Source of the DNA: Planctomyces sp. SH-PL62 | GTDB taxonomy: Bacteria; Planctomycetota; Planctomycetia; Planctomycetales; Planctomycetaceae | DNA: 64,000 bases | Reading direction: 5' to 3' | Assembly: GCA_945893045.1 (NCBI GenBank) | Contig: CAMDEA010000007.1 | Span: 1 to 64,000, forward strand | Part shown: positions 1 through 64,000 of the stretch, piece by piece | Position numbering within the stretch: position 1 is the first letter of the stretch | How the letters are laid out: each line of letters starts with the position of its first letter | The notes under the pieces: model-generated | What the model was told of the DNA's origin: nothing | Databases searched by the model: none | The model's input: the letters and a program-made list of their open reading frames with translations, nothing else | Made by a program: the position numbers and the translations under genes

Positions 1-99
1 AACCGCAAGGACGTGGTCCGTGGAGCACTGACGTGACGTCCCCTCACGCTCACGAGGCTGGTTCGCGTCGGGTGAAGCTCCCCTCGAAAGGATGAGGCT

Positions 100-1431
100 G
101 TGAAACTCGCAATGATTTCGATGTGTCTGCTCGTGCTCAGCGTGTCCGCGGTTCAGGCTGCGGAGACGGTGATCGGCGAGCCCGCGCGATCGGCGGTCGA
201 AGATGCCCCCAAAGGCTCGCTGGTCATCATCGGCGGGTCGGAACGGTTTCGGGATCGAGAGTTGTGGGACACGGTCGTGGAGTTAGCGGGCGGCGACGGC
301 GCAAAGATCGCCATTTTCCCCACGGCTTCCAGCGGTCAACCGATCAAGACGTGCGCCAAGCTCGTGCAGGCCCTGAACCGCGCGGGAGCGGACTCCTTCG
401 TGGTTCCCGTGGCCTGGAGCGAAGTCGATCGCGACGTTCAGGAAGCGGTCTTTGATCCAGAATTGGTCGAGCGCGTGCGATCCGCCACCGGCGTTTATTT
501 TATCGGCGGAGCTCAAGGCCGAATCGTGGACGCTTTGCTGGACGACGATCGCGAGCAGACTCCGATGCTCAAAGCGATTTGGGAGGTCTATCGTCGCGGC
601 GGCGTGATCGCGGGCACCAGTGCCGGCGCGGCGATCATGAGTCATGTGATGTTTCGCGATGCTCCGCCGCCGCTGCAAGTTCTGAAAAACGGCGTCACGA
701 TGGGCGATGAGATCGACGACGGCCTGGGCTTCCTGGACAAGAACTGGTTCGTCGAGCAGCACTGCCTGGTCCGCGGCCGCTTCGCGCGAGCGTTGGTCGC
801 GATGCACTCGCAGAAGATTCCGTTCGGCATCGGCGTGGACGAGAACACCGCTCTGGTTGTCCGACGCGGCGTTGAAGCGACTGTGATCGGCTACAAGGGA
901 GTCCTCATCATGGACATCTCACAGGCTAAGAATGATTCGAAGATGGACGAGTTCAGCTTGAAGAACGTCAAATTGAGCTACCTGGACCGCGGCGACTCCA
1001 TCAATTTGGTGACGCGAGAAGTCACGCCGGCGGAAGAGAAACTCGACGACATCAAGCTCGATCCAAACGCGACCGACTTCAGCCCGTACTTCAATCACCG
1101 GATGTTTTACACCGACATCCTGGGCAATGCGGCCGTCGCCGATTTGCTCGGCCGGCTGATCGACAACAAAGAATCCGAAGCGATCGGCTTGGCCTTCAGC
1201 GGGCTTGATTCCAAGCACGAGCCGTCTGACGGTTTCGAGTTCCGATTCTATCGCGGCCCGGACAGCAAGGGCTGGTACACCGAGGACTACGGCGGCGAGG
1301 ACTACACAGTGCTCGACATTCACCTCGACGTCCGCCCGATCCGCATCAACGGCCCGCTGTACGAACACCGCATGCCCACCGAAGAGACTCGCCGCGAGAC
1401 CCCTGCCGACGCGACCGAGCTGACGGAGTAG
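100..1431 (+). CDS. cyanophycinase-like secreted serine peptidase (S51)
   Basis: Peptidase family S51 member related to cyanophycinase, which cleaves beta-Asp-Arg dipeptides from cyanophycin. The first 20 residues form a signal peptide (hydrophobic core LLVLSVSAVQA), so it should act outside the cytoplasm. The family features are visible: LVIIGGSE near residue 41, the IFPTASS strand near 72, YFIGGAQGR near 133, and the nucleophile elbow GTSAGA with Ser174. The C-terminal part, from about residue 300, extends beyond the usual 270-290 residue enzyme and has no domain I recognise. The start is GTG, preceded by a purine-rich AAAGGATGAGG. No cyanophycin synthetase is in the window, so the substrate may be another beta-aspartyl or isopeptide-containing polymer. 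The family call is firm; the substrate is inference. Confidence 0.85.
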   Translation: MKLAMISMCLLVLSVSAVQAAETVIGEPARSAVEDAPKGSLVIIGGSERFRDRELWDTVVELAGGDGAKIAIFPTASSGQPIKTCAKLVQALNRAGADSFVVPVAWSEVDRDVQEAVFDPELVERVRSATGVYFIGGAQGRIVDALLDDDREQTPMLKAIWEVYRRGGVIAGTSAGAAIMSHVMFRDAPPPLQVLKNGVTMGDEIDDGLGFLDKNWFVEQHCLVRGRFARALVAMHSQKIPFGIGVDENTALVVRRGVEATVIGYKGVLIMDISQAKNDSKMDEFSLKNVKLSYLDRGDSINLVTREVTPAEEKLDDIKLDPNATDFSPYFNHRMFYTDILGNAAVADLLGRLIDNKESEAIGLAFSGLDSKHEPSDGFEFRFYRGPDSKGWYTEDYGGEDYTVLDIHLDVRPIRINGPLYEHRMPTEETRRETPADATELTE

Positions 1432-1439
1432 GACGAGCC

Positions 1440-1566
1440 GGGGTCAGGTCTTCAAATTTCATTTTTGGCCTCGCGATTTACCCCTGACTCTCTTCTCACA
1501 GCGCCCGTTCAAACCATATCGCACCTCATTCGCGGTGCCAAAAATGAAATTTGAAGACCTGACCCC
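1440..1566. repeat. REP-like inverted repeat, 30-bp perfect arms
   Basis: Left arm 1440-1469 starts GGGGTCAGGTCTTCAAATTT; right arm 1537-1566 is its exact reverse complement. The loop is 67 bp. It lies between two convergent genes, 9 bp after the cyanophycinase stop. The 'GGGGTCAGG...' end resembles palindromes associated elsewhere with REP-type (Y1) transposases, but no transposase is present here. Confidence 0.85.
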
Positions 1567-1592
1567 TGATCGGTTCTCGAATGCCGTGCGTC

Positions 1593-2975
1593 TCACTTCG
1601 CCGCTTGCCGCGCGGGGATGAACTCCAGCAAGCGGACCAGTCCCAGGTCGCGGTTGTTGAACTTCTCCAAGTTCTTCGTTTCGACGGCGAAGACGAACGA
1701 AACTTGCTGGCCCGTCGGTGCGGCGCAGAGGTGATAGAACCACGTCATCGGCACACCGTCCGCCTCCCCTTCCACGGTGACGCGAAACAGAAAGCGGCGG
1801 TCGTTGGCGTTGCGCGGTTGAAGCTGCTCGGACTTTGTGATCCCTTTCAGCCGCTTGCCGAGTGTCTGCCGGATGTCCGTCTGAAACTGTTCTTCGGAGG
1901 TATGGCTGCCAGTCGCGGCGGCGGGAATCGGCGAGACATTGACCTGCGCGACCAAGCTCCCTTGTTCCATCATGCGAAAGACGGCGACGTCTTTGGTTTG
2001 GTGGAACTGATACCAATTGCGGTCGTGATAGAACCGCAACCCCCACGACTCGAAGCGCAGGAACTGCATCTCCGTCGCCGGTTCGAGCGGGATTTCGGCG
2101 ACCGCTTTATCGTTCAGCAAGTTTGTCTCGGAAGCAGCGTCGGCGAGTGAACGCTCCAAAGTGACATTCGCGGTCACTTCCATTCCGGGCATGACGGCAC
2201 CGATGGAGCGGCCTTCCGTTTGTTGGACGCGAGCGCGGGTGATCATTTTCGCGGCTCGATCAAACGTGAATTCTCCGGCCAGTTGCACTGTTGTCGTAGC
2301 ACCGAGCGTTGCTCCATCCGCATTGCCGGTGAATGTCACGCGAGCAGAGGCGGCGTCCGCCTCTTCCAGTTTGCAGGTGATCTCACCCTTAGTCATCGCC
2401 TCGATGCCGGACAACATCTGCACGGCCCAACTTTCGGGCTTCCAAGATTCTCCGGCCGCGACTTCTTCACGCGGCAGCAAACTCAAGAGCGGTAAGCTAT
2501 CGCCCGGAGTGCGCAGCAAGTCGAGTTGGTCGTAGGTCAGCGTCGCTGTCGAGCTGTAGAGGAACGCTCCTTCGCGGCGTCCCTGAGCAACGATCAGGTG
2601 CCGCGTCTCCGGCAGCTTGAGCGTGGACTTCTTCGGCGCGGCCCCTTCCGGGGCATCGGCGGGAGAGACCTCGGTGTCATTGCTGGCGAAGCGATACAGT
2701 CGAACCGCTCGCAACGTTTCGGCATCGCGGCCGGTCCCGCTCAGACGCCGCTCGAAGAAGCGATACTGCGCGTCGGCGGTCAGTTTCAGCGGGATCGTCT
2801 TGCCGCCACCAGCCGCCGTTTTGAGCTGACCGCTGACCTGCACATGACTCCGCACCACCTTGATGCGCGCGTCTGACTCCGGTTCCGCGAGTTCCACTTT
2901 GTCTGCCGCGAACAGCGACAGATCACCGATCATCAAGCTCAGACACAGGCATCCCAGCCAACGCCGTTTCATCAT
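1593..2975 (-). CDS. secreted protein of unknown function
   Basis: A 460-residue protein with a clear signal peptide (two Met, RR, then LGCLCLSLMIGDLSLFA). The middle is beta-rich and contains no motif I recognise. The C-terminal third (about residues 300-450; FESWGLRFYHDRNWYQF...) looks like a PsbP/DcrB-type single domain that reads as a compact alpha/beta unit, but this is a weak guess. The start is ATG ATG after GGGAGGGAG, a strong ribosome binding site. It converges with the cyanophycinase-like gene and is followed upstream by a repeat-filled gap, so it appears monocistronic. Function unknown. Confidence 0.75.
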   Translation of the reverse strand: MMKRRWLGCLCLSLMIGDLSLFAADKVELAEPESDARIKVVRSHVQVSGQLKTAAGGGKTIPLKLTADAQYRFFERRLSGTGRDAETLRAVRLYRFASNDTEVSPADAPEGAAPKKSTLKLPETRHLIVAQGRREGAFLYSSTATLTYDQLDLLRTPGDSLPLLSLLPREEVAAGESWKPESWAVQMLSGIEAMTKGEITCKLEEADAASARVTFTGNADGATLGATTTVQLAGEFTFDRAAKMITRARVQQTEGRSIGAVMPGMEVTANVTLERSLADAASETNLLNDKAVAEIPLEPATEMQFLRFESWGLRFYHDRNWYQFHQTKDVAVFRMMEQGSLVAQVNVSPIPAAATGSHTSEEQFQTDIRQTLGKRLKGITKSEQLQPRNANDRRFLFRVTVEGEADGVPMTWFYHLCAAPTGQQVSFVFAVETKNLEKFNNRDLGLVRLLEFIPARQAAK

Positions 2976-3108
2976 GGCTCCCTCCCGAACTGAGTCCGAT
3001 TTCCTTTAGTCGGTCGCGTAAATATCTCAACGGAGTCCGTGAGGGAAGTCCGCTTGAGTGAGTCGTGGGCTCACGACGCACTTTGCACCGGCGGCGGTTC
3101 CGGATTAC

Positions 3109-3346
3109 GCCCCCATCGACCTTGCGTCGATGGAGCGAAAGATCGAGTGCTAATCAGCGACACCACGAGTCGTTGTTAGACCCCATCCGCCTCGTGCGGA
3201 TGGTGAATCAGATTTTTCGACGTTCTTCACCCAGTGATCTTCTTCACCATCCGCACGAGGCGGATGGGGTCTAAGAATCGGCCAGATAACGCCACATCGG
3301 TTAGCACGCCATCGGACGCTCCATCCAGACAAGCTGGATGGGGGCG
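3109..3346. repeat. nested palindrome (one inverted repeat inside another)
   Basis: The 2976-3375 gap holds no gene. Inner arms 3177-3207 and 3243-3273 are 31-bp perfect inverted repeats. They are flanked by outer arms 3109-3153 and 3301-3346, which match each other at roughly three quarters of positions and each contain a small hairpin (CATCGAC..GTCGATG and CATCCAG..CTGGATG). The younger, perfect element seems to have inserted in the loop of an older, decayed one. Confidence 0.8.
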
Positions 3347-3375
3347 GAAACAATCGCAAAGTGCGTCACGCTCTC

Positions 3376-5622
3376 TCACCGTCGGGTCACGCGAGCCGGG
3401 GTCAGTTGTTCCGCAACATCGAGATCGCGAAATGGAGCCGGAAGCTTCGCGAGCAGACGCTCGTCGCGCTTCCCCGTCCGATGCTCGCGCTGCGCCGTCA
3501 GCCAGCGCTCGCTCCGTTCCAGCAGCCAATGGCCGAGCGGTCGCGGTGCCTCGGCGATGGACACGGTCGCGAGTTGGCCGGGACCGAGCAATCGGCTCGT
3601 CGCGCGATCCAATGACACGTAGCCGACGACGTGCGGTTCGAGCAGCTCTTGCGAATCGCGGCCGCGCTGTGCGGGTTGACTCCCCGAAACTTTGGTCGCG
3701 ATCGGACCACCCGCGCCGGCACACAGCGCGGGGTGCGGTGCCTGGACTGTCGCTCGCGGTTCGAGTTTGTGCAGTGCGCCATCCGCCGTGAAGCCATCCT
3801 CGGTCAAACGCACGCGGACGACATGATCCAGACTCAGCGACGCGGCCTCAAATTGTTCCGGCGAGATGAGCACTCGGACTTCTTTTTCCTCGGCATCGCC
3901 GATCACCAGCAGTTCCCGTCCCGGTGCGACGTAGCTGCCGATCAGCGACGGCAAATCGGAGGCGGCCACCACGCCGGACAGCGGAGCGCGGATCAGCAGT
4001 TGATCGCACAGTTGATCGAGTTCCCTCAGTCGGGTTTGCAGTCCGGCGCGGTTGTCGTCTTCGGCATTGCGGGCCGCGAGTTCTCCCGCCTGTTGAAACG
4101 AGCGGCCCCGCAGTTCCGAGCGTTCAATCTCAATCACCAACTGTCGGCGCTGCGATTCGAGTTCATGATTGCTCAATCGAATCAGCAGATCACCCGCGCG
4201 CACGGTTTGTCCGGATTCAATCAACACTTCTTCGACGAAGCCGGGTGACTCGGCGCGCACGGTCGCGGCATCGACCGACTCAATGACGCCGGGAAGCGCG
4301 ATCGAATGCCAGGCCGTCACCGACGTCAGCAGCCACGTCAAACTTGCGGCGGAACACGCGACGATGGCCGCGAAACGCCTTCGTCGTGGCCGCTCGAACG
4401 CCGTGCCGACCAGCACATACCGCAGTCCGCGCCACAGCGGATGCAGGAACCATGCGAGAACCGCCCCCGCTGCCAGCAAGATGCCCGCGCCTTCGAACCA
4501 GACGGCGGCGGCGAGGATCAGCGAGACGCTCACCACCATGCGCCACATCGCCGACGTCACGCCATAGGCCGCGACCAGCCAGGTCCGTCCCTCTGGCCAA
4601 GTGGGCGATGTCGATTTCACTCCCAACAGCCAGCGCTTGGCCAAGTGGGTCAACCATTGCTGCCCGTGAGCCGCGAGATTCGGCAGCTCCAACCAATCGG
4701 CCAGAATGTAGTAACCATCAAATCGCATCAGCGGATTCGCGTTGAACAGCAGAGTCACGACGCTGGCGGTCAGCATCAGTTGCAGCAGATGCTGACGCAG
4801 CAGCTCGTCGTGCGTGTTCGCCCAGAGCATCGCCGCGAGCGCCGCGATCAGCAGTTCCGCGAACATCCCCGCCGCCGACGCGACGATGCGTCGCCACTTC
4901 GGCAACCGCCAGGTCGAAGTCAGATCGACATAAGGAATCGGCGCGAGCAAGACGAAGACGATCCCCGCCTCGCGCACTCGTCCACCGAACCGCACACACG
5001 CCAATCCGTGCGATGCTTCGTGAACGATCTTCAGTCCCATTCCCCACAACGCGATCCACAGCCAATTGTGCGGCGACAGAACGATCGCCGATTCCCGCCA
5101 GAGTTGCTCGGTGTGCGGCGCGAGTTGCCACACCGCACCGGCCATGACCGCCAGCCACAGCAGCAACCCGCCCAGGCTAAACAATCCGCCAGCAATCGAA
5201 TCCAAAACTTCCAGCATGGGCTGCGGACAACCCAGCGGCAGTCGAATGCTCAGCGGGTTCAGCCGTCGCGCGAGCTTCGCGGCTGCGCCTTCATCAGCTC
5301 GGCCATCTTGGTCGCGCGGCCCGTCCGCCGCGAGCAGCTTGGATTCCACCAGCCAATGACAGATGACTCCGGCCTGTTGTTCATCGAGCGCCTCGCGGCC
5401 GAGCACGGCGACGGTTTGCGTGATCGCGTCACCCACCGTCGTCCGGCCGTCAAGCAGTGACAGAAACGTGTACTCCGGCAGCCCAATCCGAAAGTACGCC
5501 CCACGGCTGGCGTCTTCGAGGACGTAGCATTCGGCCCCGCCATACGACTGCCAGGTAAACGACACTTCCTCCCGCAGTCGCGGTCGAAGCTGTCGCAGTT
5601 CGTAGGTGCGGATGTCGTTCAT
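3376..5622 (-). CDS. PqqD-like / M50 zinc metalloprotease / HlyD fusion
   Basis: A 748-residue membrane protein of the 'putative peptide zinc metalloprotease' type. Numbering here starts three residues upstream of the chosen ATG. Residues 20-100 resemble a PqqD-type winged helix (peptide recognition in RiPP pathways). From about 150 come several TM segments with the site-2-protease zinc motif H204-E-A-S-H208 and the second ligand motif NANPLMRFDG (297-306; Asp305). A TM near 430 is followed by a HlyD/biotinyl-lipoyl half-motif (VRAESPGFVEEVLIESGQ), a coiled coil, a second lipoyl half and a beta-barrel. The start at 5622 (MNDIRTYELR) is preferred because the next upstream codon is TTG. It is the last gene of an export-like cluster, separated from GAF-HlyD by a 391-bp repeat-bearing gap. 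Likely role: processing and/or export of a peptide across the envelope (inference). Confidence 0.85.
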   Translation of the reverse strand: MNDIRTYELRQLRPRLREEVSFTWQSYGGAECYVLEDASRGAYFRIGLPEYTFLSLLDGRTTVGDAITQTVAVLGREALDEQQAGVICHWLVESKLLAADGPRDQDGRADEGAAAKLARRLNPLSIRLPLGCPQPMLEVLDSIAGGLFSLGGLLLWLAVMAGAVWQLAPHTEQLWRESAIVLSPHNWLWIALWGMGLKIVHEASHGLACVRFGGRVREAGIVFVLLAPIPYVDLTSTWRLPKWRRIVASAAGMFAELLIAALAAMLWANTHDELLRQHLLQLMLTASVVTLLFNANPLMRFDGYYILADWLELPNLAAHGQQWLTHLAKRWLLGVKSTSPTWPEGRTWLVAAYGVTSAMWRMVVSVSLILAAAVWFEGAGILLAAGAVLAWFLHPLWRGLRYVLVGTAFERPRRRRFAAIVACSAASLTWLLTSVTAWHSIALPGVIESVDAATVRAESPGFVEEVLIESGQTVRAGDLLIRLSNHELESQRRQLVIEIERSELRGRSFQQAGELAARNAEDDNRAGLQTRLRELDQLCDQLLIRAPLSGVVAASDLPSLIGSYVAPGRELLVIGDAEEKEVRVLISPEQFEAASLSLDHVVRVRLTEDGFTADGALHKLEPRATVQAPHPALCAGAGGPIATKVSGSQPAQRGRDSQELLEPHVVGYVSLDRATSRLLGPGQLATVSIAEAPRPLGHWLLERSERWLTAQREHRTGKRDERLLAKLPAPFRDLDVAEQLTPARVTRR

Positions 5623-5813
5623 GCGCTGCAAGCTGGCGAAAAATGGAGGGCAAAAAATAGGGAACTCAGAAATGTTGGGGCTTGGCCGTCTTTCACTCTC
5701 CGTCCGTCATTTTGGGTTCTTCGAGATTTGAAGCGGCTTAGTGACAGCGTTGAGGCCATCGTCGAGAGTTTTTCTGAGGAATCGCAGAGATGCGTAATTC
5801 TTGGTTTGAGTCA

Positions 5814-5902
5814 TCCGTGTGCGCGTTCCGATCCGTGTGCGAAGTGCGTTGGCCCTCAAATCGAACGCACTTCGCACACGGATTGGAGCGTCCACACGGA
5901 TC
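5814..5902. repeat. inverted repeat, about 38-bp arms, in the M50-GAF/HlyD gap
   Basis: Left arm 5814-5851 and right arm 5865-5902 pair with only a few mismatches around a 13-bp loop; the inner 21 bp (CCGTGTGCGAAGTGCGTT side) are perfect. Weaker pairing continues outward to about 5785 and 5930. The gap 5623-6013 has no gene. A hairpin this long would be expected to reduce read-through into the M50 gene. Confidence 0.8.
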
Positions 5903-6013
5903 AATACAGTTTCGGAATCGCCACGGAAAACTCAGTCCATCAAGTGCCAGACTTTTGCGACTTGCCACTCCAGACCGGGAAGCTCCCCATTCGCCGGCCT
6001 GTCTTTGATTTCC

Positions 6014-7564
6014 TCACCAAGGCAACCACCGCCGGACCTGGTCGAACGCCTTATGAAACAGATTCCAAGCCAGCGGGTGTCGCGGTCCAAACACGACGGC
6101 AGTGCCGCGTTGGCCGGGACGCAGTGCCTCATTCGGATTCGGCAATTCGACTTCGGCGACGAACACATCGGCCGAGTCGCGAATCTCGGAACGGGGACGG
6201 ATGCGCGACAACGTTCCGCTGACCGGTTCGCTCAGCCGGCCATCGAAACGCAACTCAACCGTGTCACCGACGGCGATGTGCCGATAGTCCGCCGCGGGGG
6301 CTGCGACTTCGACGCGCAACTGATCGAGCGGTCCGATCTCAAACAACACATGCCCGGTCTCGACCGGTGCTGATGAGAGCTTGTCGATGCTGCCGCTCAG
6401 CACGATGCCGTCGAGTGGTGCTCTCAACTCCAACAAACTTTCGCGACGCCGCAACAATTCGACCTTCGCGTCGAGCTGCTCGACTTCCAGCCGCGCGAGT
6501 TCCGACTTGCTCAAGTCGCCGCGAGCCAAGCTGCTGTCACGTTGCTGTTGAGCCTGCCGGCGATCGGCTTCGAGTCCTGCCAATTCCCAGCGCACTTCGC
6601 GGCCATCCATGCGAGCCAGCGTCTGCCCCACACGGATGGTGTCTCCCGGTTGCACGAACGACGTCTCGATCAAGCCTTGATGCGGAGCCACCACGAAGCG
6701 CCGCTGCATCGGCTCGATCACCACACGGCACGAAATGCGATACGGCACCGGCCAGGCCATCGCGGCAACGACGATCACGGAGCCAGCGGTCATGATCGCC
6801 AGCGCACTCCGGCCGATCGCGCGGCGAAGCTGCGTCCACGAACGGCGTAACCAACCCCCTTCGGCACGGGCGCTCAACGCCAGTGTGCTCACGAGACAGT
6901 CGGCCGTCGTGCGCAGAAATCGCAGACGCGCCGGATCGTGCGCGGCGGCTCGTGACCCGGAGATGATCAACACTCCCCTGACGCGGCCGTTGTCCTGTAA
7001 CACGAAGGTCGCGGCAGCATCGACACGCGAGGCTTCCACCAAACGGCGATGCGCCAGCAAGGCATGTCGATTCGTTGAGCCTAGCGGCGGCCACGAGCCG
7101 TCCGTCTGACGCGCGGCGGCTTCGTCGGCGACCGATTGCAACAGGTCGGCGGTCTCAGATCGTTGATCGAACGTCGGCAGGCCGGAGATCGTTCGCAACG
7201 TGCAACGGCCGGAGGAACTTCGCCAGGCCAGTGCAACGCGGTCGAGTTGCAAGTGAGCGGCAAGTTGTTCGACGACAACACGACTCGCGGCCGTCAGACC
7301 ATCCGCACGCGCGGCGCGTGAGTTCAAATCCAGAATCGCCGCCGTGGCGGCAGCCAGATCGTGTGGCAGGTTTTCAACGTGCGCATGCGAGTGGGGCGGC
7401 GTCAGCCCCCCGGTGAATTCGTCGCCACCAAACCGGGGGACTGACGCCGCCCCGCTCGCCTGCGTGGTGATTTCCTCAAGTCGCCTTAGCTCTTCAACGT
7501 CGCGTTTCGACAAGACGGGCACGTTGGAAACGTGCCCCACGTTCGGAGGATCGACCGTCGGCAT
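6014..7564 (-). CDS. GAF-domain / HlyD periplasmic adaptor fusion
   Basis: A 516-residue protein. The N-terminal 65 residues are largely encoded by repeat DNA (NVGHVSNVP at the start, then GGLTPPHS). Residues about 80-240 look like a GAF sensory domain (VVEQLAAHLQLDRVALAWRS...; FVLQDNGRVRGVLIISG). One TM (about 265-285; SALAIMTAGSVIVVAAMAW) is followed by a HlyD-type adaptor: lipoyl half-motif (VVAPHQGLIETSFVQPGD), a short coiled coil, the second half (LRAPLDGIVLSG), then beta-barrel to the end. The ATG at 7564 follows the GGGGAG of the upstream hlyD stop region. The arrangement puts GAF in the cytoplasm and the adaptor in the periplasm, so it could gate the export system in response to a ligand (inference). 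Confidence 0.8.
   Translation of the reverse strand: MPTVDPPNVGHVSNVPVLSKRDVEELRRLEEITTQASGAASVPRFGGDEFTGGLTPPHSHAHVENLPHDLAAATAAILDLNSRAARADGLTAASRVVVEQLAAHLQLDRVALAWRSSSGRCTLRTISGLPTFDQRSETADLLQSVADEAAARQTDGSWPPLGSTNRHALLAHRRLVEASRVDAAATFVLQDNGRVRGVLIISGSRAAAHDPARLRFLRTTADCLVSTLALSARAEGGWLRRSWTQLRRAIGRSALAIMTAGSVIVVAAMAWPVPYRISCRVVIEPMQRRFVVAPHQGLIETSFVQPGDTIRVGQTLARMDGREVRWELAGLEADRRQAQQQRDSSLARGDLSKSELARLEVEQLDAKVELLRRRESLLELRAPLDGIVLSGSIDKLSSAPVETGHVLFEIGPLDQLRVEVAAPAADYRHIAVGDTVELRFDGRLSEPVSGTLSRIRPRSEIRDSADVFVAEVELPNPNEALRPGQRGTAVVFGPRHPLAWNLFHKAFDQVRRWLPW
7387..7460. repeat. GGCGAGCGGGG-family palindrome inside the GAF-HlyD gene
   Basis: Arms 7387-7414 and 7432-7459 belong to the same family as the palindromes at 44375-44472 and 46487-46591 (core GGGGCGGCGTCAGCCCCCCGG). 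Here it is read in frame and encodes residues near GGDEFTGGLTPPHSH in the linker before the GAF domain. Confidence 0.8.
7517..7538. repeat. short palindrome GGGCACGTT-GGA-AACGTGCCC
   Basis: Perfect 9-bp arms around GGA, within the first 20 codons of the GAF-HlyD gene, encoding the peptide NVGHVSNVP. It is a second repeat remnant in the same N-terminal linker. Confidence 0.65.
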
Positions 7565-7568
7565 GATC

Positions 7569-8458
7569 TCACTCCCCAGCAAGCGTCAGCCGTTGCCCGC
7601 TGCGCAGGCGACCGTCGCGGTTGTCGAGGATCACATCGACTCGGACGAGTCCGCTTTCGGCGTGCGTCACCGGAGACACGAATTCGACCTCACCCGTCAG
7701 CGGCTTTTCGTCGGCCTGGCCAGACAGCTTCACGCGCTGTGCTTTGCTGAAGCGGACGGACTGTTCGGCGGGGACATAGAACTTCGCCCGCAGCCGGTCG
7801 AGCCGCACGACGGTGAACAGTTTCGGTTCGGTCAACGAGACGAACTCGCCGGGATCGCGATAGATCTCGGTGACAACGCCGTCGATCGGGCTGCGGATCA
7901 TGCGTCGCTGCAACTGAACCGCGATCTTCTTCACTTCCAAGCGATCGACGGCCAGCATCTCCTCCGCCAACTTGAGTTTCGCCCGCGCCGATTCGGCATC
8001 GGTCTTCGCCCGCGAAAACTCATCGCGACTCCCGCCCCCCGTGCGGTTGATCTCGGCCAGCGCGTTGAGCCGTTGCTGCTTAAGTTCCCATTCCGCCGTC
8101 GCCGCTTCGATGGCAGCAGTCGAATCGGCCTTGTACTGGGCGATCTCCAATGTGGCTTTGAGATAATCGTCGTCGAGCGTGCCCAGCACCTCGGCCTTCT
8201 TCACCGTTTGACCAAGCTCGACACGAACATCCTGCACGATGCCGGACTCGGCGGCGGCGACGTCGATGGTTTGATAAGGCTCGGTGAAGCCCTCGGACCG
8301 CTTGGGGTCGATGCGGTTCGCGCCGAGGAGAAACAACAGCAGGAAGAGAATCGGAAATTGATAATTGGAAATTGGAAATTGGAAATTGAAGACCGACCGG
8401 CTTCGTCTCTTCCAATTTTCAATTTCCAATTTCCAATTTCCAATCTCCCACTTTTCAT
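7569..8458 (-). CDS. HlyD-family periplasmic adaptor; 5' end out of frame across a heptamer array
   Basis: Membrane-fusion protein: one TM (FPILFLLLFLLG), a first lipoyl half-motif (VAAAESGIVQDVRVELGQ), a helical hairpin of about 90 residues, a second half-motif (MIRSPIDGVVTEIYRDPGE) and a beta-barrel. About 290 residues, short for the family. The best start is ATG 8458: it overlaps the secA-like stop (TGATG) and has GGGGGAGG 7 nt upstream. From that ATG, however, the frame differs from the HlyD frame; the span is 890 nt, not a multiple of 3. The shift falls in the 7-bp repeats at 8352-8447. Gain of one unit or loss of two restores a single reading frame. Without that, translation would need a weak start such as TTG at 8429. 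Either phase-variable, slippage-dependent or mutated; the downstream frame is intact. Confidence 0.8.
8352..8447. repeat. inverted pair of heptamer arrays at the 5' end of hlyD
   Basis: Plus-strand 8352-8388 is about five copies of GGAAATT (one degenerate, GATAATT); 8410-8447 is about five copies of CCAATTT/TCAATTT, the reverse complement of the first. A 7-bp unit changes the reading frame with each gain or loss. The array lies directly between the SD/ATG and the TM segment of the hlyD product. Confidence 0.9.
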
Positions 8459-10416
8459 CACGATGCCTCCCCCAGCACTCCGGCCAGCACATCATCCAGC
8501 CAGTGATCGTGCTCGACCATCTTGCGGCGCAGTTTGAAGCTGTGTTGTTCGGCCAGGAGTTGGAACTGTGATACGAGCTGGGCGTAGTTGTCGTGGACTT
8601 CGCCATCTCGACCGGCGGTCTTGCGGAGTCGGCTGGCCAACTTGGGGGCATAGCGCTGCAACAACTCGTCGTCGCCGGAGACGAAGAAGCGGCTGAAGCC
8701 GAAGTCCCCTTGCCGTCCGGCTCGACCGGCGAGCTGTCGATCGACGCGGCGCGAGTCATTCCGTTCGGCCCCGATGACAAACAAGCCGCCGACCGCGAGC
8801 GCGCGGACATCCGGTTTGATGTCGGTGCCGCGGCCAGCCATGTTGGTGGCGACTGTGACCGCTCCGTAGCGGCCGGCGTTGGCGATGATCGCGGCTTCGT
8901 CGGCGTCTTGCAGACCGTTGAGGACTTCATGGCTCAGCTTCAGCGAGCCGAGCAGCATCGACAACAGCTCGCTGTCGGCAATCGTCCGCGTGCCGATCAA
9001 CACCGGTTGTCCGCAGCGATGCCGCTCGATGACTTCCGCCACGATTGCACGCAGCTTGGCGTCTTTCGAGGCGAAGTAGCGGTCGGGCAGATCGACACGC
9101 CGGCAAGGTTGATGCCGGGGAATCAGCAGTGTCTTCAAGCTGTAGAACTCGGAGAACTCCCGATCCGCTCCTTCCGCGGTGCCGGTCATGCCGCAGATCG
9201 AGTCGTACAACTGATAGAAGCGCTGACGAGTGATTCGCGCGGACGAACTTTTCTCCGCACTGATTGCGAGGTGATTGTACGCCTCGACCGCTTGATGCAG
9301 CCCGTCGCGCCACGAGCGTTCGCTGAAGATGCGGCCGGTCTTTTGATCGACGAGTTGCAGGTCGCCGTCGCGGATCACGTAATCGACTCCCCGGTGCAGC
9401 AGATACTCGGCATGCAGCGCGTTGAGCACAAACGCATCCCACGGCCGGCGCAGGTCGGAAAGCGGATGCCGTTGCAGCTCGGCGAAGATGTAATCGTGGC
9501 CGAGCGCGGTCAGCCGCAGCGTGCGGTTCGGAGCATCGAGATGGAAGTGTTCGCCGCGCACCATTTCGTCCGCGAGATCGCGCGCGGCGAGGTACGGCGT
9601 CGGAACCTCTAAACCGTGGCCCCCTTCGCTGAGGATCAACGGCGTCAGCGCTTCGTCAATCAACACGCTGTCGAGTTCGTCCACGACCGTCATTTGCAGA
9701 TGCGGTTGCAGCAGTCCGCTGTCATTCGACTCGCGACCGGTCAGCGTGTCGAGCACGTTGACTCCCAACGTTTCGCGCGGTCGTGCTCGCAGCGTGAGTT
9801 GATCGCGAAGGTAATCGAAGCCGAACTCGTAACCGGTGCCGTACACGACGTCGGCTTTGTAAGCGGCCTTCTTGCCGCGCGTGTTGTTTTTTTCGGGAAG
9901 CAGCGCGGAGGAGAGGCCCAGCCTCTCAAACACCGGCTGGAGCTGTTTCCAATCCCGTTCGGCGAGGTACGCATTGGGCGTGGCGACATGCGTCTGCCGG
10001 CCGTCGAGCCACGCCAAGAACGCCGGAATCGCCGAGATGATCGTCTTGCCTTCACCGGTCGCCATCTCCGCCGCTTGACTGTTCGCCAGCGCTAAACCCG
10101 CGAGCAATTGCACGTCGTGATAGCTCAGCCCGCGCGTGCGCCGCACCGCCTCGCGGACGATCGCGGTCCCCGCGACTTGTTGTTGCTGCCGATCTTTCGA
10201 CGACATGGTCGAACCGAAACGCTCGGCAGCGTCACGCAAAGTCGTGGCGAGATCACGCAGATCGCGATCGCTCGCGGATTCGAGTTCCCGCGCTCGCTGC
10301 TTCACTTGCTGCACGACGTCCCATTCCTTCTTCGATGGTCCGCGCGCGAGATCGGCGTTCCGCGAGAAAGCTCGACGGGACGGCAGCAACTGAATGTTGG
10401 AGGTCATTTGAGACAC
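8458..10416 (-). CDS. SecA-like DEAD motor ATPase, C-terminally shortened
   Basis: A 652-residue relative of preprotein translocase ATPase SecA (usually 830-900). Present in order: NBD1 with Walker A MATGEGKT (118-125) and DEAD-box-type VDELDSVLIDEALTPL (245-260); the preprotein cross-linking region with DGLHQAVEA (371-379) and GMTGTA (409-414); NBD2 with TNMAGRGTDI (524-533) and QLAGRAGRQG (561-570). The protein ends about 80 residues later, where SecA would begin its long scaffold helix. It therefore appears to lack the helical wing, the two-helix finger and the zinc-binding tail. Not the housekeeping SecA, judging by size and context (tolC upstream, hlyD overlapping downstream). Probably energises an export route using the neighbouring adaptors; that is inference. 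Confidence 0.88.
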   Translation of the reverse strand: MSQMTSNIQLLPSRRAFSRNADLARGPSKKEWDVVQQVKQRARELESASDRDLRDLATTLRDAAERFGSTMSSKDRQQQQVAGTAIVREAVRRTRGLSYHDVQLLAGLALANSQAAEMATGEGKTIISAIPAFLAWLDGRQTHVATPNAYLAERDWKQLQPVFERLGLSSALLPEKNNTRGKKAAYKADVVYGTGYEFGFDYLRDQLTLRARPRETLGVNVLDTLTGRESNDSGLLQPHLQMTVVDELDSVLIDEALTPLILSEGGHGLEVPTPYLAARDLADEMVRGEHFHLDAPNRTLRLTALGHDYIFAELQRHPLSDLRRPWDAFVLNALHAEYLLHRGVDYVIRDGDLQLVDQKTGRIFSERSWRDGLHQAVEAYNHLAISAEKSSSARITRQRFYQLYDSICGMTGTAEGADREFSEFYSLKTLLIPRHQPCRRVDLPDRYFASKDAKLRAIVAEVIERHRCGQPVLIGTRTIADSELLSMLLGSLKLSHEVLNGLQDADEAAIIANAGRYGAVTVATNMAGRGTDIKPDVRALAVGGLFVIGAERNDSRRVDRQLAGRAGRQGDFGFSRFFVSGDDELLQRYAPKLASRLRKTAGRDGEVHDNYAQLVSQFQLLAEQHSFKLRRKMVEHDHWLDDVLAGVLGEAS

Positions 10417-10433
10417 AGTGAGGACTCGATGTT

Positions 10434-10498
10434 CGTAGCCTGACTCTCCGAGTCGGGCGTCCGACTCGGCAACGCCCGACTCGGAGAGTCGGGCTACG
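10434..10498. repeat. 27-bp inverted repeat between tolC and the secA-like gene
   Basis: Arms 10434-10460 and 10472-10498 (CGTAGCC(T/C)GACTCTCCGAGT...) pair with one mismatch. The right arm provides the TAG stop codon of the TolC-like gene, so the element overlaps the end of the coding sequence. Confidence 0.85.
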
Positions 10499-12605
10499 GA
10501 TCGCGGCGCAGGACTTTGTTTTTGGTGGATTGCCAGAAGGACGCTTTCGGTTCGACTCGTCCGCCCGTGGGCTTCAAGGTCGGACCGTTGGGTTCGTCGT
10601 CGATGGGTGGAGGTGGCGTTGGGAGTTCGCGGCGCGGCGTTTCTTCAACCGGTGTTGGCACGTACTGCCCATCGCGCTGGGACTCGATCGGCTTGCCGTG
10701 CTTGTCCACGATCAGCGTCGGCAGACCGTCGACACAGGCGCGGCCCCACGAGACTTGTTCGGTTTGCAACAGCTCGCCGGTGGCTTTCTTCACGTTCCAC
10801 AGCGCCAGGTTGTAGGTCACTTGAGCGGTCAGGAAGTTGAACTCATTCGTCGCCAGCCGCTGTTGCGCGAGCAGCAAGTTGTCGAGCATCAGGCTGGCAT
10901 TGCCGTCCTCGCCGGGGAGTCGCTCGAAGCGTTGTTCGAGGTACTGCAGCTCGGCCGTGCTGGCATCCATCGCGCGGAATTGCGAGAGCATCTCGGCCAG
11001 CGCCGTCTCGACTTCGCGGACGGAGACTTTGACTTCCAGTTGCAGCGTGTTGAGCGTCGTCTCGTATTGATTGCGAAGCTGCCGCAGTTCCATTTCGCGG
11101 CGTTCGCGGCGCGCCTGCGGAGCACGATTGCCCAACGGCATCTCGAATTGCACCCCGACCGTATAGCCGGGAGCACCGCTGGTGAACGAGTTGTTGAACG
11201 CGGAAAACGCATTGTTGGGTTGCAGGCCGGCGACGTACGTCTCGGTGACGAGGTTGAGCATCGGCAGCACTTCGTTCTTGGACATGTTCAGCCGCGTGCA
11301 GCCGGCTTGAATCTGCCGCAACGATTGATTGACCTCCGGCCGCGTGGTCACGGCAGTCGACAGGGCCAGCGACATGTTCAGCGGAGATTCGCGGACGGTC
11401 GGAGTTTCGGTCGGCATCAGTTCGACAGTGTCGTAGTCACCGAACGCCGGATCGTTGACGAGCGCTCGAATCCGGTCCTCGGCATTCTTCACCCCCATCT
11501 GGCCGCGAATGACTTGCGACCGCCGCGTGGCGACTTCGGCTCGCGCACGCAGAATCTGAGTACGGACCGCATCCAACTGCTGTCGTTGCTTGAGTAGCGC
11601 CAACGTGTCCGCAGCCCGTTTCAGCGATTGCAGTTTCTGAGCGAGGTTCGCGCGTTCGAGATACAAGCCCCAATAGGCGCGCAGCACTTCCAGCAGGTGT
11701 GACTGCAACTGGCGCGAGAACTCATCGGTGGCAATCGCGGTATCAAGCTGCGCGAGACAGATCAGGCTCTCGTTGTAAACCTGCCCGCTGCCGCGTAAGA
11801 GCGGATGCGTGTAACCGAGCACCAGCCGCGAAGTGCCTTGCGGGTTCGGCGTGAAGAACGTCGAGTTCGTCCGCTGCCAGCCAAGCTGCTCGCTGAACTG
11901 CAACGTGCCACCGTCGCGGGTCTTCTTGCGCAGTCCACCTTGGCTCGTGAACTGGTCGTTGAGGTAGCGTGTCACCGTGGGCCCCCCTGAGGGACCGGTG
12001 TTGTCGGTTGTCAACGTGTTGCCGACGGGGTCGTTCAAATCTTGCCAACGTGTGTCGAGGAACGCGGTCCAGTCGAAAGCCGCATCAGCTTCGACGATCG
12101 ACGTCTCGCGGATCAGCGGCAGGTCGCTGAAGACACGCACCTGCGACGAATGGCGAATGGCTCGAATGAGGATGTCTTCGATCGTCAACGAGATCGGGGT
12201 CGTCGTCTCACGCAACGGCGCGGCGACGAACACCGCCCACCAGGCGGCCGAGAGGTCTGGCACCTGCGCGTCGTCCTCGACATTGGCGGTCTGCGACTGA
12301 CGTGGGATTGGAGCGAGCGGCGCAGAGTCCTCCGGAGCAGGAAAGTCTGACGGTGGAGCAAACGTGGCCACTCGCTGTGGAAACGGCTGCGGCTCGTGTT
12401 GCGGCTCTTCATTGGCGATGAAGCCCAGTTGCACCGACGCTCGCGGATCGAATCGTGGCGTCTGGCTCGACGGGTTTTGAGCCTGTGGACCGGCCCACGC
12501 CGAATAGCTCAGCCATGCGGCGGTGAGCACTCCGCTCCAGCAAATCAGTTTGACTCGCGACGACCAGCCTGCGCGGGCCGCGGCGCTCTCACTGCGCGAA
12601 TACAT
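10494..12605 (-). CDS. TolC-family outer-membrane efflux protein
   Basis: A 703-residue outer-membrane factor. The start at 12605 (MYSRSESAAARAG) is chosen because it follows AGGGA and immediately precedes the export signal (KLICWSGVLTAAWLSYSAWAG); an upstream in-frame Met at 12740 would bury that signal. A proline-rich, probably disordered stretch leads to the paired helical regions typical of TolC: a first half with a beta segment around FDWTAFLDTRW, a second around MPTETPTVRESPLNMSLALS, and long coiled coils with RRERREMELRQLRNQYETT. The C-terminal tail is Pro/Thr-rich. First gene of the cluster with the SecA-like ATPase, the HlyD adaptors and the M50 protein; it would be the outer-membrane channel. 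The family is firm, the partnership inferred from order. Confidence 0.87.
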   Translation of the reverse strand: MYSRSESAAARAGWSSRVKLICWSGVLTAAWLSYSAWAGPQAQNPSSQTPRFDPRASVQLGFIANEEPQHEPQPFPQRVATFAPPSDFPAPEDSAPLAPIPRQSQTANVEDDAQVPDLSAAWWAVFVAAPLRETTTPISLTIEDILIRAIRHSSQVRVFSDLPLIRETSIVEADAAFDWTAFLDTRWQDLNDPVGNTLTTDNTGPSGGPTVTRYLNDQFTSQGGLRKKTRDGGTLQFSEQLGWQRTNSTFFTPNPQGTSRLVLGYTHPLLRGSGQVYNESLICLAQLDTAIATDEFSRQLQSHLLEVLRAYWGLYLERANLAQKLQSLKRAADTLALLKQRQQLDAVRTQILRARAEVATRRSQVIRGQMGVKNAEDRIRALVNDPAFGDYDTVELMPTETPTVRESPLNMSLALSTAVTTRPEVNQSLRQIQAGCTRLNMSKNEVLPMLNLVTETYVAGLQPNNAFSAFNNSFTSGAPGYTVGVQFEMPLGNRAPQARRERREMELRQLRNQYETTLNTLQLEVKVSVREVETALAEMLSQFRAMDASTAELQYLEQRFERLPGEDGNASLMLDNLLLAQQRLATNEFNFLTAQVTYNLALWNVKKATGELLQTEQVSWGRACVDGLPTLIVDKHGKPIESQRDGQYVPTPVEETPRRELPTPPPPIDDEPNGPTLKPTGGRVEPKASFWQSTKNKVLRRDP

Positions 12606-13033
12606 CTCGACGATTCCCTGGCGAGGGCAACGCGAACACAGCGGCGTCTCGTGACGCAGCGCGCACGCCGTCAGGAATCGTCTTCGGAATGAGGGGTCAC
12701 TCGCCCCTAGCCTCGCACCGACCGGCCGGTCGGCGTTCACAAAACTGTCGGCACGTCACAGCTAGCTTGAGCAACTCCGGCATAAGCGGAGTCCTTACAG
12801 AACCCGCACCGGGGAGAGTCACCGTCCGCCGAACCGGCGGCACAATCGGAACCCACGGACGATTCCGAAAAGTGATCGGCCAACGAGTTCGATGTGCGAC
12901 AAGTCACATAGGGTGGTCGAGTCATCGAGACCCACCACGAGCCACGCTGGCGATTGCAACTCCCCTCTTCATTCCTCTGGCCCCAGTCCTCTGCCAAAAC
13001 GGTTTGGCAGAGGAATGGGGCCAGAGGAATGAA
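12606..13033. other. gene-free leader region of the export cluster
   Basis: No coding sequence is convincing in this 428-bp gap between the FtsK-like gene and the TolC-like gene. It should contain the promoter of the five-gene cluster. Its left-hand end is unexceptional; the part next to the FtsK-like stop codon is the palindrome at 12968-13033. I could not identify a promoter with confidence. Confidence 0.6.
12968..13033. repeat. near-perfect 66-bp palindrome
   Basis: Arms 12968-13000 and 13001-13033 (TTCATTCCTCTGGCCCCA... mirrored) meet almost without a loop. It abuts the TAA stop of the FtsK-like gene at 13034-13036. Long enough to form a hairpin in RNA or a cruciform in DNA. Confidence 0.88.
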
Positions 13034-16000
13034 TTACAGGATTGTGAATTGCGACAAGTCGTCACTCACGGCGACTGGTTCGGCAATGTCATCGGCGATG
13101 GCCTTTGGTTGCAGCCGCGAGGCGACATCGGCCAGCCATTCGGCCGTGGGCGGACCATAAGGGCGGAACTTTTCGTTCGTGCCTTGATCGACCGAGTGCA
13201 GGATCGCTCGGTTCGGGCCGAGCTTGCTGGCCAGCGGGCCGTCGATCAGGTTGCTCGAATCGGACGCGCTGAGTTGGAAGACGATCCGGACTTCAAACTC
13301 GCGCAGCGTCTGCGAACTGAACCAGCGGCTGACGTTGTTATATGTGTCGCTCCAGACCAGCGTGTGAATCCCGAAGTTGGGGCCGTTCTTCAGCAGGTCC
13401 GTGAATTGTTTGCTGGTACTGACCTTCTTCTCGCCGCCGCCGAAGCTGAAGCCCATGTCGTCGTCGGATTTCTTCAGATCGCGGAAGCGGCCGAGATTGA
13501 AGATGACGACGAAGATCGGCGTGTCGTCACGCGAACCGGATTGTTCGCGGCGAGCCATCTCGGCCGTGAGCGTCGCCAGCACGGACGGGGTGTCTCGCGG
13601 TTCGCCGATCTGGACGGCGTGCGGCAGCGCGGCTTGCAGTTCCTTCCAAGTCTCCGCTGAAACGCCGCCGAAGTTGCCGTCGAGGATGACGAACTGCGGT
13701 ACTGGTTGTCCTTCGATTTCGGTGGTTGTGATAGCGGCTTCCGGCTCTCGGCTCTCGGCATTCGGCCGGACTTGGCAGGCGAGGCTGATGATGCTGGTGG
13801 CCAGCAACCCGACCGTGGCGAGATCGCTTTGACCGACGACCAGCAGGTTCTGGCCTCCTTGCGCGTGAAAGCGAATGGTCGTCGGGTCTTTGATCGCAAC
13901 CGCTTCGCCGAGCCACGCGACGCGCTCCAGCAGGGGGGCCTCCCACTGCGGCGCGTCGATCAGTTGCGAGAGATCGACATTGCGGCGCGGGTCGGCCGGG
14001 ATGTTCCCTTCAAACACAATCGCGGGAGGCATCCGCACGTGCCGCTTCTCAGTCATTTGCTGCACCCGACCGAGATGAAAATCGCGGCGGTCGTCTTCCA
14101 GCCACGCGATTTGGAACGGATGGTTTCCTTCCAGCATTCCGTTGGCGTCGTTGTAGATTGCCTCGCCCGGCCGAGTCAGCAGCCGCGCGGCGGTGTTGTC
14201 TTCCGAGAGAATCAAGTGCGCGTCGCTCTCACTGCATTGCAGCGCGATGCGAACCGCCATTTGGCCGAGCGTGCTGCGTGCCAGCGAGTACGCTCCGCCG
14301 AGCGTTTGCGAACCGAGCAGCACATGAATGCCGAATGCTCGGCCTTGCCGCACGAGCCGGTCGAGCAGCAGCGCGGAGGTTTGCGCGTGCTTGTCGTCCT
14401 CGACGAAGAACTCCTGGAATTCGTCCACGACCAGCAGGATGCGGGGCATCTCCTCGTCCGGCCGAGCGCCGCGGAAGCCGGCGAGGTCTTGCACGCCGAC
14501 ATCGCGGAACAGATCGCCGCGCTCCTTTAGGATCGCGTCCAGCCGTTCGAGCACGCTGACACCGAACTCGCGGTCGCTTTCGATCGCGATGACGCGTGCG
14601 TGCGGCAGTTCGTGCGTCGCATAGGTTTTGAATTCGACCCCTTTCTTGAAGTCGATCAGATAAAAGTGAAGCTGATCCGGCCCGTAATGCAGCGCGGCGT
14701 TCGTGATGAGGATGTGCAGGAACGTCGATTTGCCAGAGCCGGTCTTGCCGGCGATCAACACATGCTGGGACGTCCCTTTGCCCAGTCGCAGGTGTTGCAG
14801 CTTCGTCGCACCCGCTCGGCCGAGTGGCACATCGAGTCCGCTGCGCGTGTCGCTGGCCCACAACTGCGCGTCCTTCGGCGCGATGCGTTCAAACGCGACT
14901 TCGACGCGGCGCGCGTCCTTCGATTCGTGCCCGGCCGCTTTGACGAGCTTTGTGAACAGGTCCGGCTCCGGCGGCGCATCGAGGATCAATGGCAGAGCTT
15001 TCAACTCGTCATCCGAGGCGGTGAAAGCGGTTCCGTTCCAATCGAAGACGGTCGCGTTCGTCGCCAGATCATGCAGATCGAAATTGAGCGGCAAGCGAAG
15101 CTTCGTATCGACGCTGGCCAGCAGGAACACACCGCAGCGCGGGCCGCTGGTCGCGATGCTCACCAGTCGCCGTGACGCGGCTTCACTGAAGTTCGCGGGA
15201 AAGTTTGCGACGACCAGGATGTGATAGGGCTCGGCGACTTCGCCGGCGTGTTCGTTGTATTCCTGAATCGAACGAAACTCGTTGCGGAGATATTTTTGGA
15301 ACACGTTCTCCATGTGCTCGGTCAGGTCGGAGAGTCGGTGTTCGATCTGGCCTTGCTCGGTCCAGATGCGGCTGGTGATGAGCAACTCGTCGTAATCGGC
15401 CAGGTGCATGAACGCGGCGAAGTTGTCGCCCAGCCCAACCGGATCAAGGATCGTGAACCGCACCTTGCCACCGGGCAGCGTCGTCAGGAACCGCAGCATC
15501 GCGTTCTGCAACACTCCAACCGCGATCTCGCGACCATCATCCCGCGCCTTGAGCAGCAACGACGGTCGCTCTGGAAACGGCAAACAGGCCGGGAGTCCAA
15601 ACGACAACCGTTCGGGAACGAGTTGCGGTTCTTTCGGCACACCGTCGGGCACGTTGGACAACGCGACCGAGAACTGTCCCAGTCGGATTCCCGGCGGAAT
15701 CTTCGGCGGTAATTTGAGCGGCCCACTGCCGAGCGTCGCCCAATCGCGAAACCATTCATCGACAATTTGATTCGCCGCGTCGGCGTCACGTTCCAACTGC
15801 TGCCAACCTTCGAGCCATTCCTGAGCCATTCGCAGCCAGGTTTGCTGAAACCGCTTGGTGTTGTTCTCGACTTCGGAGTCGTGATTCTGCTGATACTTCT
15901 TGAGATCAAACTCGAAGCGCGTTTTGAGCTTCGTCAACCGTTGCGGAAATTCGGCATGCGCCCAGGCCATCTGCTGATCGCGCCGCTGTGTGATCGCGCC

Positions 16001-17158
16001 GAGCAGCGCGGGGTACTTCTGATTGGCCGCGGCCTGTTCCTCCGCGCGGCGAGCTTCAATCTTTTGCGCGGTGGTTTCTAGTTCGCGATCGGCCTTATTC
16101 AGTCCTGCCTCGCGCTTCGCGGTGACGACCTTCTGCCACGCGGCGAACTTTTCTTCGCGATGCTTCAACTCCGAGTCCGCCAGCTTCAGCCAGCGCTGTC
16201 GCAACCGTTGCGCGGCGAGATGCCGTTCAAAAACCAGCTCGTAGATCGGCGCGGTCTGTCCGCGTCCGACCGATAGCAGAATGCCCATCGTGATGCCGAT
16301 CGGAAACAGCATCAGCACACCGGCCACGACGCGCCATTCCATGGCGTCGAGGTTGTTCTCCACCGGCAGCACTTTCGGGTCGATCGCGAATCCGGCGAAC
16401 CCCCACAGCACGAACCAGGCCGCCAGCGCCGCTAAGTACGGCCGCTTTCCCTGAAACAGTGCCGGGATTTTGAGACGTTGCAGCTCGGCATGGTGCGACT
16501 TCACGGCTTCGCAGGCTTCGCGAAATTGCGCGGCGGCCGTATCGAGATCATTGGTCGGCGCGGTCTTCTCCGGTGTGGGAGGTTCGACTTCGATGCCCTG
16601 ACGACGCTTGAGCATCAGCAGGTCGATCTGCAGTTTTTCCGCTTCGAGTTCATCCGCCTCGATCTTCAGTTGCTCCTTCGACTTCGCGACGTTTGTTTCA
16701 AACATCTCGAACTGCTGCTTGGGGCTCCCCTCGGCTTCCTCGTCAAAATACGAGGTGACCATCCAACGATCTTCTTCGTTCTTCTTCCGCGCCGTTTCGG
16801 TTGCGTCGGCCGCCTGCTGCTGAATCGCGAAGACAACGTCTTGAAACTCCCGATTGGCGACGGCGTGATCGTCGGCGAACTGCGTACCGGCCTCGACGAC
16901 GGTTTTGTCGTATTCGGCTTGAATGGCGGCTCGTTCGCGTTCGTGAGTTTCCGTGCGCGCGACGATTGCGGCGGCCAACTCTTTCTCAATGCGCGCGGCG
17001 TCGGTGCGGAACTCTTCGGCCGACTCTCGTTCGGATTTCACGCGCTGCTCGACCAGAGCCTGCAATCGTCGCCACCAGTCGCGCTGAGACTCGGGAGCAA
17101 GCGGATCGGTGGTCGCGGAGTCGGTCGGTGGAAGCGTGCTGAGGTCGGATGTGCTCAT
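13034..17158 (-). CDS. membrane FtsK/SpoIIIE-family ATPase, EssC/EccC-like
   Basis: A 1374-residue ATPase. The first 200 residues are charged coiled coil; two TM segments follow (about 240-260 and 276-298), then a second coiled-coil block to about 470. The first motor domain carries Walker A GKTGSGKST near residue 805 and Walker B RILLVVDEFQEFF near 910, with GSQTLGG shortly after. A second RecA-like domain near 1103-1125 has a degraded Walker A (VVGQSDLATV) and is probably inactive. One active and one decayed domain behind two TMs resembles EssC/EccC of type VII secretion more than the DNA pump FtsK, and no FtsK gamma domain is visible. No WXG100/Esx gene is nearby. Substrate unknown; it may be a protein or a DNA. 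Confidence 0.85.
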   Translation of the reverse strand: MSTSDLSTLPPTDSATTDPLAPESQRDWWRRLQALVEQRVKSERESAEEFRTDAARIEKELAAAIVARTETHERERAAIQAEYDKTVVEAGTQFADDHAVANREFQDVVFAIQQQAADATETARKKNEEDRWMVTSYFDEEAEGSPKQQFEMFETNVAKSKEQLKIEADELEAEKLQIDLLMLKRRQGIEVEPPTPEKTAPTNDLDTAAAQFREACEAVKSHHAELQRLKIPALFQGKRPYLAALAAWFVLWGFAGFAIDPKVLPVENNLDAMEWRVVAGVLMLFPIGITMGILLSVGRGQTAPIYELVFERHLAAQRLRQRWLKLADSELKHREEKFAAWQKVVTAKREAGLNKADRELETTAQKIEARRAEEQAAANQKYPALLGAITQRRDQQMAWAHAEFPQRLTKLKTRFEFDLKKYQQNHDSEVENNTKRFQQTWLRMAQEWLEGWQQLERDADAANQIVDEWFRDWATLGSGPLKLPPKIPPGIRLGQFSVALSNVPDGVPKEPQLVPERLSFGLPACLPFPERPSLLLKARDDGREIAVGVLQNAMLRFLTTLPGGKVRFTILDPVGLGDNFAAFMHLADYDELLITSRIWTEQGQIEHRLSDLTEHMENVFQKYLRNEFRSIQEYNEHAGEVAEPYHILVVANFPANFSEAASRRLVSIATSGPRCGVFLLASVDTKLRLPLNFDLHDLATNATVFDWNGTAFTASDDELKALPLILDAPPEPDLFTKLVKAAGHESKDARRVEVAFERIAPKDAQLWASDTRSGLDVPLGRAGATKLQHLRLGKGTSQHVLIAGKTGSGKSTFLHILITNAALHYGPDQLHFYLIDFKKGVEFKTYATHELPHARVIAIESDREFGVSVLERLDAILKERGDLFRDVGVQDLAGFRGARPDEEMPRILLVVDEFQEFFVEDDKHAQTSALLLDRLVRQGRAFGIHVLLGSQTLGGAYSLARSTLGQMAVRIALQCSESDAHLILSEDNTAARLLTRPGEAIYNDANGMLEGNHPFQIAWLEDDRRDFHLGRVQQMTEKRHVRMPPAIVFEGNIPADPRRNVDLSQLIDAPQWEAPLLERVAWLGEAVAIKDPTTIRFHAQGGQNLLVVGQSDLATVGLLATSIISLACQVRPNAESREPEAAITTTEIEGQPVPQFVILDGNFGGVSAETWKELQAALPHAVQIGEPRDTPSVLATLTAEMARREQSGSRDDTPIFVVIFNLGRFRDLKKSDDDMGFSFGGGEKKVSTSKQFTDLLKNGPNFGIHTLVWSDTYNNVSRWFSSQTLREFEVRIVFQLSASDSSNLIDGPLASKLGPNRAILHSVDQGTNEKFRPYGPPTAEWLADVASRLQPKAIADDIAEPVAVSDDLSQFTIL
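13735..13769. repeat. five CGGCNNN heptamers inside the FtsK-like gene
   Basis: CGGCTTC-CGGCTCT-CGGCTCT-CGGCATT-CGGCCGG, 35 nt, read in frame and encoding part of the peptide VRPNAESREPEAA between the two ATPase domains. Gain or loss of one unit would truncate the protein near residue 1140. Confidence 0.75.
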
Positions 17159-17217
17159 GGTCTCAAGCCGAGTCGTCGGAGTTGCCCGTCAGCAGGATAT
17201 CGGTCTCCGCCAGCCGA

Positions 17218-17316
17218 CACTAACCCGAAGCGTCAGCGAGGGCGAACGCTTCACGAAACTTCGACCGCGAAATGATCGTCGTTTGGAGCGCTCGCCCTCG
17301 CTCACGCTTCGGGTGA
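17218..17316. repeat. inverted repeat, about 31-bp arms (CCCGAAGCGTSAGCGAGGG type)
   Basis: Arms 17218-17251 and 17286-17316 pair with a few mismatches. The element fills most of the gap between the acetyltransferase stop and the FtsK-like start, so it lies just upstream of neither promoter but in the path of any read-through from FtsK-like gene orientation. Confidence 0.8.
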
Positions 17317-17323
17317 CTTCGCC

Positions 17324-18271
17324 TTACCCAGGCTGGCGATAAACGATGCCACAATCGATCTGCTGAAAGCCGACCGACTTGAACGTGGCGATTGCGGCAG
17401 TGTTCTCTTCCGCGATGTGCGCTTCCGCCAGCGAGACCTGTTCTTGTCTCATGCGGCGAATGACTTCAATCAGCAGCGTCTGAGCATGTCCCTGGCGTCG
17501 TGAGACATCTTTCACAACCAGCTCACTGAGTCCAATTGCACGTTCTCCCCACGGTTCCACATACAAGTCCATGCCGCTGACCGTCACGGCCGCGACGGCC
17601 TCGCCGCCCCCTTTGGGGACCAGGCGGAACTGCACGTTCTCCAGCCGGCCAAAGCGGCTGAACCACCAAAACGTCGGAGATTCCGGCGTTGCGAATATGA
17701 ACGTCTCCATCTTGCGGCGAATCAGGCTCAACCGAAAGCTGATCGGATCGCCTTGCTTCAGGTTGCGCTGCAAAACCACGAACCGCTGCGCTGGCTGATA
17801 CCCCAAGGCCGCGAGAAACGGCGCGGCGTCCACGCTGGATTCGAGAAACCCGGACACCTCCGAACCACCATAGAGTCCGTGATAGAACGAATCACACGGC
17901 GGCGCGGCTCCGACCTGAATCGACGTTGCGCCGAGCTGCCGCAGATACGCTTCGCCGCGCGAGAGCAACTCGCGGCCGATGCCGTGGCGGCGGAATGTCG
18001 GATGGACGATCACGGCACAGATCGCTCCCAACGTGCGGTCGATCCAGCCGCCTGAATCATCGCCACGAAAGCCGGCATGCACGAATCCGATGATCTGCGT
18101 TCCGTCACAGGCAACGATCAATCCCGCCCGATCAAAATAATGTTGACCCAGCAATAGCCGATCGAGCGCGTCGTAGCTGAACCCGCGAGCCGCTCCGCGT
18201 CCCAACCCGCTCTCGTGCCATAGCCGCACTAATTGAGGCGGATCGCTATTACGAAACGGCCGATACTCGAT
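17324..18271 (-). CDS. tandem GNAT-domain N-acetyltransferase
   Basis: A 315-residue protein with two GNAT folds. Domain 1 (about 1-150) carries the acetyl-CoA loop RRHGIG following ICAVIVHPTF; domain 2 (about 190-310) carries RRQGHA following LSELVVKDVS, plus the C-terminal AEENTAAIATFKSVGF strand-helix typical of the fold. The start GTG 18271 is chosen because AGGGGG precedes it by about 8 nt; an upstream TTG at 18319 lies within heptamer repeats and would add a repeat-encoded peptide. Substrate not predictable. It lies downstream of transketolase in the same orientation, with the heptamer array between them. Confidence 0.8.
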   Translation of the reverse strand: MEYRPFRNSDPPQLVRLWHESGLGRGAARGFSYDALDRLLLGQHYFDRAGLIVACDGTQIIGFVHAGFRGDDSGGWIDRTLGAICAVIVHPTFRRHGIGRELLSRGEAYLRQLGATSIQVGAAPPCDSFYHGLYGGSEVSGFLESSVDAAPFLAALGYQPAQRFVVLQRNLKQGDPISFRLSLIRRKMETFIFATPESPTFWWFSRFGRLENVQFRLVPKGGGEAVAAVTVSGMDLYVEPWGERAIGLSELVVKDVSRRQGHAQTLLIEVIRRMRQEQVSLAEAHIAEENTAAIATFKSVGFQQIDCGIVYRQPG

Positions 18272-18296
18272 CACCGCGGACCCCCTGCGGGAAATC

Positions 18297-18359
18297 AGAT
18301 TTGAAATCTCAAATCTCAAATCTCAGATTTCAAATCTGAAATTTGAAATCTGAAATCGC
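18297..18359. repeat. nine heptamers between transketolase stop and GNAT start
   Basis: AGATTTG-AAATCTC x3-AGATTTC-AAATCTG-AAATTTG-AAATCTG-AAATCGC: nine 7-bp units, partly self-complementary, ending at the transketolase stop codon. If the GNAT protein were started at TTG 18319, its first codons would come from this array. Confidence 0.85.
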
Positions 18360-20420
18360 TTACTTCTTCGCCAATTGTTTCTTCGCCGCTGCCACGACTC
18401 CGTCCGGGGTGAACCCGAACTTGCCCAGCAGATCTTTCAGCGGAGCTGACGCGCCGAATGTCTTCATGGCGATGATTGCTCCGGTCAGACCGGTGTAACG
18501 CTCCCAGCCGAACGTCGAGGCTTGTTCCACTGCCACGCGAGCAGTCACGCTCGGCGGCAGAACGCTGTCGCGGTATTCCTGCGTCTGATGTTCGAACAGC
18601 TCCCACGACGGCATCGAAACCACACGAACCTTAACCCCTTCGGCCTTCAACTTTTCGTAGGCCGTCACGCACAGCCCGACCTCGCTGCCGGTCCCCATCA
18701 GGATCACATCGGGCTGGCCGGCAGCGGCATCGGCCAGAACGTACGCTCCCTTTTGGAGTCCACTGGCCGGCGCGAAGACGGTTCGATCGAGCGTCGGCAA
18801 CGCTTGCCGCGACAGGATTAAGCAGACCGGATGATGCTTTTGCTGAGCGATGAATCGCCACGATTCGGTCACTTCGTTGGCGTCGCCGGGGCGGAGCAGA
18901 ATCATGCCGGGGATCGAGCGCATACTGGCGAGTTGCTCAACCGGCTGATGCGTTGGGCCGTCTTCGCCCACGCCGATCGAGTCGTGCGTGAAGATGTGAA
19001 TGAACGGGACTTCCATGATCGCGGCGAGCCGGAGAGCGCCCTTGGCGTAATCACTGAAGATCAGGAAGCCGGAGCCGTAAGCACGCACCTTACTGAGCGC
19101 CATCCCGTTGACGATGGAGGCCATCGAGTGTTCGCGCACACCGAAGTGGAAGTTGCGGCCAGAGTAGTTGTCGTAGTTGAAGTCTCCCGCGCCTTCAAAG
19201 GTCAGCCGCGTCTTCGTGGAGGGGGCCAGGTCCGCCGAACCTCCGATCAGCCACGGATAATTCTTGGCGAGAGCATTCAGCACCTTGCCCGACGAATCGC
19301 GACTGGCGATGCCCTTCGGGTCGGCGGGGAACGTCGGCAGATCTTTGTCCCAGCCCTCCGGGAGGTCGCGTTTTTGCATCCGCATGATGTGGCTGGCCAA
19401 CTCGGGATACTGCTTTTCATATTCGCCATAGAGCTTCATCCAGGCGGCCCGCGCCGCGGCACCGCGCTGTCCGATCCCTTGTTGGAAGTGATCGTAGACG
19501 CCATCGGGAACCAGGAACTTCGCGTCTTCCGGCCAGCCGTAGTTTCGCTTGGCACCGGCGATCTCGGCATCACCCAGCGGTTCGCCGTGTGCCGAGTGAT
19601 GTCCTTCCTTCGTCGGAGCACCGAAGCCGATGCGGCTCTCGGCGATGATCATCGTCGGCCGGTCGGTCGTCTTCTTGAAGCCTTCAAAGGCGCTCTTCAG
19701 GACGGCGAGGTCATTCACGTCGCGAACCTTCACGACGTTCCAGCCGTAGGCTTCAAAACGCTTGCCGACATCTTCGGTGAAAGCCAGATGCGTCTCACCT
19801 TCGATCGTGATCTTGTTGCTGTCGTAAATCCAGCAGAGGTTTGAGAGCTTGAGGTGCCCCGCCAGCGATGCGGCTTCCGAAGCGACCCCTTCCATCATGC
19901 AGCCGTCGCCCGTCAAGGCGTAGACGTCGTAGTTGAACATCTCGAAGCCGGGCTTGTTGAAATACGTCGCCAGCCACTTGGAGGCGATCGCCATGCCCAC
20001 GCTGTTCGCGACCCCTTGGCCGAGCGGGCCGGTCGTCGTTTCGACGCCCGACGTCCAGCGGTATTCCGGGTGACCGGGGCAGCGGCTGTCGAGCTGCCGG
20101 AACTTCGTGATGTCATCCAGCGTGACAGACACTTCGCCGAGTTGTTCGTATTTCGTATTCACCGCCTTCACTTTGGTCAGATGCAGGATCGAGTACAGCA
20201 GCATTGACGCATGACCGATCGACAACACAAACCGATCGCGATTGGGCCAGATCGGGTCCGCGGGATCAAACCGCAGCATGTTCTGCCAGATCGAATAAAC
20301 CACCGGAGCCATCGCCATCGGTGTACCGGGATGCCCGGAATTCGCCTTCTGGACAGCGTCCATCGAGAGGGTGCGGATCGTATTGATTGCCAGCATGGAA
20401 AGGTCAGAAGGCTGTGACAT
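18360..20420 (-). CDS. tkt: transketolase
   Basis: Thiamine-diphosphate enzyme of the non-oxidative pentose phosphate pathway, transferring two-carbon units between sugar phosphates in the cytoplasm. About 686 residues, close to the usual 660-690. Visible landmarks: ANSGHPGTPMAMAP near the N-terminus, LTGDGCMMEGVASEAASLAG (ThDP/metal-binding GDG), and in the second half GEDGPTHQPVEQLASMRSIP with the conserved THQPVE. The start at 20420 (MSQPSDLSMLAINTIR) matches the family N-terminus; the reading frame stays open upstream to 20558 but that part is not transketolase-like. Single-copy-type gene, apparently with its own promoter in 20421-20744. Confidence 0.95.
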   Translation of the reverse strand: MSQPSDLSMLAINTIRTLSMDAVQKANSGHPGTPMAMAPVVYSIWQNMLRFDPADPIWPNRDRFVLSIGHASMLLYSILHLTKVKAVNTKYEQLGEVSVTLDDITKFRQLDSRCPGHPEYRWTSGVETTTGPLGQGVANSVGMAIASKWLATYFNKPGFEMFNYDVYALTGDGCMMEGVASEAASLAGHLKLSNLCWIYDSNKITIEGETHLAFTEDVGKRFEAYGWNVVKVRDVNDLAVLKSAFEGFKKTTDRPTMIIAESRIGFGAPTKEGHHSAHGEPLGDAEIAGAKRNYGWPEDAKFLVPDGVYDHFQQGIGQRGAAARAAWMKLYGEYEKQYPELASHIMRMQKRDLPEGWDKDLPTFPADPKGIASRDSSGKVLNALAKNYPWLIGGSADLAPSTKTRLTFEGAGDFNYDNYSGRNFHFGVREHSMASIVNGMALSKVRAYGSGFLIFSDYAKGALRLAAIMEVPFIHIFTHDSIGVGEDGPTHQPVEQLASMRSIPGMILLRPGDANEVTESWRFIAQQKHHPVCLILSRQALPTLDRTVFAPASGLQKGAYVLADAAAGQPDVILMGTGSEVGLCVTAYEKLKAEGVKVRVVSMPSWELFEHQTQEYRDSVLPPSVTARVAVEQASTFGWERYTGLTGAIIAMKTFGASAPLKDLLGKFGFTPDGVVAAAKKQLAKK

Positions 20421-20744
20421 GGTGTGAAGTGACTTTCCGAAATGAGGTGGCCCGGTGGAATCACTGGGGCATGAACTCGGCCGCGACAGGTGGCCAGATT
20501 GGCCGCGAGTGTCTCCGCCTCTGTGCCGGATTTCAACTGACCTCACGAGCGAGCGCATTCGCGACGATGGCTTGTAACGAACCGATCATGCCGGACGACC
20601 CGGACGCACTGGCGATGGTGAGCATTCCTAACCACAATGATCCTGAATCCGATGATTCGATCCTCGCCCGTCCTTGATGTCCTTCACCGACACTCGTGAG
20701 TCGTGCGAGATTCGCCCCACGAACTTGAACAACGGAGTGCCTTC
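20421..20744. other. divergent intergenic region without a gene
   Basis: About 320 bp separate the divergent transketolase and small-protein genes. I see no convincing ORF, long palindrome or heptamer array. It presumably holds both promoters. Confidence 0.55.
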
Positions 20745-21005
20745 ATGACCAAAGAAGAAATCCTGCAAAGAATCGAAAGCGGTGAGATTAGCGCAGAGGC
20801 ATTGTCGCAATTACTGGAGAACCCACCTAAGGGCCGGCTGTACTGCAAGGTCAGCGAAAAGGGCGGCCTAAGTGTTTACGGTCTCCAACGCATGCCGGTC
20901 ACACTCTACGTCGAGCAATGGACACGGCTGCTGGAGTTTGTCCCGATCCTCAAACAGTTCATGGCCGACAACGACGACAAACTGAAACGCAAAGAGGCGA
21001 AGTAG
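20745..21005 (+). CDS. small conserved-type hypothetical protein
   Basis: An 86-residue soluble protein beginning MTKEEILQRIESGEISAEAL, an amphipathic helix pair like those in SHOCT or short oligomerisation segments, followed by a compact unit (YCKVSEKGGLSVYGLQRMPVTLYVEQWTRLLEF) and a lysine-rich end. The ATG at 20745 is preferred to an upstream in-frame Met at 20703 because the MTKEEIL start is self-consistent. No enzyme motif, signal peptide or TM. Function unknown; it looks like a real gene because codon use and composition continue evenly to the stop. Confidence 0.65.
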   Translation: MTKEEILQRIESGEISAEALSQLLENPPKGRLYCKVSEKGGLSVYGLQRMPVTLYVEQWTRLLEFVPILKQFMADNDDKLKRKEAK

Positions 21006-21013
21006 AAGTGAAG

Positions 21014-21107
21014 TTACGTAGCCGTCACCGCTCCGCGTGACGAGCCGAGAGCTCGCCAACGTCCGTGAAGCGTTCGGCTCATCACGCGGAGCGATGATGG
21101 CTACGTA
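21014..21107. repeat. inverted repeat, about 34-bp arms, upstream of the PSCyt1 gene
   Basis: Arms 21014-21048 (TTACGTAGCCGTCACCGCTC...) and 21074-21107 pair with a few mismatches. It ends 31 bp before the start codon of the next gene, so it is in that gene's leader or promoter. Confidence 0.8.
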
Positions 21108-21137
21108 GGTCGGTTCGTCACGCGGAGGTCGTTCAGA

Positions 21138-24100
21138 ATGACATCGTTTCTGAAATTAGCACGACGAGTCTGCTCGTTCGCCCTCCTGCTGGCGAGTTGG
21201 TCCAGCGTGTTCGCCGACTCAAAGGATGAACCGGTTTCGTTTAACCGCGATATCCGGCCGATCTTGTCAGATGTTTGCTTCCAGTGTCATGGCCCCGACG
21301 CCAAAGAGCGCAAGGCGGACCTGCGGCTCGACAGTGACGACAAACTCTTCGCCGAACGGGACGGGCATCGGGTGCTTGTGGCTGGCGATCCCGCCAAGAG
21401 TGAATTGTTTCGCCGGTTGATCTCAACCGACACTGACGAGCGAATGCCGCCGCCGAGTTCCGGCAAGAAGCTGACGCCGCAGCAGATCGAAACGATCCGC
21501 CGCTGGATCGAACAAGGGGCGAAGACTCAGGGACATTGGGCATTCATTCCACCGACTCGGCCGCGAGTGCCGCAGATTTCCAATTTCCAATTTCCAATTT
21601 CCAATTCGGTCGATCGCTTCGTTCTCGCGCGGTTGGAGCGTGAAGGATTGAAATCGTCTCCGCCGGCCACCAAAGCCACGCTGCTGCGGCGAGTGACGCT
21701 CGACCTTACTGGCTTGCCCCCGTCGCTCGACGAGATCGAAGAGTTCTTGAGCGATGACTCGCCAGCCGCCTACGAACGAGTTGTTGATCGACTGCTCGCG
21801 TCACCACGCTTTGGCGAGCGGTTCGCTCGGCCGTGGCTGGATGCGGCGCGATATGCCGACACGTCTGGTTATCAATCGGATGGTGACCGCAGCATGTGGC
21901 GGTGGCGCGATTGGGTGATTGAAGCCTTCAACGACAACAAGCCTTTCGATGAATTCACGATCGAGCAAATCGCTGGAGACCTGCTGCCGAAGCCGACGCT
22001 GGATCAAGTCCTGGCGACCGGCTTCAACCGCAATCATCGCGGCAACGCCGAAGGGGGCATTATCCCGGAAGAGTATGCCGTCGAGTACGTCGTCGATCGT
22101 GTCGATACGACCGCGACCGTGTGGCTCGGACTGACGCTGGGTTGTTCCCGCTGCCACGACCACAAGTTCGATCCGTTCTCGCAGCGCGAGTACTACCAGC
22201 TCTTCTCGTTCTTCAACAACGTGCCGGAGAAGGGCCGCGCGATCAAGTTCGGCAACTCGCCGCCGTTCGTGAAGACGCCGACGCGCGAGCAACAACGGCA
22301 ATTGCAGGAGATGCAGTTCCGACAAGGATCCCTCGAAGGCTTCAGCGAGCAGTTGATGGCAACCGTGCCGACTGTGCAGTCCGCTTGGGAGCGACGGCTG
22401 ACGCAGAAGTTGCCGGGAGAGATTGACTGGACGGTGACTCGTGGCGAGGTGCTGCGTCTGCCGTTCGATCGTGATGGCCAGCCGGCTCCAGCCCGCAATG
22501 ACGCCGCCAAGAAAGAACGGCATCAACCGCAGCCGCTGGGACCAAACTCCGGGCCGCCGGTCATCAAGGACGCGGATCGTGCCGCGGTCGAACTGGGTGC
22601 GGGTCGCTTCGGCAAAGCGGCCCAGTTCGACGGACAGCGGCGTTTCGCGGTCGGCGACATCGCCAACATCGGTTTCTTCGAGCCGTTCTCGATGTCCGCC
22701 TGGATTCGCGCGGATGTCGCTTCCGGCACAATCCTGTCGCGCATGTCGGACGATGCGAACTCGGACGGGTACAACCTTTGTCTCGACAATGGCAAGCTGC
22801 AACTCAACCTCATCAAGCGTTGGTTGGATGACGCGATGCGAGTCGAAACGGCCGACGCGATTCCGCTGAATCAGTGGGTCCACGTCGGCGTGATCTATGA
22901 CGGCTCGCGGATGGCGGACGGCGTCAAGTTGTTCGTCAACGGCACATTGGCGAAACGACGCATCGTGCTCGATGAACTCAATCAAGCCTTCGCCTCGAAG
23001 GATCTGTTTCGTGTCGGCTATGGCGGACTGACTCCGCCGTTTCGCGGAGCGATCGACGAGGTGCGGGTGTTCGACGTGTCGCTGGACGATGACGAGATGG
23101 CGATCTTGTCGATCCCGGAATCGGTCTCGAGAATTGCCGAGTTGCCGGCGAACAAACGCTCGGCCGCTCAATCGAAAAAGCTCCGCGAATGCTTCTTGAC
23201 GGAACACGCTCCGCAGAACATCCGCGACGTCCACGCACAACTTCGGCAACTGGAATTGGAAGAGCGGCAGTTCGTCGAGTCGTTCCCGACCACGATGGTC
23301 ATGCAGGAAACTCCGGAGCCTCGGCCAACTCATCTACTACTGCGTGGAGCATACGACCGGCCGGGCGAGCGAGTCGCTCCCGGCGTTCCACAAGCGTTGC
23401 CCGCGTCGCTGGCGAAACGCGACCGAGTCAACCGACTGGATCTCGCTCACTGGCTGGTTTCACCCACGAACCCGTTGACCGCGCGAGTCACCGTGAATCG
23501 CTTCTGGCAACAACTCTTCGGCCAGGGACTCGTGAAGACCGTCGATGACTTCGGCTCGCAAGGAGACTGGCCGTCGCATCCCGAATTGCTCGATTGGCTC
23601 GCTGTCGAATTCGCCGGCCCGGCCGTTAGCCGAGAGCCGAAAGCCAAAAGCCGTTATCCCACTTTCCTGAATTGGAACATCAAACGAGTCATCCACGAAC
23701 TCGTCACGTCAGCCACTTACCGGCAATCGTCACAGGGGACTGACGTGGCCCTCGCTCGCGACCCCGACAACCGATTGCTCGCGCGCGGCCCGCGTTCGCG
23801 ACTCTCGGCGGAGATGGTTCGCGATCAAGCACTCGCGGCCAGTGGCTTATTGGTGCAACAACTCGGTGGGCCGTCGATCAAGCCGTATCAGCCGGAAGGC
23901 TTGTGGGACGATCTGCAAAGCACCGAGAAGTACGTGCAAGACCACGGCCCGGCGTTGTATCGCCGAGGCATGTACGTCTTTTGGAAGCGGACGATTGCTC
24001 CGCCAATGATGGTCACGTTCGACGCAGCCGGCCGTGAGACGTGCATCGTGCGTGAGACACGGACCAACACGCCGTTGCAGGCGCTGACGCTGCTCAACGA

Positions 24101-24416
24101 AGTCAGCTTCGTCGAAGCCGCTCGCAAGTTGGCCGAGCGGACGTTGATCAACGGCAGCACCGATCGTGATCGCCGCTTGCGATTCGCGTTTCGAGCGGTG
24201 CTGACTCGCGAACCCAACGACCGCGAGTTGACCGTGCTGCGCCGCGGACTGGAACGGCACCTCGCCAACTATCGCGAGCATCCCGCCGAAGCGGCCGCCG
24301 TGCTGCGCACCGGCGAATCGGCCGCTGATGCGGTGCTCGATCCGGTCGAGGTCGCGGCCTGGACGGCGGTCAGCGGGTTGATTCTGAATCTCGATGAGGC
24401 GGTCACGAAAGAGTGA
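21138..24416 (+). CDS. PSCyt1 / LamG / PSD1 cytochrome-like protein (DUF1549-DUF1553)
   Basis: A 1092-residue secreted protein. A signal peptide ([13 protein letters not shown]) precedes a planctomycete cytochrome c-type domain with heme motif CFQCH (about 50-54), then the DUF1549 domain (FVLARLE..., to about 420), a LamG/concanavalin-like insert (about 490-660; [21 protein letters not shown]), and DUF1553 (about 780-1070; [38 protein letters not shown]). These proteins are widespread in planctomycetes, usually followed by a DUF1501 partner and thought to act on sulfated polysaccharides; no DUF1501 gene follows here. Two linkers contain in-frame 7-bp repeats (21576-21606, 23628-23655). Exported; role inferred only from the family. 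Confidence 0.92.
21576..21606. repeat. in-frame heptamers ATTTCCA x4.4 in the PSCyt1/PSD1 gene
   Basis: Four full ATTTCCA units encode [10 protein letters not shown], placed between the PSCyt1 domain and the start of DUF1549. The unit is the same as in the hlyD array at 8352-8447. Confidence 0.85.
23628..23655. repeat. in-frame heptamers AGCCNNN x4 in the PSCyt1/PSD1 gene
   Basis: AGCCGAG-AGCCGAA-AGCCAAA-AGCCGTT, encoding SREPKAKSR in a DUF1553 loop between LAVEFAGPA and FLNWNIKRV. The same AGCC type occurs at 13735 and 48589. Confidence 0.75.
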
Positions 24417-24450
24417 CCTTCTAAGGCTCGTCACTCAGATCACGAAGACG

Positions 24451-24563
24451 GTGAAAAATGGTTGGGTGAAAAATCGGACAAAGAAAGGCAGGGGACTGCG
24501 CGGCGCTTGTCGTTCAAGAGTTCTCCTTCTGCTCCTCCCATTTTTCACCCAACCATTTTTCAC
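24451..24563. repeat. GTGAAAAATGGTTGGGTGAAA palindrome, copy 1
   Basis: Perfect 24-bp arms 24451-24474 and 24540-24563, each containing the direct subrepeat GTGAAAAAT twice. It lies between two convergent genes. Copy 2 is at 36449-36565. Confidence 0.88.
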
Positions 24564-24589
24564 CTTCTTCCGAAATGACGAACGCCGCT

Positions 24590-26236
24590 TTACTCAAGTG
24601 ACCGGATCTTCTCTTCCGAGATCGCGCGGTCGAACAAGCGCACGTCGCGGAGCCCGCCGTGAAGGTAGTCGGTCGGACCGAAGCCGATTCGTAACGGTTC
24701 GTCGGTTGAAAGATCGTAATCGCCGGGATTGAACGACGCTGATTTCGCGACCGGCTTGCCATTCAAGAACAGTTTCAGTTCTCGGCCCGCACGTTGAGCA
24801 ACGATGTGCTGCCAACCGGTCGGCAACGAATGATCGTGAGTCACATTGGCTCCCGCCGCGATCGACAGCACGCGACCCGATGGCAACGTGCCGACGAACA
24901 GACGGCCTTGTGACTCGGCCATCGTCCAGGCGCGGCGGTACATCACGTCGGGGGTGAAATCGACTCGGCCGAGGCTGTCCCAGCGCGGATCGGCGTCGGT
25001 ACGGAATCGAAACACTTCGGCCAGCGGCAACGAACCGGCGAACAAGCCGCCGTTGTGAACCAACATGCCCATCACTTCCAATTCTTCGCCCAGACGTCCG
25101 CAGTCAGCCCAGCGATCGTCGCCGTCGTAGCGGAAGACTTTGCCCGTGCGCCACGTGCCGACGTACATCCGGCCGTGATGAATGGCGAATGAATACGTTT
25201 GAGTGTTCTCAACCGGGCCGACTTGGCCGCAGTCGGTCCACGACTCGCCGTCGTAGCGGTAGATGTGAGCTTCATCGTAGCTCGACGCGAAGAGTTGTCC
25301 GTTGTGGACGCACATCGCTTCAACGCGCTTGCCGTTGGGCAACGGTCGTGGAGTCCATGTTTTCCCGCCGTCGTAGCGAAAGAATCCCGCCGGCTTATAC
25401 AGCGAGCCGGCGTGCAGCTTGCCTTGAAACACGACCAAGCCGCCGATCCCTTCCGTCTCCGGCAATTGGCCGCAGTCGATCCAACGTTGCTCGCCTTCAT
25501 AGCGAAAGACTTTGCCGCCGAGGTTGGGATTCTCGGATTCCTTCTGAGCCGATCCGGCCAGGCGATATTTCGACACACCCGCGTAGAGTTGCCCCTCGAA
25601 GACCGCGAATCCGGACACCGCGTTGCAGGGAGCCGGACTGCCACAGTCGATCCAGCGCTCGCCACCCGCGAAGCGATAGACATGACCGGCCGCGTCTTTA
25701 CCCGACTCGCAGGTGCCGGCGAAGAGTTGTCCGTCAAAGACCGCCAGCGCTTTGACGAACATGCCGTTGCCGACACGGCCATGATCGGTCCACTTCGATT
25801 CGATCCGCCCGTTGTCGATGCCGAAGTGCAGCGTCCGCGTGTTGGCCTGACTGGCCGTGGTGGCATGCTGCTTCACGCTCAAGTTCCAGCCGCGACGCTT
25901 CACCGGATCGAACTGGCTGAGCAAATCTCCCGGCAGGTCATCGATGTTGCCGTCGATGTTGACCGACAGCGACACCGTGAAATCTTTCGTCCCCAGCTTG
26001 AGCGCATCGGCGGCCGGCACTTCGAGCCAATCGTGCTGGCCATCGAACTTGGTTCCGTCGGCAGACATGACGGCGGTGCCATGCGGTTTGGTCGGCAACG
26101 ACCGCGGGCCGTGATCTTTCAAGTCTCCCTTGAGCGGCCAGTGAGCCACGAGACCGTCATCGGCGAACCCGAATTGAGTGACGCAAACACATGCAAGAAG
26201 AAACGAGAACGCTACCAAACTGCGAATGACGGGCAT
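24590..26236 (-). CDS. secreted LamG protein interrupted by a beta-propeller
   Basis: A 548-residue protein with a signal peptide (SLVAFSFLLACVCVTQFGFA). Residues about 30-140 are the first half of a LamG jelly roll (LVAHWPLKGDLKDHG; FDGQHDWLEVP). Then come six or more blades of about 45-50 residues with the recurring pattern 'RYDG..W.DCG......V..M.VHNGQLFAG', a beta-propeller. The final 80 residues return to LamG (GWQHIVAQRAGRELKLFLNGKPV; LRDVRLFDRAISEEKI). The start at 26236 (MPVIRSL) is preferred because it leads straight into the signal peptide. Probably a surface or periplasmic carbohydrate-binding or matrix protein; no catalytic motif seen. Partner unknown; it is downstream of the metallopeptidase in the same orientation. 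Confidence 0.75.
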   Translation of the reverse strand: MPVIRSLVAFSFLLACVCVTQFGFADDGLVAHWPLKGDLKDHGPRSLPTKPHGTAVMSADGTKFDGQHDWLEVPAADALKLGTKDFTVSLSVNIDGNIDDLPGDLLSQFDPVKRRGWNLSVKQHATTASQANTRTLHFGIDNGRIESKWTDHGRVGNGMFVKALAVFDGQLFAGTCESGKDAAGHVYRFAGGERWIDCGSPAPCNAVSGFAVFEGQLYAGVSKYRLAGSAQKESENPNLGGKVFRYEGEQRWIDCGQLPETEGIGGLVVFQGKLHAGSLYKPAGFFRYDGGKTWTPRPLPNGKRVEAMCVHNGQLFASSYDEAHIYRYDGESWTDCGQVGPVENTQTYSFAIHHGRMYVGTWRTGKVFRYDGDDRWADCGRLGEELEVMGMLVHNGGLFAGSLPLAEVFRFRTDADPRWDSLGRVDFTPDVMYRRAWTMAESQGRLFVGTLPSGRVLSIAAGANVTHDHSLPTGWQHIVAQRAGRELKLFLNGKPVAKSASFNPGDYDLSTDEPLRIGFGPTDYLHGGLRDVRLFDRAISEEKIRSLE

Positions 26237-26263
26237 TGATTCGCTCCGATGCCTGGGGGTTTT

Positions 26264-26329
26264 CATTCGCGTTCCACTTCATTCGCGCGGCCCTGCATTT
26301 GGCCGCGCGAATCAAGTGGAGCGCGAATG
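26264..26329. repeat. CATTCGCG(T/C)TCCA palindrome, copy 1
   Basis: Arms 26264-26292 and 26301-26329 (29 bp) pair with two or three mismatches around an 8-bp loop. Copy 2 is at 45641-45707. Located between the metallopeptidase stop and the LamG start. Confidence 0.85.
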
Positions 26330-26344
26330 GTCTTCATCGACTGC

Positions 26345-28048
26345 TTATTCTGAACGAAAATCTTTCGCGAACGCTTTCGGCGTGAGTTCCTCGCCGGTCG
26401 CGAACTTCGTCAGTTCGTTCCAACTCAGGACTTGGCCGGGAGCGATGACTTTCACCTTCATGAACTCGCCGACCTTCTTGTCTCCGACGTAAGTCACCGT
26501 GCGCGGGTCGCGTCCGCCGCAGACTTCGCGGGCGATCGTGTGATGCACCTGCGAGGCGAACAGTTCGCCCATCATGTAGTTGTGGTAGTAAACCGGCGCG
26601 GCCACGATGTGAATCTTGCTGGCGAAGTCCGGTGCGTTACGGCCTTCCGGGCGGTGCAGCAACTGATACTTCTCCACCAGATCCCACCACAGCTTGTTGA
26701 GGTCTTGGTCCGGGTTGTCGTACAGCCCCTTCTCGAATCGCAGCATGACTTGGCACCAGCGAGAGAAGATCAGCAGTTGATTGCGCAGCACTCGCGCCCC
26801 GGCATCGCTGAGCTGCTTCCGTTCGACGGCGTCTTTCGACGCGATCCCCATCGCCTCCTGCCATGCGCCGCTCTTGGCGAGCCGGCCCATCTGCATGGCG
26901 ACACCTTCCGTCGTGAGAATGTGCGAAGCATTCCGCAGCACGTATGGCACAGACTCCGGGATGTTCTTGCTGGAATAAACCGAATGGCCGAGCTCGTGCA
27001 GCATCGTGTCCATCCAGCGCTCGGAGGGGACGATGTTGGCCAGCACGCGGACGTCTCCCTCGCGGTCGATGTCGGTGCAGAAGGCGTGCGGTGACTTGCC
27101 CGGCTTCTCGAACAGGTCGCTGCGCTGCAGCACATCGTTAATCGGCAGTCCGATGCCGGAGTAGAAATCGCGGCAAAGTTTCAGGATGTCAGCCTCTTTG
27201 TAGATCGCATCGAGATCCGTGCCGAAGACGGTCGGTGATTCCTGGAAGAACGGATCGTGATAATGCCACGGCCGCAGATCGGCGACTTTCACTCCGCAGT
27301 TCGCCGCCAGCCGCTCGTCGATCTCCGCCTTGGCCTTGGCGAACGGTTCCCGCGTGAGAGCGTCGAGTTCATCAAACAGCTTCAGGATGTGTCCCTGCTC
27401 TTGCTCGTTGAGGTGCAGCATCATCTGGTGATAGTTGTTGAAGCCCAACTGCGCCGCCGCTTGATTCCGCAGCTTGGCCAGCGCGATCAAATCGGGTGCG
27501 ACATTGGCACCGACGCGCTTGCTTCCCTCCCAGACTTTGCGGCGCTCGTCGGAAGACTTCGATTCCTTGAGCGTCTTCCGCACGTCATTTTCGCTGAGCT
27601 TCTTGCCGTCCACTTCGGCTCGGAAGACGTTGAACGCTTTCTCGATGGCGTTCGCTTTGGCGACCATCTCACGCAGCAGCAGCGGATCGACCTGCTTTTC
27701 GAGGTAGCCCAGATACAGCACGTCAATCTGCCGAGCCAGCAGTTTGTCGCTGACCTTTTCAGACTCCTTGATCGACTTCAGTTCGCGGAACACGACGGGA
27801 TCGGCCAGCGCGGCGTCGATCTTGTTTTGAGCCACTTCCTTCCGCTGGAAGTCCTCATCCTTGCCGGAGGTGTTGGCATTCCACCAGGCGATACCGGACT
27901 CTTTTTCGAGCGGCCGCATCTTGGAGACGTGAGCTTCAATAAACTTCTTCGCGCGAGCATCCATCGCATCATCTCCGTAAGCCAAAGAGTGCTGCATCCA
28001 GAACCCCAGCAAGACGCCGGCCAACCACAGCCAAGTGCGTGAGAGCAT
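26345..28048 (-). CDS. secreted zinc metallopeptidase (M2/M3-like, HELGH)
   Basis: A 567-residue gluzincin with a signal peptide (TWLWLAGVLLGFWMQHSLAYG). The zinc motif HELGH lies near residue 348 (DTMLHELGHSVYSS), followed about 25 residues later by LTTEGVAMQMGR, a plausible third zinc ligand Glu. The all-helical remainder and the length fit peptidyl-dipeptidases of the M2 (ACE-like) or M3 families; the HELGH..TTEG spacing is closer to M2/M3 than to thermolysin-type enzymes. Likely digests peptides in the periplasm. The N-terminal 60 residues are Lys/Glu-rich helices. The start at 28048 gives the expected signal peptide. Family assignment between M2 and M3 is not settled. Confidence 0.82.
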   Translation of the reverse strand: MLSRTWLWLAGVLLGFWMQHSLAYGDDAMDARAKKFIEAHVSKMRPLEKESGIAWWNANTSGKDEDFQRKEVAQNKIDAALADPVVFRELKSIKESEKVSDKLLARQIDVLYLGYLEKQVDPLLLREMVAKANAIEKAFNVFRAEVDGKKLSENDVRKTLKESKSSDERRKVWEGSKRVGANVAPDLIALAKLRNQAAAQLGFNNYHQMMLHLNEQEQGHILKLFDELDALTREPFAKAKAEIDERLAANCGVKVADLRPWHYHDPFFQESPTVFGTDLDAIYKEADILKLCRDFYSGIGLPINDVLQRSDLFEKPGKSPHAFCTDIDREGDVRVLANIVPSERWMDTMLHELGHSVYSSKNIPESVPYVLRNASHILTTEGVAMQMGRLAKSGAWQEAMGIASKDAVERKQLSDAGARVLRNQLLIFSRWCQVMLRFEKGLYDNPDQDLNKLWWDLVEKYQLLHRPEGRNAPDFASKIHIVAAPVYYHNYMMGELFASQVHHTIAREVCGGRDPRTVTYVGDKKVGEFMKVKVIAPGQVLSWNELTKFATGEELTPKAFAKDFRSE

Positions 28049-28189
28049 GTTTCACCGTTCCCTCGTGAAAGACAAATGGGCCAAGCACAAGCGAGTGATA
28101 GCCGGTCGAGCGATTTCGTCCAAGCAAGCGGCGAGCGTGCGAAGATATGGCGAACGGAGCCGACTGCGGTTCAGCCGCAACGCGGCGTA

Positions 28190-28376
28190 ATTCGAAAGCC
28201 CAGGGCGCTAGTCCTGGGATAGGTGTCGAAACAAACCTGGAAGGCCCAACGGGCCGTGACTCGTCGTCATCCCCGACGCCACCGTCGTTCGCGATCGTTG
28301 GAGTCACGGCCCGTTGGGCCTTGTCGCTCGTAAATGTGTCCGTTCCCCAGGGCTGTCGCCCTGGGCTTTCGAGTTT
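28190..28376. repeat. nested palindrome upstream of the metallopeptidase
   Basis: Inner arms 28241-28262 and 28301-28322 (AAGGCCCAACGGGCCGTGAC) are perfect. Outer arms, about 28190-28220 and 28346-28376 (TTCGAAAGCCCAGGG / CCCTGGGCTTTCGAG), are themselves small hairpins. The same inner/outer arrangement appears at 3109, 39436 and 50682. Confidence 0.82.
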
Positions 28377-28730
28377 GGCTCCGTTGGAGCTAAGGCAATC
28401 GCAAGCGTTGGGCTCTGGTGCGCTCGTCGCTGGACCGGGCGCATCAGAGGTCCGGTCACGCCGCCTGTGACGGTGCTTCTGCGAGTGCTCAATCGCGCGG
28501 GAAAGCACGCGATAGCTGTTGTCGCGGAACGCTCGGTCGTCCGAGTTTCATGCGTTCTGAGCGTCGTTCGGGCGGTCACGCTTCTGAGCAAGTTCCGGTT
28601 GCGGTCGTGCCGTTAGAAGCGGAGACGGCGCGAATGTCGGTCTGCTCGGTTCTCTCGAACGAGCCTCCGGCAACAGAGACACGGATTGTCGCCGAATGCA
28701 CGAGTCTGCCTGCCGTGGCGGACGTAATTC

Positions 28731-28800
28731 GTAGGACGGGTACTCTTGCCCGTCTTCGTTCGTGGAAGCAATCGCCGACGGGCAAGAGTGCCCGTCCTAC
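28731..28800. repeat. 24-bp inverted repeat immediately before the RTX gene RBS
   Basis: Arms 28731-28754 and 28777-28800 (GTAGGACGGGTACTCTTGCC...) differ at one base. It ends where AAGGA, the ribosome binding site of the RTX gene, begins (28801-28805). In mRNA the hairpin would sit directly against the RBS and could affect initiation. Confidence 0.85.
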
Positions 28801-28812
28801 AAGGAACAATCC

Positions 28813-31800
28813 ATGTCCCTGACGTCTTGGTTGCAATCGTTACGAATGGGCACGGGCTTGAATGGGGGGTCGGGTGTTCGATTTTTCGGAATAGGCCGAC
28901 GAAACCGCTTGCCACGACGACACGCTGGGACGGCCAATTTCGAAAAATCGAACACCCGACCCCTGAGCGGTGAATGCCTGGAAACAAGGGTTCTACCGAC
29001 CGTAGCGGCCCTGCTGATTGGTACGGAATTGAACGTCGTGACGGACGGCGCGGACTCGATTACCGTGCGGACCAACGTTGCCTTGCAGGTGGAGATTCTG
29101 GCCAACGGCGTCGTACTGAATACGGCTCCGACGGTGAATGCTTCGGCTATCGGAAAATTGGTCGTGACCGGCAGCGATGCGGCCAACGTGATCGACCTGA
29201 GTGGCGTGACGGCGGCGCAGTTCACGCTCCTGCCGAGCATCTTGGTCAACGGAGGCGACGGCAACGACAGCATCACCGGCTCGCCCGATTTGCCCAACAG
29301 TCTGTTGGGAGGGGACGGGACCGACGTGCTGTTGGGCGGCGGCGTCAGCGACTCGCTGGATGGCGGCAACGGAGCGGACACGCTGACCGGTGGCTTGGGC
29401 AATGATACGTTGCGCGGCGGCAATGGCATCGACTCGCTGATCGGCGGCGGCGGCAACGATCAACTCGATGGAGGTGACGGAGCCGATTCGCTCAACGCGG
29501 GGGACGGCGATGACAACGTGCTGGCCGGCAACGGAGCCGACAATCTCGATGGCGGTCTCGGCAACGACACGCTCAATGGCGACGGCGGCAACGACACCAT
29601 CAACGGCAACGTCGGCAACGATTCGATCCTGGGGGGAGCAAACAACGACTCGCTGCTCGGCGGTGATGGGAACGACACGCTCGACGGCCAAGCCGGGTTC
29701 GACAAGATCAACGGCGAGGCCGGTGACGATTCCCTGAACGGCGGTGACGGCAACGACAGCATCTCCGGCGGCCTTGGCAATGACACCGCGAACGGCAACG
29801 CGGGGAACGATTCGATCTTGGGCGATGCTGGGAACGATTCGCTGATTGGCGGCACCGGCGACGACATCATTCAGGGGGTGGATGGTGATGACGTCGGCAA
29901 CGGGCAAAGTGGCAACGACACGCTGATCGGCGACTCCGGCAGCGACACGTTGGACGGGGGCGCGGGCAATGATCTCGTCAGCGAACAAGACCCGACGCTC
30001 ACGCTGCCGCCGACGCTGTCGGTCTCGAATGTGAACGTTGCCGAAGGGAGTCTCGGGACGGTGAATGCCAATTTTTCCGTGAGTTTGTCGTCGCCCAGCG
30101 CAGCGATCGTCACGGTCAATTACTCGACCAAGAATGGCACTGCCATCGCGGGCAACGACTTTGTGACACAAGCCAATGTTCTGACGTTTCAGCCCGGTCA
30201 GACATCCAAGACGGTGAGCGTGGCCATCAACGGAGACCTGCGAGGTGAAGTCGATGAAGTCTTTTTCTTGGACCTCGACACACCGACGAATGCCGTGCTG
30301 CTCGCGCCGACAGGGACCGCCACGATCCGCAATGATGATGGCCTGACGACCAACCGGCTGTTGGGTGCTTTGACCCAATTCCCCGCCGAACTGTACGAGG
30401 TCGATACGACGACCGCCGCCGCGTCATTCATTGGCAACATTGGAGTTGATTTTGTGTTGGGACTGACGGCGAGTCCCGCGAATGTGATCTATGCCACTCG
30501 TCGCGATCCACTCGTCGGATTGATCACCGTCAACACGACGACGGGACAGGGAACACTCATTGCCGAACTCAATCCGCAGCCCACCGAAGTCATTGAAGGG
30601 GACTTGGCGTTCGATGCGGCGAACAACGTGATCTACGCTTCCTTCAGCGGCCCCTCGATCAATCTCTACACGATCAATCCGCTGACCGCTGCGACGGTCA
30701 ATCTCGGTCCGCTGCTGTTTGGCGGTGTCCCGCTGCCGCCGCAGGCCAACAACATCAACATCGACGGGATGGTGTTTCGCGGCAATCAACTTTATGCGTA
30801 CATCCCTGACAACATTCCTGGTGTCGGTGACTCGCTGCTCCGAATCGACGTGAATACTCGCGCGATCACCAATGTCGGGCCGTTTGGAGTGGACCTGCCG
30901 CGCGGTGGCGGTGGATTGGCTTACGATGCGATTGATGATGTCTTTTACGTGACCTCGTCATCGCAATCCGCCATCAATGCCGGACCGATTTATCGAGTGG
31001 ACCCGTTGACGGGTGCCGCCACGATCGTCGGGGTCTCGAACACACCGATCGGGGTTCCGGGATTTCGCGGCATGACTTTTGAGACGGTCCCGGTGACCGC
31101 GCCGGTGTCACTGTCGATCTCCGATGTGACCGTCAGCGACGCCAGCAGCGCGCCGGTGACGGCCACATTGACCGTGACTCTCTCGCGCCCACTCGTGACG
31201 TTGGTCACGGTCGATGCCACGACTTTGGCCGGTTCCGCAGTGGCCGGGACGGACTTCACTCCAATCATGCAAACGCTGACCTTCTTGCCGGGACAAATCA
31301 GCCAGACGATCACGGTTCCGATCTTGCCAGATTCACTGGCCGAACCTTCCGAATCGTTTTTCGTCCGACTTTCCAATCCGAGCGGGTCACTAATCACGGA
31401 CACCCTTGGAACGATCACGATTTCAGACGACGGCCTCGGCAACTCGCTGTTCGGGGGCAGTGGACGGGATACCGTGATCGGCGGCTCTGGTGACGATCTC
31501 CTGAACGGCGGCGACGACGCCGACCTTGTGTTGGGGCTGGCCGGTAATGATTCGATCCTGGGCGGGGCCAGCGCCGACACGCTTATCGGCGGTGACGGCA
31601 ACGACACGCTCAATGGACAAGGTGGTTCCGACGTCAGCGACGGCGGCGCGGGCGATGATCAACTCATCTGGAACGGCGCGAGCGACGGCAAAGACACGCT
31701 GTCGGGAGCCACCGGGTTCGATGTTCTCACCGTGAATGGGACCGGCTTGAGCGACTCGCTGACGATCGGCCAGGCGCTGGTCGCTGACGACGTGATCCCG

Positions 31801-32808
31801 CGGCTGACGGTGACGGACAGCGGTATCACGTTGGTCGTGTCGAACATGATCAGCCTGATCCTCAACGGCAACGGCGGCAATGACTCGATCACGATTGGCT
31901 CGATTCACCAAGTGGACGGGTTCGTGCTGACGGTCAATGGCGGAGACGGAAACGATTCGCTCAGCGCGGCGAATGCGTTGTTGGGAGCCGTGAAGCTGCG
32001 GCTCAACGGAGTTGCGGGGAACGACACGCTCACCGGCAGCGCCGATCGCGAAACGCTCGACGGCGGCGACGGGGATGATTTCATCAGCGGCGGGAAGGGG
32101 AACGACTCGCTGCTGGGAGGACTCGGCAACGACGTGCTGAATGGTAATGACGGCAACGATTCGCTGCTCGGCGGCGACGGCGACGACGCGCTGCGAGGCA
32201 ACGCCGGCAATGACACGATCACCGGCGGACTCGGCAACGACAGCGTCTTGGGCGGCGATGGAAACGACACGGCGACCGGCGACGCGGGAGACGACACACT
32301 CAGCGGCGACGCCGGTAACGATTCGCTCAACGGCGGCACCGGGGCCGACACGCTGACCGGCGGCGACGGAGCCGACACGCTCGACGGCGAAATGTTCAAC
32401 GATTCGCTGACCGGTGGGTCCGGCGACGATTTGATTCGCGGCGGCGACGGCGATGACACGCTCGACGGCGGCGACGGCAACGATTCGCTGATCGGTGGCG
32501 ACGGAGCCGATCAATTGCTCGGCGGCAACGGCAACGACGCAATCAATGCCGGTCACGGCAACGACGTGGTCAACGGCGGAGCGGGCAACGACACACTGCT
32601 CGGCAGCGACGGCAATGACACACTGCGCGGTGGCTCCGGCAATGACGTGCTGCTCGGCGGCGACGGCGACGACAACCTCGATGGGCAAGGAGGGACGGAC
32701 ACGCTCGCGGGGAACGAGGGAGTGGATACGCTCAACAACACACTCGGCGATCTCATCAACGAAACGTTCGCGTTGCCAGCGGCGCTGCTGGCGGCGTTGG
32801 AGGCGTAA
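28813..32808 (+). CDS. large RTX / Calx-beta extracellular Ca-binding protein
   Basis: A 1331-residue secreted protein. The ATG at 28813 follows AAGGA (28801). The first 60 residues hold a basic, repeat-derived stretch and then ECLETRVLP, the 'LExRxL' motif of the planctomycete extracellular signal domain. Residues about 150-390 and 930-1320 are dense RTX nonapeptides (GGxGNDxLxG), which fold as calcium-filled parallel beta rolls. Calx-beta modules sit at about 405-510 (LSVSNVNVAEG...) and 780-890 (LSISDVTVSDASS...), with a beta-propeller-like segment between (LTQFPAELYEVDTTT). Probably a surface adhesin or matrix protein secreted unfolded. No protease or lipase domain is visible. The N-terminus is interrupted by a palindrome (28866-28963). 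Confidence 0.88.
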   Translation: MSLTSWLQSLRMGTGLNGGSGVRFFGIGRRNRLPRRHAGTANFEKSNTRPLSGECLETRVLPTVAALLIGTELNVVTDGADSITVRTNVALQVEILANGVVLNTAPTVNASAIGKLVVTGSDAANVIDLSGVTAAQFTLLPSILVNGGDGNDSITGSPDLPNSLLGGDGTDVLLGGGVSDSLDGGNGADTLTGGLGNDTLRGGNGIDSLIGGGGNDQLDGGDGADSLNAGDGDDNVLAGNGADNLDGGLGNDTLNGDGGNDTINGNVGNDSILGGANNDSLLGGDGNDTLDGQAGFDKINGEAGDDSLNGGDGNDSISGGLGNDTANGNAGNDSILGDAGNDSLIGGTGDDIIQGVDGDDVGNGQSGNDTLIGDSGSDTLDGGAGNDLVSEQDPTLTLPPTLSVSNVNVAEGSLGTVNANFSVSLSSPSAAIVTVNYSTKNGTAIAGNDFVTQANVLTFQPGQTSKTVSVAINGDLRGEVDEVFFLDLDTPTNAVLLAPTGTATIRNDDGLTTNRLLGALTQFPAELYEVDTTTAAASFIGNIGVDFVLGLTASPANVIYATRRDPLVGLITVNTTTGQGTLIAELNPQPTEVIEGDLAFDAANNVIYASFSGPSINLYTINPLTAATVNLGPLLFGGVPLPPQANNINIDGMVFRGNQLYAYIPDNIPGVGDSLLRIDVNTRAITNVGPFGVDLPRGGGGLAYDAIDDVFYVTSSSQSAINAGPIYRVDPLTGAATIVGVSNTPIGVPGFRGMTFETVPVTAPVSLSISDVTVSDASSAPVTATLTVTLSRPLVTLVTVDATTLAGSAVAGTDFTPIMQTLTFLPGQISQTITVPILPDSLAEPSESFFVRLSNPSGSLITDTLGTITISDDGLGNSLFGGSGRDTVIGGSGDDLLNGGDDADLVLGLAGNDSILGGASADTLIGGDGNDTLNGQGGSDVSDGGAGDDQLIWNGASDGKDTLSGATGFDVLTVNGTGLSDSLTIGQALVADDVIPRLTVTDSGITLVVSNMISLILNGNGGNDSITIGSIHQVDGFVLTVNGGDGNDSLSAANALLGAVKLRLNGVAGNDTLTGSADRETLDGGDGDDFISGGKGNDSLLGGLGNDVLNGNDGNDSLLGGDGDDALRGNAGNDTITGGLGNDSVLGGDGNDTATGDAGDDTLSGDAGNDSLNGGTGADTLTGGDGADTLDGEMFNDSLTGGSGDDLIRGGDGDDTLDGGDGNDSLIGGDGADQLLGGNGNDAINAGHGNDVVNGGAGNDTLLGSDGNDTLRGGSGNDVLLGGDGDDNLDGQGGTDTLAGNEGVDTLNNTLGDLINETFALPAALLAALEA
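28866..28963. repeat. palindrome inside the RTX signal region, 23-bp perfect arms
   Basis: Arms 28866-28888 and 28941-28963 (GGGGTCGGGTGTTCGATTTT...) are exact reverse complements with a 52-bp loop. The whole element is translated, giving roughly residues 18-51 (GSGVRFFGIGRR ... ANFEKSNTRPL), between the basic start and the LETRVL export motif. The GGGGTC ends match the style of the 1440 element. Confidence 0.88.
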
Positions 32809-32844
32809 TGTAGCCGGTTCCGCTCTCGGCGAGAGCGGGCTACA
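32809..32844 (+). terminator. hairpin directly after the RTX stop codon
   Basis: TGTAGCC..CGCTCTC-GGC-GAGAGCG..GGCTACA begins at the base after the TAA stop. A strong stem but without a T-run, so it may be an RNA 3' end protector or a small mobile repeat rather than a classical terminator. Confidence 0.5.
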
Positions 32845-32915
32845 CTTATTATCGAAACGAGTCCGCCCCGCAGAGAAGTTCAATTGTCTTGGAGCCAACC
32901 GTGAAGTCGCGATCA

Positions 32916-33203
32916 ATGACAACACCATCCAGTGAGATGGGAATTCTTCGGCGAGTGGTTGATCCCGATCAACCGTTTCTTTCCCCAGACGCAGCTCGTG
33001 CAATTTTGCGGTTGAGTTTTAGTGCGGCCGATCGCAAGCGGATGACGCAATTGGCGAGCAAAAACCGCAGTGGGACGCTCAAACCCGCCGAGGAGACGGA
33101 ACTCGACAATTTCATCCGAGTGGGACAGACATTGGGGATTCTCCAATCGAAGGCACGCCGGTCATTACGAGCGTCTTGTAGCGCAAAGTCCTCGCAGTCA
33201 TGA
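32916..33203 (+). CDS. small protein paired with an HNH nuclease
   Basis: A 95-residue soluble protein with no signal or TM. After a short Ser/Thr-rich start it reads MGILRRVVDPDQPFLSPDAARAI as two or three amphipathic helices, with FSAADRKRMTQLASKNRSGTL and a Glu/Asp-rich helix (ETELDNFIRVG). The start could be ATG 32916 or ATG 32937; neither has a strong SD. Its last bases overlap the next gene (ATGA at 33200-33203), so the two are translationally coupled. Such a layout is typical of toxin-antitoxin or nuclease-chaperone pairs, but nothing in this protein proves an antitoxin role. Function unknown. Confidence 0.7.
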   Translation: MTTPSSEMGILRRVVDPDQPFLSPDAARAILRLSFSAADRKRMTQLASKNRSGTLKPAEETELDNFIRVGQTLGILQSKARRSLRASCSAKSSQS

Positions 33204-33601
33204 ATCGTGATCTGCTGAAACGCATTCGCGAGTTGTCGGGTGGTCGCTGCGACTACTGCCGGATGCCGCGACACTCTGATCCCCTGCCGTTTCAGACCGA
33301 CCATGTGATCGCGCGGCAGCATGGTGGCGATACCGTGCTGGAGAATCTCGCTTGGTGCTGCCTGCATTGCAACAAGTACAAAGGCCCCAATATCGCCGGG
33401 ATCGATCCGCAGAGCGGCGATGTCGTCCGGCTGTTCCATCCGCGAAAGCAGAATTGGAGCCGCCACTTTCAATGGAATGGCCCGACACTTCTAGGTCTGA
33501 CGAAAGTCGCCAGAGCCACCATTCGAGTCCTGGCCATCAACGACCCGGACTTCATGGCATTCCGTGCGGAACTCATGGAAGAGGCCATCTACGAAAGTTA
33601 G
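33200..33601 (+). CDS. HNH endonuclease domain protein
   Basis: A 133-residue HNH-type nuclease. The Zn-binding pairs CDYC (17-20 region) and CLHC (about 53-56) flank the active-site segment FQTDHVIARQHGGD, with the catalytic His in TDHVI and the Asn in DTVLENLAW. No DNA-recognition domain beyond this fold is visible, and a C-terminal helix follows (ARATIRVLAINDPDF). Coupled by 4-bp overlap to the preceding small gene. HNH proteins of this size are widespread and mostly uncharacterised: they may be restriction-like, phage-defence or housekeeping nucleases. The domain is firm, the role not known. Confidence 0.88.
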   Translation: MNRDLLKRIRELSGGRCDYCRMPRHSDPLPFQTDHVIARQHGGDTVLENLAWCCLHCNKYKGPNIAGIDPQSGDVVRLFHPRKQNWSRHFQWNGPTLLGLTKVARATIRVLAINDPDFMAFRAELMEEAIYES

Positions 33602-33677
33602 CGTGCGACAGCTTTGGGCTCCTCAGCGAAGCAATCACCGTGTGACTTTCGCTGATTGATGGTGATTTGCGATTACA

Positions 33678-35219
33678 TCACCGCGCGATTTCGACGGCTT
33701 TGGTTTCACGCAAGACCGTGACTTTGATTTCGCCGGGGTAGGTCAGAGCTTGCTCGATGGCGGTCGCGATGTCTCGCGCCATCTTGGCGGCTTCGCGATC
33801 GTTGACTCGGCCGGAGTCGACGATGATGCGAATCTCGCGGCCCGCTTGTACGGCGAAGGCTTGCTCGACGCCGGGGAAACCACAGGCGACGGCTTCAAGT
33901 TCTTCCAACCGCTTGACGTAGCGGTCGAGGCTTTCGCGCCGAGCACCGGGACGTGACGCGCTGACCGCGTCAGCGGCGGCGACCAGCACCGTGTAGATGT
34001 ATTCGGGGCGGATGTCGTCGTGATGTCCGAGCGCGGCGTGAAGGATCTCCCCTTTCTCGCCGTACCGTTTGAGAAGTTCCGCGCCGACCGCGGGGTGTCC
34101 CCCTTCCATTTCGTGGTCGGCCGCTTTGCCGATGTCGTGCAGGAAGCCGCAACGGCGGGCGATGTCGCCGTCGAGTCCGAATTGCTCAGCGAGCAAGCCC
34201 GTGAGGTGCGACACCTCGATCGAATGCCGCAGCACGTTTTGACTGTAGCTGGTGCGGAAGTGCAGCCGGCCCATCAGATCGACCAGCTTCTCATGCAAGC
34301 CGAGAACGCCCACTTCCTGACAGGCGGCTTGTCCGGTTTTGCGAACGAAGCCATCCATCTCTTTGGTGGTCTCGGCGACGACTTCGTCGATGCGCGTCGG
34401 ATGAATGCGGCCGTCCTCGATCAGTTTGACCAGCGATTGCCGAGCGATCTCGCGGCGGACTTTGTCGAACGCCGAGACGATGACCACGCCAGGAGTGTCA
34501 TCGACGATCACATCCACGCCAGCGGCTTTCTCGAACGCGCGGATGTTGCGCCCCTCGCGGCCGATGATGCGGCCCTTCATCTCGTCGTTCGGGATATCGA
34601 CGGTGCTGACGGCCAACTCGGACGTGTGCTGCGAGGCGCAACGCTGCACCGCCATGCCGATGATCTCGCGGGCTTTCACTTCGCATTGATCGCGCAGTTC
34701 CGCCTCATGCTTGAGGATCAGTGTGCCGGTTTCATTCTTCAACTCGCGGTCGAGGCGATCCAGCAGTTGATTCTTCGCGGTCTCTTTATCGAGGCCGCTG
34801 ATCTTGTAGAGTTGTTCCTGTTCATCTCGCAGCAGGCGTTCGAGCTCTTTGTCGCGAGCCTCGATGACCTTCATCCGCTCGGCCAGCTTCGTTTGATTGG
34901 TTTGCAGGAACTTCTCCTTCTTGACGAGGTCGTCCTGCTGGTCCTTCAGCGAGGACTCGCGCTTGTCGAGCTGCCGCTCGAAGTCGCGGATTTCGTCACG
35001 CGTCTTGTTGATCTCCCGTTCGAGTTCCTCGCGACGCTTGAGGACGATTTCCTTGGCCGCAATCTCTTCGGTCCGTTTGAGATTGTCCGCCTCACGCTGT
35101 GCCTGAGCGATGATCGCGTCGCGGTCTTGAAACGCGGCTCCACGCCGCAACCGCTCAAAGTAGAAACCGCCGAAACCGCCGAGTACCAGCGCTAGCAAAC
35201 CCGTGAACGCGTAATCCAT
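33678..35219 (-). CDS. rny: ribonuclease Y
   Basis: Membrane-anchored endoribonuclease initiating mRNA decay. At 513 residues it matches the usual 510-520. In order: one N-terminal TM ([17 protein letters not shown]), a long charged coiled coil (about 30-190), a KH RNA-binding domain with [15 protein letters not shown] (GxxG loop), and an HD phosphohydrolase domain with RHSIEVSHL and [13 protein letters not shown] supplying the metal ligands, ending with the typical [18 protein letters not shown]. The start at 35219 sits directly before the TM. It appears monocistronic, with a repeat-free downstream region. Confidence 0.96.
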
Positions 35220-35975
35220 GGCTGCGCAGCCCTTATCTCATCTGCGAAGCCACACGCTCAATTGACGCGGCCAGCCGATGACAAGTCATCGAGGCGACAT
35301 CAGACCGGAATGAATACGGAACAGCGGCGGAGCGAATTCAACGGCCGTCAGACTGCCAGCCGCGGAGTCCAGTCCCGGCGCGAGGCCGAAATTGGTCAGG
35401 CGGTTCTGTGCGAACACTGACAGAGGCGGATCGGATCGGGCAACGGGCCGGAAGCATCGCTCCCAACCACGATCGCTCGCCCGTCATCTCTTGCAGCAGC
35501 GCAGACGGAGACAAAACGATTGCCGTCAGAAATCGCCGGGCAGAAATGGCCAGAGGCAGCGCGATCACGATCGCACCACACACAAACGCCACAGCCCACT
35601 CGATGACCGTCAGCAACGTCTCGTCGGACATGAACAACACGATGACACCTGCAAAGACCGTTGAAGTGACACGTTCCAGTCGCAGCCAATTCGTCCGCGA
35701 ACCCGAACGTCGTGCAATCTCGCCCCACCGGCGATTGAGCCTGTGGTTCTAGGAGTTGTGTTTCGCGCTGGCCTTGCACAGTTGCTCGGCGAGCGGCGGC
35801 GGGCATCCTAACGTAGTGCTTTCGTCGGTCAACTAACGTCAGACGATTCGACGCTTTAAGGAGTTCTCCGCTCCGGGGACTTGAACCTCAGTGGCCTGAT
35901 GTTATTTTGACAGGCGCAGTTGTCGAAAATGAAACCGCAAGCAGCCTGTCGGACGCAGCAAGCATAGGTGCCGGA
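35220..35975. other. 756-bp region with at most one small gene
   Basis: Between rny and sufU. No long inverted repeat or heptamer array was seen. The only plausible coding stretch is the small two-TM frame at 35338-35631 described separately; the rest shows nothing recognisable. Confidence 0.5.
35338..35631 (-). CDS. possible small membrane protein
   Basis: A 97-residue frame starting MSDETLLTVIEW, with one clear TM (AVAFVCGAIVIALPLAI) and a basic, low-complexity end. The frame stays open upstream (to about 35750) through another hydrophobic stretch (VFAGVIVLF), so the true protein could be a two-TM protein with a non-ATG start. No ribosome binding site stands out and I recognise no family. 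Listed because its composition is less shadow-like than the overlapping frames; quite likely not a gene. Confidence 0.3.
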   Translation of the reverse strand: MSDETLLTVIEWAVAFVCGAIVIALPLAISARRFLTAIVLSPSALLQEMTGERSWLGAMLPARCPIRSASVSVRTEPPDQFRPRAGTGLRGWQSDGR

Positions 35976-36416
35976 GTGAATGAAGAGCTTTACGACGATT
36001 ACATCCTCGATCATTACGAGTGCCCGTACCACAAAGGACACCTCGCCTGTCCGACCTGTGCGCACAGTGAAAAGAACCCGCTCTGCGGCGATCAGATTCG
36101 GATCGAACTGAAGCTGAACGACACCGGTCGGGTTGAGGAAGCGTTCTTCAACGGAAAAGGCTGCGCGATCAGCCAAGCGGCGGCGTCGATCCTCTGCCAG
36201 CATGTCGAAGGCAAAACGGTGGACGAGCTTCACCACTTTCAAGCTCCGGATATGTTGAGGCTGCTGAAGGTCCCGCTGACGGCGACTCGGCAACGCTGTG
36301 GGTTGCTGGGCTTTAAGGTTCTCAAGGCCATGATGTATTCGCTGGATCAGCCGACTGCGGCCCCGGCCCCGCAGCCGACGACCGACGATGAGTCGATTGT
36401 CGCGACATCGGGTTAA
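35976..36416 (+). CDS. sufU: SufU-type iron-sulfur cluster assembly protein
   Basis: About 146 residues of a NifU-N/SufU-family protein, which accepts sulfur from the cysteine desulfurase SufS. Three conserved Cys lie in NPLCGD, GKGCAIS and RQRCGLLG, as in zinc-binding SufU. GTG 35976 (MNEELYDDYILDHYECP) is preferred: it begins at the family's LYxxxIxDH. A TTG at 35907 would add 23 unrelated residues with no SD. The C-terminal 25 residues (Pro/Ala-rich) are a tail. sufS follows 202 bp downstream with a palindrome in between; SufB, SufC and SufD are not in the window. Confidence 0.9.
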   Translation: MNEELYDDYILDHYECPYHKGHLACPTCAHSEKNPLCGDQIRIELKLNDTGRVEEAFFNGKGCAISQAAASILCQHVEGKTVDELHHFQAPDMLRLLKVPLTATRQRCGLLGFKVLKAMMYSLDQPTAAPAPQPTTDDESIVATSG

Positions 36417-36448
36417 GCCGACCGCGAATCACATTGAAAGGGAGAGTC

Positions 36449-36565
36449 AGGTGAAAAATTGTTGGGTGAAAAATGGGGAACCCTGATGTCGATCTTTTGA
36501 AGTCGCATCGCCCCAAGTTCTGGCGACTTTCTGCAACTCATTTTTCACCCAATCATTTTTCACCT
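36449..36565. repeat. GTGAAAAATTGTTGGGTGAAA palindrome, copy 2
   Basis: Arms 36449-36474 and 36540-36565 differ at one base and closely match copy 1 at 24451-24563. It lies between sufU and sufS, so it splits a functional gene pair. Confidence 0.88.
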
Positions 36566-36618
36566 TCTTTGCGTTTGCAAATTCGCAGTGCGTGTGCCGC
36601 CCCGTTACGAGCAAGCTC

Positions 36619-37878
36619 ATGAATACGCCTTCTGAATCTCCGTCGCACCCCTTCGACGTTCACGATGTGCGACGAGATTTTCCGATCCTCGCGCGACCGC
36701 TGCCGAACGGCGCGACGCTCGTCTACCTCGACAACGGAGCGACCTCGCAGAAGCCCCTGCTGGTGCTCGACAAGCTGCGCGAGGTTGAGGCAACCTACAA
36801 CGCCAACGTGCATCGCGGGATTCATCAGCTCGGAGATCGCGTGACCGTCGAACTCGAAGCGGCTCGCGAGAAAATCCAGCGGTTCCTCAACGCGGCCGAG
36901 TCGTCGGAAATCCTTTTTACCTCTGGCACGACGATGTCGATCAATCTCGTCGCCTACGCTTGGGGACGAAAGTTCCTGAAGCCCGGCGACGAGATCCTGA
37001 TCAACGAAATGGAGCATCACGCCAACATTGTCCCCTGGCAGCAAACGGCCAAGGCGACCGGAGCGAAGCTGCGGTACATCCCGTTGACGGCTGATGGCCG
37101 CTTGGATGCCTCGCACTTCGACCGGCTTATCACGGCCAAGACAAAGCTGGTTGCGGTGACGGCGATGTCCAATGTCCTCGGCACGCTCAATCCGATTCGC
37201 GAATTGGCCTCGCGAGCGCATCAAGTCAGCGCGGTGATCTTGGTGGATGGAGCTCAGAGCGTCCCGCATCTACCGACCGACGTACGCGATCCGATCATCG
37301 ACTTCTTTGCGTTCTCCGGCCACAAACTTTACGGACCGACTGGCGTTGGCGTGTTGTATGGTCGCCGCGAATTGCTGGAAGCGATGGACCCGTTTCTGTG
37401 CGGCGGCAACATGATCAACGAGGTGCATCTTGAAACCTCGACGTGGGCGGATCTCCCCTCGAAGTTCGAGGCCGGGACACTTCCGATCGCCGAGGCGATC
37501 GGTTTGGGTGCGGCCATTGATTACGTGCATTCGCTCGGCTTCGCCGCGATCCACGCTCAGGAGTCGAAGCTGCTGGAGAAGGCGTTGCGACTGCTGCCAC
37601 AGACGCCGGGAGTCACCGTCTACGGCCCATCGCTCGAGCATCGCGGCTCGATCGTCAGCTTCACCGTCGAGAAAGTTCATCCGCATGATCTCGCGGACCT
37701 CTTCGATCAAAAAGGAGTCGCGATTCGAGCCGGTCATCACTGCACGATGCCGCTCCACGATTGGCTCGACGTGCCCGCCACCGCTCGCGCGAGCTTCGCG
37801 TTCTACAACACTGAGGCGGAGGTGGACGCGCTGATCGACGCGATCCATTATGCTCGCCACAAGTTTCGGCTGGAGTAA
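36619..37878 (+). CDS. sufS: cysteine desulfurase
   Basis: Group II PLP-dependent cysteine desulfurase that moves sulfur from cysteine to SufU. About 419 residues, full length. Visible features: YLDNGATSQKP at the N-terminus, TSGTT (phosphate binding), NEMEHHANIVPW, the PLP lysine in FSGHKLYGPTG, and the active-site Cys in RAGHHCTMP. ATG 36619 begins the protein with MNTPSESPSHPFDVHDVRRDF, which aligns with the family start; an upstream in-frame Met at 36592 would add nine residues. Paired with sufU upstream; they may share a transcript interrupted by the palindrome at 36449-36565. Confidence 0.95.
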   Translation: MNTPSESPSHPFDVHDVRRDFPILARPLPNGATLVYLDNGATSQKPLLVLDKLREVEATYNANVHRGIHQLGDRVTVELEAAREKIQRFLNAAESSEILFTSGTTMSINLVAYAWGRKFLKPGDEILINEMEHHANIVPWQQTAKATGAKLRYIPLTADGRLDASHFDRLITAKTKLVAVTAMSNVLGTLNPIRELASRAHQVSAVILVDGAQSVPHLPTDVRDPIIDFFAFSGHKLYGPTGVGVLYGRRELLEAMDPFLCGGNMINEVHLETSTWADLPSKFEAGTLPIAEAIGLGAAIDYVHSLGFAAIHAQESKLLEKALRLLPQTPGVTVYGPSLEHRGSIVSFTVEKVHPHDLADLFDQKGVAIRAGHHCTMPLHDWLDVPATARASFAFYNTEAEVDALIDAIHYARHKFRLE

Positions 37879-37901
37879 TTCGATTCCCGAAGGGGGCTCC
37901 G

Positions 37902-38549
37902 ATGCAGCGATCACGAAGTAACTTCCTCGCGATTCTCGGAGTGATGCTGTGCTCGGCAGTCGCAGCGGAGGAGGCCGCTCGCCCGGCAGACGATCCTCGA
38001 ACAGACGCAGCGATTCGCGAACTGGTGCGACGCGGTGCCGTCGTGAAACGATTCACGGTGCTCGAATCGGAAACCGTGGGATTGCTGGTCCGGCTGAAAG
38101 CGGAGCACCTGGATCACGAGGGAAAGATCGACTCCGACGTCGTGATCGCGCTCCGTTCGTTGGGCGAGTTGTCGCTCGAACTGCGCAACCTGCCGTTGAA
38201 CGACAAAGGACTGAAGTTGCTGTTGGCACAAGTGTCGCTCGTCGGATTGGACGTTTCGGGATCAGAGATTTCGGATCGCGGCCTGCAAGAGTTCGCGGCG
38301 GTGAAGTCTCGTTTGCGATTGCTCGATTTGAGTTTCACGCGTGTCAGCGATGAGGGCCTGAAATTCCTGGCGGCGTTGCCGGAACTGAGGTACGTGTCGC
38401 TGATCGGCTGCCGAGTGACCGACAACGGCACTGATTCTTTGATGCGGCTGGAACGGTTGCGTGAGATCTATCTGGCCAAGACGGAGGTCACGCCTAAGGC
38501 CGTCGAGAAGTTGCGACGGCGATTTCCCATGTGCCGCGTCGAGCGATGA
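37902..38549 (+). CDS. secreted leucine-rich-repeat protein
   Basis: A 215-residue protein with a signal peptide (FLAILGVMLCSAVAA). From about residue 80 it is four or five leucine-rich repeats of about 24 residues (LSLELRNLPLNDKGLKLLL; LVGLDVSGSEISDRGLQEF; LRLLDLSFTRVSDEGLKFL; LRYVSLIGCRVTDNGTDSL), the cysteine-containing 'G-T-D' repeat style common in planctomycetes. It has no enzymatic motif. Likely a protein-interaction scaffold outside the cytoplasm. It lies 23 bp after sufS; whether they are co-transcribed is unclear. Confidence 0.75.
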   Translation: MQRSRSNFLAILGVMLCSAVAAEEAARPADDPRTDAAIRELVRRGAVVKRFTVLESETVGLLVRLKAEHLDHEGKIDSDVVIALRSLGELSLELRNLPLNDKGLKLLLAQVSLVGLDVSGSEISDRGLQEFAAVKSRLRLLDLSFTRVSDEGLKFLAALPELRYVSLIGCRVTDNGTDSLMRLERLREIYLAKTEVTPKAVEKLRRRFPMCRVER

Positions 38550-38567
38550 CGGCGGCAAACGGTCGCA

Positions 38568-39398
38568 TCAGAATAAGCCTGGCGTCGCGGCCTTTTGGGT
38601 TTTCTTCTGCGGTGGCTGCGACGGAACTTTGAGCCATTCCAACGTGTACTTCATCCGGTCTTCGAGATGCAAACTGGGATCAATGTTGCGCGGATAGATC
38701 AGCAGCAACCCGACCTGCACGTCTTTGATATCCAAACGATAGAAGACGGCGTTGATCGGCTGCTCTTCCGGCGGGACCGCGATGGATTCGAACTTCTTCT
38801 TGCCAACGTAAGGCGAAAAGCCACGCATCGGATCCCAAGGCCACGGAGCGTCGGTGGTCTCTGTCTGCACGTTGTAGGCGTTCGCCAACACGTTGATCAG
38901 GTCGGGAAAGTAGCGCAGCGGGTCGACATCGACGTCGGATTGCTTCGCCTCCCAACGTGCCAAATTGCTGAGCAGATGCAGGTAAGCGACCCCCTCGCCC
39001 CAGTTGCTTCCGGGAGCTTCGGTACGCACGGTCGCCTTCCACGAGGCGATCACACCTTCGAGCTGGACGTTGGAATGATGTCCCAAGCGGTTTGGGTCTT
39101 CGCTGGGTGGCACCGGCGGCGGAGCGGGCTGGCCTTCGGCCGGTGGCGCAGGAAGTTCGAGCAGGACGAATGGCTTCGGAACTCGAATCTCGATTCCCTC
39201 GACGGGTGGCACGTATTTGGGACCGAGAGCGGCATTCACCTTTTCGAGATACTCGAAATAGGTTTTCGTTTCTTTGAGGCGATATTCGTAGGTGTCCGAC
39301 CCGCAGCCGATCGCGATCAGCGACAAGCCGGCCAGCCCGGCCAGAAACGCGCGGCGATCAAGATTGGGAGATCGCTCAGAGGAAAGTTTGCGCGACAT
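38568..39398 (-). CDS. predicted lipoprotein of unknown function
   Basis: A 276-residue protein starting at ATG 39398 (MSRKLSSERSPNLDRRAFLAG). The signal has a twin-arginine (DRRAFLAG) and a lipobox LIAIGC, so it is probably lipidated after Tat or Sec export. The mature part begins with a polar helix (YEYRLKETKTYFEYLEKVN) and a proline-rich segment (PAPPAEGQPAPPPVPPS), then a globular alpha/beta part. No known domain recognised. The frame is open upstream to 39533, but the lipoprotein signal fixes the start. Convergent with the LRR gene; its leader lies in a nested palindrome. Confidence 0.72.
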   Translation of the reverse strand: MSRKLSSERSPNLDRRAFLAGLAGLSLIAIGCGSDTYEYRLKETKTYFEYLEKVNAALGPKYVPPVEGIEIRVPKPFVLLELPAPPAEGQPAPPPVPPSEDPNRLGHHSNVQLEGVIASWKATVRTEAPGSNWGEGVAYLHLLSNLARWEAKQSDVDVDPLRYFPDLINVLANAYNVQTETTDAPWPWDPMRGFSPYVGKKKFESIAVPPEEQPINAVFYRLDIKDVQVGLLLIYPRNIDPSLHLEDRMKYTLEWLKVPSQPPQKKTQKAATPGLF

Positions 39399-39435
39399 GC
39401 TGGTCTCAGGGCGTGGGAAGAAGCGGAAGAAATCT

Positions 39436-39592
39436 AGCGAGCGGAACGGCGTCAGCCCAATGGCACTCACTTTGGCGTCAATGTAGCAGGCACATCCCAT
39501 GTGCCGTCGGCAATTCTCGGGCCGACGGCACATGGAATGTGCCTACTACTTTCTAAAGTCAGTGCCTTTGGGCTGACACCCGCCCGGCTCGC
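39436..39592. repeat. nested palindrome, degenerate member of the GCGAGCGG family
   Basis: Outer arms 39436-39473 and 39555-39592 (GCGAGCGGAACGGCGTCAGC...) resemble the family at 44375 but are decayed. Inner arms 39483-39511 and 39521-39548 (GTAGCAGGCACATCCCATGT...) are about 95% matched. It lies in the gap between the lipoprotein start and the Cys-rich gene terminator. Confidence 0.82.
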
Positions 39593-39689
39593 CTGTTTCA
39601 TGCGAGGCGCGCGATTGTGCGAGTGACCCTGTGGAGCGTCAAGGCAGCCCCGGAACGAAGTCGCCGATCAGACTCAACGAAGAGCGCAT

Positions 39690-39725
39690 AAAAAATCGGG
39701 CTGACTCAAAACGAGTCAGCCCGAT
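39690..39725 (-). terminator. intrinsic terminator of the Cys-rich protein gene
   Basis: On the minus strand: a perfect 13-bp stem ATCGGGCTGACTC / GAGTCAGCCCGAT with loop GTTTT, followed by six T. It begins 28 bp after the stop of the Cys-rich gene. The clearest Rho-independent terminator in the window. Confidence 0.92.
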
Positions 39726-39753
39726 CATTCAACATACTCAGTCGCAAAGGAAA

Positions 39754-40107
39754 CTAAGCCTTCGGAGCCGGAGCGGCTTCTTCCTTCGGCGGCGGAGGAA
39801 CTTCCTTCACGGCCGGAGCAGCACCGTGAGCAGCCGGAGCCGCGGTACCACCACAGCTCGTCGGAGCTGAGCAGCACGTGGTCTTGGCGGCACAGCAGGT
39901 CGCGGCTGGCTTGCAGCAGCTCACGGTCTGGGTCTGGCACGCGGCCGGAGCACAGGCGGTGGTTTGCGCACAGCAGGTGGCCTTCGGAGCCTTGCAGCAC
40001 TTGATCTTGGCGGGCTTGCAGCAGTCTCTGGCTTCAGCGGCACCGCTGAATGCGGCCAGGACGGCCAGGGTCGCGCTCAACGCGACCAACTTCAGTGAAC
40101 GACTCAT
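39754..40107 (-). CDS. small secreted cysteine-rich protein
   Basis: A 117-residue protein with a signal peptide (LVALSATLAVLAAFSGAAEA). The 60 residues after it contain 15 Cys, mostly as CC pairs (DCCK, KCCK, TCCA, SCCK, TCCA, TCCS), separated by Ala/Thr/Lys. The tail is Pro/Glu/Ala-rich. AGGGAG precedes the ATG and a strong terminator follows, so it is a well-expressed single-gene unit. CC pairs at regular spacing suggest metal binding or a disulfide-linked extracellular matrix; it is not a classical metallothionein family that I recognise. Divergent from folP with a 194-bp gap. Confidence 0.8.
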   Translation of the reverse strand: MSRSLKLVALSATLAVLAAFSGAAEARDCCKPAKIKCCKAPKATCCAQTTACAPAACQTQTVSCCKPAATCCAAKTTCCSAPTSCGGTAAPAAHGAAPAVKEVPPPPKEEAAPAPKA

Positions 40108-40301
40108 GTTGTCTCCCTTTCATTCCACTATGATGGCTGGGCCTCTTGGCCTCCATCGAGGCGAACGAGCGGTGCCATCATGGTTCCGCTGTTCAAGACG
40201 ATTCGCGTCCGACACTCCTTGGACGCTCGGTGATACGCAATGTTGCCGGTCGGACAAACTTTTCCGAATACGCAAACTGTGCGGGCGTAGGATAGCCACG
40301 A

Positions 40302-41227
40302 TGACCTCCCTGTCAAACGACTCAGAGCTTCCACGTTCGCCAGCTTCGGCGTTCATCGCCGATGCCTCGCGACGATGGCGCATCGGGCACGAGCTTTGGG
40401 AATTCGGAGGTCTTCCCAAGTTGATGGGAATCGTCAACGTGACTCCCGATAGTTTTTCAGACGGCGGCCAGTTCGACTCGGTGTCAGCCGCGTCCCAACA
40501 TGCGCTGCGACTTGTTGACGAGGGTGCGGATATCCTCGACATCGGCGGTGAATCCACTCGCCCAGGCGCGACGCCGGTTACGTTGGAGGAAGAGTTGCGG
40601 CGCGTCGTCGCCGTCGTGCGTGAACTCGCTCGACAGACTCGCGTGCCCATCAGCATCGACACTTCCAAGGCCGAGGTCGCCCGTCAATGCCTCGACGCCG
40701 GAGCGGTGATCGTCAATGACATCTCCGGCCTGACGTTGGACGCTGATATGCCGCATCTCTGCGCCGAGTCCTCCTGCGGCGTGATCGTCATGCACATGCA
40801 AGGCACACCGCAGACGATGCAACTCGATCCGCGCTATGACGACGTGGTCGCCGATGTCTGCCGCTACTTCTCACAGCGGCTCAGCGAACTCGAAGCCGCC
40901 GGCATCGCTCGCGAGCGAATCGTGCTCGATCCCGGCATCGGATTCGGCAAGACCGCCGAGCACAATCTCGATTTACTGTCGCACATCGCCCAGCTTCATC
41001 AGCTTGGCAGGCCGCTGCTCATCGGGCATTCTCGAAAACGATTCTTGAAGAAGGTGCTCGGCCGCGAAGTCGAGGAACGCAACGCCGGCACGCTTGGTGT
41101 CAGCCTCGCCTTGGCGGCTCAAAGCACGGACATCCTGCGAGTTCACGACGTGCGAGCCACTCGCGATGCGCTGCTGGCTTGGCACACCGTGATGAACTCC
41201 ACATTCAAAAAATTGCCCGACGAATGA
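40302..41227 (+). CDS. folP: dihydropteroate synthase
   Basis: Folate-biosynthesis enzyme condensing 6-hydroxymethyl-dihydropterin diphosphate with p-aminobenzoate. 308 residues, slightly longer than the usual 270-285 because of a 40-residue N-terminal extension. Diagnostic motifs: MGIVNVTPDSFSDGG (pterin binding), DIGGESTRPGA, ISIDTSKAEVA, VNDISG, DPGIGFGKTAEHN and IGHSRKRFL. The start at 40302 has AGGA 9 nt upstream; the upstream open frame (from 39878) overlaps the Cys-rich gene on the other strand and is not coding. Its last residues, LPDE, are encoded by the palindrome at 41214-41281. Confidence 0.95.
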
Positions 41228-41281
41228 AAGGAGACGACGAATGCCCCCTTTCATTCGTCGTCTCCCTCGATTCGTCGGGCA
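41214..41281. repeat. 30-bp palindrome over the folP 3' end
   Basis: Arms 41214-41243 and 41252-41281 (TGCCCGACGAATGAAAGGAG...) pair with three mismatches. The left arm encodes the last four folP codons and the stop; the right arm lies 35 bp before the next start codon. Could terminate or stabilise folP mRNA. Confidence 0.8.
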
Positions 41282-41315
41282 CTTCAAACCGCGTCGATCC
41301 AACCAGCGAGGAATC

Positions 41316-44300
41316 ATGAGTCGAGCCTCTTTGGCATTGTTGTTATTGGCCTTCAGCATCAGATCTGCCGCCGCAGACGAGTTCCCCGCGCCGCCGAACA
41401 CCGAGCAAGGCGATCCCTCGCCGATCTCACCGCAAGAAGCATTGGCGGCGATCAAGTTGCCGCCGGGGTTTCGCGCGACGTTGTTCGCTGCTGAGCCAGA
41501 GGTTCAGAACCCAATCGCGATGACCTTCGATTCTCGCGGGCGGTTGTGGGTCGCGGAGAATTACACCTACGCCGAGCGAACTCAGCGGTTCGATCTGCGC
41601 TTGCGCGATCGGATTGTGATCTTCGACGATACCGACGGCGACGGGCAGGCGGACTCGCGAAAAGTCTTCACCGACGGCGTGCAGATGCTGACCAGCGTCG
41701 CGGTCGGACACGGCGGCGTATGGGCGATGTGTCCGCCACAGTTGTTATTCATTCCAGACAAGAATCGCGACGACGTACCGGATGGTCCGGCGCAAATCAT
41801 GCTCGACGGCTTCAATGTCGCGCCGGAGAACTATCACAACTTCGCGAACGGCTTGAAGTGGGGTCCGGACGGCTGGCTGTATGGCCGCTGCGGCGGATCG
41901 TGCCCCGGTGAGCTGGGAGTGCCAGACACACCGGACGAGCAACGAGTGCCATTGCGCGGCGGACTGTGGCGATTTCATCCGCAACGAAAAGTGGTCGAGG
42001 TGCTGACTCACGGCACGACCAATCCGTGGGGCCACGATTGGGACGAGCACGGCGAAGGCTTCTTCATCAACACGGTCAACGGGCATCTGTGGCATCTGAT
42101 TCCCGGCGCGCACTTGATGCGTCCGCATACACTCGATCCGAACCCGCATAGCTACGCGCTGATCGACCAGCACGCCGATCATTGGCACTTCGACACCGGC
42201 AAAGGCTGGGCGGCGTCGCGCGACGGCTCGGCCGATGAACTCGGTGGAGGACATGCTCACTGCGGAGCGATGATCTATCTCGGCGACAATTGGCCGAGTG
42301 AGTACCGCGGCAAGCTCTTCACGTTCAACTTTCACGGCCGGCGTGCGAACGTCGAACGGCTGGAGCGGCACGAGTCGGGCTACGTCGGCAAGCACGAATC
42401 GGACTTCGCAAGTTTCGGCGACTCGTGGTTTCGCGGCATGGATTTGACCTACGGCCCCGACGGAGGCGTGTTCGTCCTCGACTGGAGCGACACTGGCGAA
42501 TGCCACGAAAATACCGGCGTCCATCGCACCAGCGGACGCATCTTCAAGATCACGTTCGGCGAAACCAAACAGCCGGCGCGTGACCTGACCAAGCTGAGCC
42601 ATGTCGAACTTGTCGAGTTGAATCGGCATCCAAACGAATGGTTCGTTCGGCACGCGCGGCAGCAATTGCAAGAACGCCGGCTCGAAGGAGCCGACCTTTC
42701 CGACGCGGTAGCCGTCCTGCGCCGGCAGTTCCGCGAACCCGATGTGCGATTGCGGTTGCGCGCCTTTTGGATGTGGCAGCTCATTGCGCCATTCGAAGAC
42801 CGGACGTTGCTCGCGATGACGTTCGACGATGACGAGCATCTTCGTGCGTGGGCCGTCCGCATGTTGACAGACCAAATGCCCATCGACACGAGCGTTGGCA
42901 GTCGACTGACTTCGGCCCGTGGTTGGGTGAAGCGGCCCAGGGAATCGCGAGCGGACGACTTGATCCCCTTGGCTCAGCGAGATGATTCGGGACTTGTGCG
43001 GTTGGTGCTCGCTTCGACGTTGTGTCGATTGCCAATCCATGAGCGGACGAAGGTTGCGGTGGCGTTGCTCTCGCGAGTCGAAGACGCTGACGACCACAAC
43101 ATGCCGTTACTGGTGTGGTACGGACTGACGCCGCTGGCCGATGTCAATTTGCCGGCGCTCGTGGAACTGGCGAAGGTCTGCGAATGGCCGACGACGCGAC
43201 GATTCATCGCGCGGCGAATTGCCAGCGAAGTCGAGAAGCAGCCGAATGTGTTGAACGCGCTGCTGGAATTGGCAATCAGTCGGTCGCCGGAATTTCAAGC
43301 GGATGTGCTGGCCGGGATGAGCGAGGCGTTCGTTGGTTGGCGAAAGGCTCTGCAGCCACCGGCTTGGGAAGCGTTTCACGCTCGAATCGACGCGGGCGAC
43401 GATGAGCAGTTGCAAGCCAAAGTTCGCGAATTGAGCGCGCTGTTCGGTGATGGGCGGGCACTCGATGAGTTGAAGCAAGTCGCGCTCGACAAGGACGCGG
43501 ACCTCGCTGCCCGCAAGGTCGCGCTGCAAACATTGATCGACGCGGATGCTCCCGAAGTGCGGAAGCTGTGCGAGGAGTTGCTCGGCACGCGGTTCCTCAA
43601 CACGATCGCGGTGCGCGGATTGGCGAGTGCTGACGATCCGAAGTTCGGCACGAAGCTCGTGAAGTCGTATCGGTCGTTTCATGCACTGGAACGGCCGCAG
43701 GTGTTGGCGGTGCTGGTGACTCGGCCGGCCTGGGCCGACGCGCTGCTGGATGCGGTCGGCGAAGGAAAGATCCCGCGCGACGATGTCTCGGCGTTTCACG
43801 CGCGGCAGATTCGCAACCTCGACAACGAAGAGTTGACGCAACGGCTTGGCCAAGTCTGGGGTGAGTTGCGCGACAGCCCGGCCGACAAGCGAGAACTCAT
43901 GGCGAAGTTGAAAGCGGATCTGACGCCGCAAACTCTCACCCGCGCGGATGCGTCACGCGGCCGAGCGGTGTTTGTCAAAACGTGTTCCGCGTGTCACACG
44001 CTGTACGGCGAAGGGGGCCGGCGCGGCCCGGACCTGACCGGTGCGCAGCGTCAGAACATTGACTACTTGCTGGAGAACATCGTCGATCCCAGCGCGGTTG
44101 TGACGGCCGACTTCCGCGTGACAATTCTGGAACTCGCCGACGGCCGCGTGCTGACCGGAGTCATCACCGCGAAGAACGACAAGACCGTGACGCTCATCAC
44201 GCCGACCGACACGCTGACGATCGAGCGGGCGGAAATCGAAGCTCAAAAGGAATCGAAGCAGTCGTTGATGGCCGACGGATTGCTGCAACCGCTGTTGGCC

Positions 44301-44372
44301 GAGCAGGTGCGAGATCTATTCGCGTATTTGATGACTCGCCACCAAGTGCCGTTGGCCGAACCACCAAAATGA
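41316..44372 (+). CDS. PVC-type heme-binding CxxCH protein (membrane-bound dehydrogenase type)
   Basis: A 1018-residue secreted protein of the planctomycete 'PVC-type heme-binding' family. Signal peptide (ASLALLLLAFSIRSAAA), a beta-propeller dehydrogenase-like domain (PPGFRATLFAAEPEVQNPIAMTFD; WVAENYTYAE), HEAT-like helices (about 450-830), and a C-terminal cytochrome c domain with CSACHTLYG (about 890) and downstream GPDLTGAQRQNIDYLLENIVDPS. ATG 41316 follows GAGGAA. The family is thought to couple oxidation of a sugar or alcohol to electron transfer; the substrate is unknown. Start-proximal sequence upstream is palindrome, not coding. Confidence 0.9.
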   Translation: MSRASLALLLLAFSIRSAAADEFPAPPNTEQGDPSPISPQEALAAIKLPPGFRATLFAAEPEVQNPIAMTFDSRGRLWVAENYTYAERTQRFDLRLRDRIVIFDDTDGDGQADSRKVFTDGVQMLTSVAVGHGGVWAMCPPQLLFIPDKNRDDVPDGPAQIMLDGFNVAPENYHNFANGLKWGPDGWLYGRCGGSCPGELGVPDTPDEQRVPLRGGLWRFHPQRKVVEVLTHGTTNPWGHDWDEHGEGFFINTVNGHLWHLIPGAHLMRPHTLDPNPHSYALIDQHADHWHFDTGKGWAASRDGSADELGGGHAHCGAMIYLGDNWPSEYRGKLFTFNFHGRRANVERLERHESGYVGKHESDFASFGDSWFRGMDLTYGPDGGVFVLDWSDTGECHENTGVHRTSGRIFKITFGETKQPARDLTKLSHVELVELNRHPNEWFVRHARQQLQERRLEGADLSDAVAVLRRQFREPDVRLRLRAFWMWQLIAPFEDRTLLAMTFDDDEHLRAWAVRMLTDQMPIDTSVGSRLTSARGWVKRPRESRADDLIPLAQRDDSGLVRLVLASTLCRLPIHERTKVAVALLSRVEDADDHNMPLLVWYGLTPLADVNLPALVELAKVCEWPTTRRFIARRIASEVEKQPNVLNALLELAISRSPEFQADVLAGMSEAFVGWRKALQPPAWEAFHARIDAGDDEQLQAKVRELSALFGDGRALDELKQVALDKDADLAARKVALQTLIDADAPEVRKLCEELLGTRFLNTIAVRGLASADDPKFGTKLVKSYRSFHALERPQVLAVLVTRPAWADALLDAVGEGKIPRDDVSAFHARQIRNLDNEELTQRLGQVWGELRDSPADKRELMAKLKADLTPQTLTRADASRGRAVFVKTCSACHTLYGEGGRRGPDLTGAQRQNIDYLLENIVDPSAVVTADFRVTILELADGRVLTGVITAKNDKTVTLITPTDTLTIERAEIEAQKESKQSLMADGLLQPLLAEQVRDLFAYLMTRHQVPLAEPPK

Positions 44373-44374
44373 CC

Positions 44375-44472
44375 AGGCGAGCGGGGCGGCGTCAGCCCCC
44401 CGGCCCTTCAACATCAAACTCGTAACATCATTCGGCGAACTCACCGGGGGGCTGACGCCGCCCCGCTCGCCT
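44375..44472. repeat. GGCGAGCGGGG palindrome, 29-bp perfect arms
   Basis: Arms 44375-44403 and 44444-44472 are exact reverse complements and form the best copy of this family. It occupies the whole gap between two convergent genes and supplies the TAG stop of the leftward gene at 44471-44473. Confidence 0.92.
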
Positions 44473-45472
44473 ATTTCATTTTTGCTGACGCCGGTTCGAC
44501 GCGCGATTCGCCTTTAGTTTGCTCGGCGCTGGCTGGAACCGCACCTTCCTTCGGCGCAGCTTTCGCGGCGGCTCCGTCCTGAGCGGCCTGGCGAAGCACG
44601 GCCATGACTTCTTCAAGAGAGACTTCACGGCGACCGGTTTGCCGTTGCAGTTCTCGGCGGCGGCTGGCGATGTTGGCGTTTAACGCGAGCTTCATCAATT
44701 GGCCGCGGCGGAGTTCCAACACGCCTTCCATCTTGCCGGCCACTTGCTCGATCCAATTGGGTTGTTGCACCATCGCGACGTTCATCATCGCCATCCACAG
44801 GCTGACTTCACGAAAGTTGCGATCGGCCATCGCGTGACTGACGGGCGAGATCAGTTTGGCGGTGATATCCACCGGCTGCGACGGGAACGACACGAACATG
44901 TCCAGCGTGTGCGTCACGGTCGTCTGGCCGTCGTCCGTCTTTTGAAATGTCGGTTGCAGGTGCAGCAGTGCTCGCGCCTTGATCGGCTTGAACAGCAGCG
45001 GGCTTTTGAACGAGCCTTCGCAGACAACGATTTGCCGTTCGGCGGACGCATGCAAGACTTCGATGGTCCCGGTCGAGCCGTCGTGCGAGTCCGCCTCGAA
45101 GTCAGTCGGACTGGTCTGCCACATCTCGAACGTCGAGATATCCATCACGCGCCAGATGCTGACCGCGACATCGGGATGACTCAGGAAGAAGTTGTAGACA
45201 TCCGGCTCGGAGACAAACTTCAGCGTCGGCATGCGTCGGAACAAGCTGACGTTCTTGATGATCTCGTCCGCTTTGGGACGCACATCGGCCGCGATCTTGT
45301 CGAGCGGCAGGTCTACCAGCGCCTTCTTCCGAGTCGCCGTCACCGAACTGCCGGGAGATGTGACCTCGACTTCAATTTGAGGCTTGGCATCTTCAGCGGG
45401 GCAGGGCATTGCGCCGAGCCACCAGAACGCGCCGAGAGCGACGATTCCCCCGACCCAATTTCGTCGCGGCAT
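44471..45472 (-). CDS. secreted protein of unknown function
   Basis: A 333-residue protein with a short signal peptide (GGIVALGAFWWLGAMPCPA). A beta-rich middle (PDVAVSIWRVMDISTFEMWQ; IEVLHASAERQIVVCEG) leads to an alanine/lysine-rich helical end (KAAPKEGAVPASAEQ), partly repeat-flanked. No family recognised; the middle would fit a periplasmic ligand-binding fold, a guess only. Start at 45472 directly before the hydrophobic core. Its stop codon comes from the palindrome at 44375-44472. Neighbours give no clear context. Confidence 0.7.
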   Translation of the reverse strand: MPRRNWVGGIVALGAFWWLGAMPCPAEDAKPQIEVEVTSPGSSVTATRKKALVDLPLDKIAADVRPKADEIIKNVSLFRRMPTLKFVSEPDVYNFFLSHPDVAVSIWRVMDISTFEMWQTSPTDFEADSHDGSTGTIEVLHASAERQIVVCEGSFKSPLLFKPIKARALLHLQPTFQKTDDGQTTVTHTLDMFVSFPSQPVDITAKLISPVSHAMADRNFREVSLWMAMMNVAMVQQPNWIEQVAGKMEGVLELRRGQLMKLALNANIASRRRELQRQTGRREVSLEEVMAVLRQAAQDGAAAKAAPKEGAVPASAEQTKGESRVEPASAKMK

Positions 45473-45640
45473 GTCTCGAACCTTCCTTGGCCAACTTGCC
45501 TGGTTTATCTCGGCGAGCGTTACCGGCAGCGCATCCGCAGCAGACAGTGATTCATTTCATTCAATCGGCAAGCTCTTCCCAGCATCCGCATGGAATCTCG
45601 GCGGCAGAATTTGCGCCTCTCCAACCGTGCTGATGGAGTT

Positions 45641-45707
45641 CATTCGCGCTCCATTTCATTCGCGCGGCCAATGCGAAGTGCCGCGCGAATGAAGTGGAGC
45701 GCGAATG
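45641..45707. repeat. CATTCGCGCTCCA palindrome, copy 2
   Basis: Arms 45641-45668 and 45680-45707 are 28 bp and nearly perfect; copy 1 is at 26264-26329. Located between two same-strand genes. Confidence 0.87.
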
Positions 45708-45733
45708 AAACACGGGATTGACGAATCGCCGCG

Positions 45734-48571
45734 TTATTGCGGCGACTTCGCTGGCGAGGCACTGGTCAACACTTCGCGCAGGGCGTCTCGTAATTGATCC
45801 GCCAGCTTTGGGCCGCCTCCGACGAACAGTCGCGCGACTTTGCCCTCACGGTCGATGATGACCGTCTGCGGAATGGCGTTGGCCTGATACTTCGTCGCGG
45901 CCACACCGTCGATGTCCAGCGCGACGGTCAATTGCAGCTTGTGACGTTCCAGCATCGCGGTGATCGCTTTAGCCGGCTCTTCCAAATTGACGGCGATCAG
46001 TTGCACGCCCTGGTCGTCGAATTCGTGAACCACCTTCTCCACCAGCGGCATGGATTGCAGACAGGGACCGCACCACGTCGCCCAAAAGTCGAGCACGATC
46101 ACCTTGCCCTTCTGATCGGCCAGATGAAACTTCTTGCCGCCGCTCCCCAGCAGTTCGAGATTGAAGTCCGGTGCCGGTTTCCCGACCAGCGGCGATTCGA
46201 TCCCCGGCGCGCGGCCGTCGGGATTCGAGCCATCCACATCCATCGCGATCTTTGGTTCGACCGCGCGATGCAGCCTCCAACGATGATAGGCCAAGTCCGC
46301 CGCCGACTTTTCGATCTCGGCACCGATCAGCAATTGATCGACTTGATCGACTTCTGTTTTGCAGTTTCCCAGCACGTCGCTTTTGCCAGACAGAGCCTTG
46401 TCAGCGAATTGATCGGGGAAGAACGTCAGCCGGATTCCGTCACTGCGCAAAGCCTGCACGCGAGTCGGCCCCGTGCTCTTGCCTTCGGCGAGCGGGGTCC
46501 GCCGCGGCGGATCAGCCCCCCGGTTCATCGGCGTCGAGTTGACTGCGTCCGCTGACGAATTCACCGGGGGGCTGACGCCGCCCCGCTCGCCAGTTGCGTT
46601 TGCAGCATCTGTCAGTTCATCCGGATGAAACCAGATGATCTGCGAGATGCGATCGCGCGGAATCTTTTTCGTCTCGATGCGGACTTCGAGACGCAGTTCC
46701 AGATCATCCATGTCGATGATTCGACCGCGCAGGAAGTCGCCGCTCTTCGAGCGGATCAACTGCGTCGGCGGCGAGTCGCGTTGCATGCGCGGCAGCGTCA
46801 GCAACCGTTCGCGTTTCGTTTTGTTGAGCTTCGGCGGACCATCGACCACGGTCAGTTCGACGGCTTTGACTTTGTCGTGCGGAACGAACGTCGCGTCAGA
46901 CAAAGTCGTTTTGAAGTTGACGCCTTCCTCGGTGATCTTGGTCACTTCGCAGGGGATCGTATCTCCGCTTCGGAGGTGCATCGTGCGTTTGCCGATCGCG
47001 GTTGCTGGCGCGGCGGCGTTCGGACCGCCGGCCAGAGCTTTCAAAAAGGCATCCGCGAAGCCGACGGGCTGCGGCTGCGGCTGTTGTTGCTGCACGACCT
47101 TGGGCTTCGGCGGCGGCGGGTCGCGATAGACAATGCGCCCTGAGACTCCGGAGCGCAATGGGCTGGAGGTCGCGCTGAAGTCGGGCTGCCAGACGAGACA
47201 GCTCGCGTCCGGTTGTTCGCGACCGGCCATCAATCGGCCGTGCAGACGCAAGCCGTCAATTTCCAATCGGCCTGCGCGACCTTCGGGTGAATTCGTCGTT
47301 GAAAGTTTCTCTCGAGTCCCTACGGCCAGCGATCGCAGGTCCGACAGCGGCAATCGCAATGGCTCTTGGATCGCGGGATTGGTCAGCCGCAGATGATCGT
47401 CAGCGATGCTAGTGAGTTCGCCGCTCAGCCGCGTGCCGTCCAGATAGACCGCACGGAACGCGCGCGCGGCTTCGTCATCCGGCGGTGAGAGAAACACGCT
47501 GGCGATCTGATCGGCCGCGACCTGCGTTTCATCATTGCCATCGCGCACGGTGAATTGTTTCTTGCCGGCGTCGAACGCGGACAGTTGGCCGTAAACGATC
47601 GAGCCGTCGGTACGATGCAGCCGCGATTTGTCCGCCTGCACTTCGCGCGGCGGCACTCCGTTCCAGCGGCTGATCCGCAGTCGTTCCAGCCGCAAGTCAC
47701 CGCGCTTGTTGGTCAATCGCAGGCCAGAGTGAACCTGCGGCTTGCGCGGCGTGACATTGATCTGCCCGCGCGGCACACCGCTGGGCGAGTACACCAGCAG
47801 CCGGCCCTTCTCCTGATCCAGATACGCCAGGAAGTGTGCTCGGCCCGCGCCCGACGGCGTTTCCTGAACCGAATCGACGTCCGCTTCTCTTCCGAGCTCG
47901 CAGCGCACGACCAACTCGTTGTCCCAGATCTCGAACCGAAACGCGCGCTTGAAGACGGACTCGTCATCGGCGTCGCTGACACCCAGCGCGAACACGAAGT
48001 CGGGCTTGTTCTTCCAGGCGATTTCAAACTCGATAATCGCCTGAGCCGGGATGCCGAAGTCGCCACGAATGTTGGCTCCTTCTTGGTCCGTGACCGGCTG
48101 GCCCCCTTCTTCTCGCCAGAGCTTGTTGGCCGAAGTTTCTTTCCACTCGGTCAAACCGCTGGGGCCGAGATAAATCAAATCGGCCCCGCTGCTCCAGCGA
48201 TACAGCCGCCGAATCTGGTCCCGCTTGACGTGCAACCGTCCCAGTCGCGCGACTTCCACTTCCGCCGCGTCATCCGTCAGCGCCAGCAATTCGCCGAAGA
48301 GCACATCACCGGCCGCGAGTTCCAGACAGTACTCACCGGTCGGCTTGGGGAGCTTCGACGGGATCAGGTACTGCACCGCGGTCACGCCACCCAGCGAAAA
48401 CTCAAACGGCTGCGTGAACCGCGACGCCTGCCAACGTAAGACGCTCGGTTGCTCCGAACCCTTCAGTTCTCCGGGCACGAAGCCGCCGTTGGTCAGATGC
48501 AGTACAGAGTCATCCGCGCCGAATGCCGGCACGCACAACAACAGAACTGTCAGCGAAGCAATCGTTCTCAT
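45734..48571 (-). CDS. large secreted protein with C-terminal thioredoxin (TlpA-like) domain
   Basis: A 945-residue protein. The signal peptide (SLTVLLLCVPAFGAD) is followed by about 750 residues of beta-rich sequence with repeated 'L..G....G.L......L.L.......' units (for example DSVLHLTNGGFVPGELKG, TMHLRSGDTIPCEVTK, RSKSGDFLRGRIIDM), which look like small beta-barrel or Sm/PRC-like repeats. The last 150 residues are a TlpA-type thioredoxin: GKPAPDFNLELL, WATWCGPC (catalytic WCGPC), NAIPQTVIIDREG (cis-Pro loop). Probably a periplasmic thiol oxidoreductase tethered to a binding module. An in-frame palindrome (46487-46591) codes for the linker before the thioredoxin part. Confidence 0.8.
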   Translation of the reverse strand: MRTIASLTVLLLCVPAFGADDSVLHLTNGGFVPGELKGSEQPSVLRWQASRFTQPFEFSLGGVTAVQYLIPSKLPKPTGEYCLELAAGDVLFGELLALTDDAAEVEVARLGRLHVKRDQIRRLYRWSSGADLIYLGPSGLTEWKETSANKLWREEGGQPVTDQEGANIRGDFGIPAQAIIEFEIAWKNKPDFVFALGVSDADDESVFKRAFRFEIWDNELVVRCELGREADVDSVQETPSGAGRAHFLAYLDQEKGRLLVYSPSGVPRGQINVTPRKPQVHSGLRLTNKRGDLRLERLRISRWNGVPPREVQADKSRLHRTDGSIVYGQLSAFDAGKKQFTVRDGNDETQVAADQIASVFLSPPDDEAARAFRAVYLDGTRLSGELTSIADDHLRLTNPAIQEPLRLPLSDLRSLAVGTREKLSTTNSPEGRAGRLEIDGLRLHGRLMAGREQPDASCLVWQPDFSATSSPLRSGVSGRIVYRDPPPPKPKVVQQQQPQPQPVGFADAFLKALAGGPNAAAPATAIGKRTMHLRSGDTIPCEVTKITEEGVNFKTTLSDATFVPHDKVKAVELTVVDGPPKLNKTKRERLLTLPRMQRDSPPTQLIRSKSGDFLRGRIIDMDDLELRLEVRIETKKIPRDRISQIIWFHPDELTDAANATGERGGVSPPVNSSADAVNSTPMNRGADPPRRTPLAEGKSTGPTRVQALRSDGIRLTFFPDQFADKALSGKSDVLGNCKTEVDQVDQLLIGAEIEKSAADLAYHRWRLHRAVEPKIAMDVDGSNPDGRAPGIESPLVGKPAPDFNLELLGSGGKKFHLADQKGKVIVLDFWATWCGPCLQSMPLVEKVVHEFDDQGVQLIAVNLEEPAKAITAMLERHKLQLTVALDIDGVAATKYQANAIPQTVIIDREGKVARLFVGGGPKLADQLRDALREVLTSASPAKSPQ
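46487..46591. repeat. in-frame GGCGAGCGGGG palindrome in the TlpA-fusion gene
   Basis: Arms 46487-46524 and 46563-46591; the left arm has an extra 9 bp relative to the family. It is translated as part of GERGGVSPPVNS ... MNRGADPPRRTPLAEGKS in the inter-domain linker. Same family as 7387 and 44375. Confidence 0.82.
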
Positions 48572-48588
48572 GGCGTCTTCATTCTGTT

Positions 48589-48688
48589 CGGCTGAAGGCT
48601 GTGGGCTGATGGCTGTCGGCTGTTATCTCAACCACGAAGATTTGGGATCACGGCCATCAGCTTTCAGCCAACAGCCATCAGCCCGGCC
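48589..48688. repeat. inverted pair of GGCTGNN heptamer arrays
   Basis: Five or more GGCTGNN units at 48589-48628 (CGGCTGA-AGGCTGT-GGGCTGA-TGGCTGT-CGGCTGT) and a complementary set at 48653-48688 (CCATCAG-CTTTCAG-CCAACAG-CCATCAG). It separates the TlpA-fusion gene from the toroid gene. Confidence 0.85.
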
Positions 48689-48693
48689 AAAAA

Positions 48694-49857
48694 CTATCGT
48701 TCATAGATCGGCAGGAACCGGTAATTCAGAGCGATGGCCAACAACGACAGCGTGGTCGAAGTCGCCGGGCCGAACTGACCTTTGAAGCTGCCGTCGGGGA
48801 GTTGTTGCGCTTTGAATTGTCGAATCAGCAACTTGTTCCATTTCTCCCAAGTCTCGACGTCTCCTTGGAACAACGCCTGAGCTTGATAGTAGCGCTGATA
48901 CTCCATCCAACCGAATCCAGACGGCCCGGTGAATTCCCACTTGTTGACGAGATACCCCAGCGTCGCCTTGTACTGCGGCAAGTCTTTTCTTCGAGCGACC
49001 GCGTACACGAGCGTGGCGATCGAAATGCGTGCCAACGATTCATCGAACCCGCCGATGCCGCCAGCGTAAGCAACCTGCCCCGACGCGGCGGTCATCTTCG
49101 TGTAATAGGAGATCGCCTTGTCGATGGATTCGTCAGGAATCTCGATGCCGGCATTCCGAGACGCCAGCAAGCCAACCAAGATCGCTCCACTGACCGACGT
49201 GTCCGCATCGGTCGCGTCGGGCGAGTATCGCCACGCGCCCGTTGGATTTTTCTTCTGCGAGGTAATCGCCGCACGGACCGCCAGCTCCAGCGCGGCTCCA
49301 ATCGAGCGTTGATCTTTCCCCTTCCCTTCCGGCCAGAGATTTCGGTCATCGACCGCCCCATAAGCCTCGGCCAAACCCAACATGCCAAAGCCGTGGTGAT
49401 ACATGCTGCTGCCGAGAATCCCGGTCGTCGCGCTCTGCTGCGAGATGATGTTACGGCACGCCTTCCGCACATGATTGCTGTACAGCCCAAAGTTCGGGTC
49501 TTCCCCCGAAGCCAGAAACACCATCAAGCCCAATCCAGTGACTCCCGGCCCTTGCTCGCCGCCACCACCCGACCAGTCACCATTCTCCGACTGCGTCGTC
49601 GCGAGATACTGCAACCCGCGGTCGTACATTTCCCGCACATCGCGCGGGACGACCTCGCCGATGCGTGCGTTGGGTGGCTGGGCCGCGGCCGGTGTGTCGA
49701 AGACGCCAAAGATCGAAAGCCCTGCGAGAAACGAACACAGTGCAAAGTGACGAGTGCAGAGTGCAAAGTGCAAAGTGCCGGACATGGCACCGCCTTCCTC
49801 ACTTTGCACTCTGCACTCTGCACTTTGCACTTTGCACTGTTTTGCTCGAATGCTCAT
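48694..49857 (-). CDS. alpha/alpha-toroid (squalene cyclase/prenyltransferase-like) secreted protein
   Basis: A 387-residue protein. ATG 49857 overlaps the upstream stop by 4 bp (ATGA). Residues about 4-45 are encoded by heptamer repeats (KVQSAECRVQS ... TLHFALCTRHFALC), of which the second half forms the hydrophobic core of the signal peptide (FLAGLSIFGVFDTPAAA). The mature part is an alpha/alpha barrel with QW-like repeats (YLATTQSENGDWSGGGG; GAWRYSPDATDADTSVSGAILVG; QLPDGSFKG), as in squalene cyclases, prenyltransferases and complement-like thioester proteins, but with no catalytic DxDD seen. Last gene of the VWA/DUF58 operon. Role unknown. Confidence 0.8.
   Translation of the reverse strand: MSIRAKQCKVQSAECRVQSEEGGAMSGTLHFALCTRHFALCSFLAGLSIFGVFDTPAAAQPPNARIGEVVPRDVREMYDRGLQYLATTQSENGDWSGGGGEQGPGVTGLGLMVFLASGEDPNFGLYSNHVRKACRNIISQQSATTGILGSSMYHHGFGMLGLAEAYGAVDDRNLWPEGKGKDQRSIGAALELAVRAAITSQKKNPTGAWRYSPDATDADTSVSGAILVGLLASRNAGIEIPDESIDKAISYYTKMTAASGQVAYAGGIGGFDESLARISIATLVYAVARRKDLPQYKATLGYLVNKWEFTGPSGFGWMEYQRYYQAQALFQGDVETWEKWNKLLIRQFKAQQLPDGSFKGQFGPATSTTLSLLAIALNYRFLPIYER
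49739..49839. repeat. inverted pair of AGTGCAA heptamer arrays at the 5' end of the toroid gene
   Basis: About six AGTGCNN units at 49739-49780 and the reverse-complementary array at 49799-49839. It lies directly behind the start codon at 49857 and supplies part of the signal peptide. The frame is currently ON; one unit gained or lost would shift it. Confidence 0.9.
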
Positions 49858-50885
49858 TCCCCTTCCTCCTCTTTCGCCAGCGCCCCGCTCTGCTTCAGCC
49901 ACTGCTCCAACCCGCGCACCTGAGCGAACTGCTGATTCAAAACTTTCCATTCCGTATCGCTGAACAGCGGCTTGAGCGTCTTCTCCGGGATCTTGGAGAT
50001 GTTCCACATCACAATGTAGTAATCCTGCTGCTGACCGAAGCTGCGGGGCGGTTTGGTTTCTTCGACGATCAGCGTGATCACCTTCTGCCGCTGCTCATCG
50101 CGCATCGGCAACGCGTTTTCGAGCATCGCCACGACCAACTCGACCTTCGCCCGGTACTGAAACTTCCGCCGCTCGCCGTCGATTTGCGAGTACTTCGAGA
50201 GCTGCTCCCCCTTGAGCATGTTGCGCAGCGTCTTGTGATAGAACGAGTCATCGCTAAACAACCCCGCTTGAAACTTCACTTGCAGCGGCGAGATGTCCTG
50301 CCAAATCTCGTTGAACTTCTGCTGGTCCTTGCGCACCAGCAGGAACTTCTTGCGGACGACCTCGACCGACTCGAAGAACCGCAGGATATCGCCACGTCCC
50401 GCCAACAGGAGTTTCTTCTTCTGAGCTTCGGAAAGTTGACACGCGCGATCCACGTCGTCCATTTGCAGCGTCAGCATCTGTTCCAACTTCTTCCGCGCCG
50501 CCACAGCCGTCGGGAAATTCTGAAAGACCCACTGGTCGAACTGATTCTCCGGCATCTCGAAGTTCTGCACTTGGGGTTGTCCCAAGACCGCTTCCTCCGG
50601 CGGATCGTCATCGTCTTGAGCGAACGCGCTGGAACATGCGCCAAGCAAGAATGCCATTGCTGTCAGCCACGAAGTGGCGGCGGAGTAAAGCCGTGGGCGC
50701 AAGCCCACGGAAAGGCCGGAAAACGATTGGGCCAGCCCCGAAGGGACGAAGCTCGATCCCGGCGTGGAATTCTGGTGTCGCCCCTCCGGGGCTTGATCAC
50801 ACAGAGTACGACACAACTGGGGGTTTGCGCCCCCGGCTAAATTCCGTCGTCGCTTCGCGACTATTCTCGGTGGTTGCCTCTTCAT
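49854..50885 (-). CDS. secreted LTxxQ-type paralogue 1 (signal region split by repeats)
   Basis: A 343-residue member of a four-gene tandem family. ATG 50885 overlaps the previous stop by one base (TGATG). The N-terminal 68 residues are mostly repeat-encoded (nested palindrome 50682-50844), separating MKRQPPRIVAKRRR from the signal core (WLTAMAFLLGACSSAFA). The mature part shares the family hallmarks: ENQFDQWVF, CQLSEAQKKKLLLAGRGD, then LKGEQLSKYSQID and FSDTEWKVLNQQF, helical L[TS]xxQ-like units. Such repeats resemble the LTxxQ motif of Spy/CpxP-type periplasmic chaperones (inference). It may be a periplasmic helical binding protein working with the VWA proteins of the same operon. Confidence 0.78.
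   Translation of the reverse strand: MKRQPPRIVAKRRRNLAGGANPQLCRTLCDQAPEGRHQNSTPGSSFVPSGLAQSFSGLSVGLRPRLYSAATSWLTAMAFLLGACSSAFAQDDDDPPEEAVLGQPQVQNFEMPENQFDQWVFQNFPTAVAARKKLEQMLTLQMDDVDRACQLSEAQKKKLLLAGRGDILRFFESVEVVRKKFLLVRKDQQKFNEIWQDISPLQVKFQAGLFSDDSFYHKTLRNMLKGEQLSKYSQIDGERRKFQYRAKVELVVAMLENALPMRDEQRQKVITLIVEETKPPRSFGQQQDYYIVMWNISKIPEKTLKPLFSDTEWKVLNQQFAQVRGLEQWLKQSGALAKEEEGE
50682..50844. repeat. nested palindrome inside the signal region of paralogue 1
   Basis: Outer arms 50682-50709 (AGCCGTGGGCGCAAGCCCAC hairpin) and 50817-50844 (hairpin of the GGGGGTTTGCGCCCCC type) match at about 80%. Inner arms 50732-50753 and 50776-50797 (GCCCCGAAGGG / CCCTCCGGGGC) are imperfect. The DNA is translated in frame and extends the leader by about 50 residues. 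Confidence 0.8.
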
Positions 50886-51922
50886 CAGTCCTTTGTCCCA
50901 TCTACCTTCGAGTCGGCCACGTCGTCCTCCTCGGCACGCACCGGCCATTGGCCAGATCTGCGGAGCGTCGCTTCGATCTGCTTGGCCTGTGTAATTTGCT
51001 TCTGGAGTGTTTCCCAAACCTCTTCGTGCAAGATCGGCTTTAAGCGATCCTCCAGTTTTCCCGCCTCCACAAGCACGACGTAATTGATGTAAGTGTGCCG
51101 AGTTTCCGGCAGATCGCCGTATTCGACCAGCACCTCGACGAATTTCTGCCGGCTGGCGACCGGGATCTTGACCCCGTTGGGCGTCCGCTCCCAAGTCAGG
51201 ATCGCGGATTCGATGACCGTTTTTTGCCGCTCGCGTTCGAGCTTCTGCCATTGAGCTCGCTGCTCGTCGGTCAGAATGTGCCGCAGAGTTTTCCGAAACA
51301 GCGAGTTCTCGCCAATGACGCCGATCTGCTGGGTCATTCGGAGTGGCCGCAATTTCTGAATGAATTCGACGTACTGCTGCTGGTTCATCGGTTTTGATGT
51401 CAGCTTCAGCCGCAATTCGGCCGTGCGGCTGATGAACTGTTCGACGTCCCCGCGTGCCGCCAGCTTCAGCTTCTTCTTCTGAGCCTCCGTCAGCGACACA
51501 TGCCGAGCGACCGCTTCAATCTCCACACTCGCATTGGCTTCCATCCGCTTCCGAAAGTCCGTGATCGAAGATTGTGGGTCAAGGTTTTGTACGACTTCCG
51601 CGACTTGCACCAACTCGATGACCTGCACGCCGTTCACTTGTCGGACCACTTGTGCCCTCGGAACCCCTTGGACTCTCTGCACCACATTCTGTTGCTGTCC
51701 GCCAAACACCATCTGATCGAACTGCTGCTCCGTGATCATGAATTGCCGCTCGCCAGGCACGACGACCGCCTCGTCGTCCTCTTCGTCGGCGAGAATCAGA
51801 GACGGTGTCATGAGGCTCGCGAACAAGCTCACCGTGAGCGAGAGGGCCAGCGCGAACTCGAAGTGCTCGCGTTGTGCGAGTCTGCAAGTCACGTCACGTT
51901 GTTCCCGCCGAAGACTCATCAT
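50885..51922 (-). CDS. secreted LTxxQ-type paralogue 2
   Basis: A 345-residue paralogue. Signal region: a long N-terminus ending in FALALSLTVSLFASLMTPSLILA. Shared hallmarks: TEQQFDQMVFGG, VSLTEAQKKKLKLAARGDVEQF, LTDEQRAQWQKLERERQK and LHEEVWETLQKQITQ. A Gln/Val-rich segment (QQQNVVQRVQGVPRAQVVRQVNG) distinguishes it. It overlaps both neighbours (TGATG), so the family is translated as a coupled set. Start choice is ATG 51922, the overlapping one. Function unknown; helical and acidic C-terminus (RAEEDDVADSKVDG). Confidence 0.8.
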   Translation of the reverse strand: MMSLRREQRDVTCRLAQREHFEFALALSLTVSLFASLMTPSLILADEEDDEAVVVPGERQFMITEQQFDQMVFGGQQQNVVQRVQGVPRAQVVRQVNGVQVIELVQVAEVVQNLDPQSSITDFRKRMEANASVEIEAVARHVSLTEAQKKKLKLAARGDVEQFISRTAELRLKLTSKPMNQQQYVEFIQKLRPLRMTQQIGVIGENSLFRKTLRHILTDEQRAQWQKLERERQKTVIESAILTWERTPNGVKIPVASRQKFVEVLVEYGDLPETRHTYINYVVLVEAGKLEDRLKPILHEEVWETLQKQITQAKQIEATLRRSGQWPVRAEEDDVADSKVDGTKD

Positions 51923-52908
51923 CAGTCCTTCGTTTCACCGTCGTCTGATGGCGTGACTGGCCAAGCGCCAGCGCGTCGCAAAGTCGGTTCGAGTTGCCGG
52001 GCCGCGAGCACCTGGGCTTGCAGCTTGTTCCAACTTTCATCGCCGAGCAACGGCTTGAAGCGGTTTTCGTGCCGTCCAATTTCTAATAAGACGATGGACT
52101 GCAAATGGGCATTCTGACTTCGCGGCAAGGTTGCGTGCTCAAGCAACTCGCCGATGAATCGTTTGCGATTGGCTTGACGGCGTTCGGTGATCGGCGTGTT
52201 TGGGTCGCTGTCCACCGCCCATTCGATGTTGGCTGTTGAAGCGAGGTTGATCAAAACGCCGTCGATCATTCGTAACTGCCGCTCGCGTTCGAGAGTTCGA
52301 TACCCCGCCCATTGACCGGGCGTCAGCGTGTTGTTGAGCGTCTTGCGGAGCAGAGTGTTTTCACCGAACTGCCAAGACTGGATCTCCAAGCGGAGCGACT
52401 GCAATTCGATCATCAATTCCGAGTATCGTTCGCGGCTGAGCGGAGCCGACGTGAGCTTCAATCGCAAATCGGCGACGTGGCTGGCAAGTTGATGAAAGTC
52501 TCCCTTTCCCGCCAACAGCAACTTCTTTTTTTGCGCTGCGGTCAGCGAACACTGCGAATCGACCGCCCGAAGTTCGGCAGCCAAACTCGAATCAAGCCGT
52601 TCTCGGAAGTCAGCCAGCGAGTTTGACGCCACCATCTCCGCCCGCCGGACGCCGTTAACCACATTTACCACTAGCACCGCACGACCACCACCGAACAAGA
52701 TCTGGTCGAATTGCTGCTCGGTCAGCTTGAAATTGGCCATGCGCGGGTCCGCGACAGCGATGTCATCATCCTCGTCAGCGGATGTGACGGACGCGCTGGT
52801 CAACATAGCAAACAAACAAAGGACCAAGCACGCACGCCAACGTCGGCCGTGCCGCTCGTTGATTCGGCGTGTCGAGTTCGCGCGAATTGTGGCGAAGCAA
52901 CGACTCAC
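51922..52908 (-). CDS. secreted LTxxQ-type paralogue 3
   Basis: A 328-residue paralogue with the N-terminal signal CLVLCLFAMLTSASVTSA, followed by the acidic EDDDIAVADP and the family hallmarks TEQQFDQILFGGG, CSLTAAQKKKLLLAGKGDF, LTPGQWAGYRTLERERQ, LGDESWNKLQAQVLAA. It overlaps paralogue 2 by one base and paralogue 4 by four, so the order of translation is 4, 3, 2, 1. The DDDxAV motif after the signal recurs as DEEDDEAVV in paralogue 2 and DDDDPPEEAV in paralogue 1, which suggests a conserved processing or calcium site. Confidence 0.8.
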   Translation of the reverse strand: MSRCFATIRANSTRRINERHGRRWRACLVLCLFAMLTSASVTSADEDDDIAVADPRMANFKLTEQQFDQILFGGGRAVLVVNVVNGVRRAEMVASNSLADFRERLDSSLAAELRAVDSQCSLTAAQKKKLLLAGKGDFHQLASHVADLRLKLTSAPLSRERYSELMIELQSLRLEIQSWQFGENTLLRKTLNNTLTPGQWAGYRTLERERQLRMIDGVLINLASTANIEWAVDSDPNTPITERRQANRKRFIGELLEHATLPRSQNAHLQSIVLLEIGRHENRFKPLLGDESWNKLQAQVLAARQLEPTLRRAGAWPVTPSDDGETKD

Positions 52909-53936
52909 GGTTTTTCGCCCTTCTTCTCGTCAGCCTTCTTTGGCTCGTCCGACTTTTCCTCGACCGCTCGCACTTCGGCGGCTTGTTCGGCAATCGCGCC
53001 CGCTTCCTCAGCGACATCCATCACCTGCACGAAGCCGAAGCCAGCCCAGCCCCAGATTTGGTTGTGTTGTTTGGGGATGCTGGTCCAAATTTGCTTTTGC
53101 TTCTCGGTCAGCACGGGCAGGACTTGAGCATCGGGGATGACCGGCATGTAGGTGTCGCCGTACATGAAGACTTCAATTTGCTGGCCCCAGGCGTCCTGCC
53201 AATTCGTGCTAAGAGCCTCGGACAGCTTGCCCCGTTGATCGGCGGTCAGCACCAAATCCTTATCGAGCTTCGCGACGAGATTCAGCAGGGCGGCTCGCTT
53301 GCGTGCGGCCGAGCGTTTCTCCAACTCGGCTTCGTAGCGCTTCGCCTGATCGGCCGAGAGCGATTCCTTGACCGACTTGAGCAGCGCGTCGGAAATGATC
53401 TTGCGCGGGTCGGGCCATTGCGGCTCCTGGCCGGCGCGGATGCCTTGCTGCATCTTCTTTTGAACTTCGGCGAACTTCTTGACGGCCGTTTTCAAACCAA
53501 CATCGCCGGCGGTTTTGATCTTTTTGGATTGCTCGGCGTTCGGCTGGCAGACCGCGCGGACGAAGTTCAATTCCCCCTTCGAGAGTTGGCGAAACTGCTG
53601 ACGGAATTGCTGCTCGAACGGATCGCCGCCGGCCGCGTCCGCCGCCACGGCACCTTCGACCAGAACTTCGCCCGCGACCACCGCCTCGACGGCTGCGGGA
53701 ACTTCGAGGTCGAGCCCACGACCACCCAACGCCGCGCCGAAAACCTCGAAGACTTTGCCGAGCGCTTCGATTGTCTCTACAGCCTGTTTGGCTTTCGCCT
53801 CCGGATCGGCAGCGGCCTTGGCTTCCGCCTTCTTCTCAACGACCGGCTTCTCGTCGACAGGTTTTGTGTCGTCGGCCAACACCCACGGCGAGACGATCAA
53901 TGCCGCTACCATCAGACTCAAGACGCGCGTCATCAT
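52905..53936 (-). CDS. secreted LTxxQ-type paralogue 4 (most divergent)
   Basis: A 343-residue protein with signal peptide (LSLMVAALIVSPWVLA) and a Lys/Glu/Ala-rich segment (EKPVVEKKAEAKAAADPEAKAKQ). The core shares features with the other three: FEQQFRQQFRQLSKGELNFV, LSADQAKRYEAELE, LTADQRGKLSEAL, LTEKQKQIWTSI; FDQ and AQKKKL motifs are absent or altered. It starts the array; the upstream gap to the split coiled-coil protein holds the heptamer palindrome 53962-54070. Clear relative, but divergent enough that a different partner is likely. Confidence 0.75.
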   Translation of the reverse strand: MMTRVLSLMVAALIVSPWVLADDTKPVDEKPVVEKKAEAKAAADPEAKAKQAVETIEALGKVFEVFGAALGGRGLDLEVPAAVEAVVAGEVLVEGAVAADAAGGDPFEQQFRQQFRQLSKGELNFVRAVCQPNAEQSKKIKTAGDVGLKTAVKKFAEVQKKMQQGIRAGQEPQWPDPRKIISDALLKSVKESLSADQAKRYEAELEKRSAARKRAALLNLVAKLDKDLVLTADQRGKLSEALSTNWQDAWGQQIEVFMYGDTYMPVIPDAQVLPVLTEKQKQIWTSIPKQHNQIWGWAGFGFVQVMDVAEEAGAIAEQAAEVRAVEEKSDEPKKADEKKGEKP

Positions 53937-53961
53937 CCGCTCCGCCCTTCAATTGTTCGTG

Positions 53962-54070
53962 TCCGGCCGAATGCTGATGGCCGGGAGCCGATGGCCGTGA
54001 TCCCATTTCCAGACTGTTGGCAAATGTTGGGATAACGGCCATCGGCGTTCGGTTCACGGCCATCGGCCGG
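53962..54070. repeat. inverted repeat with heptamer periodicity (GGCCGAT)
   Basis: Left part about 53965-54004 (GGCCGAA-TGCTGAT-GGCCGGG-AGCCGAT-GGCCGTG) and right part about 54031-54070 (ACGGCCA-TCGGCGT-TCGGTTC-ACGGCCA-TCGGCC) pair around GATCCC/GGGATA. It fills the gap between two operon genes. Confidence 0.78.
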
Positions 54071-54079
54071 ACAAGTCGG

Positions 54080-54667
54080 TCACTTCTTTCCACTCTTCTC
54101 CAACCGATTGAAGTACTCGTCCAAGCCGGAGCGAAACTCTTCGGGGAGCTTCGGTCCCGAATCGCCGGTGGCTTGTGAGACACCGTGGTCCTCACGGTTT
54201 TCCTTTTCGTTGACGCCAGTGCCGATCAGCGTCAGCGCCGAATCGTTGGTCGTGCCGCCCCCACCGCCGCCGGGGTCCGCGCCCCCACCGCCACCACCTT
54301 TGGGATTGATGCGCCGCGATTTCAGCAACAGTTCGATCACTTCCGTCTCGGCCGCGATCGCGGGTGAGCCGGTGTCCGGTCGCGCCAGAATCGTTTTGGC
54401 TTCGAGCATGACACCAGCCACTTGCCGGAGCAGACCGATCTCCTTGGCGAATTCTTCCTCACCATTTTCGAGCGCGCGAATGCGATCGACGACGTTTTCC
54501 GTGCGTTCGCCCAGCTTGTGCTGCGTGCCGGCGAGTTGCTCGGCTTGCTTGGCGTGCTCTTCGGACTTGATGGCCGGCTTGGCTTGTTCGGCGACGCGGG
54601 TTTCTTCTCGCAGATTCACTTCGCCTTCGAGGATTTGCAGAACTTCCAGAACGATGGAGGGCGGCAA
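54080..54667 (-). CDS. C-terminal part of the coiled-coil VWA-operon protein (after an in-frame UGA)
   Basis: A 195-residue unit in exactly the same frame as the 54692 gene, separated only by TGA and eight codons. It begins LPPSIVLEVLQILEGEVNLREETR, which looks mid-protein: a helical coiled coil (EEHAKQAEQLAGTQHKLGER), then a glycine-rich linker (PKGGGGGGADPGGGGGG) and a C-terminal helix (LPEEFRSGLDEYFNRLEK). The only possible start nearby is TTG 54667, inside a hairpin with no SD, so independent translation is doubtful. Best read as the tail of one 1090-residue protein, reached by UGA read-through or recoding, or lost by a nonsense mutation. Confidence 0.8.
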   Translation of the reverse strand: MPPSIVLEVLQILEGEVNLREETRVAEQAKPAIKSEEHAKQAEQLAGTQHKLGERTENVVDRIRALENGEEEFAKEIGLLRQVAGVMLEAKTILARPDTGSPAIAAETEVIELLLKSRRINPKGGGGGGADPGGGGGGTTNDSALTLIGTGVNEKENREDHGVSQATGDSGPKLPEEFRSGLDEYFNRLEKSGKK

Positions 54668-54694
54668 ACTGCCGCGCGATTTGCCGCCGGGTCA
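54660..54694 (-). promoter_or_regulatory. in-frame UGA followed by a SECIS-like hairpin
   Basis: On the minus strand: TGA (54694-54692), CCC, then a perfect 9-bp stem GGCGGCAAA (54688-54680) / TTTGCCGCC (54668-54660) with an 11-nt loop TCGCGCGGCAG. The hairpin begins 3 nt after the UGA, as bacterial selenocysteine insertion elements do, and lies in-frame between two parts of one protein. Recoding is a hypothesis; the stem-loop geometry is seen directly. Confidence 0.5.
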
Positions 54695-57355
54695 GGTGCC
54701 CCCTTTGGTCGGATCGACCAAATCCTCCGCCCAGCGGTCCATCGCGTCAGACCAGAACTCGCATTGAGCCATCGACAAGCCGTTCTCTTTCTTGAGGTCA
54801 TCACCGAGTGCTCGCAGGCCACCGATCACGTCTTGCGTCCGCATGTCATCGAGCACCGCTTTGAACGACATCATCCGACGCCGCTCGAAGTAGGCTTGCA
54901 GGTCGTCCATGATGTTGGAGATGGATTGGCTGCTCTTGGCTTCCTGAGCCACCAATTCCGTGAAGAGCTTCGTGGTCGTTTCTTTGGCCGCGTTGGGAGG
55001 CAGACCGAACGCATCGCTGACCTGGTCGCCAATGCGGCCTCCGATCTTGTACTGCAATCGCGACTCGGCCTTGAGCCGTTTGACCAGCGTGCTCCCTTCG
55101 AGATTCGCCAGCACCTTGTTGAGTTCGTCGGTGAGCTTCTCGAATTCGGCGAGCAAGTCCTGTTGCTCTTTGACCGCCTCTTCCACTTTCTGATCGGCGG
55201 GGCACGAGTCATCTCCTTTTTTCGGCGGGCCGATCAGCGTTGTGCTGGGCAGTCCCAAACTTGGCTTCCCCGATTTGCTCGGTGCCGCCGCTGGAGTGTT
55301 CTTGTCGTCCTTCTTCGCGAAGCCGTGCGACGATTCGACATCGTTGATCGACGGGACTTTGGTCGGCGGCTTTTTCTCTTTGTCGTTCGGATCAGGCTCT
55401 GTTGGCGAGCCGGCGGCCGAGGCTCGCGTCTCGCCCGCCTTCGGAGCCTTGTTGCTGGGGGATTCCGAATTCGACGCGGTCTTCGGAGCCTGCGCCGCTT
55501 GCTTGAGCAAGTCGGCAACTGACGGCATCCGGTTGCCGGAGATGTCCTTCAGGATGCCCAGCATCTCGGCCCATTTTTCGAGATGGCCGACGCCGATCTC
55601 CGGATTGCGCATCGCCTGCTTGACCAAGTCCTCTCCGTTGAGTGTGAGGTTCGACAGTCGCCGGCCATTCGCTCGTTCGGCCGCGGCTTGACCTTCGATC
55701 CGTTTGCGATTCTCCGGTTGATCCAGCTCGCTGGGCGACATTTCTCTCAGCGTCTTGTTCGTCTCGTGCAACGCCATTTCTTTGTCGCGCACTTCCAGCG
55801 ACTGCCGATGCCACTTGCTGAGCATCTCCGTCACCCAGATCGCGTGCTGTTCCGCGTTGAGCACATAGAACGTGTAGACCGGCGAATAGACTCGCTCGCG
55901 GCCGGGGAAGTAATCCTCGACAAACAGCCGCACCTGAATCGGTTGCGGTTCGATCCCCAGCGACGATGCGGAGAACGTGCCGGCCAACTCGAACATCTCT
56001 TTCTCGGTGCCGCCCGCCGCGAGGATGCGTTCCCCCTTCGCCGGGTTCTTGAAGTTGGTCGTGTCGATTCCCTGCCAGTCGATGCCGACTTGTTTGACTC
56101 CGAAATCATCCTGAGCGCGGACCTTGAAGTTCAGCGCTTCCGAGTCGAGCACGACCCGCTGTCTCGGCAAGTCTTCGCACGAGATTGACGGAGCTTCGTC
56201 CTCGCGGCTGCTGATCGTCAGCGTGAACGGCTCTTTGCCCGCGAGGTCGTTTTGATCTCGCCAGGTGAACTCGACCTTCCGAGATTCCTCGACGCTGATG
56301 CGGGGACTGACAACCTTCTCGCGTGTCGGTGCCAGCGGCTGCCCGTCCAACTGCGCGGAGGCCAGCGGCCGAGTTGCCGTCGCGGTGAACGTCGCGCTGC
56401 TCCCTTTCACCAGCGAGATGGTGCCGCCCCGCACATCTTTCTTCTGCGGCTGCGAGCTGCCGAGATATTCCGGCAGCGCGACTTCCGCTCCGATGGAAGC
56501 CAATTCCGGACGCAGCATTGGCTGCACTTGAACTCGCTGAGAAAGATCGCCAATGCGAATGCTCAGCCAGCCGTCGTCGATCTGGCCAGGAAGTTCAAAC
56601 TCGTAACGCCCCTCACGCAGCTTGGCCGCGACCGGACGTTGACCGCCGAGCTGCACTTCCCCTTGCTCCGGCCGCCAAACGGTCTCTTTCGCTAAGGCGA
56701 CTGCAACGGTGAACGGCTCGCCGTGAGCGACCACCAAATGTTTCGAGACCGGCTCAATCGACGTGAACGTGTAACGCGGCGTATCACCCCACGGCATCAG
56801 CAACCGCGCCCAAGCATTCGTCGCCGCAGCCGGAAACATCGCCAGCAACACGACCGCGATCATTCCGGAAATTCCCGCGAACACTGCGCGACGGCGATGC
56901 TTGGGGTTCGGCACCGAGTCGCTGAAGTCCCGTTTCGTCGCGACCTCGGCCACTTGCTGCACGGCCGCTTCGCACAAGGTCAACGATCGGGCTTGCTCCG
57001 ATTCGCTGTGAACCAATTCGATGATGCCGAGCAACTGATCGCCCACGCTCGGATGCTTGCGGCTGAGCAACATCGCAAGTTGCTCCAGCTTCCGCTGCCG
57101 CCAAATCCAGCGATGCAGCGCCAGCGGAATCAACCCGCAGCCAACCATCGCCGCCACGAAGATGCCGAGACGGACCTCCCACGGCGTGTCGAACACCCGG
57201 TCTAATGCGAACGTCGCCAGGAACGCGATCAAGATGCCGATGACCGAGCCACAAACGGCCTCAACCAATTTGATCGTCCACACGCGCCGCCGAAAGTCGA
57301 GCAACTGCGTCTGCAACGATTCCGGCAACGTCAACCGATGATGAGCAAGACTCAT
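54692..57355 (-). CDS. three-TM coiled-coil protein of the VWA/DUF58 operon (DUF4175-like), N-terminal part
   Basis: An 887-residue inner-membrane protein. TM segments near 30-55 (VEAVCGSVIGILIAFLATFAL), 65-85 (GIFVAAMVGCGLIPLAL) and 157-177 (FAGISGMIAVVLLAMFP). The periplasmic part has beta-sandwich-like repeats (RYTFTSIEPVSKHLVVAHGE; ISCEDLPRQRVVLDSEALNFKVRAQDDFGVKQVGIDW) and then long helices (LSKWHRQSLEVRDKEMALHET; QQDLLAEFEKLTDELNKVLANLEG). ATG 57355 has GGAG upstream. The reading frame ends at UGA 54692 but continues in phase in the next feature. Architecture resembles DUF4175-type membrane proteins; the name is tentative. Confidence 0.8.
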   Translation of the reverse strand: MSLAHHRLTLPESLQTQLLDFRRRVWTIKLVEAVCGSVIGILIAFLATFALDRVFDTPWEVRLGIFVAAMVGCGLIPLALHRWIWRQRKLEQLAMLLSRKHPSVGDQLLGIIELVHSESEQARSLTLCEAAVQQVAEVATKRDFSDSVPNPKHRRRAVFAGISGMIAVVLLAMFPAAATNAWARLLMPWGDTPRYTFTSIEPVSKHLVVAHGEPFTVAVALAKETVWRPEQGEVQLGGQRPVAAKLREGRYEFELPGQIDDGWLSIRIGDLSQRVQVQPMLRPELASIGAEVALPEYLGSSQPQKKDVRGGTISLVKGSSATFTATATRPLASAQLDGQPLAPTREKVVSPRISVEESRKVEFTWRDQNDLAGKEPFTLTISSREDEAPSISCEDLPRQRVVLDSEALNFKVRAQDDFGVKQVGIDWQGIDTTNFKNPAKGERILAAGGTEKEMFELAGTFSASSLGIEPQPIQVRLFVEDYFPGRERVYSPVYTFYVLNAEQHAIWVTEMLSKWHRQSLEVRDKEMALHETNKTLREMSPSELDQPENRKRIEGQAAAERANGRRLSNLTLNGEDLVKQAMRNPEIGVGHLEKWAEMLGILKDISGNRMPSVADLLKQAAQAPKTASNSESPSNKAPKAGETRASAAGSPTEPDPNDKEKKPPTKVPSINDVESSHGFAKKDDKNTPAAAPSKSGKPSLGLPSTTLIGPPKKGDDSCPADQKVEEAVKEQQDLLAEFEKLTDELNKVLANLEGSTLVKRLKAESRLQYKIGGRIGDQVSDAFGLPPNAAKETTTKLFTELVAQEAKSSQSISNIMDDLQAYFERRRMMSFKAVLDDMRTQDVIGGLRALGDDLKKENGLSMAQCEFWSDAMDRWAEDLVDPTKGGT

Positions 57356-57412
57356 GGGACACTCCTTCGGCTCCAAGTGGAGAAGTTGGACCACAATTTC
57401 AAGACTCTTATG

Positions 57413-57667
57413 TCATCCGAGGATTGAATCGTATTCGCCATGATGGCCGATCCAGAACCACAGAAATCCTTCGGCACGTTCTTTGGCCAACGCGCGATAA
57501 TGGAGGCCAACTCGCACCGACCAGTACACACCAACCTTCTTCAATCGCAATGAGGGATGATTCGGATCGCCTTTGAGGATCGTAAAGTTCTTGTCCGCTA
57601 AAGCCTGAACTTCATCGGGTAGTTTTCGGTAGTGAAACCAGAATTCGGGAGTCGCGAAGTGCGTCAT
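57413..57667 (-). CDS. RelE/ParE-type toxin
   Basis: An 84-residue toxin-family protein. The ParE/RelE pattern is clear: an N-terminal helix pair (FWFHYRKLPDEVQALADKNFTIL), DPNHPSLRLKKVG, the central strand WSVRVGLHYRALA and the terminal WFWIGHHGEYD, where the Arg and His/Tyr residues usually contact RNA or gyrase. It overlaps the antitoxin by 4 bp, so the pair is co-translated. The pair is inserted in the VWA/DUF58 operon, between the VWA/GATase gene and the three-TM gene. Target (ribosome-dependent mRNA cleavage or gyrase) cannot be told apart. Confidence 0.88.
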   Translation of the reverse strand: MTHFATPEFWFHYRKLPDEVQALADKNFTILKGDPNHPSLRLKKVGVYWSVRVGLHYRALAKERAEGFLWFWIGHHGEYDSILG

Positions 57668-57861
57668 AGGGGTGTGCAGCGTCCCGCCTCAAAATGTTCA
57701 TCGGCCTTCCGGCCAGCGGCATCCAAGCGACCGGCCTGCGCATCGTCCACGAACCGCCGATCCCATTGATCAGCCATGAACTCATCGAACCATTTCGCGA
57801 AAGCCACCAACTCAGCATCAGACAGGCGAGTCACGGTGTTTTCGAGTTCTTGTAGACTCAT
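57664..57861 (-). CDS. antitoxin of the RelE/ParE pair
   Basis: A 65-residue protein directly upstream of the toxin gene and overlapping it by 4 bp. It reads as an N-terminal helix (LQELENTVTRLSDAELVAFAKWFDEFM) followed by a charged extension (AQAGRLDAAGRKADEHFEAGRCTPL) typical of antitoxins that wrap around their toxin. No ribbon-helix-helix DNA-binding motif is obvious; autoregulation is uncertain. Its start may be ATG 57861 with no strong SD. Confidence 0.8.
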   Translation of the reverse strand: MSLQELENTVTRLSDAELVAFAKWFDEFMADQWDRRFVDDAQAGRLDAAGRKADEHFEAGRCTPL

Positions 57862-57925
57862 GGTTCAGTCCTTTGTCTTCAATTGAACAAGTACGATCGT
57901 GAAGTTCGATTGAGATGGGGCAGGA

Positions 57926-60133
57926 TCATATCAACCCAATCACCTTTCGACCCACCCAAAATACTCCCAGCAGGAAGACCAACAGTCCGGCATAGACCGG
58001 ATGGCTCCAGAGTTGGACGCGGCGGATGGACGGCAATGGTTCCGGCAAATTGGCCAAAGATTGCACGATGTCGTTGAGTTTCGTCGGTTCGATGACTTTG
58101 CCGCGCGTCACGCGGGCGATCTCTTCCAAGACCTCTGGCCGAGCCGGTTTGCCGATTCGTTCGGCGGCGACCCCTTGCACGAAGAACGAGGTTTCCAGCG
58201 TCGAGTTCGTTTGTTTGCAGAGCAGCGTGACTTCGTGCTTGCCCGGCTCTTCGGCGGTGAAGCGGCTGTGGAAGACGCCCCACTCGTCCCCAGCCGAGAG
58301 GAACCGCACGGTCTCGGCCTTGCCGGACGGAGCCACGATGCGCGCGGTCACGTCCCCTTTCGCGAGCGGCTCGCCGCTCCGTTCCATGACGTTCGCGTGC
58401 AAGGCGAGCGTCTGCCGCATCTGCGGTTGATCGGGTGAGTAATACATTCGCATCGTTTCGCCTTTAGCCATGTTTCGCTGGTAGGCCATCCAACGGACGA
58501 CCTGACCCCAGAAGCGATAGTGGTATTTGTCTTCGACCCCTTTGCGCCAGCGCCACGCGCCGTCGGTCCCCATGAACAAAACCTTGCCCGCTCCGAACGT
58601 GCGAGTCACCAGCAGCGGCAAGCGGCCATGCTCGTTGGTGATGTCCTTGTGAACGGCGAGCACTTCGCTTCCGGGTTTCGCTTTGACAACCGGCGCGTAC
58701 CACTGGAAGCCGGGAAGATCTTCCCACACTTCCATGTTGTCGTCGGTGGTGTCGGCTAATTTCGTGAGCAAGCTGCGGCGTCCGAGTTCCGTCAGTTCGA
58801 AATGTCCCGGCGTGCGCGAGCCCCAACCGCTCGGCTGCCCCTCATCGAGAACGACCGGACTAAGATCATCCAACTCCGTGTCGATCAAACTGAACTGCCG
58901 GCCTTGCATACCCGGTATGAAGACGAGACCGCTCGCCTGATGCTCTACCAAGCCTTTGAGCAACCGGCATTGCTCCTCGGTGAGTTGCCCTCCTTCGAGG
59001 CCGACGTCTCCCAAGAAGACAACGTCGAACTTCGACAGCTCGTCGAGGCCGCTCGGAAATTGCTTGATGTAGTCCTTGTTGCCGCCGCCGACTTTGCTCA
59101 GCCCCGGATGAAACAGCAAACAGGAAACCTCGACACCCGGATCGCGCGACAGTGCGTTGCGGAGATAGCGGTACTCCCAGCGCGGATACGACTCGACGAC
59201 CAGCACTTTCAGTTTCTCTTCGCGGATCACAATCGGAGCCGTCAGCTTGTTGTTGTCGATCAGCGTCTCGTCGCTGTGCTTGGGGACATCGAGAGTCAGC
59301 GTGAAGTCGCCGGTCGTCTTTGGCTTCCAGATGACCCACTCGCTAGTGCGCCCCATCGCCGCGATGCGGACCTCCTTCGTGACCTCGTCACCGTCCGACG
59401 TCTTGAGCGACACGGTCATCGTCGTTTCGCGCGGCAGCGAGCTTTCGATCGCGAACGGAATCCGCACCGACTTCCCGGCAATGCCGAACGTCGGCGCGTC
59501 GAGGCTCAGTAATTCCAAATCCGGCAGCCGAGTGGGATTCCCGACCGGCACCGTAAAGACCGGCACGCCTTTCAATCGCAATCGTGAAGCGGCCTGCACC
59601 GGCGGCGGACCTTCGTTCCAATCGCCATCCGAGATCAAAACGATGCCCAACAAGTTCTTGAACTTCTCAGGAGCCTGCGCGAGCGGTTCATGCAGATCGG
59701 TGCCGTGCCCCGGCTGCGGCGAAGCGAAGGGCTGAATGACGACGTTCATCCGCTCGGTCAGCTTCGCCCACGCCGAGGGTTCAATCATTCCGGAGATCGC
59801 TTCTTTGCGAGCCATCAGCGTCGAGTTCGGTGTTCCCGGTGAACTGCTCGGTGAGACGTCTTTCGTTCCCATGCTGGTCGAGTCATCCCACAGCACGGCA
59901 ATCGACGGCTTCTCGTCCGGCCGAAATTCCTCGACCCATTCCGGCTGATTGAACATCACCGCCGCCAGCGCGATGATCACCAACCGCAAGACTTCGAGCA
60001 TTCCAAACGACGGCCGATATCCCGATCGCCGCCACGCCGCCCAACAGAATCCGGCCGCGACCAACACCGCGATCACCGACACGGCCAACGAGCCGGGAGT
60101 CCATAAGAACGTGAGTGAGCGGGTGGAATTCAT
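57926..60133 (-). CDS. membrane VWA / glutamine amidotransferase-like protein
   Basis: A 735-residue protein of the planctomycete VWA operon. N-terminal TMs (LAVSVIAVLVAAGFCWAAW; MLEVLRLVIIALAAVMF) precede a VWA domain with MIDAS-like DDSTSM (about 83-88), a middle with VLVVESYPRWEYRYLRNALSRD, which reads as a class I glutamine amidotransferase-like fold without the catalytic Cys, and a C-terminal beta domain (about 560-690). A last TM (YAGLLVFLLGVFWVGRKVIGLI) ends the chain. Such proteins usually sit with BatA and DUF58 genes, as here, and are thought to assemble or sense envelope factors; the true function is not established. Confidence 0.85.
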   Translation of the reverse strand: MNSTRSLTFLWTPGSLAVSVIAVLVAAGFCWAAWRRSGYRPSFGMLEVLRLVIIALAAVMFNQPEWVEEFRPDEKPSIAVLWDDSTSMGTKDVSPSSSPGTPNSTLMARKEAISGMIEPSAWAKLTERMNVVIQPFASPQPGHGTDLHEPLAQAPEKFKNLLGIVLISDGDWNEGPPPVQAASRLRLKGVPVFTVPVGNPTRLPDLELLSLDAPTFGIAGKSVRIPFAIESSLPRETTMTVSLKTSDGDEVTKEVRIAAMGRTSEWVIWKPKTTGDFTLTLDVPKHSDETLIDNNKLTAPIVIREEKLKVLVVESYPRWEYRYLRNALSRDPGVEVSCLLFHPGLSKVGGGNKDYIKQFPSGLDELSKFDVVFLGDVGLEGGQLTEEQCRLLKGLVEHQASGLVFIPGMQGRQFSLIDTELDDLSPVVLDEGQPSGWGSRTPGHFELTELGRRSLLTKLADTTDDNMEVWEDLPGFQWYAPVVKAKPGSEVLAVHKDITNEHGRLPLLVTRTFGAGKVLFMGTDGAWRWRKGVEDKYHYRFWGQVVRWMAYQRNMAKGETMRMYYSPDQPQMRQTLALHANVMERSGEPLAKGDVTARIVAPSGKAETVRFLSAGDEWGVFHSRFTAEEPGKHEVTLLCKQTNSTLETSFFVQGVAAERIGKPARPEVLEEIARVTRGKVIEPTKLNDIVQSLANLPEPLPSIRRVQLWSHPVYAGLLVFLLGVFWVGRKVIGLI

Positions 60134-60143
60134 GAGTTTGGGG

Positions 60144-60210
60144 AACGCTAATCTTCACTAATCTGCGCTAATTCAATTCCCATTAGCGAAGATCAGCGGA
60201 GATTAGTGTT
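60144..60210. repeat. inverted repeat CTAATCTTCGCTAAT-type over the BatA stop
   Basis: Arms about 60145-60174 (AACGCTAATCTTCACTAATC...) and 60181-60210 pair with a few mismatches. The right arm encodes the last eight BatA/VWA codons and its TAA stop (60183-60185). Confidence 0.8.
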
Positions 60211-62243
60211 CTGTCTTTGATTTGCGTTTCTTTGGGGGTTGGTTCGGCAAATGCCACTTGTGTCACCGGCGGTATGTGTTGGATACGTGGTAGGCACAAC
60301 GCCGCCTCGACGATTAACGCGATGATCATCGCGACGAGAAACAAACGCCAAATCTCTTGAATCAGCGCGGCGAGGTTGCCGGCCTTGTCATCGACACGCG
60401 CAAAATCGAGTCCTTGAAACAACTCGGCGACGCGCCCGTCGGCCAGCACCGCCGCCTGATCTTCGGCACTCGCGCGGTTGAGCGCCAGCAACCGCTCACC
60501 CGCCGAATAGACGCCGCCATGAAACGCGAACTCCGTTGAGAGGGCTTCCGGCGGGCCGGCGACTTGTTGCCACGCTGTCGGCTGCTCGCCGGAGACATCT
60601 CCAGAGATCAGTTGCCGAGTGTTGCCGAGCGCCGCCGCTCCCAGCGCGAGCGCGCGTTGCACCAGCACGTACAAGACGACGCCGTTCTCCGCCAACGACG
60701 AATCGGCCATCGCGGGAGTCGTCGCACAGAAATAGACACCACCGCGATTCGTCGTCACCCGCGCGAGCAACGGTGTGCCACCTTTCAACGTCGCCAGTGG
60801 AATGTGCTCGCCCGACAGGCCGCAATGTTTGCGGATCTGCAATTGTCCGACCGGCAACGCTGCTCCGCTTTGCGTATGCGCGAGCAAATCTTGATCGCCG
60901 CGCCACGTTTCGATCGCGATGCCGTCCGGCGACTCGATCCACGATTGCCACGAGACGCCCGCGAACGCCGTGCTGGTCACGCCTTGAGTCGGAAAGAAGA
61001 CAACCTGCCCGCCGCGATCCACGAATGATTGAACGGCATCCGCCGCTGGACCGTCCGGCAACGCAGCCTGCCACAGCACGAGCGAGACTTGATCCCATTC
61101 GACGGTCGGCAATTGATCGACCGAGAGCACTTCCGCCGCGAGCTTCAGCGCTGGATCAGGCGAGATCGCCGCCGATAGTTGCAGCGGCCGAGCAGCGTTC
61201 GCGTCATCGGCCACGATGATCGTCTGCCGCACCGCCGGTTGATCAAACACGAAATAGAAATCGTTGTCCGCCGAGTTCGCATCTGCCGGGATCGAGACCT
61301 TTCCCCAGCCGCGATCCTTCTGTCGCTCAATCGGAATGCGATGATCTTTCAGCTCGAACTGCGAACCGGACATCTCGACGGTGAATTCCGAGCGTGCGCC
61401 TTCGATCTCAAACGAAACCGGCACTGTGCTTTTCTCCGCATCATCCACGACACCCTCGCGTGTCAGCTTAAGCGACACGAGTAACTCGGCACCGTCGCTG
61501 CCTTGTTGCCGTCGTACATTGGTGACGCGCAGCGACATGTTTCCGGACGCCGCCTGCGGATACGCCAGCAAATGAAACCGGACCCCTTGCGACAGTTCGA
61601 GAAACGCATCCCGCAGCGTCGCCCAGCGGCCGCTTTCGGAGTTCCAATCGTTCGCTCGAATGTCCGAGCAAATCCAAATCTCGGTGCGGCCCGATTTGTT
61701 CGCCTGAATGTAATCGTGAGCCGCTTGCAGCATCGCCGGCAGATCGGCTGATGAACTGGCCGGCTCGGTCGCCGGCAGATTCATCAACACATCGGGCGAT
61801 TCGATTTCCCGCGGTGTGTTGGTCGTGCTCTCGATCAAGACCCATTTCGCCGAGCCAAGCAGACTCAGCGAGCGAGCCAATTGATGCCGGCCGGTGTCGA
61901 GCTTCGTGCCGACTTGTCCTTCGCCCTGTTGTCTCATGCTCGGTGAGCGGTCGAGCAAAACGATCGTCGTATCCGGGCGACCTCCGGCAGTCAGGCCCAG
62001 CCAACCGCTTGCCAACGGCCGAGCGACGCCGACAATCAATCCAGCAATCGCCAACGTGCGAAACAACAGGATCAGCCACTGCCGCAGCTTCGCATACCCG
62101 CGCGACATGCGATTCGCCGCGAGCAGAAACATCATCGCCCCCCAGCGGATTGTCTGAAACCGCCGCTGGTTGATCAGGTGAATCAAGATCGGCAACGAAA
62201 TCAGTGGCAGGCCGGCGAGCAGAAGTGGTTGGAGGAAACTCAT
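60183..62243 (-). CDS. BatA/VWA membrane protein
   Basis: A 686-residue protein with an N-terminal BatA module: one TM hairpin (LLLAGLPLISLPILIHLINQRR) and the following membrane segment (QWLILLFRTLAIAGLIVGVARPLAS). The VWA domain begins with MIDAS-like VLLDRSPSM near residue 97, then a nucleotide-like or helical middle and a beta-rich part, with a C-terminal TM (LFLVAMIIALIVEAALCL) near 650. VWA proteins of this operon type may bind partner proteins in a metal-dependent way. It overlaps the DUF58 gene by 4 bp upstream. The last residues (LISADLR) come from a palindrome. Confidence 0.88.
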   Translation of the reverse strand: MSFLQPLLLAGLPLISLPILIHLINQRRFQTIRWGAMMFLLAANRMSRGYAKLRQWLILLFRTLAIAGLIVGVARPLASGWLGLTAGGRPDTTIVLLDRSPSMRQQGEGQVGTKLDTGRHQLARSLSLLGSAKWVLIESTTNTPREIESPDVLMNLPATEPASSSADLPAMLQAAHDYIQANKSGRTEIWICSDIRANDWNSESGRWATLRDAFLELSQGVRFHLLAYPQAASGNMSLRVTNVRRQQGSDGAELLVSLKLTREGVVDDAEKSTVPVSFEIEGARSEFTVEMSGSQFELKDHRIPIERQKDRGWGKVSIPADANSADNDFYFVFDQPAVRQTIIVADDANAARPLQLSAAISPDPALKLAAEVLSVDQLPTVEWDQVSLVLWQAALPDGPAADAVQSFVDRGGQVVFFPTQGVTSTAFAGVSWQSWIESPDGIAIETWRGDQDLLAHTQSGAALPVGQLQIRKHCGLSGEHIPLATLKGGTPLLARVTTNRGGVYFCATTPAMADSSLAENGVVLYVLVQRALALGAAALGNTRQLISGDVSGEQPTAWQQVAGPPEALSTEFAFHGGVYSAGERLLALNRASAEDQAAVLADGRVAELFQGLDFARVDDKAGNLAALIQEIWRLFLVAMIIALIVEAALCLPRIQHIPPVTQVAFAEPTPKETQIKDRTLISADLR

Positions 62244-63151
62244 CGCACCCCTTTCGTCCGCGTGCGGCCGACGAGAAATCGCATCAGCACTTGCTCGAAG
62301 TTTTCATCGAGGCTGACTTGGTGGTAATCCATCGCGGACTCCAGCACGACTTGCTTCAGATCGGCGAGGTATTGCTGCAACGCTTTTTGATAGCGGTCGG
62401 CGATCTCGTTGGGTTCGGCGAAGATGGCTGGGCCACCTTCCATGTCGATGAACCGCATCGGACGCCGAAAGCTAAAGCTCAGTTCCTGCGGATCGAGCAA
62501 TTGAAACAGCGCGACATCGTGCTTGCGGAAGTGCAGATGCTGGAAGCAACCGCGCAGCAGGTCTGGTTCCACGAAGAAGTCGGACAGCACGACGATCAAC
62601 GCCCGCTGCCGGATTGTCTCAGCGAGTTCGTGCAGCACCGGGACAAGTTGTGTCTCGCCGTTGGGCTGAGCTTGTTCGAGAATCTCAAAGACATTCATCA
62701 AATGTGCCGGACTGCGCTTCGGCGGGATGTTGCGAACGATTCCGTTCGCGACGCACGACAGCCCGACCGCGTCCCCTTGTTGCGAGGCCAGGTAGGCCAG
62801 CGAGCCAGCCAGCTTGCGGGCGTACTCGATCTTCGTGATGCCGGTCGAACCAAAGTCCATCGAACCGCTCGTGTCGAGCACCACGCACAAACGCAGGTTC
62901 GTGTCCGCCTCGAACTCTTTGACGTAAAAGCGATCCGAGCGTCCGTAAGCTCGCCAATCGAGCCGCCGCAGGTCATCACCGGGGACGTATTTTCGATACT
63001 CGGCGAACTCAACGCTGGCCCCGCGATGCGGACTGGTATGTCGCCCCGACACACCCCCCAACATCGGCCGCCGAGCACACAACGGCACGGCCGCCAAGCG
63101 CGACAACGCGCCGGTGTCCAGGAAGCTGCGAGGCTGACGATCGGCAAACAT
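62240..63151 (-). CDS. DUF58-family protein
   Basis: A 303-residue VWA-like protein. The family motif GASVEFAEYRKYVPGDDLRRLDWRAYGRSDRFYVKEFEAD is intact (about 45-85), followed by the MIDAS-type VLDTSGSM (about 92-99). The rest has helical and beta segments with ALIVVLSDFFVE. No signal peptide or TM: cytoplasmic. DUF58 proteins are usually next to a MoxR AAA+ ATPase and BatA-like proteins; MoxR would be expected upstream, beyond 64000. It is overlapped on both sides (TGATG with the PD40 gene, ATGA with BatA). Confidence 0.92.
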   Translation of the reverse strand: MFADRQPRSFLDTGALSRLAAVPLCARRPMLGGVSGRHTSPHRGASVEFAEYRKYVPGDDLRRLDWRAYGRSDRFYVKEFEADTNLRLCVVLDTSGSMDFGSTGITKIEYARKLAGSLAYLASQQGDAVGLSCVANGIVRNIPPKRSPAHLMNVFEILEQAQPNGETQLVPVLHELAETIRQRALIVVLSDFFVEPDLLRGCFQHLHFRKHDVALFQLLDPQELSFSFRRPMRFIDMEGGPAIFAEPNEIADRYQKALQQYLADLKQVVLESAMDYHQVSLDENFEQVLMRFLVGRTRTKGVR

Positions 63152-64000
63152 CAGAAATCCCCCGTGATGATGACGGCACGTTTGCCGTCCGGCATCCAGC
63201 AGAGATTGGTGTTGTTGGTGTTCGGGTCTTGGCCGGGTATCAGTTTCGGCGGCTCATCGACGTCGGGATCGAGTTCGTAAATCTGATAGAGCTTTCGTTC
63301 CGGGCAGTGCATGCCGAAGGCGACGCGCTTGCCGGCCGGGTGCCAGGCGAAGTCTTCCGTGATGCTCAGGCCGGTGTAATGCACTTTCATGCGGGGCTGT
63401 GCCAGATCGGCGAAGACGGTGGCGATCACTTGCTGGCCGGTCTTATTCAGGGCCTTGAACATGATTCGCTGGCTGTCGGGAGACCAGGTCATGTTCCAAT
63501 AAAGCTGTTGGTATTCGCGGACCGCTCCGTTGTAGACCGACTTGGTTTCCTGAGTCGCCAAGTCGTGAAGCATGATTCTCAGCCCGTCATAAAACAGAAT
63601 CTTCTTGCCGTCGGGAGACCACTGCCCGCCCCATCCCTTGCCGATCAGCCGCGACTCTTTGCTGGCCAGATTCATGATCTGAATGCCGCCGCGCGAGTAG
63701 ACCAGTTCCGTGCCGTCCTTGTTCCAGTTGGGCATCATGCCGGGGCCGAGGACTTCGAGATTCTGGCCATCGAGGTCGGCGAGCATCATCACCTGGCTGC
63801 CGAGAGTCTCCTTCGCGCGGTGTCCGTCGAACGCGATTCGCTTGCCGTCGGGTGAGACCGCCGGAGAACCGAATTGAGGATACTCCTTCACGTCGAACAG
63901 GCGTTGCCAGCCGGTTCCGTCGGCGTTCAGCGCATAAGCCGCCCGGCGGATTTTCAACTTGAACTTGAACTCCTGCGAGTCGAGCGTGCCGTCGCTGTTC
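63151..64000 (-). CDS. EF-hand / WD40-like (PD40) beta-propeller protein, partial
   Basis: Truncated at the window edge. The open frame runs to 64000 without a start: its first visible residues, NSDGTLDSQEF, are the C-terminal half of an EF-hand loop (Dx[DN]xDGxLDxxEF). The rest consists of PD40/TolB-like blades of about 40 residues with repeated 'SPDGKRI' or 'SPDGKKI' turns (VSPDGKRIAFDGH; WSPDGKKILFYDG; WSPDSQRIMFKA; WHPAGKRVAFG; MPDGKRAVIIT). The protein is probably exported and Ca-binding, first known gene of the operon here. An ORF starting at TTG 63957 would be an artefact of the edge. Confidence 0.82.
   Translation of the reverse strand, partial: NSDGTLDSQEFKFKLKIRRAAYALNADGTGWQRLFDVKEYPQFGSPAVSPDGKRIAFDGHRAKETLGSQVMMLADLDGQNLEVLGPGMMPNWNKDGTELVYSRGGIQIMNLASKESRLIGKGWGGQWSPDGKKILFYDGLRIMLHDLATQETKSVYNGAVREYQQLYWNMTWSPDSQRIMFKALNKTGQQVIATVFADLAQPRMKVHYTGLSITEDFAWHPAGKRVAFGMHCPERKLYQIYELDPDVDEPPKLIPGQDPNTNNTNLCWMPDGKRAVIITGDF

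Follow-up and report, generated by a model that had tools for sequence, protein, structure and literature searches.

The window, as we call the whole 64,000-nucleotide stretch of DNA that was analysed, carries five genes on its minus strand, in the order TolC, SecA-like, HlyD, GAF-HlyD and M50-HlyD. The first-pass annotation had listed these same-strand genes in this order, and the ORF coordinates and Pfam matches bear it out. The features referred to in what follows are:

10494..12740, minus strand: TolC/OEP outer-membrane channel gene (Pfam OEP 88.8 bits, in two stretches)
8458..10416, minus strand: SecA-like ATPase, 652 aa (Pfam SecA_DEAD 259, P-loop_SecA 182 and SecA_PP_bind 81 bits)
8353..8448, no strand: inverted repeat of 36 bp with AAATTGG-like units at the secA/hlyD junction (arms 8353-8388 and 8413-8448)
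7569..8455 (upper coordinate approximate), minus strand: HlyD-type adaptor (HlyD_3 68.9 bits, RND_mfp 124 bits)
6014..7582, minus strand: GAF-HlyD adaptor (HlyD_3 60.2 bits; GAF 22.8 bits against a cut-off of 22.4)
3376..5631, minus strand: PqqD-like / predicted M50 intramembrane protease / HlyD fusion (HlyD_3 33.3 bits; M50 and NF041824 matches below; 22-row alignment)
5242..5631, minus strand: PqqD-like (RRE-type) N-terminal domain of the fusion, proposed leader reader (PDB profile matches; Pfam PqqD in family members)
5008..5022, minus strand: HExxH zinc motif of the fusion, residues 204-208
4717..4743, minus strand: N-x-N-P-(x)4-D motif of the fusion, residues 297-305
28762..32808, plus strand: RTX/Calx-beta protein, 1348 aa, possible substrate (HemolysinCabind 336.6 bits, Calx-beta 109.6 bits)

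HlyD_3 matches fall in three proteins of the module, and the HlyD-type adaptor and TolC-type channel of a type I secretion system are both present; no ABC family was found on the 10 ORFs of the window scanned with Pfam, the remainder of the window having been scanned in part. The TolC/OEP gene more likely starts at the ATG at 12605 than at 12740. The start of the HlyD gene is approximate because the 5' part of its frame, which is open from 8930 to 7569, sits within the inverted repeat, whose arms are 89% complementary and 24 nt apart. A one-base overlap of the SecA-like and HlyD genes had been read at this junction: the TGATG exists, at 8460-8456, but the frame starting at its ATG is 85 codons long and does not lead into the HlyD body, which is read from another frame. 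At the same secA/hlyD place, a relative (L106, 77-78% identical in M50) carries a repeat-like sequence that differs from the window's. Between 3000 and 13100, promoter and terminator scans returned fewer sites than did scans of shuffled sequence.

The SecA-like protein keeps NBD1, the preprotein cross-linking domain (PPXD) and NBD2, together with the Walker residues already noticed in the first-pass annotation and those of motif VI. Its alignment to PDB 6t4h, a chain of 781 residues, covers residues 37-611 of that chain and goes no further; the one to 1m6n stops at residue 602 of 802. The best PDB matches run at least 170 residues past its end, and nothing follows the start of the scaffold helix. 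The region that is absent after this helix comprises the wing, the two-helix finger and the C-terminal region of SecA. The 23 aligned SecA-like proteins, of which the window's is one, range from 603 to 705 residues; shortness is therefore a trait of the family. The motor motifs are kept in 22 of them, the protein of L082 being without the Walker A motif.

The M50-HlyD protein consists of an N-terminal PqqD-like region, an M50 core and a HlyD half. Pfam Peptidase_M50 scores 21.6 bits, under its cut-off of 27.2; the NCBIfam daptide_HExxH model (NF041824) covers residues 38-390 with 143 bits, under a cut-off of 300; and the YydH/LiaK family scores 31 bits, under a cut-off of 225. The HExxH and NANP..D motifs picked out at first reading are present, and their six residues (H204, E205 and H208; N297, N299 and D305) are invariant in 22 of 22 homologues, with H208 kept in 54 of 55; the conservation of N299 and D305 is biased in alignment A3, for which the scan pattern included both, and alignment A1 is free of this bias. 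With the HExxH and the distal N/D motif of the M50 site-2 proteases both in place, the protein is a predicted protease. As for its N-terminal domain, the three best PDB matches of the profile are PqqD or PqqC/D chains (5sxy, E=0.0016; 5vrd, E=0.033; 3g2b, E=0.11), TfuB1 (6jx3) is matched weakly (E=0.98), and 7 of 23 family members, that of the window not included, match Pfam PqqD at E<=0.1 (best 2.3e-6). These profile matches support, at the level of sequence, the PqqD-like domain that the first-pass annotation had put forward and make a PqqD fold a candidate for it. PqqD-type domains bind leaders in RiPP systems, and M50 proteases make their cuts inside the membrane or close to it; the roles of leader reader and leader cutter that are proposed below derive from this knowledge of the two families.

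The composition of the module varies from genome to genome. Among the best 80 of the 554 loci from the M50 alignment search, several of them cut by contig ends, GAF-HlyD is found in 67, another HlyD in 59, a SecA-like gene in 38, TolC in 17 (a lower bound, because the TolC model rests on few sequences) and DUF3467, for which a putative SecB-like role is possible, in 15. An ORF with ABC-type motifs occurs anywhere in 5 of these best 80 of 554; at L217, a lower-scoring Gammaproteobacteria locus, an ABC-type ORF adjoins the M50 gene. What these counts support is a module of export type, made up of TolC, HlyD-type adaptors and the M50/PqqD-like protein and without a dedicated ABC transporter; a separate ABC transporter co-occurring in every genome, which would have spoken against it, is not what these loci contain.

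The SecA-like gene is a less constant partner. Forty Planctomycetota regions around short or possibly short SecAs were fetched, and 20 around M50 proteins; an M50 gene lies within about 9 kb in 18 of the 40 and is missing there in the other 22. Of the short SecAs fetched from the family to which the window belongs, those other than the window's stand apart from M50. Some secondary SecAs not co-encoded with the module are likewise mentioned in the passages of Kamneva et al. (2015; PMC4452313) that deal with it. A short-SecA search covering 52 of the 223 Gammaproteobacteria genomes found one in 10 of 16 genomes with high-scoring M50, in 1 of 12 with lower-scoring M50, in none of 4 with the LExRxLL motif (described below) only, and in none of 20 others. 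The fetched stretches of nine Alphaproteobacteria M50 loci contain no SecA-like gene. That the gene is so often missing beside M50 weakens the idea, held in the first-pass annotation, of a SecA-like motor as the essential substitute for an ABC transporter.

Nor were the small peptide substrates that it envisaged borne out: when ORFs of at least 60 aa were clustered, the only small cluster common to at least 3 of 61 neighbourhoods was DUF3467. The recurrent partners are giant proteins with an N-terminal LExRxLL motif (LEPR-XLL/Planc_extracel). They were first met in clustering neighbourhoods, next to module loci as well as to SecA-like genes standing alone. The first-pass suggestion that the PqqD-like domain may recognise the substrate would accord well with such partners.

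Fifty-seven LExRxLL ORFs, some of them fetched by motif, yield the leader consensus E-x-L-E-x-R-x-[LM]-[LFY]-[SD]-[AG]. There is often a basic stretch; E stands two residues before L in 46 of the 57; L-E-x-R-x is mostly followed by [LM]-[LFY], next comes S, D, N, T or A, and after it, in 53 of the 57, A or G. The small residue pair behind the leucines looks like a candidate cleavage site. A hydrophobic core (a 12-residue stretch with a mean hydropathy of at least 1.9) was found in 0 of 29 leaders at loci L106-L205, as against 14 of 18 TolC N-termini taken as control; among the 57, one ORF of L045 has a hydrophobic 12-residue stretch. A leader without a Sec core requires some unusual export route. 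Ten of 11 LEPR proteins scanned contain DUF4347, Ig-like, cadherin-like, laminin-G, PKD, cyclophilin, PPC or RTX domains; the eleventh, from L199, gave no domain match. LEPR proteins with RTX repeats can also be read as ordinary type I substrates, and this counts against a dedicated exporter. In the proteomics of T. immobilis, 20 motif proteins were detected, 8 of them solely in fraction S3, according to the part of PMC8567305 that reports them.

LEPR genes recur beside the module. Genes were called by longest ORF, and GC-rich loci contain spurious ORFs. LExRxLL ORFs are found in 20 of the 80 loci (best 80 of 554) that were fetched by M50 sequence alone, and these 80 hold 20 N-terminal motif matches versus 0.26 expected from the rate inside the same ORFs; the count takes long or cut-off ORFs that do not overlap module genes, and its pattern was sharpened on leaders that came partly from these loci. 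It is a recount; the first count, from which regex matches in L150, L174 and L181 had been set aside as probable spurious ORFs, had also come to 20 of 80. With a looser pattern the numbers are 46 versus 4.2 expected, in a set that included loci fetched by motif. Six of 22 short-SecA loci without M50 nearby have an LExRxLL ORF of at least 400 aa (L059, L060, L063, L064, L066 and L070); a doubtful one in L053 was left out of the count. Comparison of coordinates places the LEPR gene next to the module, or no more than about 15 kb away, in 9 of the 16 Gammaproteobacteria genomes with high-scoring M50 (G441, G299, G278, G320, G413, G319, G394, G223 and G399); the other 7 have it on another contig. 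Nine Alphaproteobacteria loci were read, from the 11 M50 genomes that remain when the chosen centre is left out: in 6 (L207, L208, L209, L213, L214/L223 and L206/L221) an LEPRMMFDA-like leader opens a long ORF no more than 5 kb from the M50 gene or its HlyD neighbours, at L212 the leader ORF is on another contig, and the loci read for L210 and L215 show no leader. Leaders of this kind fall below the NF012209 threshold (that of L207 scores 14.1 against a curated cut-off of 17). The adjacency of leader ORFs and M50-HlyD is seen in several phyla.

Across whole genomes, too, very long proteins with the N-terminal motif track the M50-HlyD gene. The M50 cut-offs used here (100 bits in Planctomycetota; 580, 400 and 180 bits in Gammaproteobacteria) were picked after the score lists had been seen, the genome sets for the Fisher tests were transcribed by hand from these lists, and the p-values ignore the relatedness of the sampled species. 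NF012209 (E<=0.01) matches in 22 of 223 Gammaproteobacteria genomes: all 16 with M50-HlyD at 580 bits or more are motif-positive, against 6 of the 207 others (Fisher 7e-20), and without the centre G223, which had been selected by M50, the comparison is 15 of 15 against 6 of 207. At 400 bits, 18 genomes have both, 3 M50 only, 4 the motif only and 198 neither; at 180 bits the corresponding numbers are 18, 10, 4 and 191. Among 197 Planctomycetota genomes, 23 have NF012209 over the cut-off, and M50-HlyD at 100 bits or more is present in 20 of the 23 versus 42 of 197 overall (Fisher 5e-13); at the stricter E of 0.001, 8 of 9 motif-positive genomes have it. PF07595 over its cut-off coincides with M50-HlyD in 3 of 4 Planctomycetota (the exception is G147). 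At E<=0.05 PF07595 matches 40 of the 197, 17 of these with M50-HlyD, and 2 of 14 controls; this test was dropped as too noisy. The 14 controls gave no match in the Planctomycetota run at E 0.001 or in the Gammaproteobacteria and Alphaproteobacteria runs, 1 match in the run on hand-picked genomes, and 4, 1 of them above the cut-off, when the Planctomycetota were run with a lax E. The motif is present in 27 of 33 M50-positive genomes hand-picked from the named loci. For 11 of the 33 it was known beforehand from the locus that had been fetched; of the other 22, 16 have it. Among 227 Alphaproteobacteria genomes it is found in 5 and M50 in 12, with both in 2, one of these the chosen centre.

Each partner also occurs without the other. 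There is M50-HlyD without an NF012209 match in 22 of 42 Planctomycetota and, at 180 bits or more, in 10 of 28 Gammaproteobacteria; there are LEPR proteins without M50-HlyD at 400 bits or more in Gammaproteobacteria (G418, with a protein of 7373 aa, and G295; also G332 and G439, in ORFs of less than 200 aa), and motif-positive Planctomycetota without M50-HlyD (G153, G041 and G124). The window's own module has no clear LEPR gene adjoining it. The LEPR matches of its genome are on other contigs, among them G000:C55, C131 and C123; the LEPR-type ORFs comprise a neighbouring pair (1439 and 1766 aa) in which cyclophilin and RTX domains occur, and two further ORFs, of 1473 and 2018 aa. The RTX/Calx-beta protein within the window has, near its N-terminus, GECLETRVLPT, a variant by eye of E-x-L-E-x-R-x-L; neither PF07595 nor NF012209 matches this protein, and it is therefore a lead only.

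These observations point, with somewhat more confidence than doubt, to the cluster being a dedicated envelope-spanning exporter of giant, probably surface-bound proteins with an N-terminal LExRxLL (LEPR-XLL) leader. Directly visible in the sequences are the set of genes, the resemblance to PqqD, the motifs of motor and protease with their conservation, and the fact that LEPR genes co-occur with M50-HlyD and lie near it. In the cytoplasm the PqqD-like domain of M50-HlyD would bind the leader, which is non-hydrophobic and often basic; the chain would be threaded by a SecA-type motor; the M50 protease would cut the leader near LL-[SD]-[AG]; and the HlyD, GAF-HlyD and M50-HlyD adaptors would carry the chain to the TolC channel. 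The module's SecA-like protein is the best candidate for the motor where it is present. It is missing in 6 of the 16 Gammaproteobacteria genomes and from the fetched stretches of all 9 Alphaproteobacteria loci, and there the housekeeping SecA may serve instead, or some other motor. Leader binding, cleavage, the part played by the motor, a putative inner-membrane pore and export itself are what we infer from this arrangement. In its wider form the proposal appears to us evenly balanced: a system without an ABC transporter would read the non-hydrophobic LEPR-XLL leader through a PqqD-type domain that forms one protein with an intramembrane protease and a membrane-fusion adaptor, and would export proteins as long as about 14,000 residues, helped in many lineages by a finger-less SecA, in Planctomycetota, Verrucomicrobiota, Proteobacteria and others.

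A more general reading, that of the first-pass annotation and close to that of Kamneva et al., makes of the module a tripartite exporter for proteins or peptides at large in which the SecA-like ATPase replaces the ABC transporter. The company of M50, HlyD and TolC that the SecA-like gene keeps in the window and the recurrence of such a gene next to M50 at 38 of the best 80 of 554 loci agree with it, as do the 75 of these 80 that lack an ABC-motif ORF, the motor motifs conserved in 22 of 23 proteins, and the concentration of short SecAs in high-scoring Gammaproteobacteria genomes (10 of 16, versus 1 of 12, 0 of 4 and 0 of 20, in the 52 of 223 searched). The SecA-like gene is unseen in the remaining 42 of the 80, some of them cut by contig ends, and absent from 6 of 16 LEPR-linked Gammaproteobacteria genomes and 9 of 9 Alphaproteobacteria loci; the protein, moreover, is without the region that in SecA holds the wing and two-helix finger. 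This reading is a tentative one, with more to doubt than to accept in it.

That the LEPR proteins and the module share hosts and neighbourhoods merely as surface genes, with no export relation, is unlikely: giant adhesins can adjoin exporters of other proteins, some LEPR proteins have RTX repeats, and 22 of 42 M50-positive Planctomycetota are without a motif match, yet the contrast of 16 of 16 with 6 of 207 arises within a single class, adjacency recurs in several phyla, and the leader without a Sec core needs an unusual route in any case. A RiPP-like maturation and export route akin to the daptide or epipeptide systems, with small precursor peptides processed by the PqqD/M50 protein, could draw on the daptide_HExxH (143 bits) and YydH/LiaK (31 bits) similarities and on the PqqD/RRE resemblance; these scores are below the curated cut-offs (300 and 225), however, and DUF3467 is the only small cluster (at least 3 of 61 neighbourhoods, ORFs of at least 60 aa) where giant LEPR proteins recur instead, so that such a route is very improbable. 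The dedicated exporter of LEPR-XLL proteins, if it is that, points to a way in which very large proteins may reach the surface of environmental bacteria.

With type I secretion (HlyB/HlyD/TolC) the module shares the HlyD-type adaptors, the TolC-type channel and giant, sometimes RTX-containing, candidate cargo. It differs in having no ABC transporter, in the number of its adaptor genes (three, of which one carries an M50 fusion and another a GAF fusion), and in a candidate cargo whose N-terminal leader is without a hydrophobic core. The M50-HlyD protein shares an M50-type core with the daptide and YydH/LiaK metalloproteases, and daptide_HExxH similarity, under the cut-off, from residue 38 on; unlike these proteases it is fused to HlyD, keeps other neighbours and would handle giant rather than small cargo. 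Unlike SecA, the module's SecA-like protein ends before the wing, two-helix finger and C-terminal region.

LEPR-XLL/Planc_extracel (NF012209, PF07595), for which PMC8567305 cites Studholme et al. (2004), is treated there as a putative signal for the export of surface proteins in planctomycetes; here it is the leader on the proposed substrates. The relevant sections of PMC8567305 name no machinery for it, and neither HlyD nor SecA occurs in that paper. PF07595 is named once, and SecA is absent, in PMC10952558; LEPR-XLL is mentioned once each in PMC10868602 and PMC9611531. The association of SecA, M50, HlyD and TolC, for its part, is not new. In the sections that describe it, Kamneva, Poudel and Ward (2015; PMC4452313) report a secondary SecA_DEAD protein with M50-HlyD, GAF-HlyD, HlyD and sometimes OEP and no ABC transporter, propose SecA as the ATPase, M50 as a possible pore and GAF as a sensor or regulator, and state that the broader role of the module is completely unknown; the first-pass proposal comes close to theirs. 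The window locus has the same genes and belongs to their module as those sections define it, with a SecA_DEAD protein that is without the wing/scaffold or has a fragment of it. LEPR, PqqD, giant and DUF3467 do not occur in the main text of PMC4452313. No paper was found to be common to the literatures of module and motif, in a search mostly of papers outside subscription and apart from bioRxiv, and an earlier statement of the link is possible. To the 2015 description the present analysis adds the link with LEPR proteins, the PqqD-like domain, DUF3467 and the observation that SecA is often missing beside M50. What is new is a candidate cargo for a module published without a known one: the link joins two orphans, an export signal of 2004 without machinery and an exporter-like module of 2015 without cargo, and, so joined, signal and module become testable at once.

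Among the 80 best-aligning M50 loci of 554 recovered, a gene for a small DUF3467 protein is present in 15, mostly adjoining the GAF-HlyD gene; its product may be a chaperone or accessory protein. One example is given here; 14 further named loci have one:

L185 7625-8047: DUF3467 small-protein gene

At 11057-13009 of locus L082 the SecA-like protein has lost its Walker A motif, and its gene sits in a module with M50, GAF-HlyD, HlyD and TolC genes. Lone short SecA genes occur in L059, L060, L063, L064, L066 and L070, with no M50 gene found within ~9 kb; ORFs with LExRxLL, the leader motif of the proposed cargo, lie in these loci. A lower-scoring gammaproteobacterial locus may represent a subtype that has an ABC exporter; it contains:

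L217 5915-12431: divergent M50-HlyD gene and neighbouring ORFs

Here an 836-aa ORF (start, MRKLEQRVVLDAA) precedes the M50-HlyD gene and an ABC-type ORF of 622 aa follows it.

The 5' part of hlyD in the window is an inverted repeat of AAATTGG-like units (8353-8448), and two further copies of this unit, overlapping and with 1 mismatch each, lie at 21580-21603; the secA/hlyD junction of a relative (L106 8335-8480) carries a different repeat, of AGTGC-like units.

Two other window genes are:

28762-32808: RTX/Calx-beta protein, N-terminal leader variant E-x-L-E-x-R-x-L-P
13034-17158: FtsK/SpoIIIE-type ATPase, 1374 aa, upstream of the module (110.7 bits)

At scores below the curated cut-offs, this ATPase bears partial similarity to EccC/EssC.
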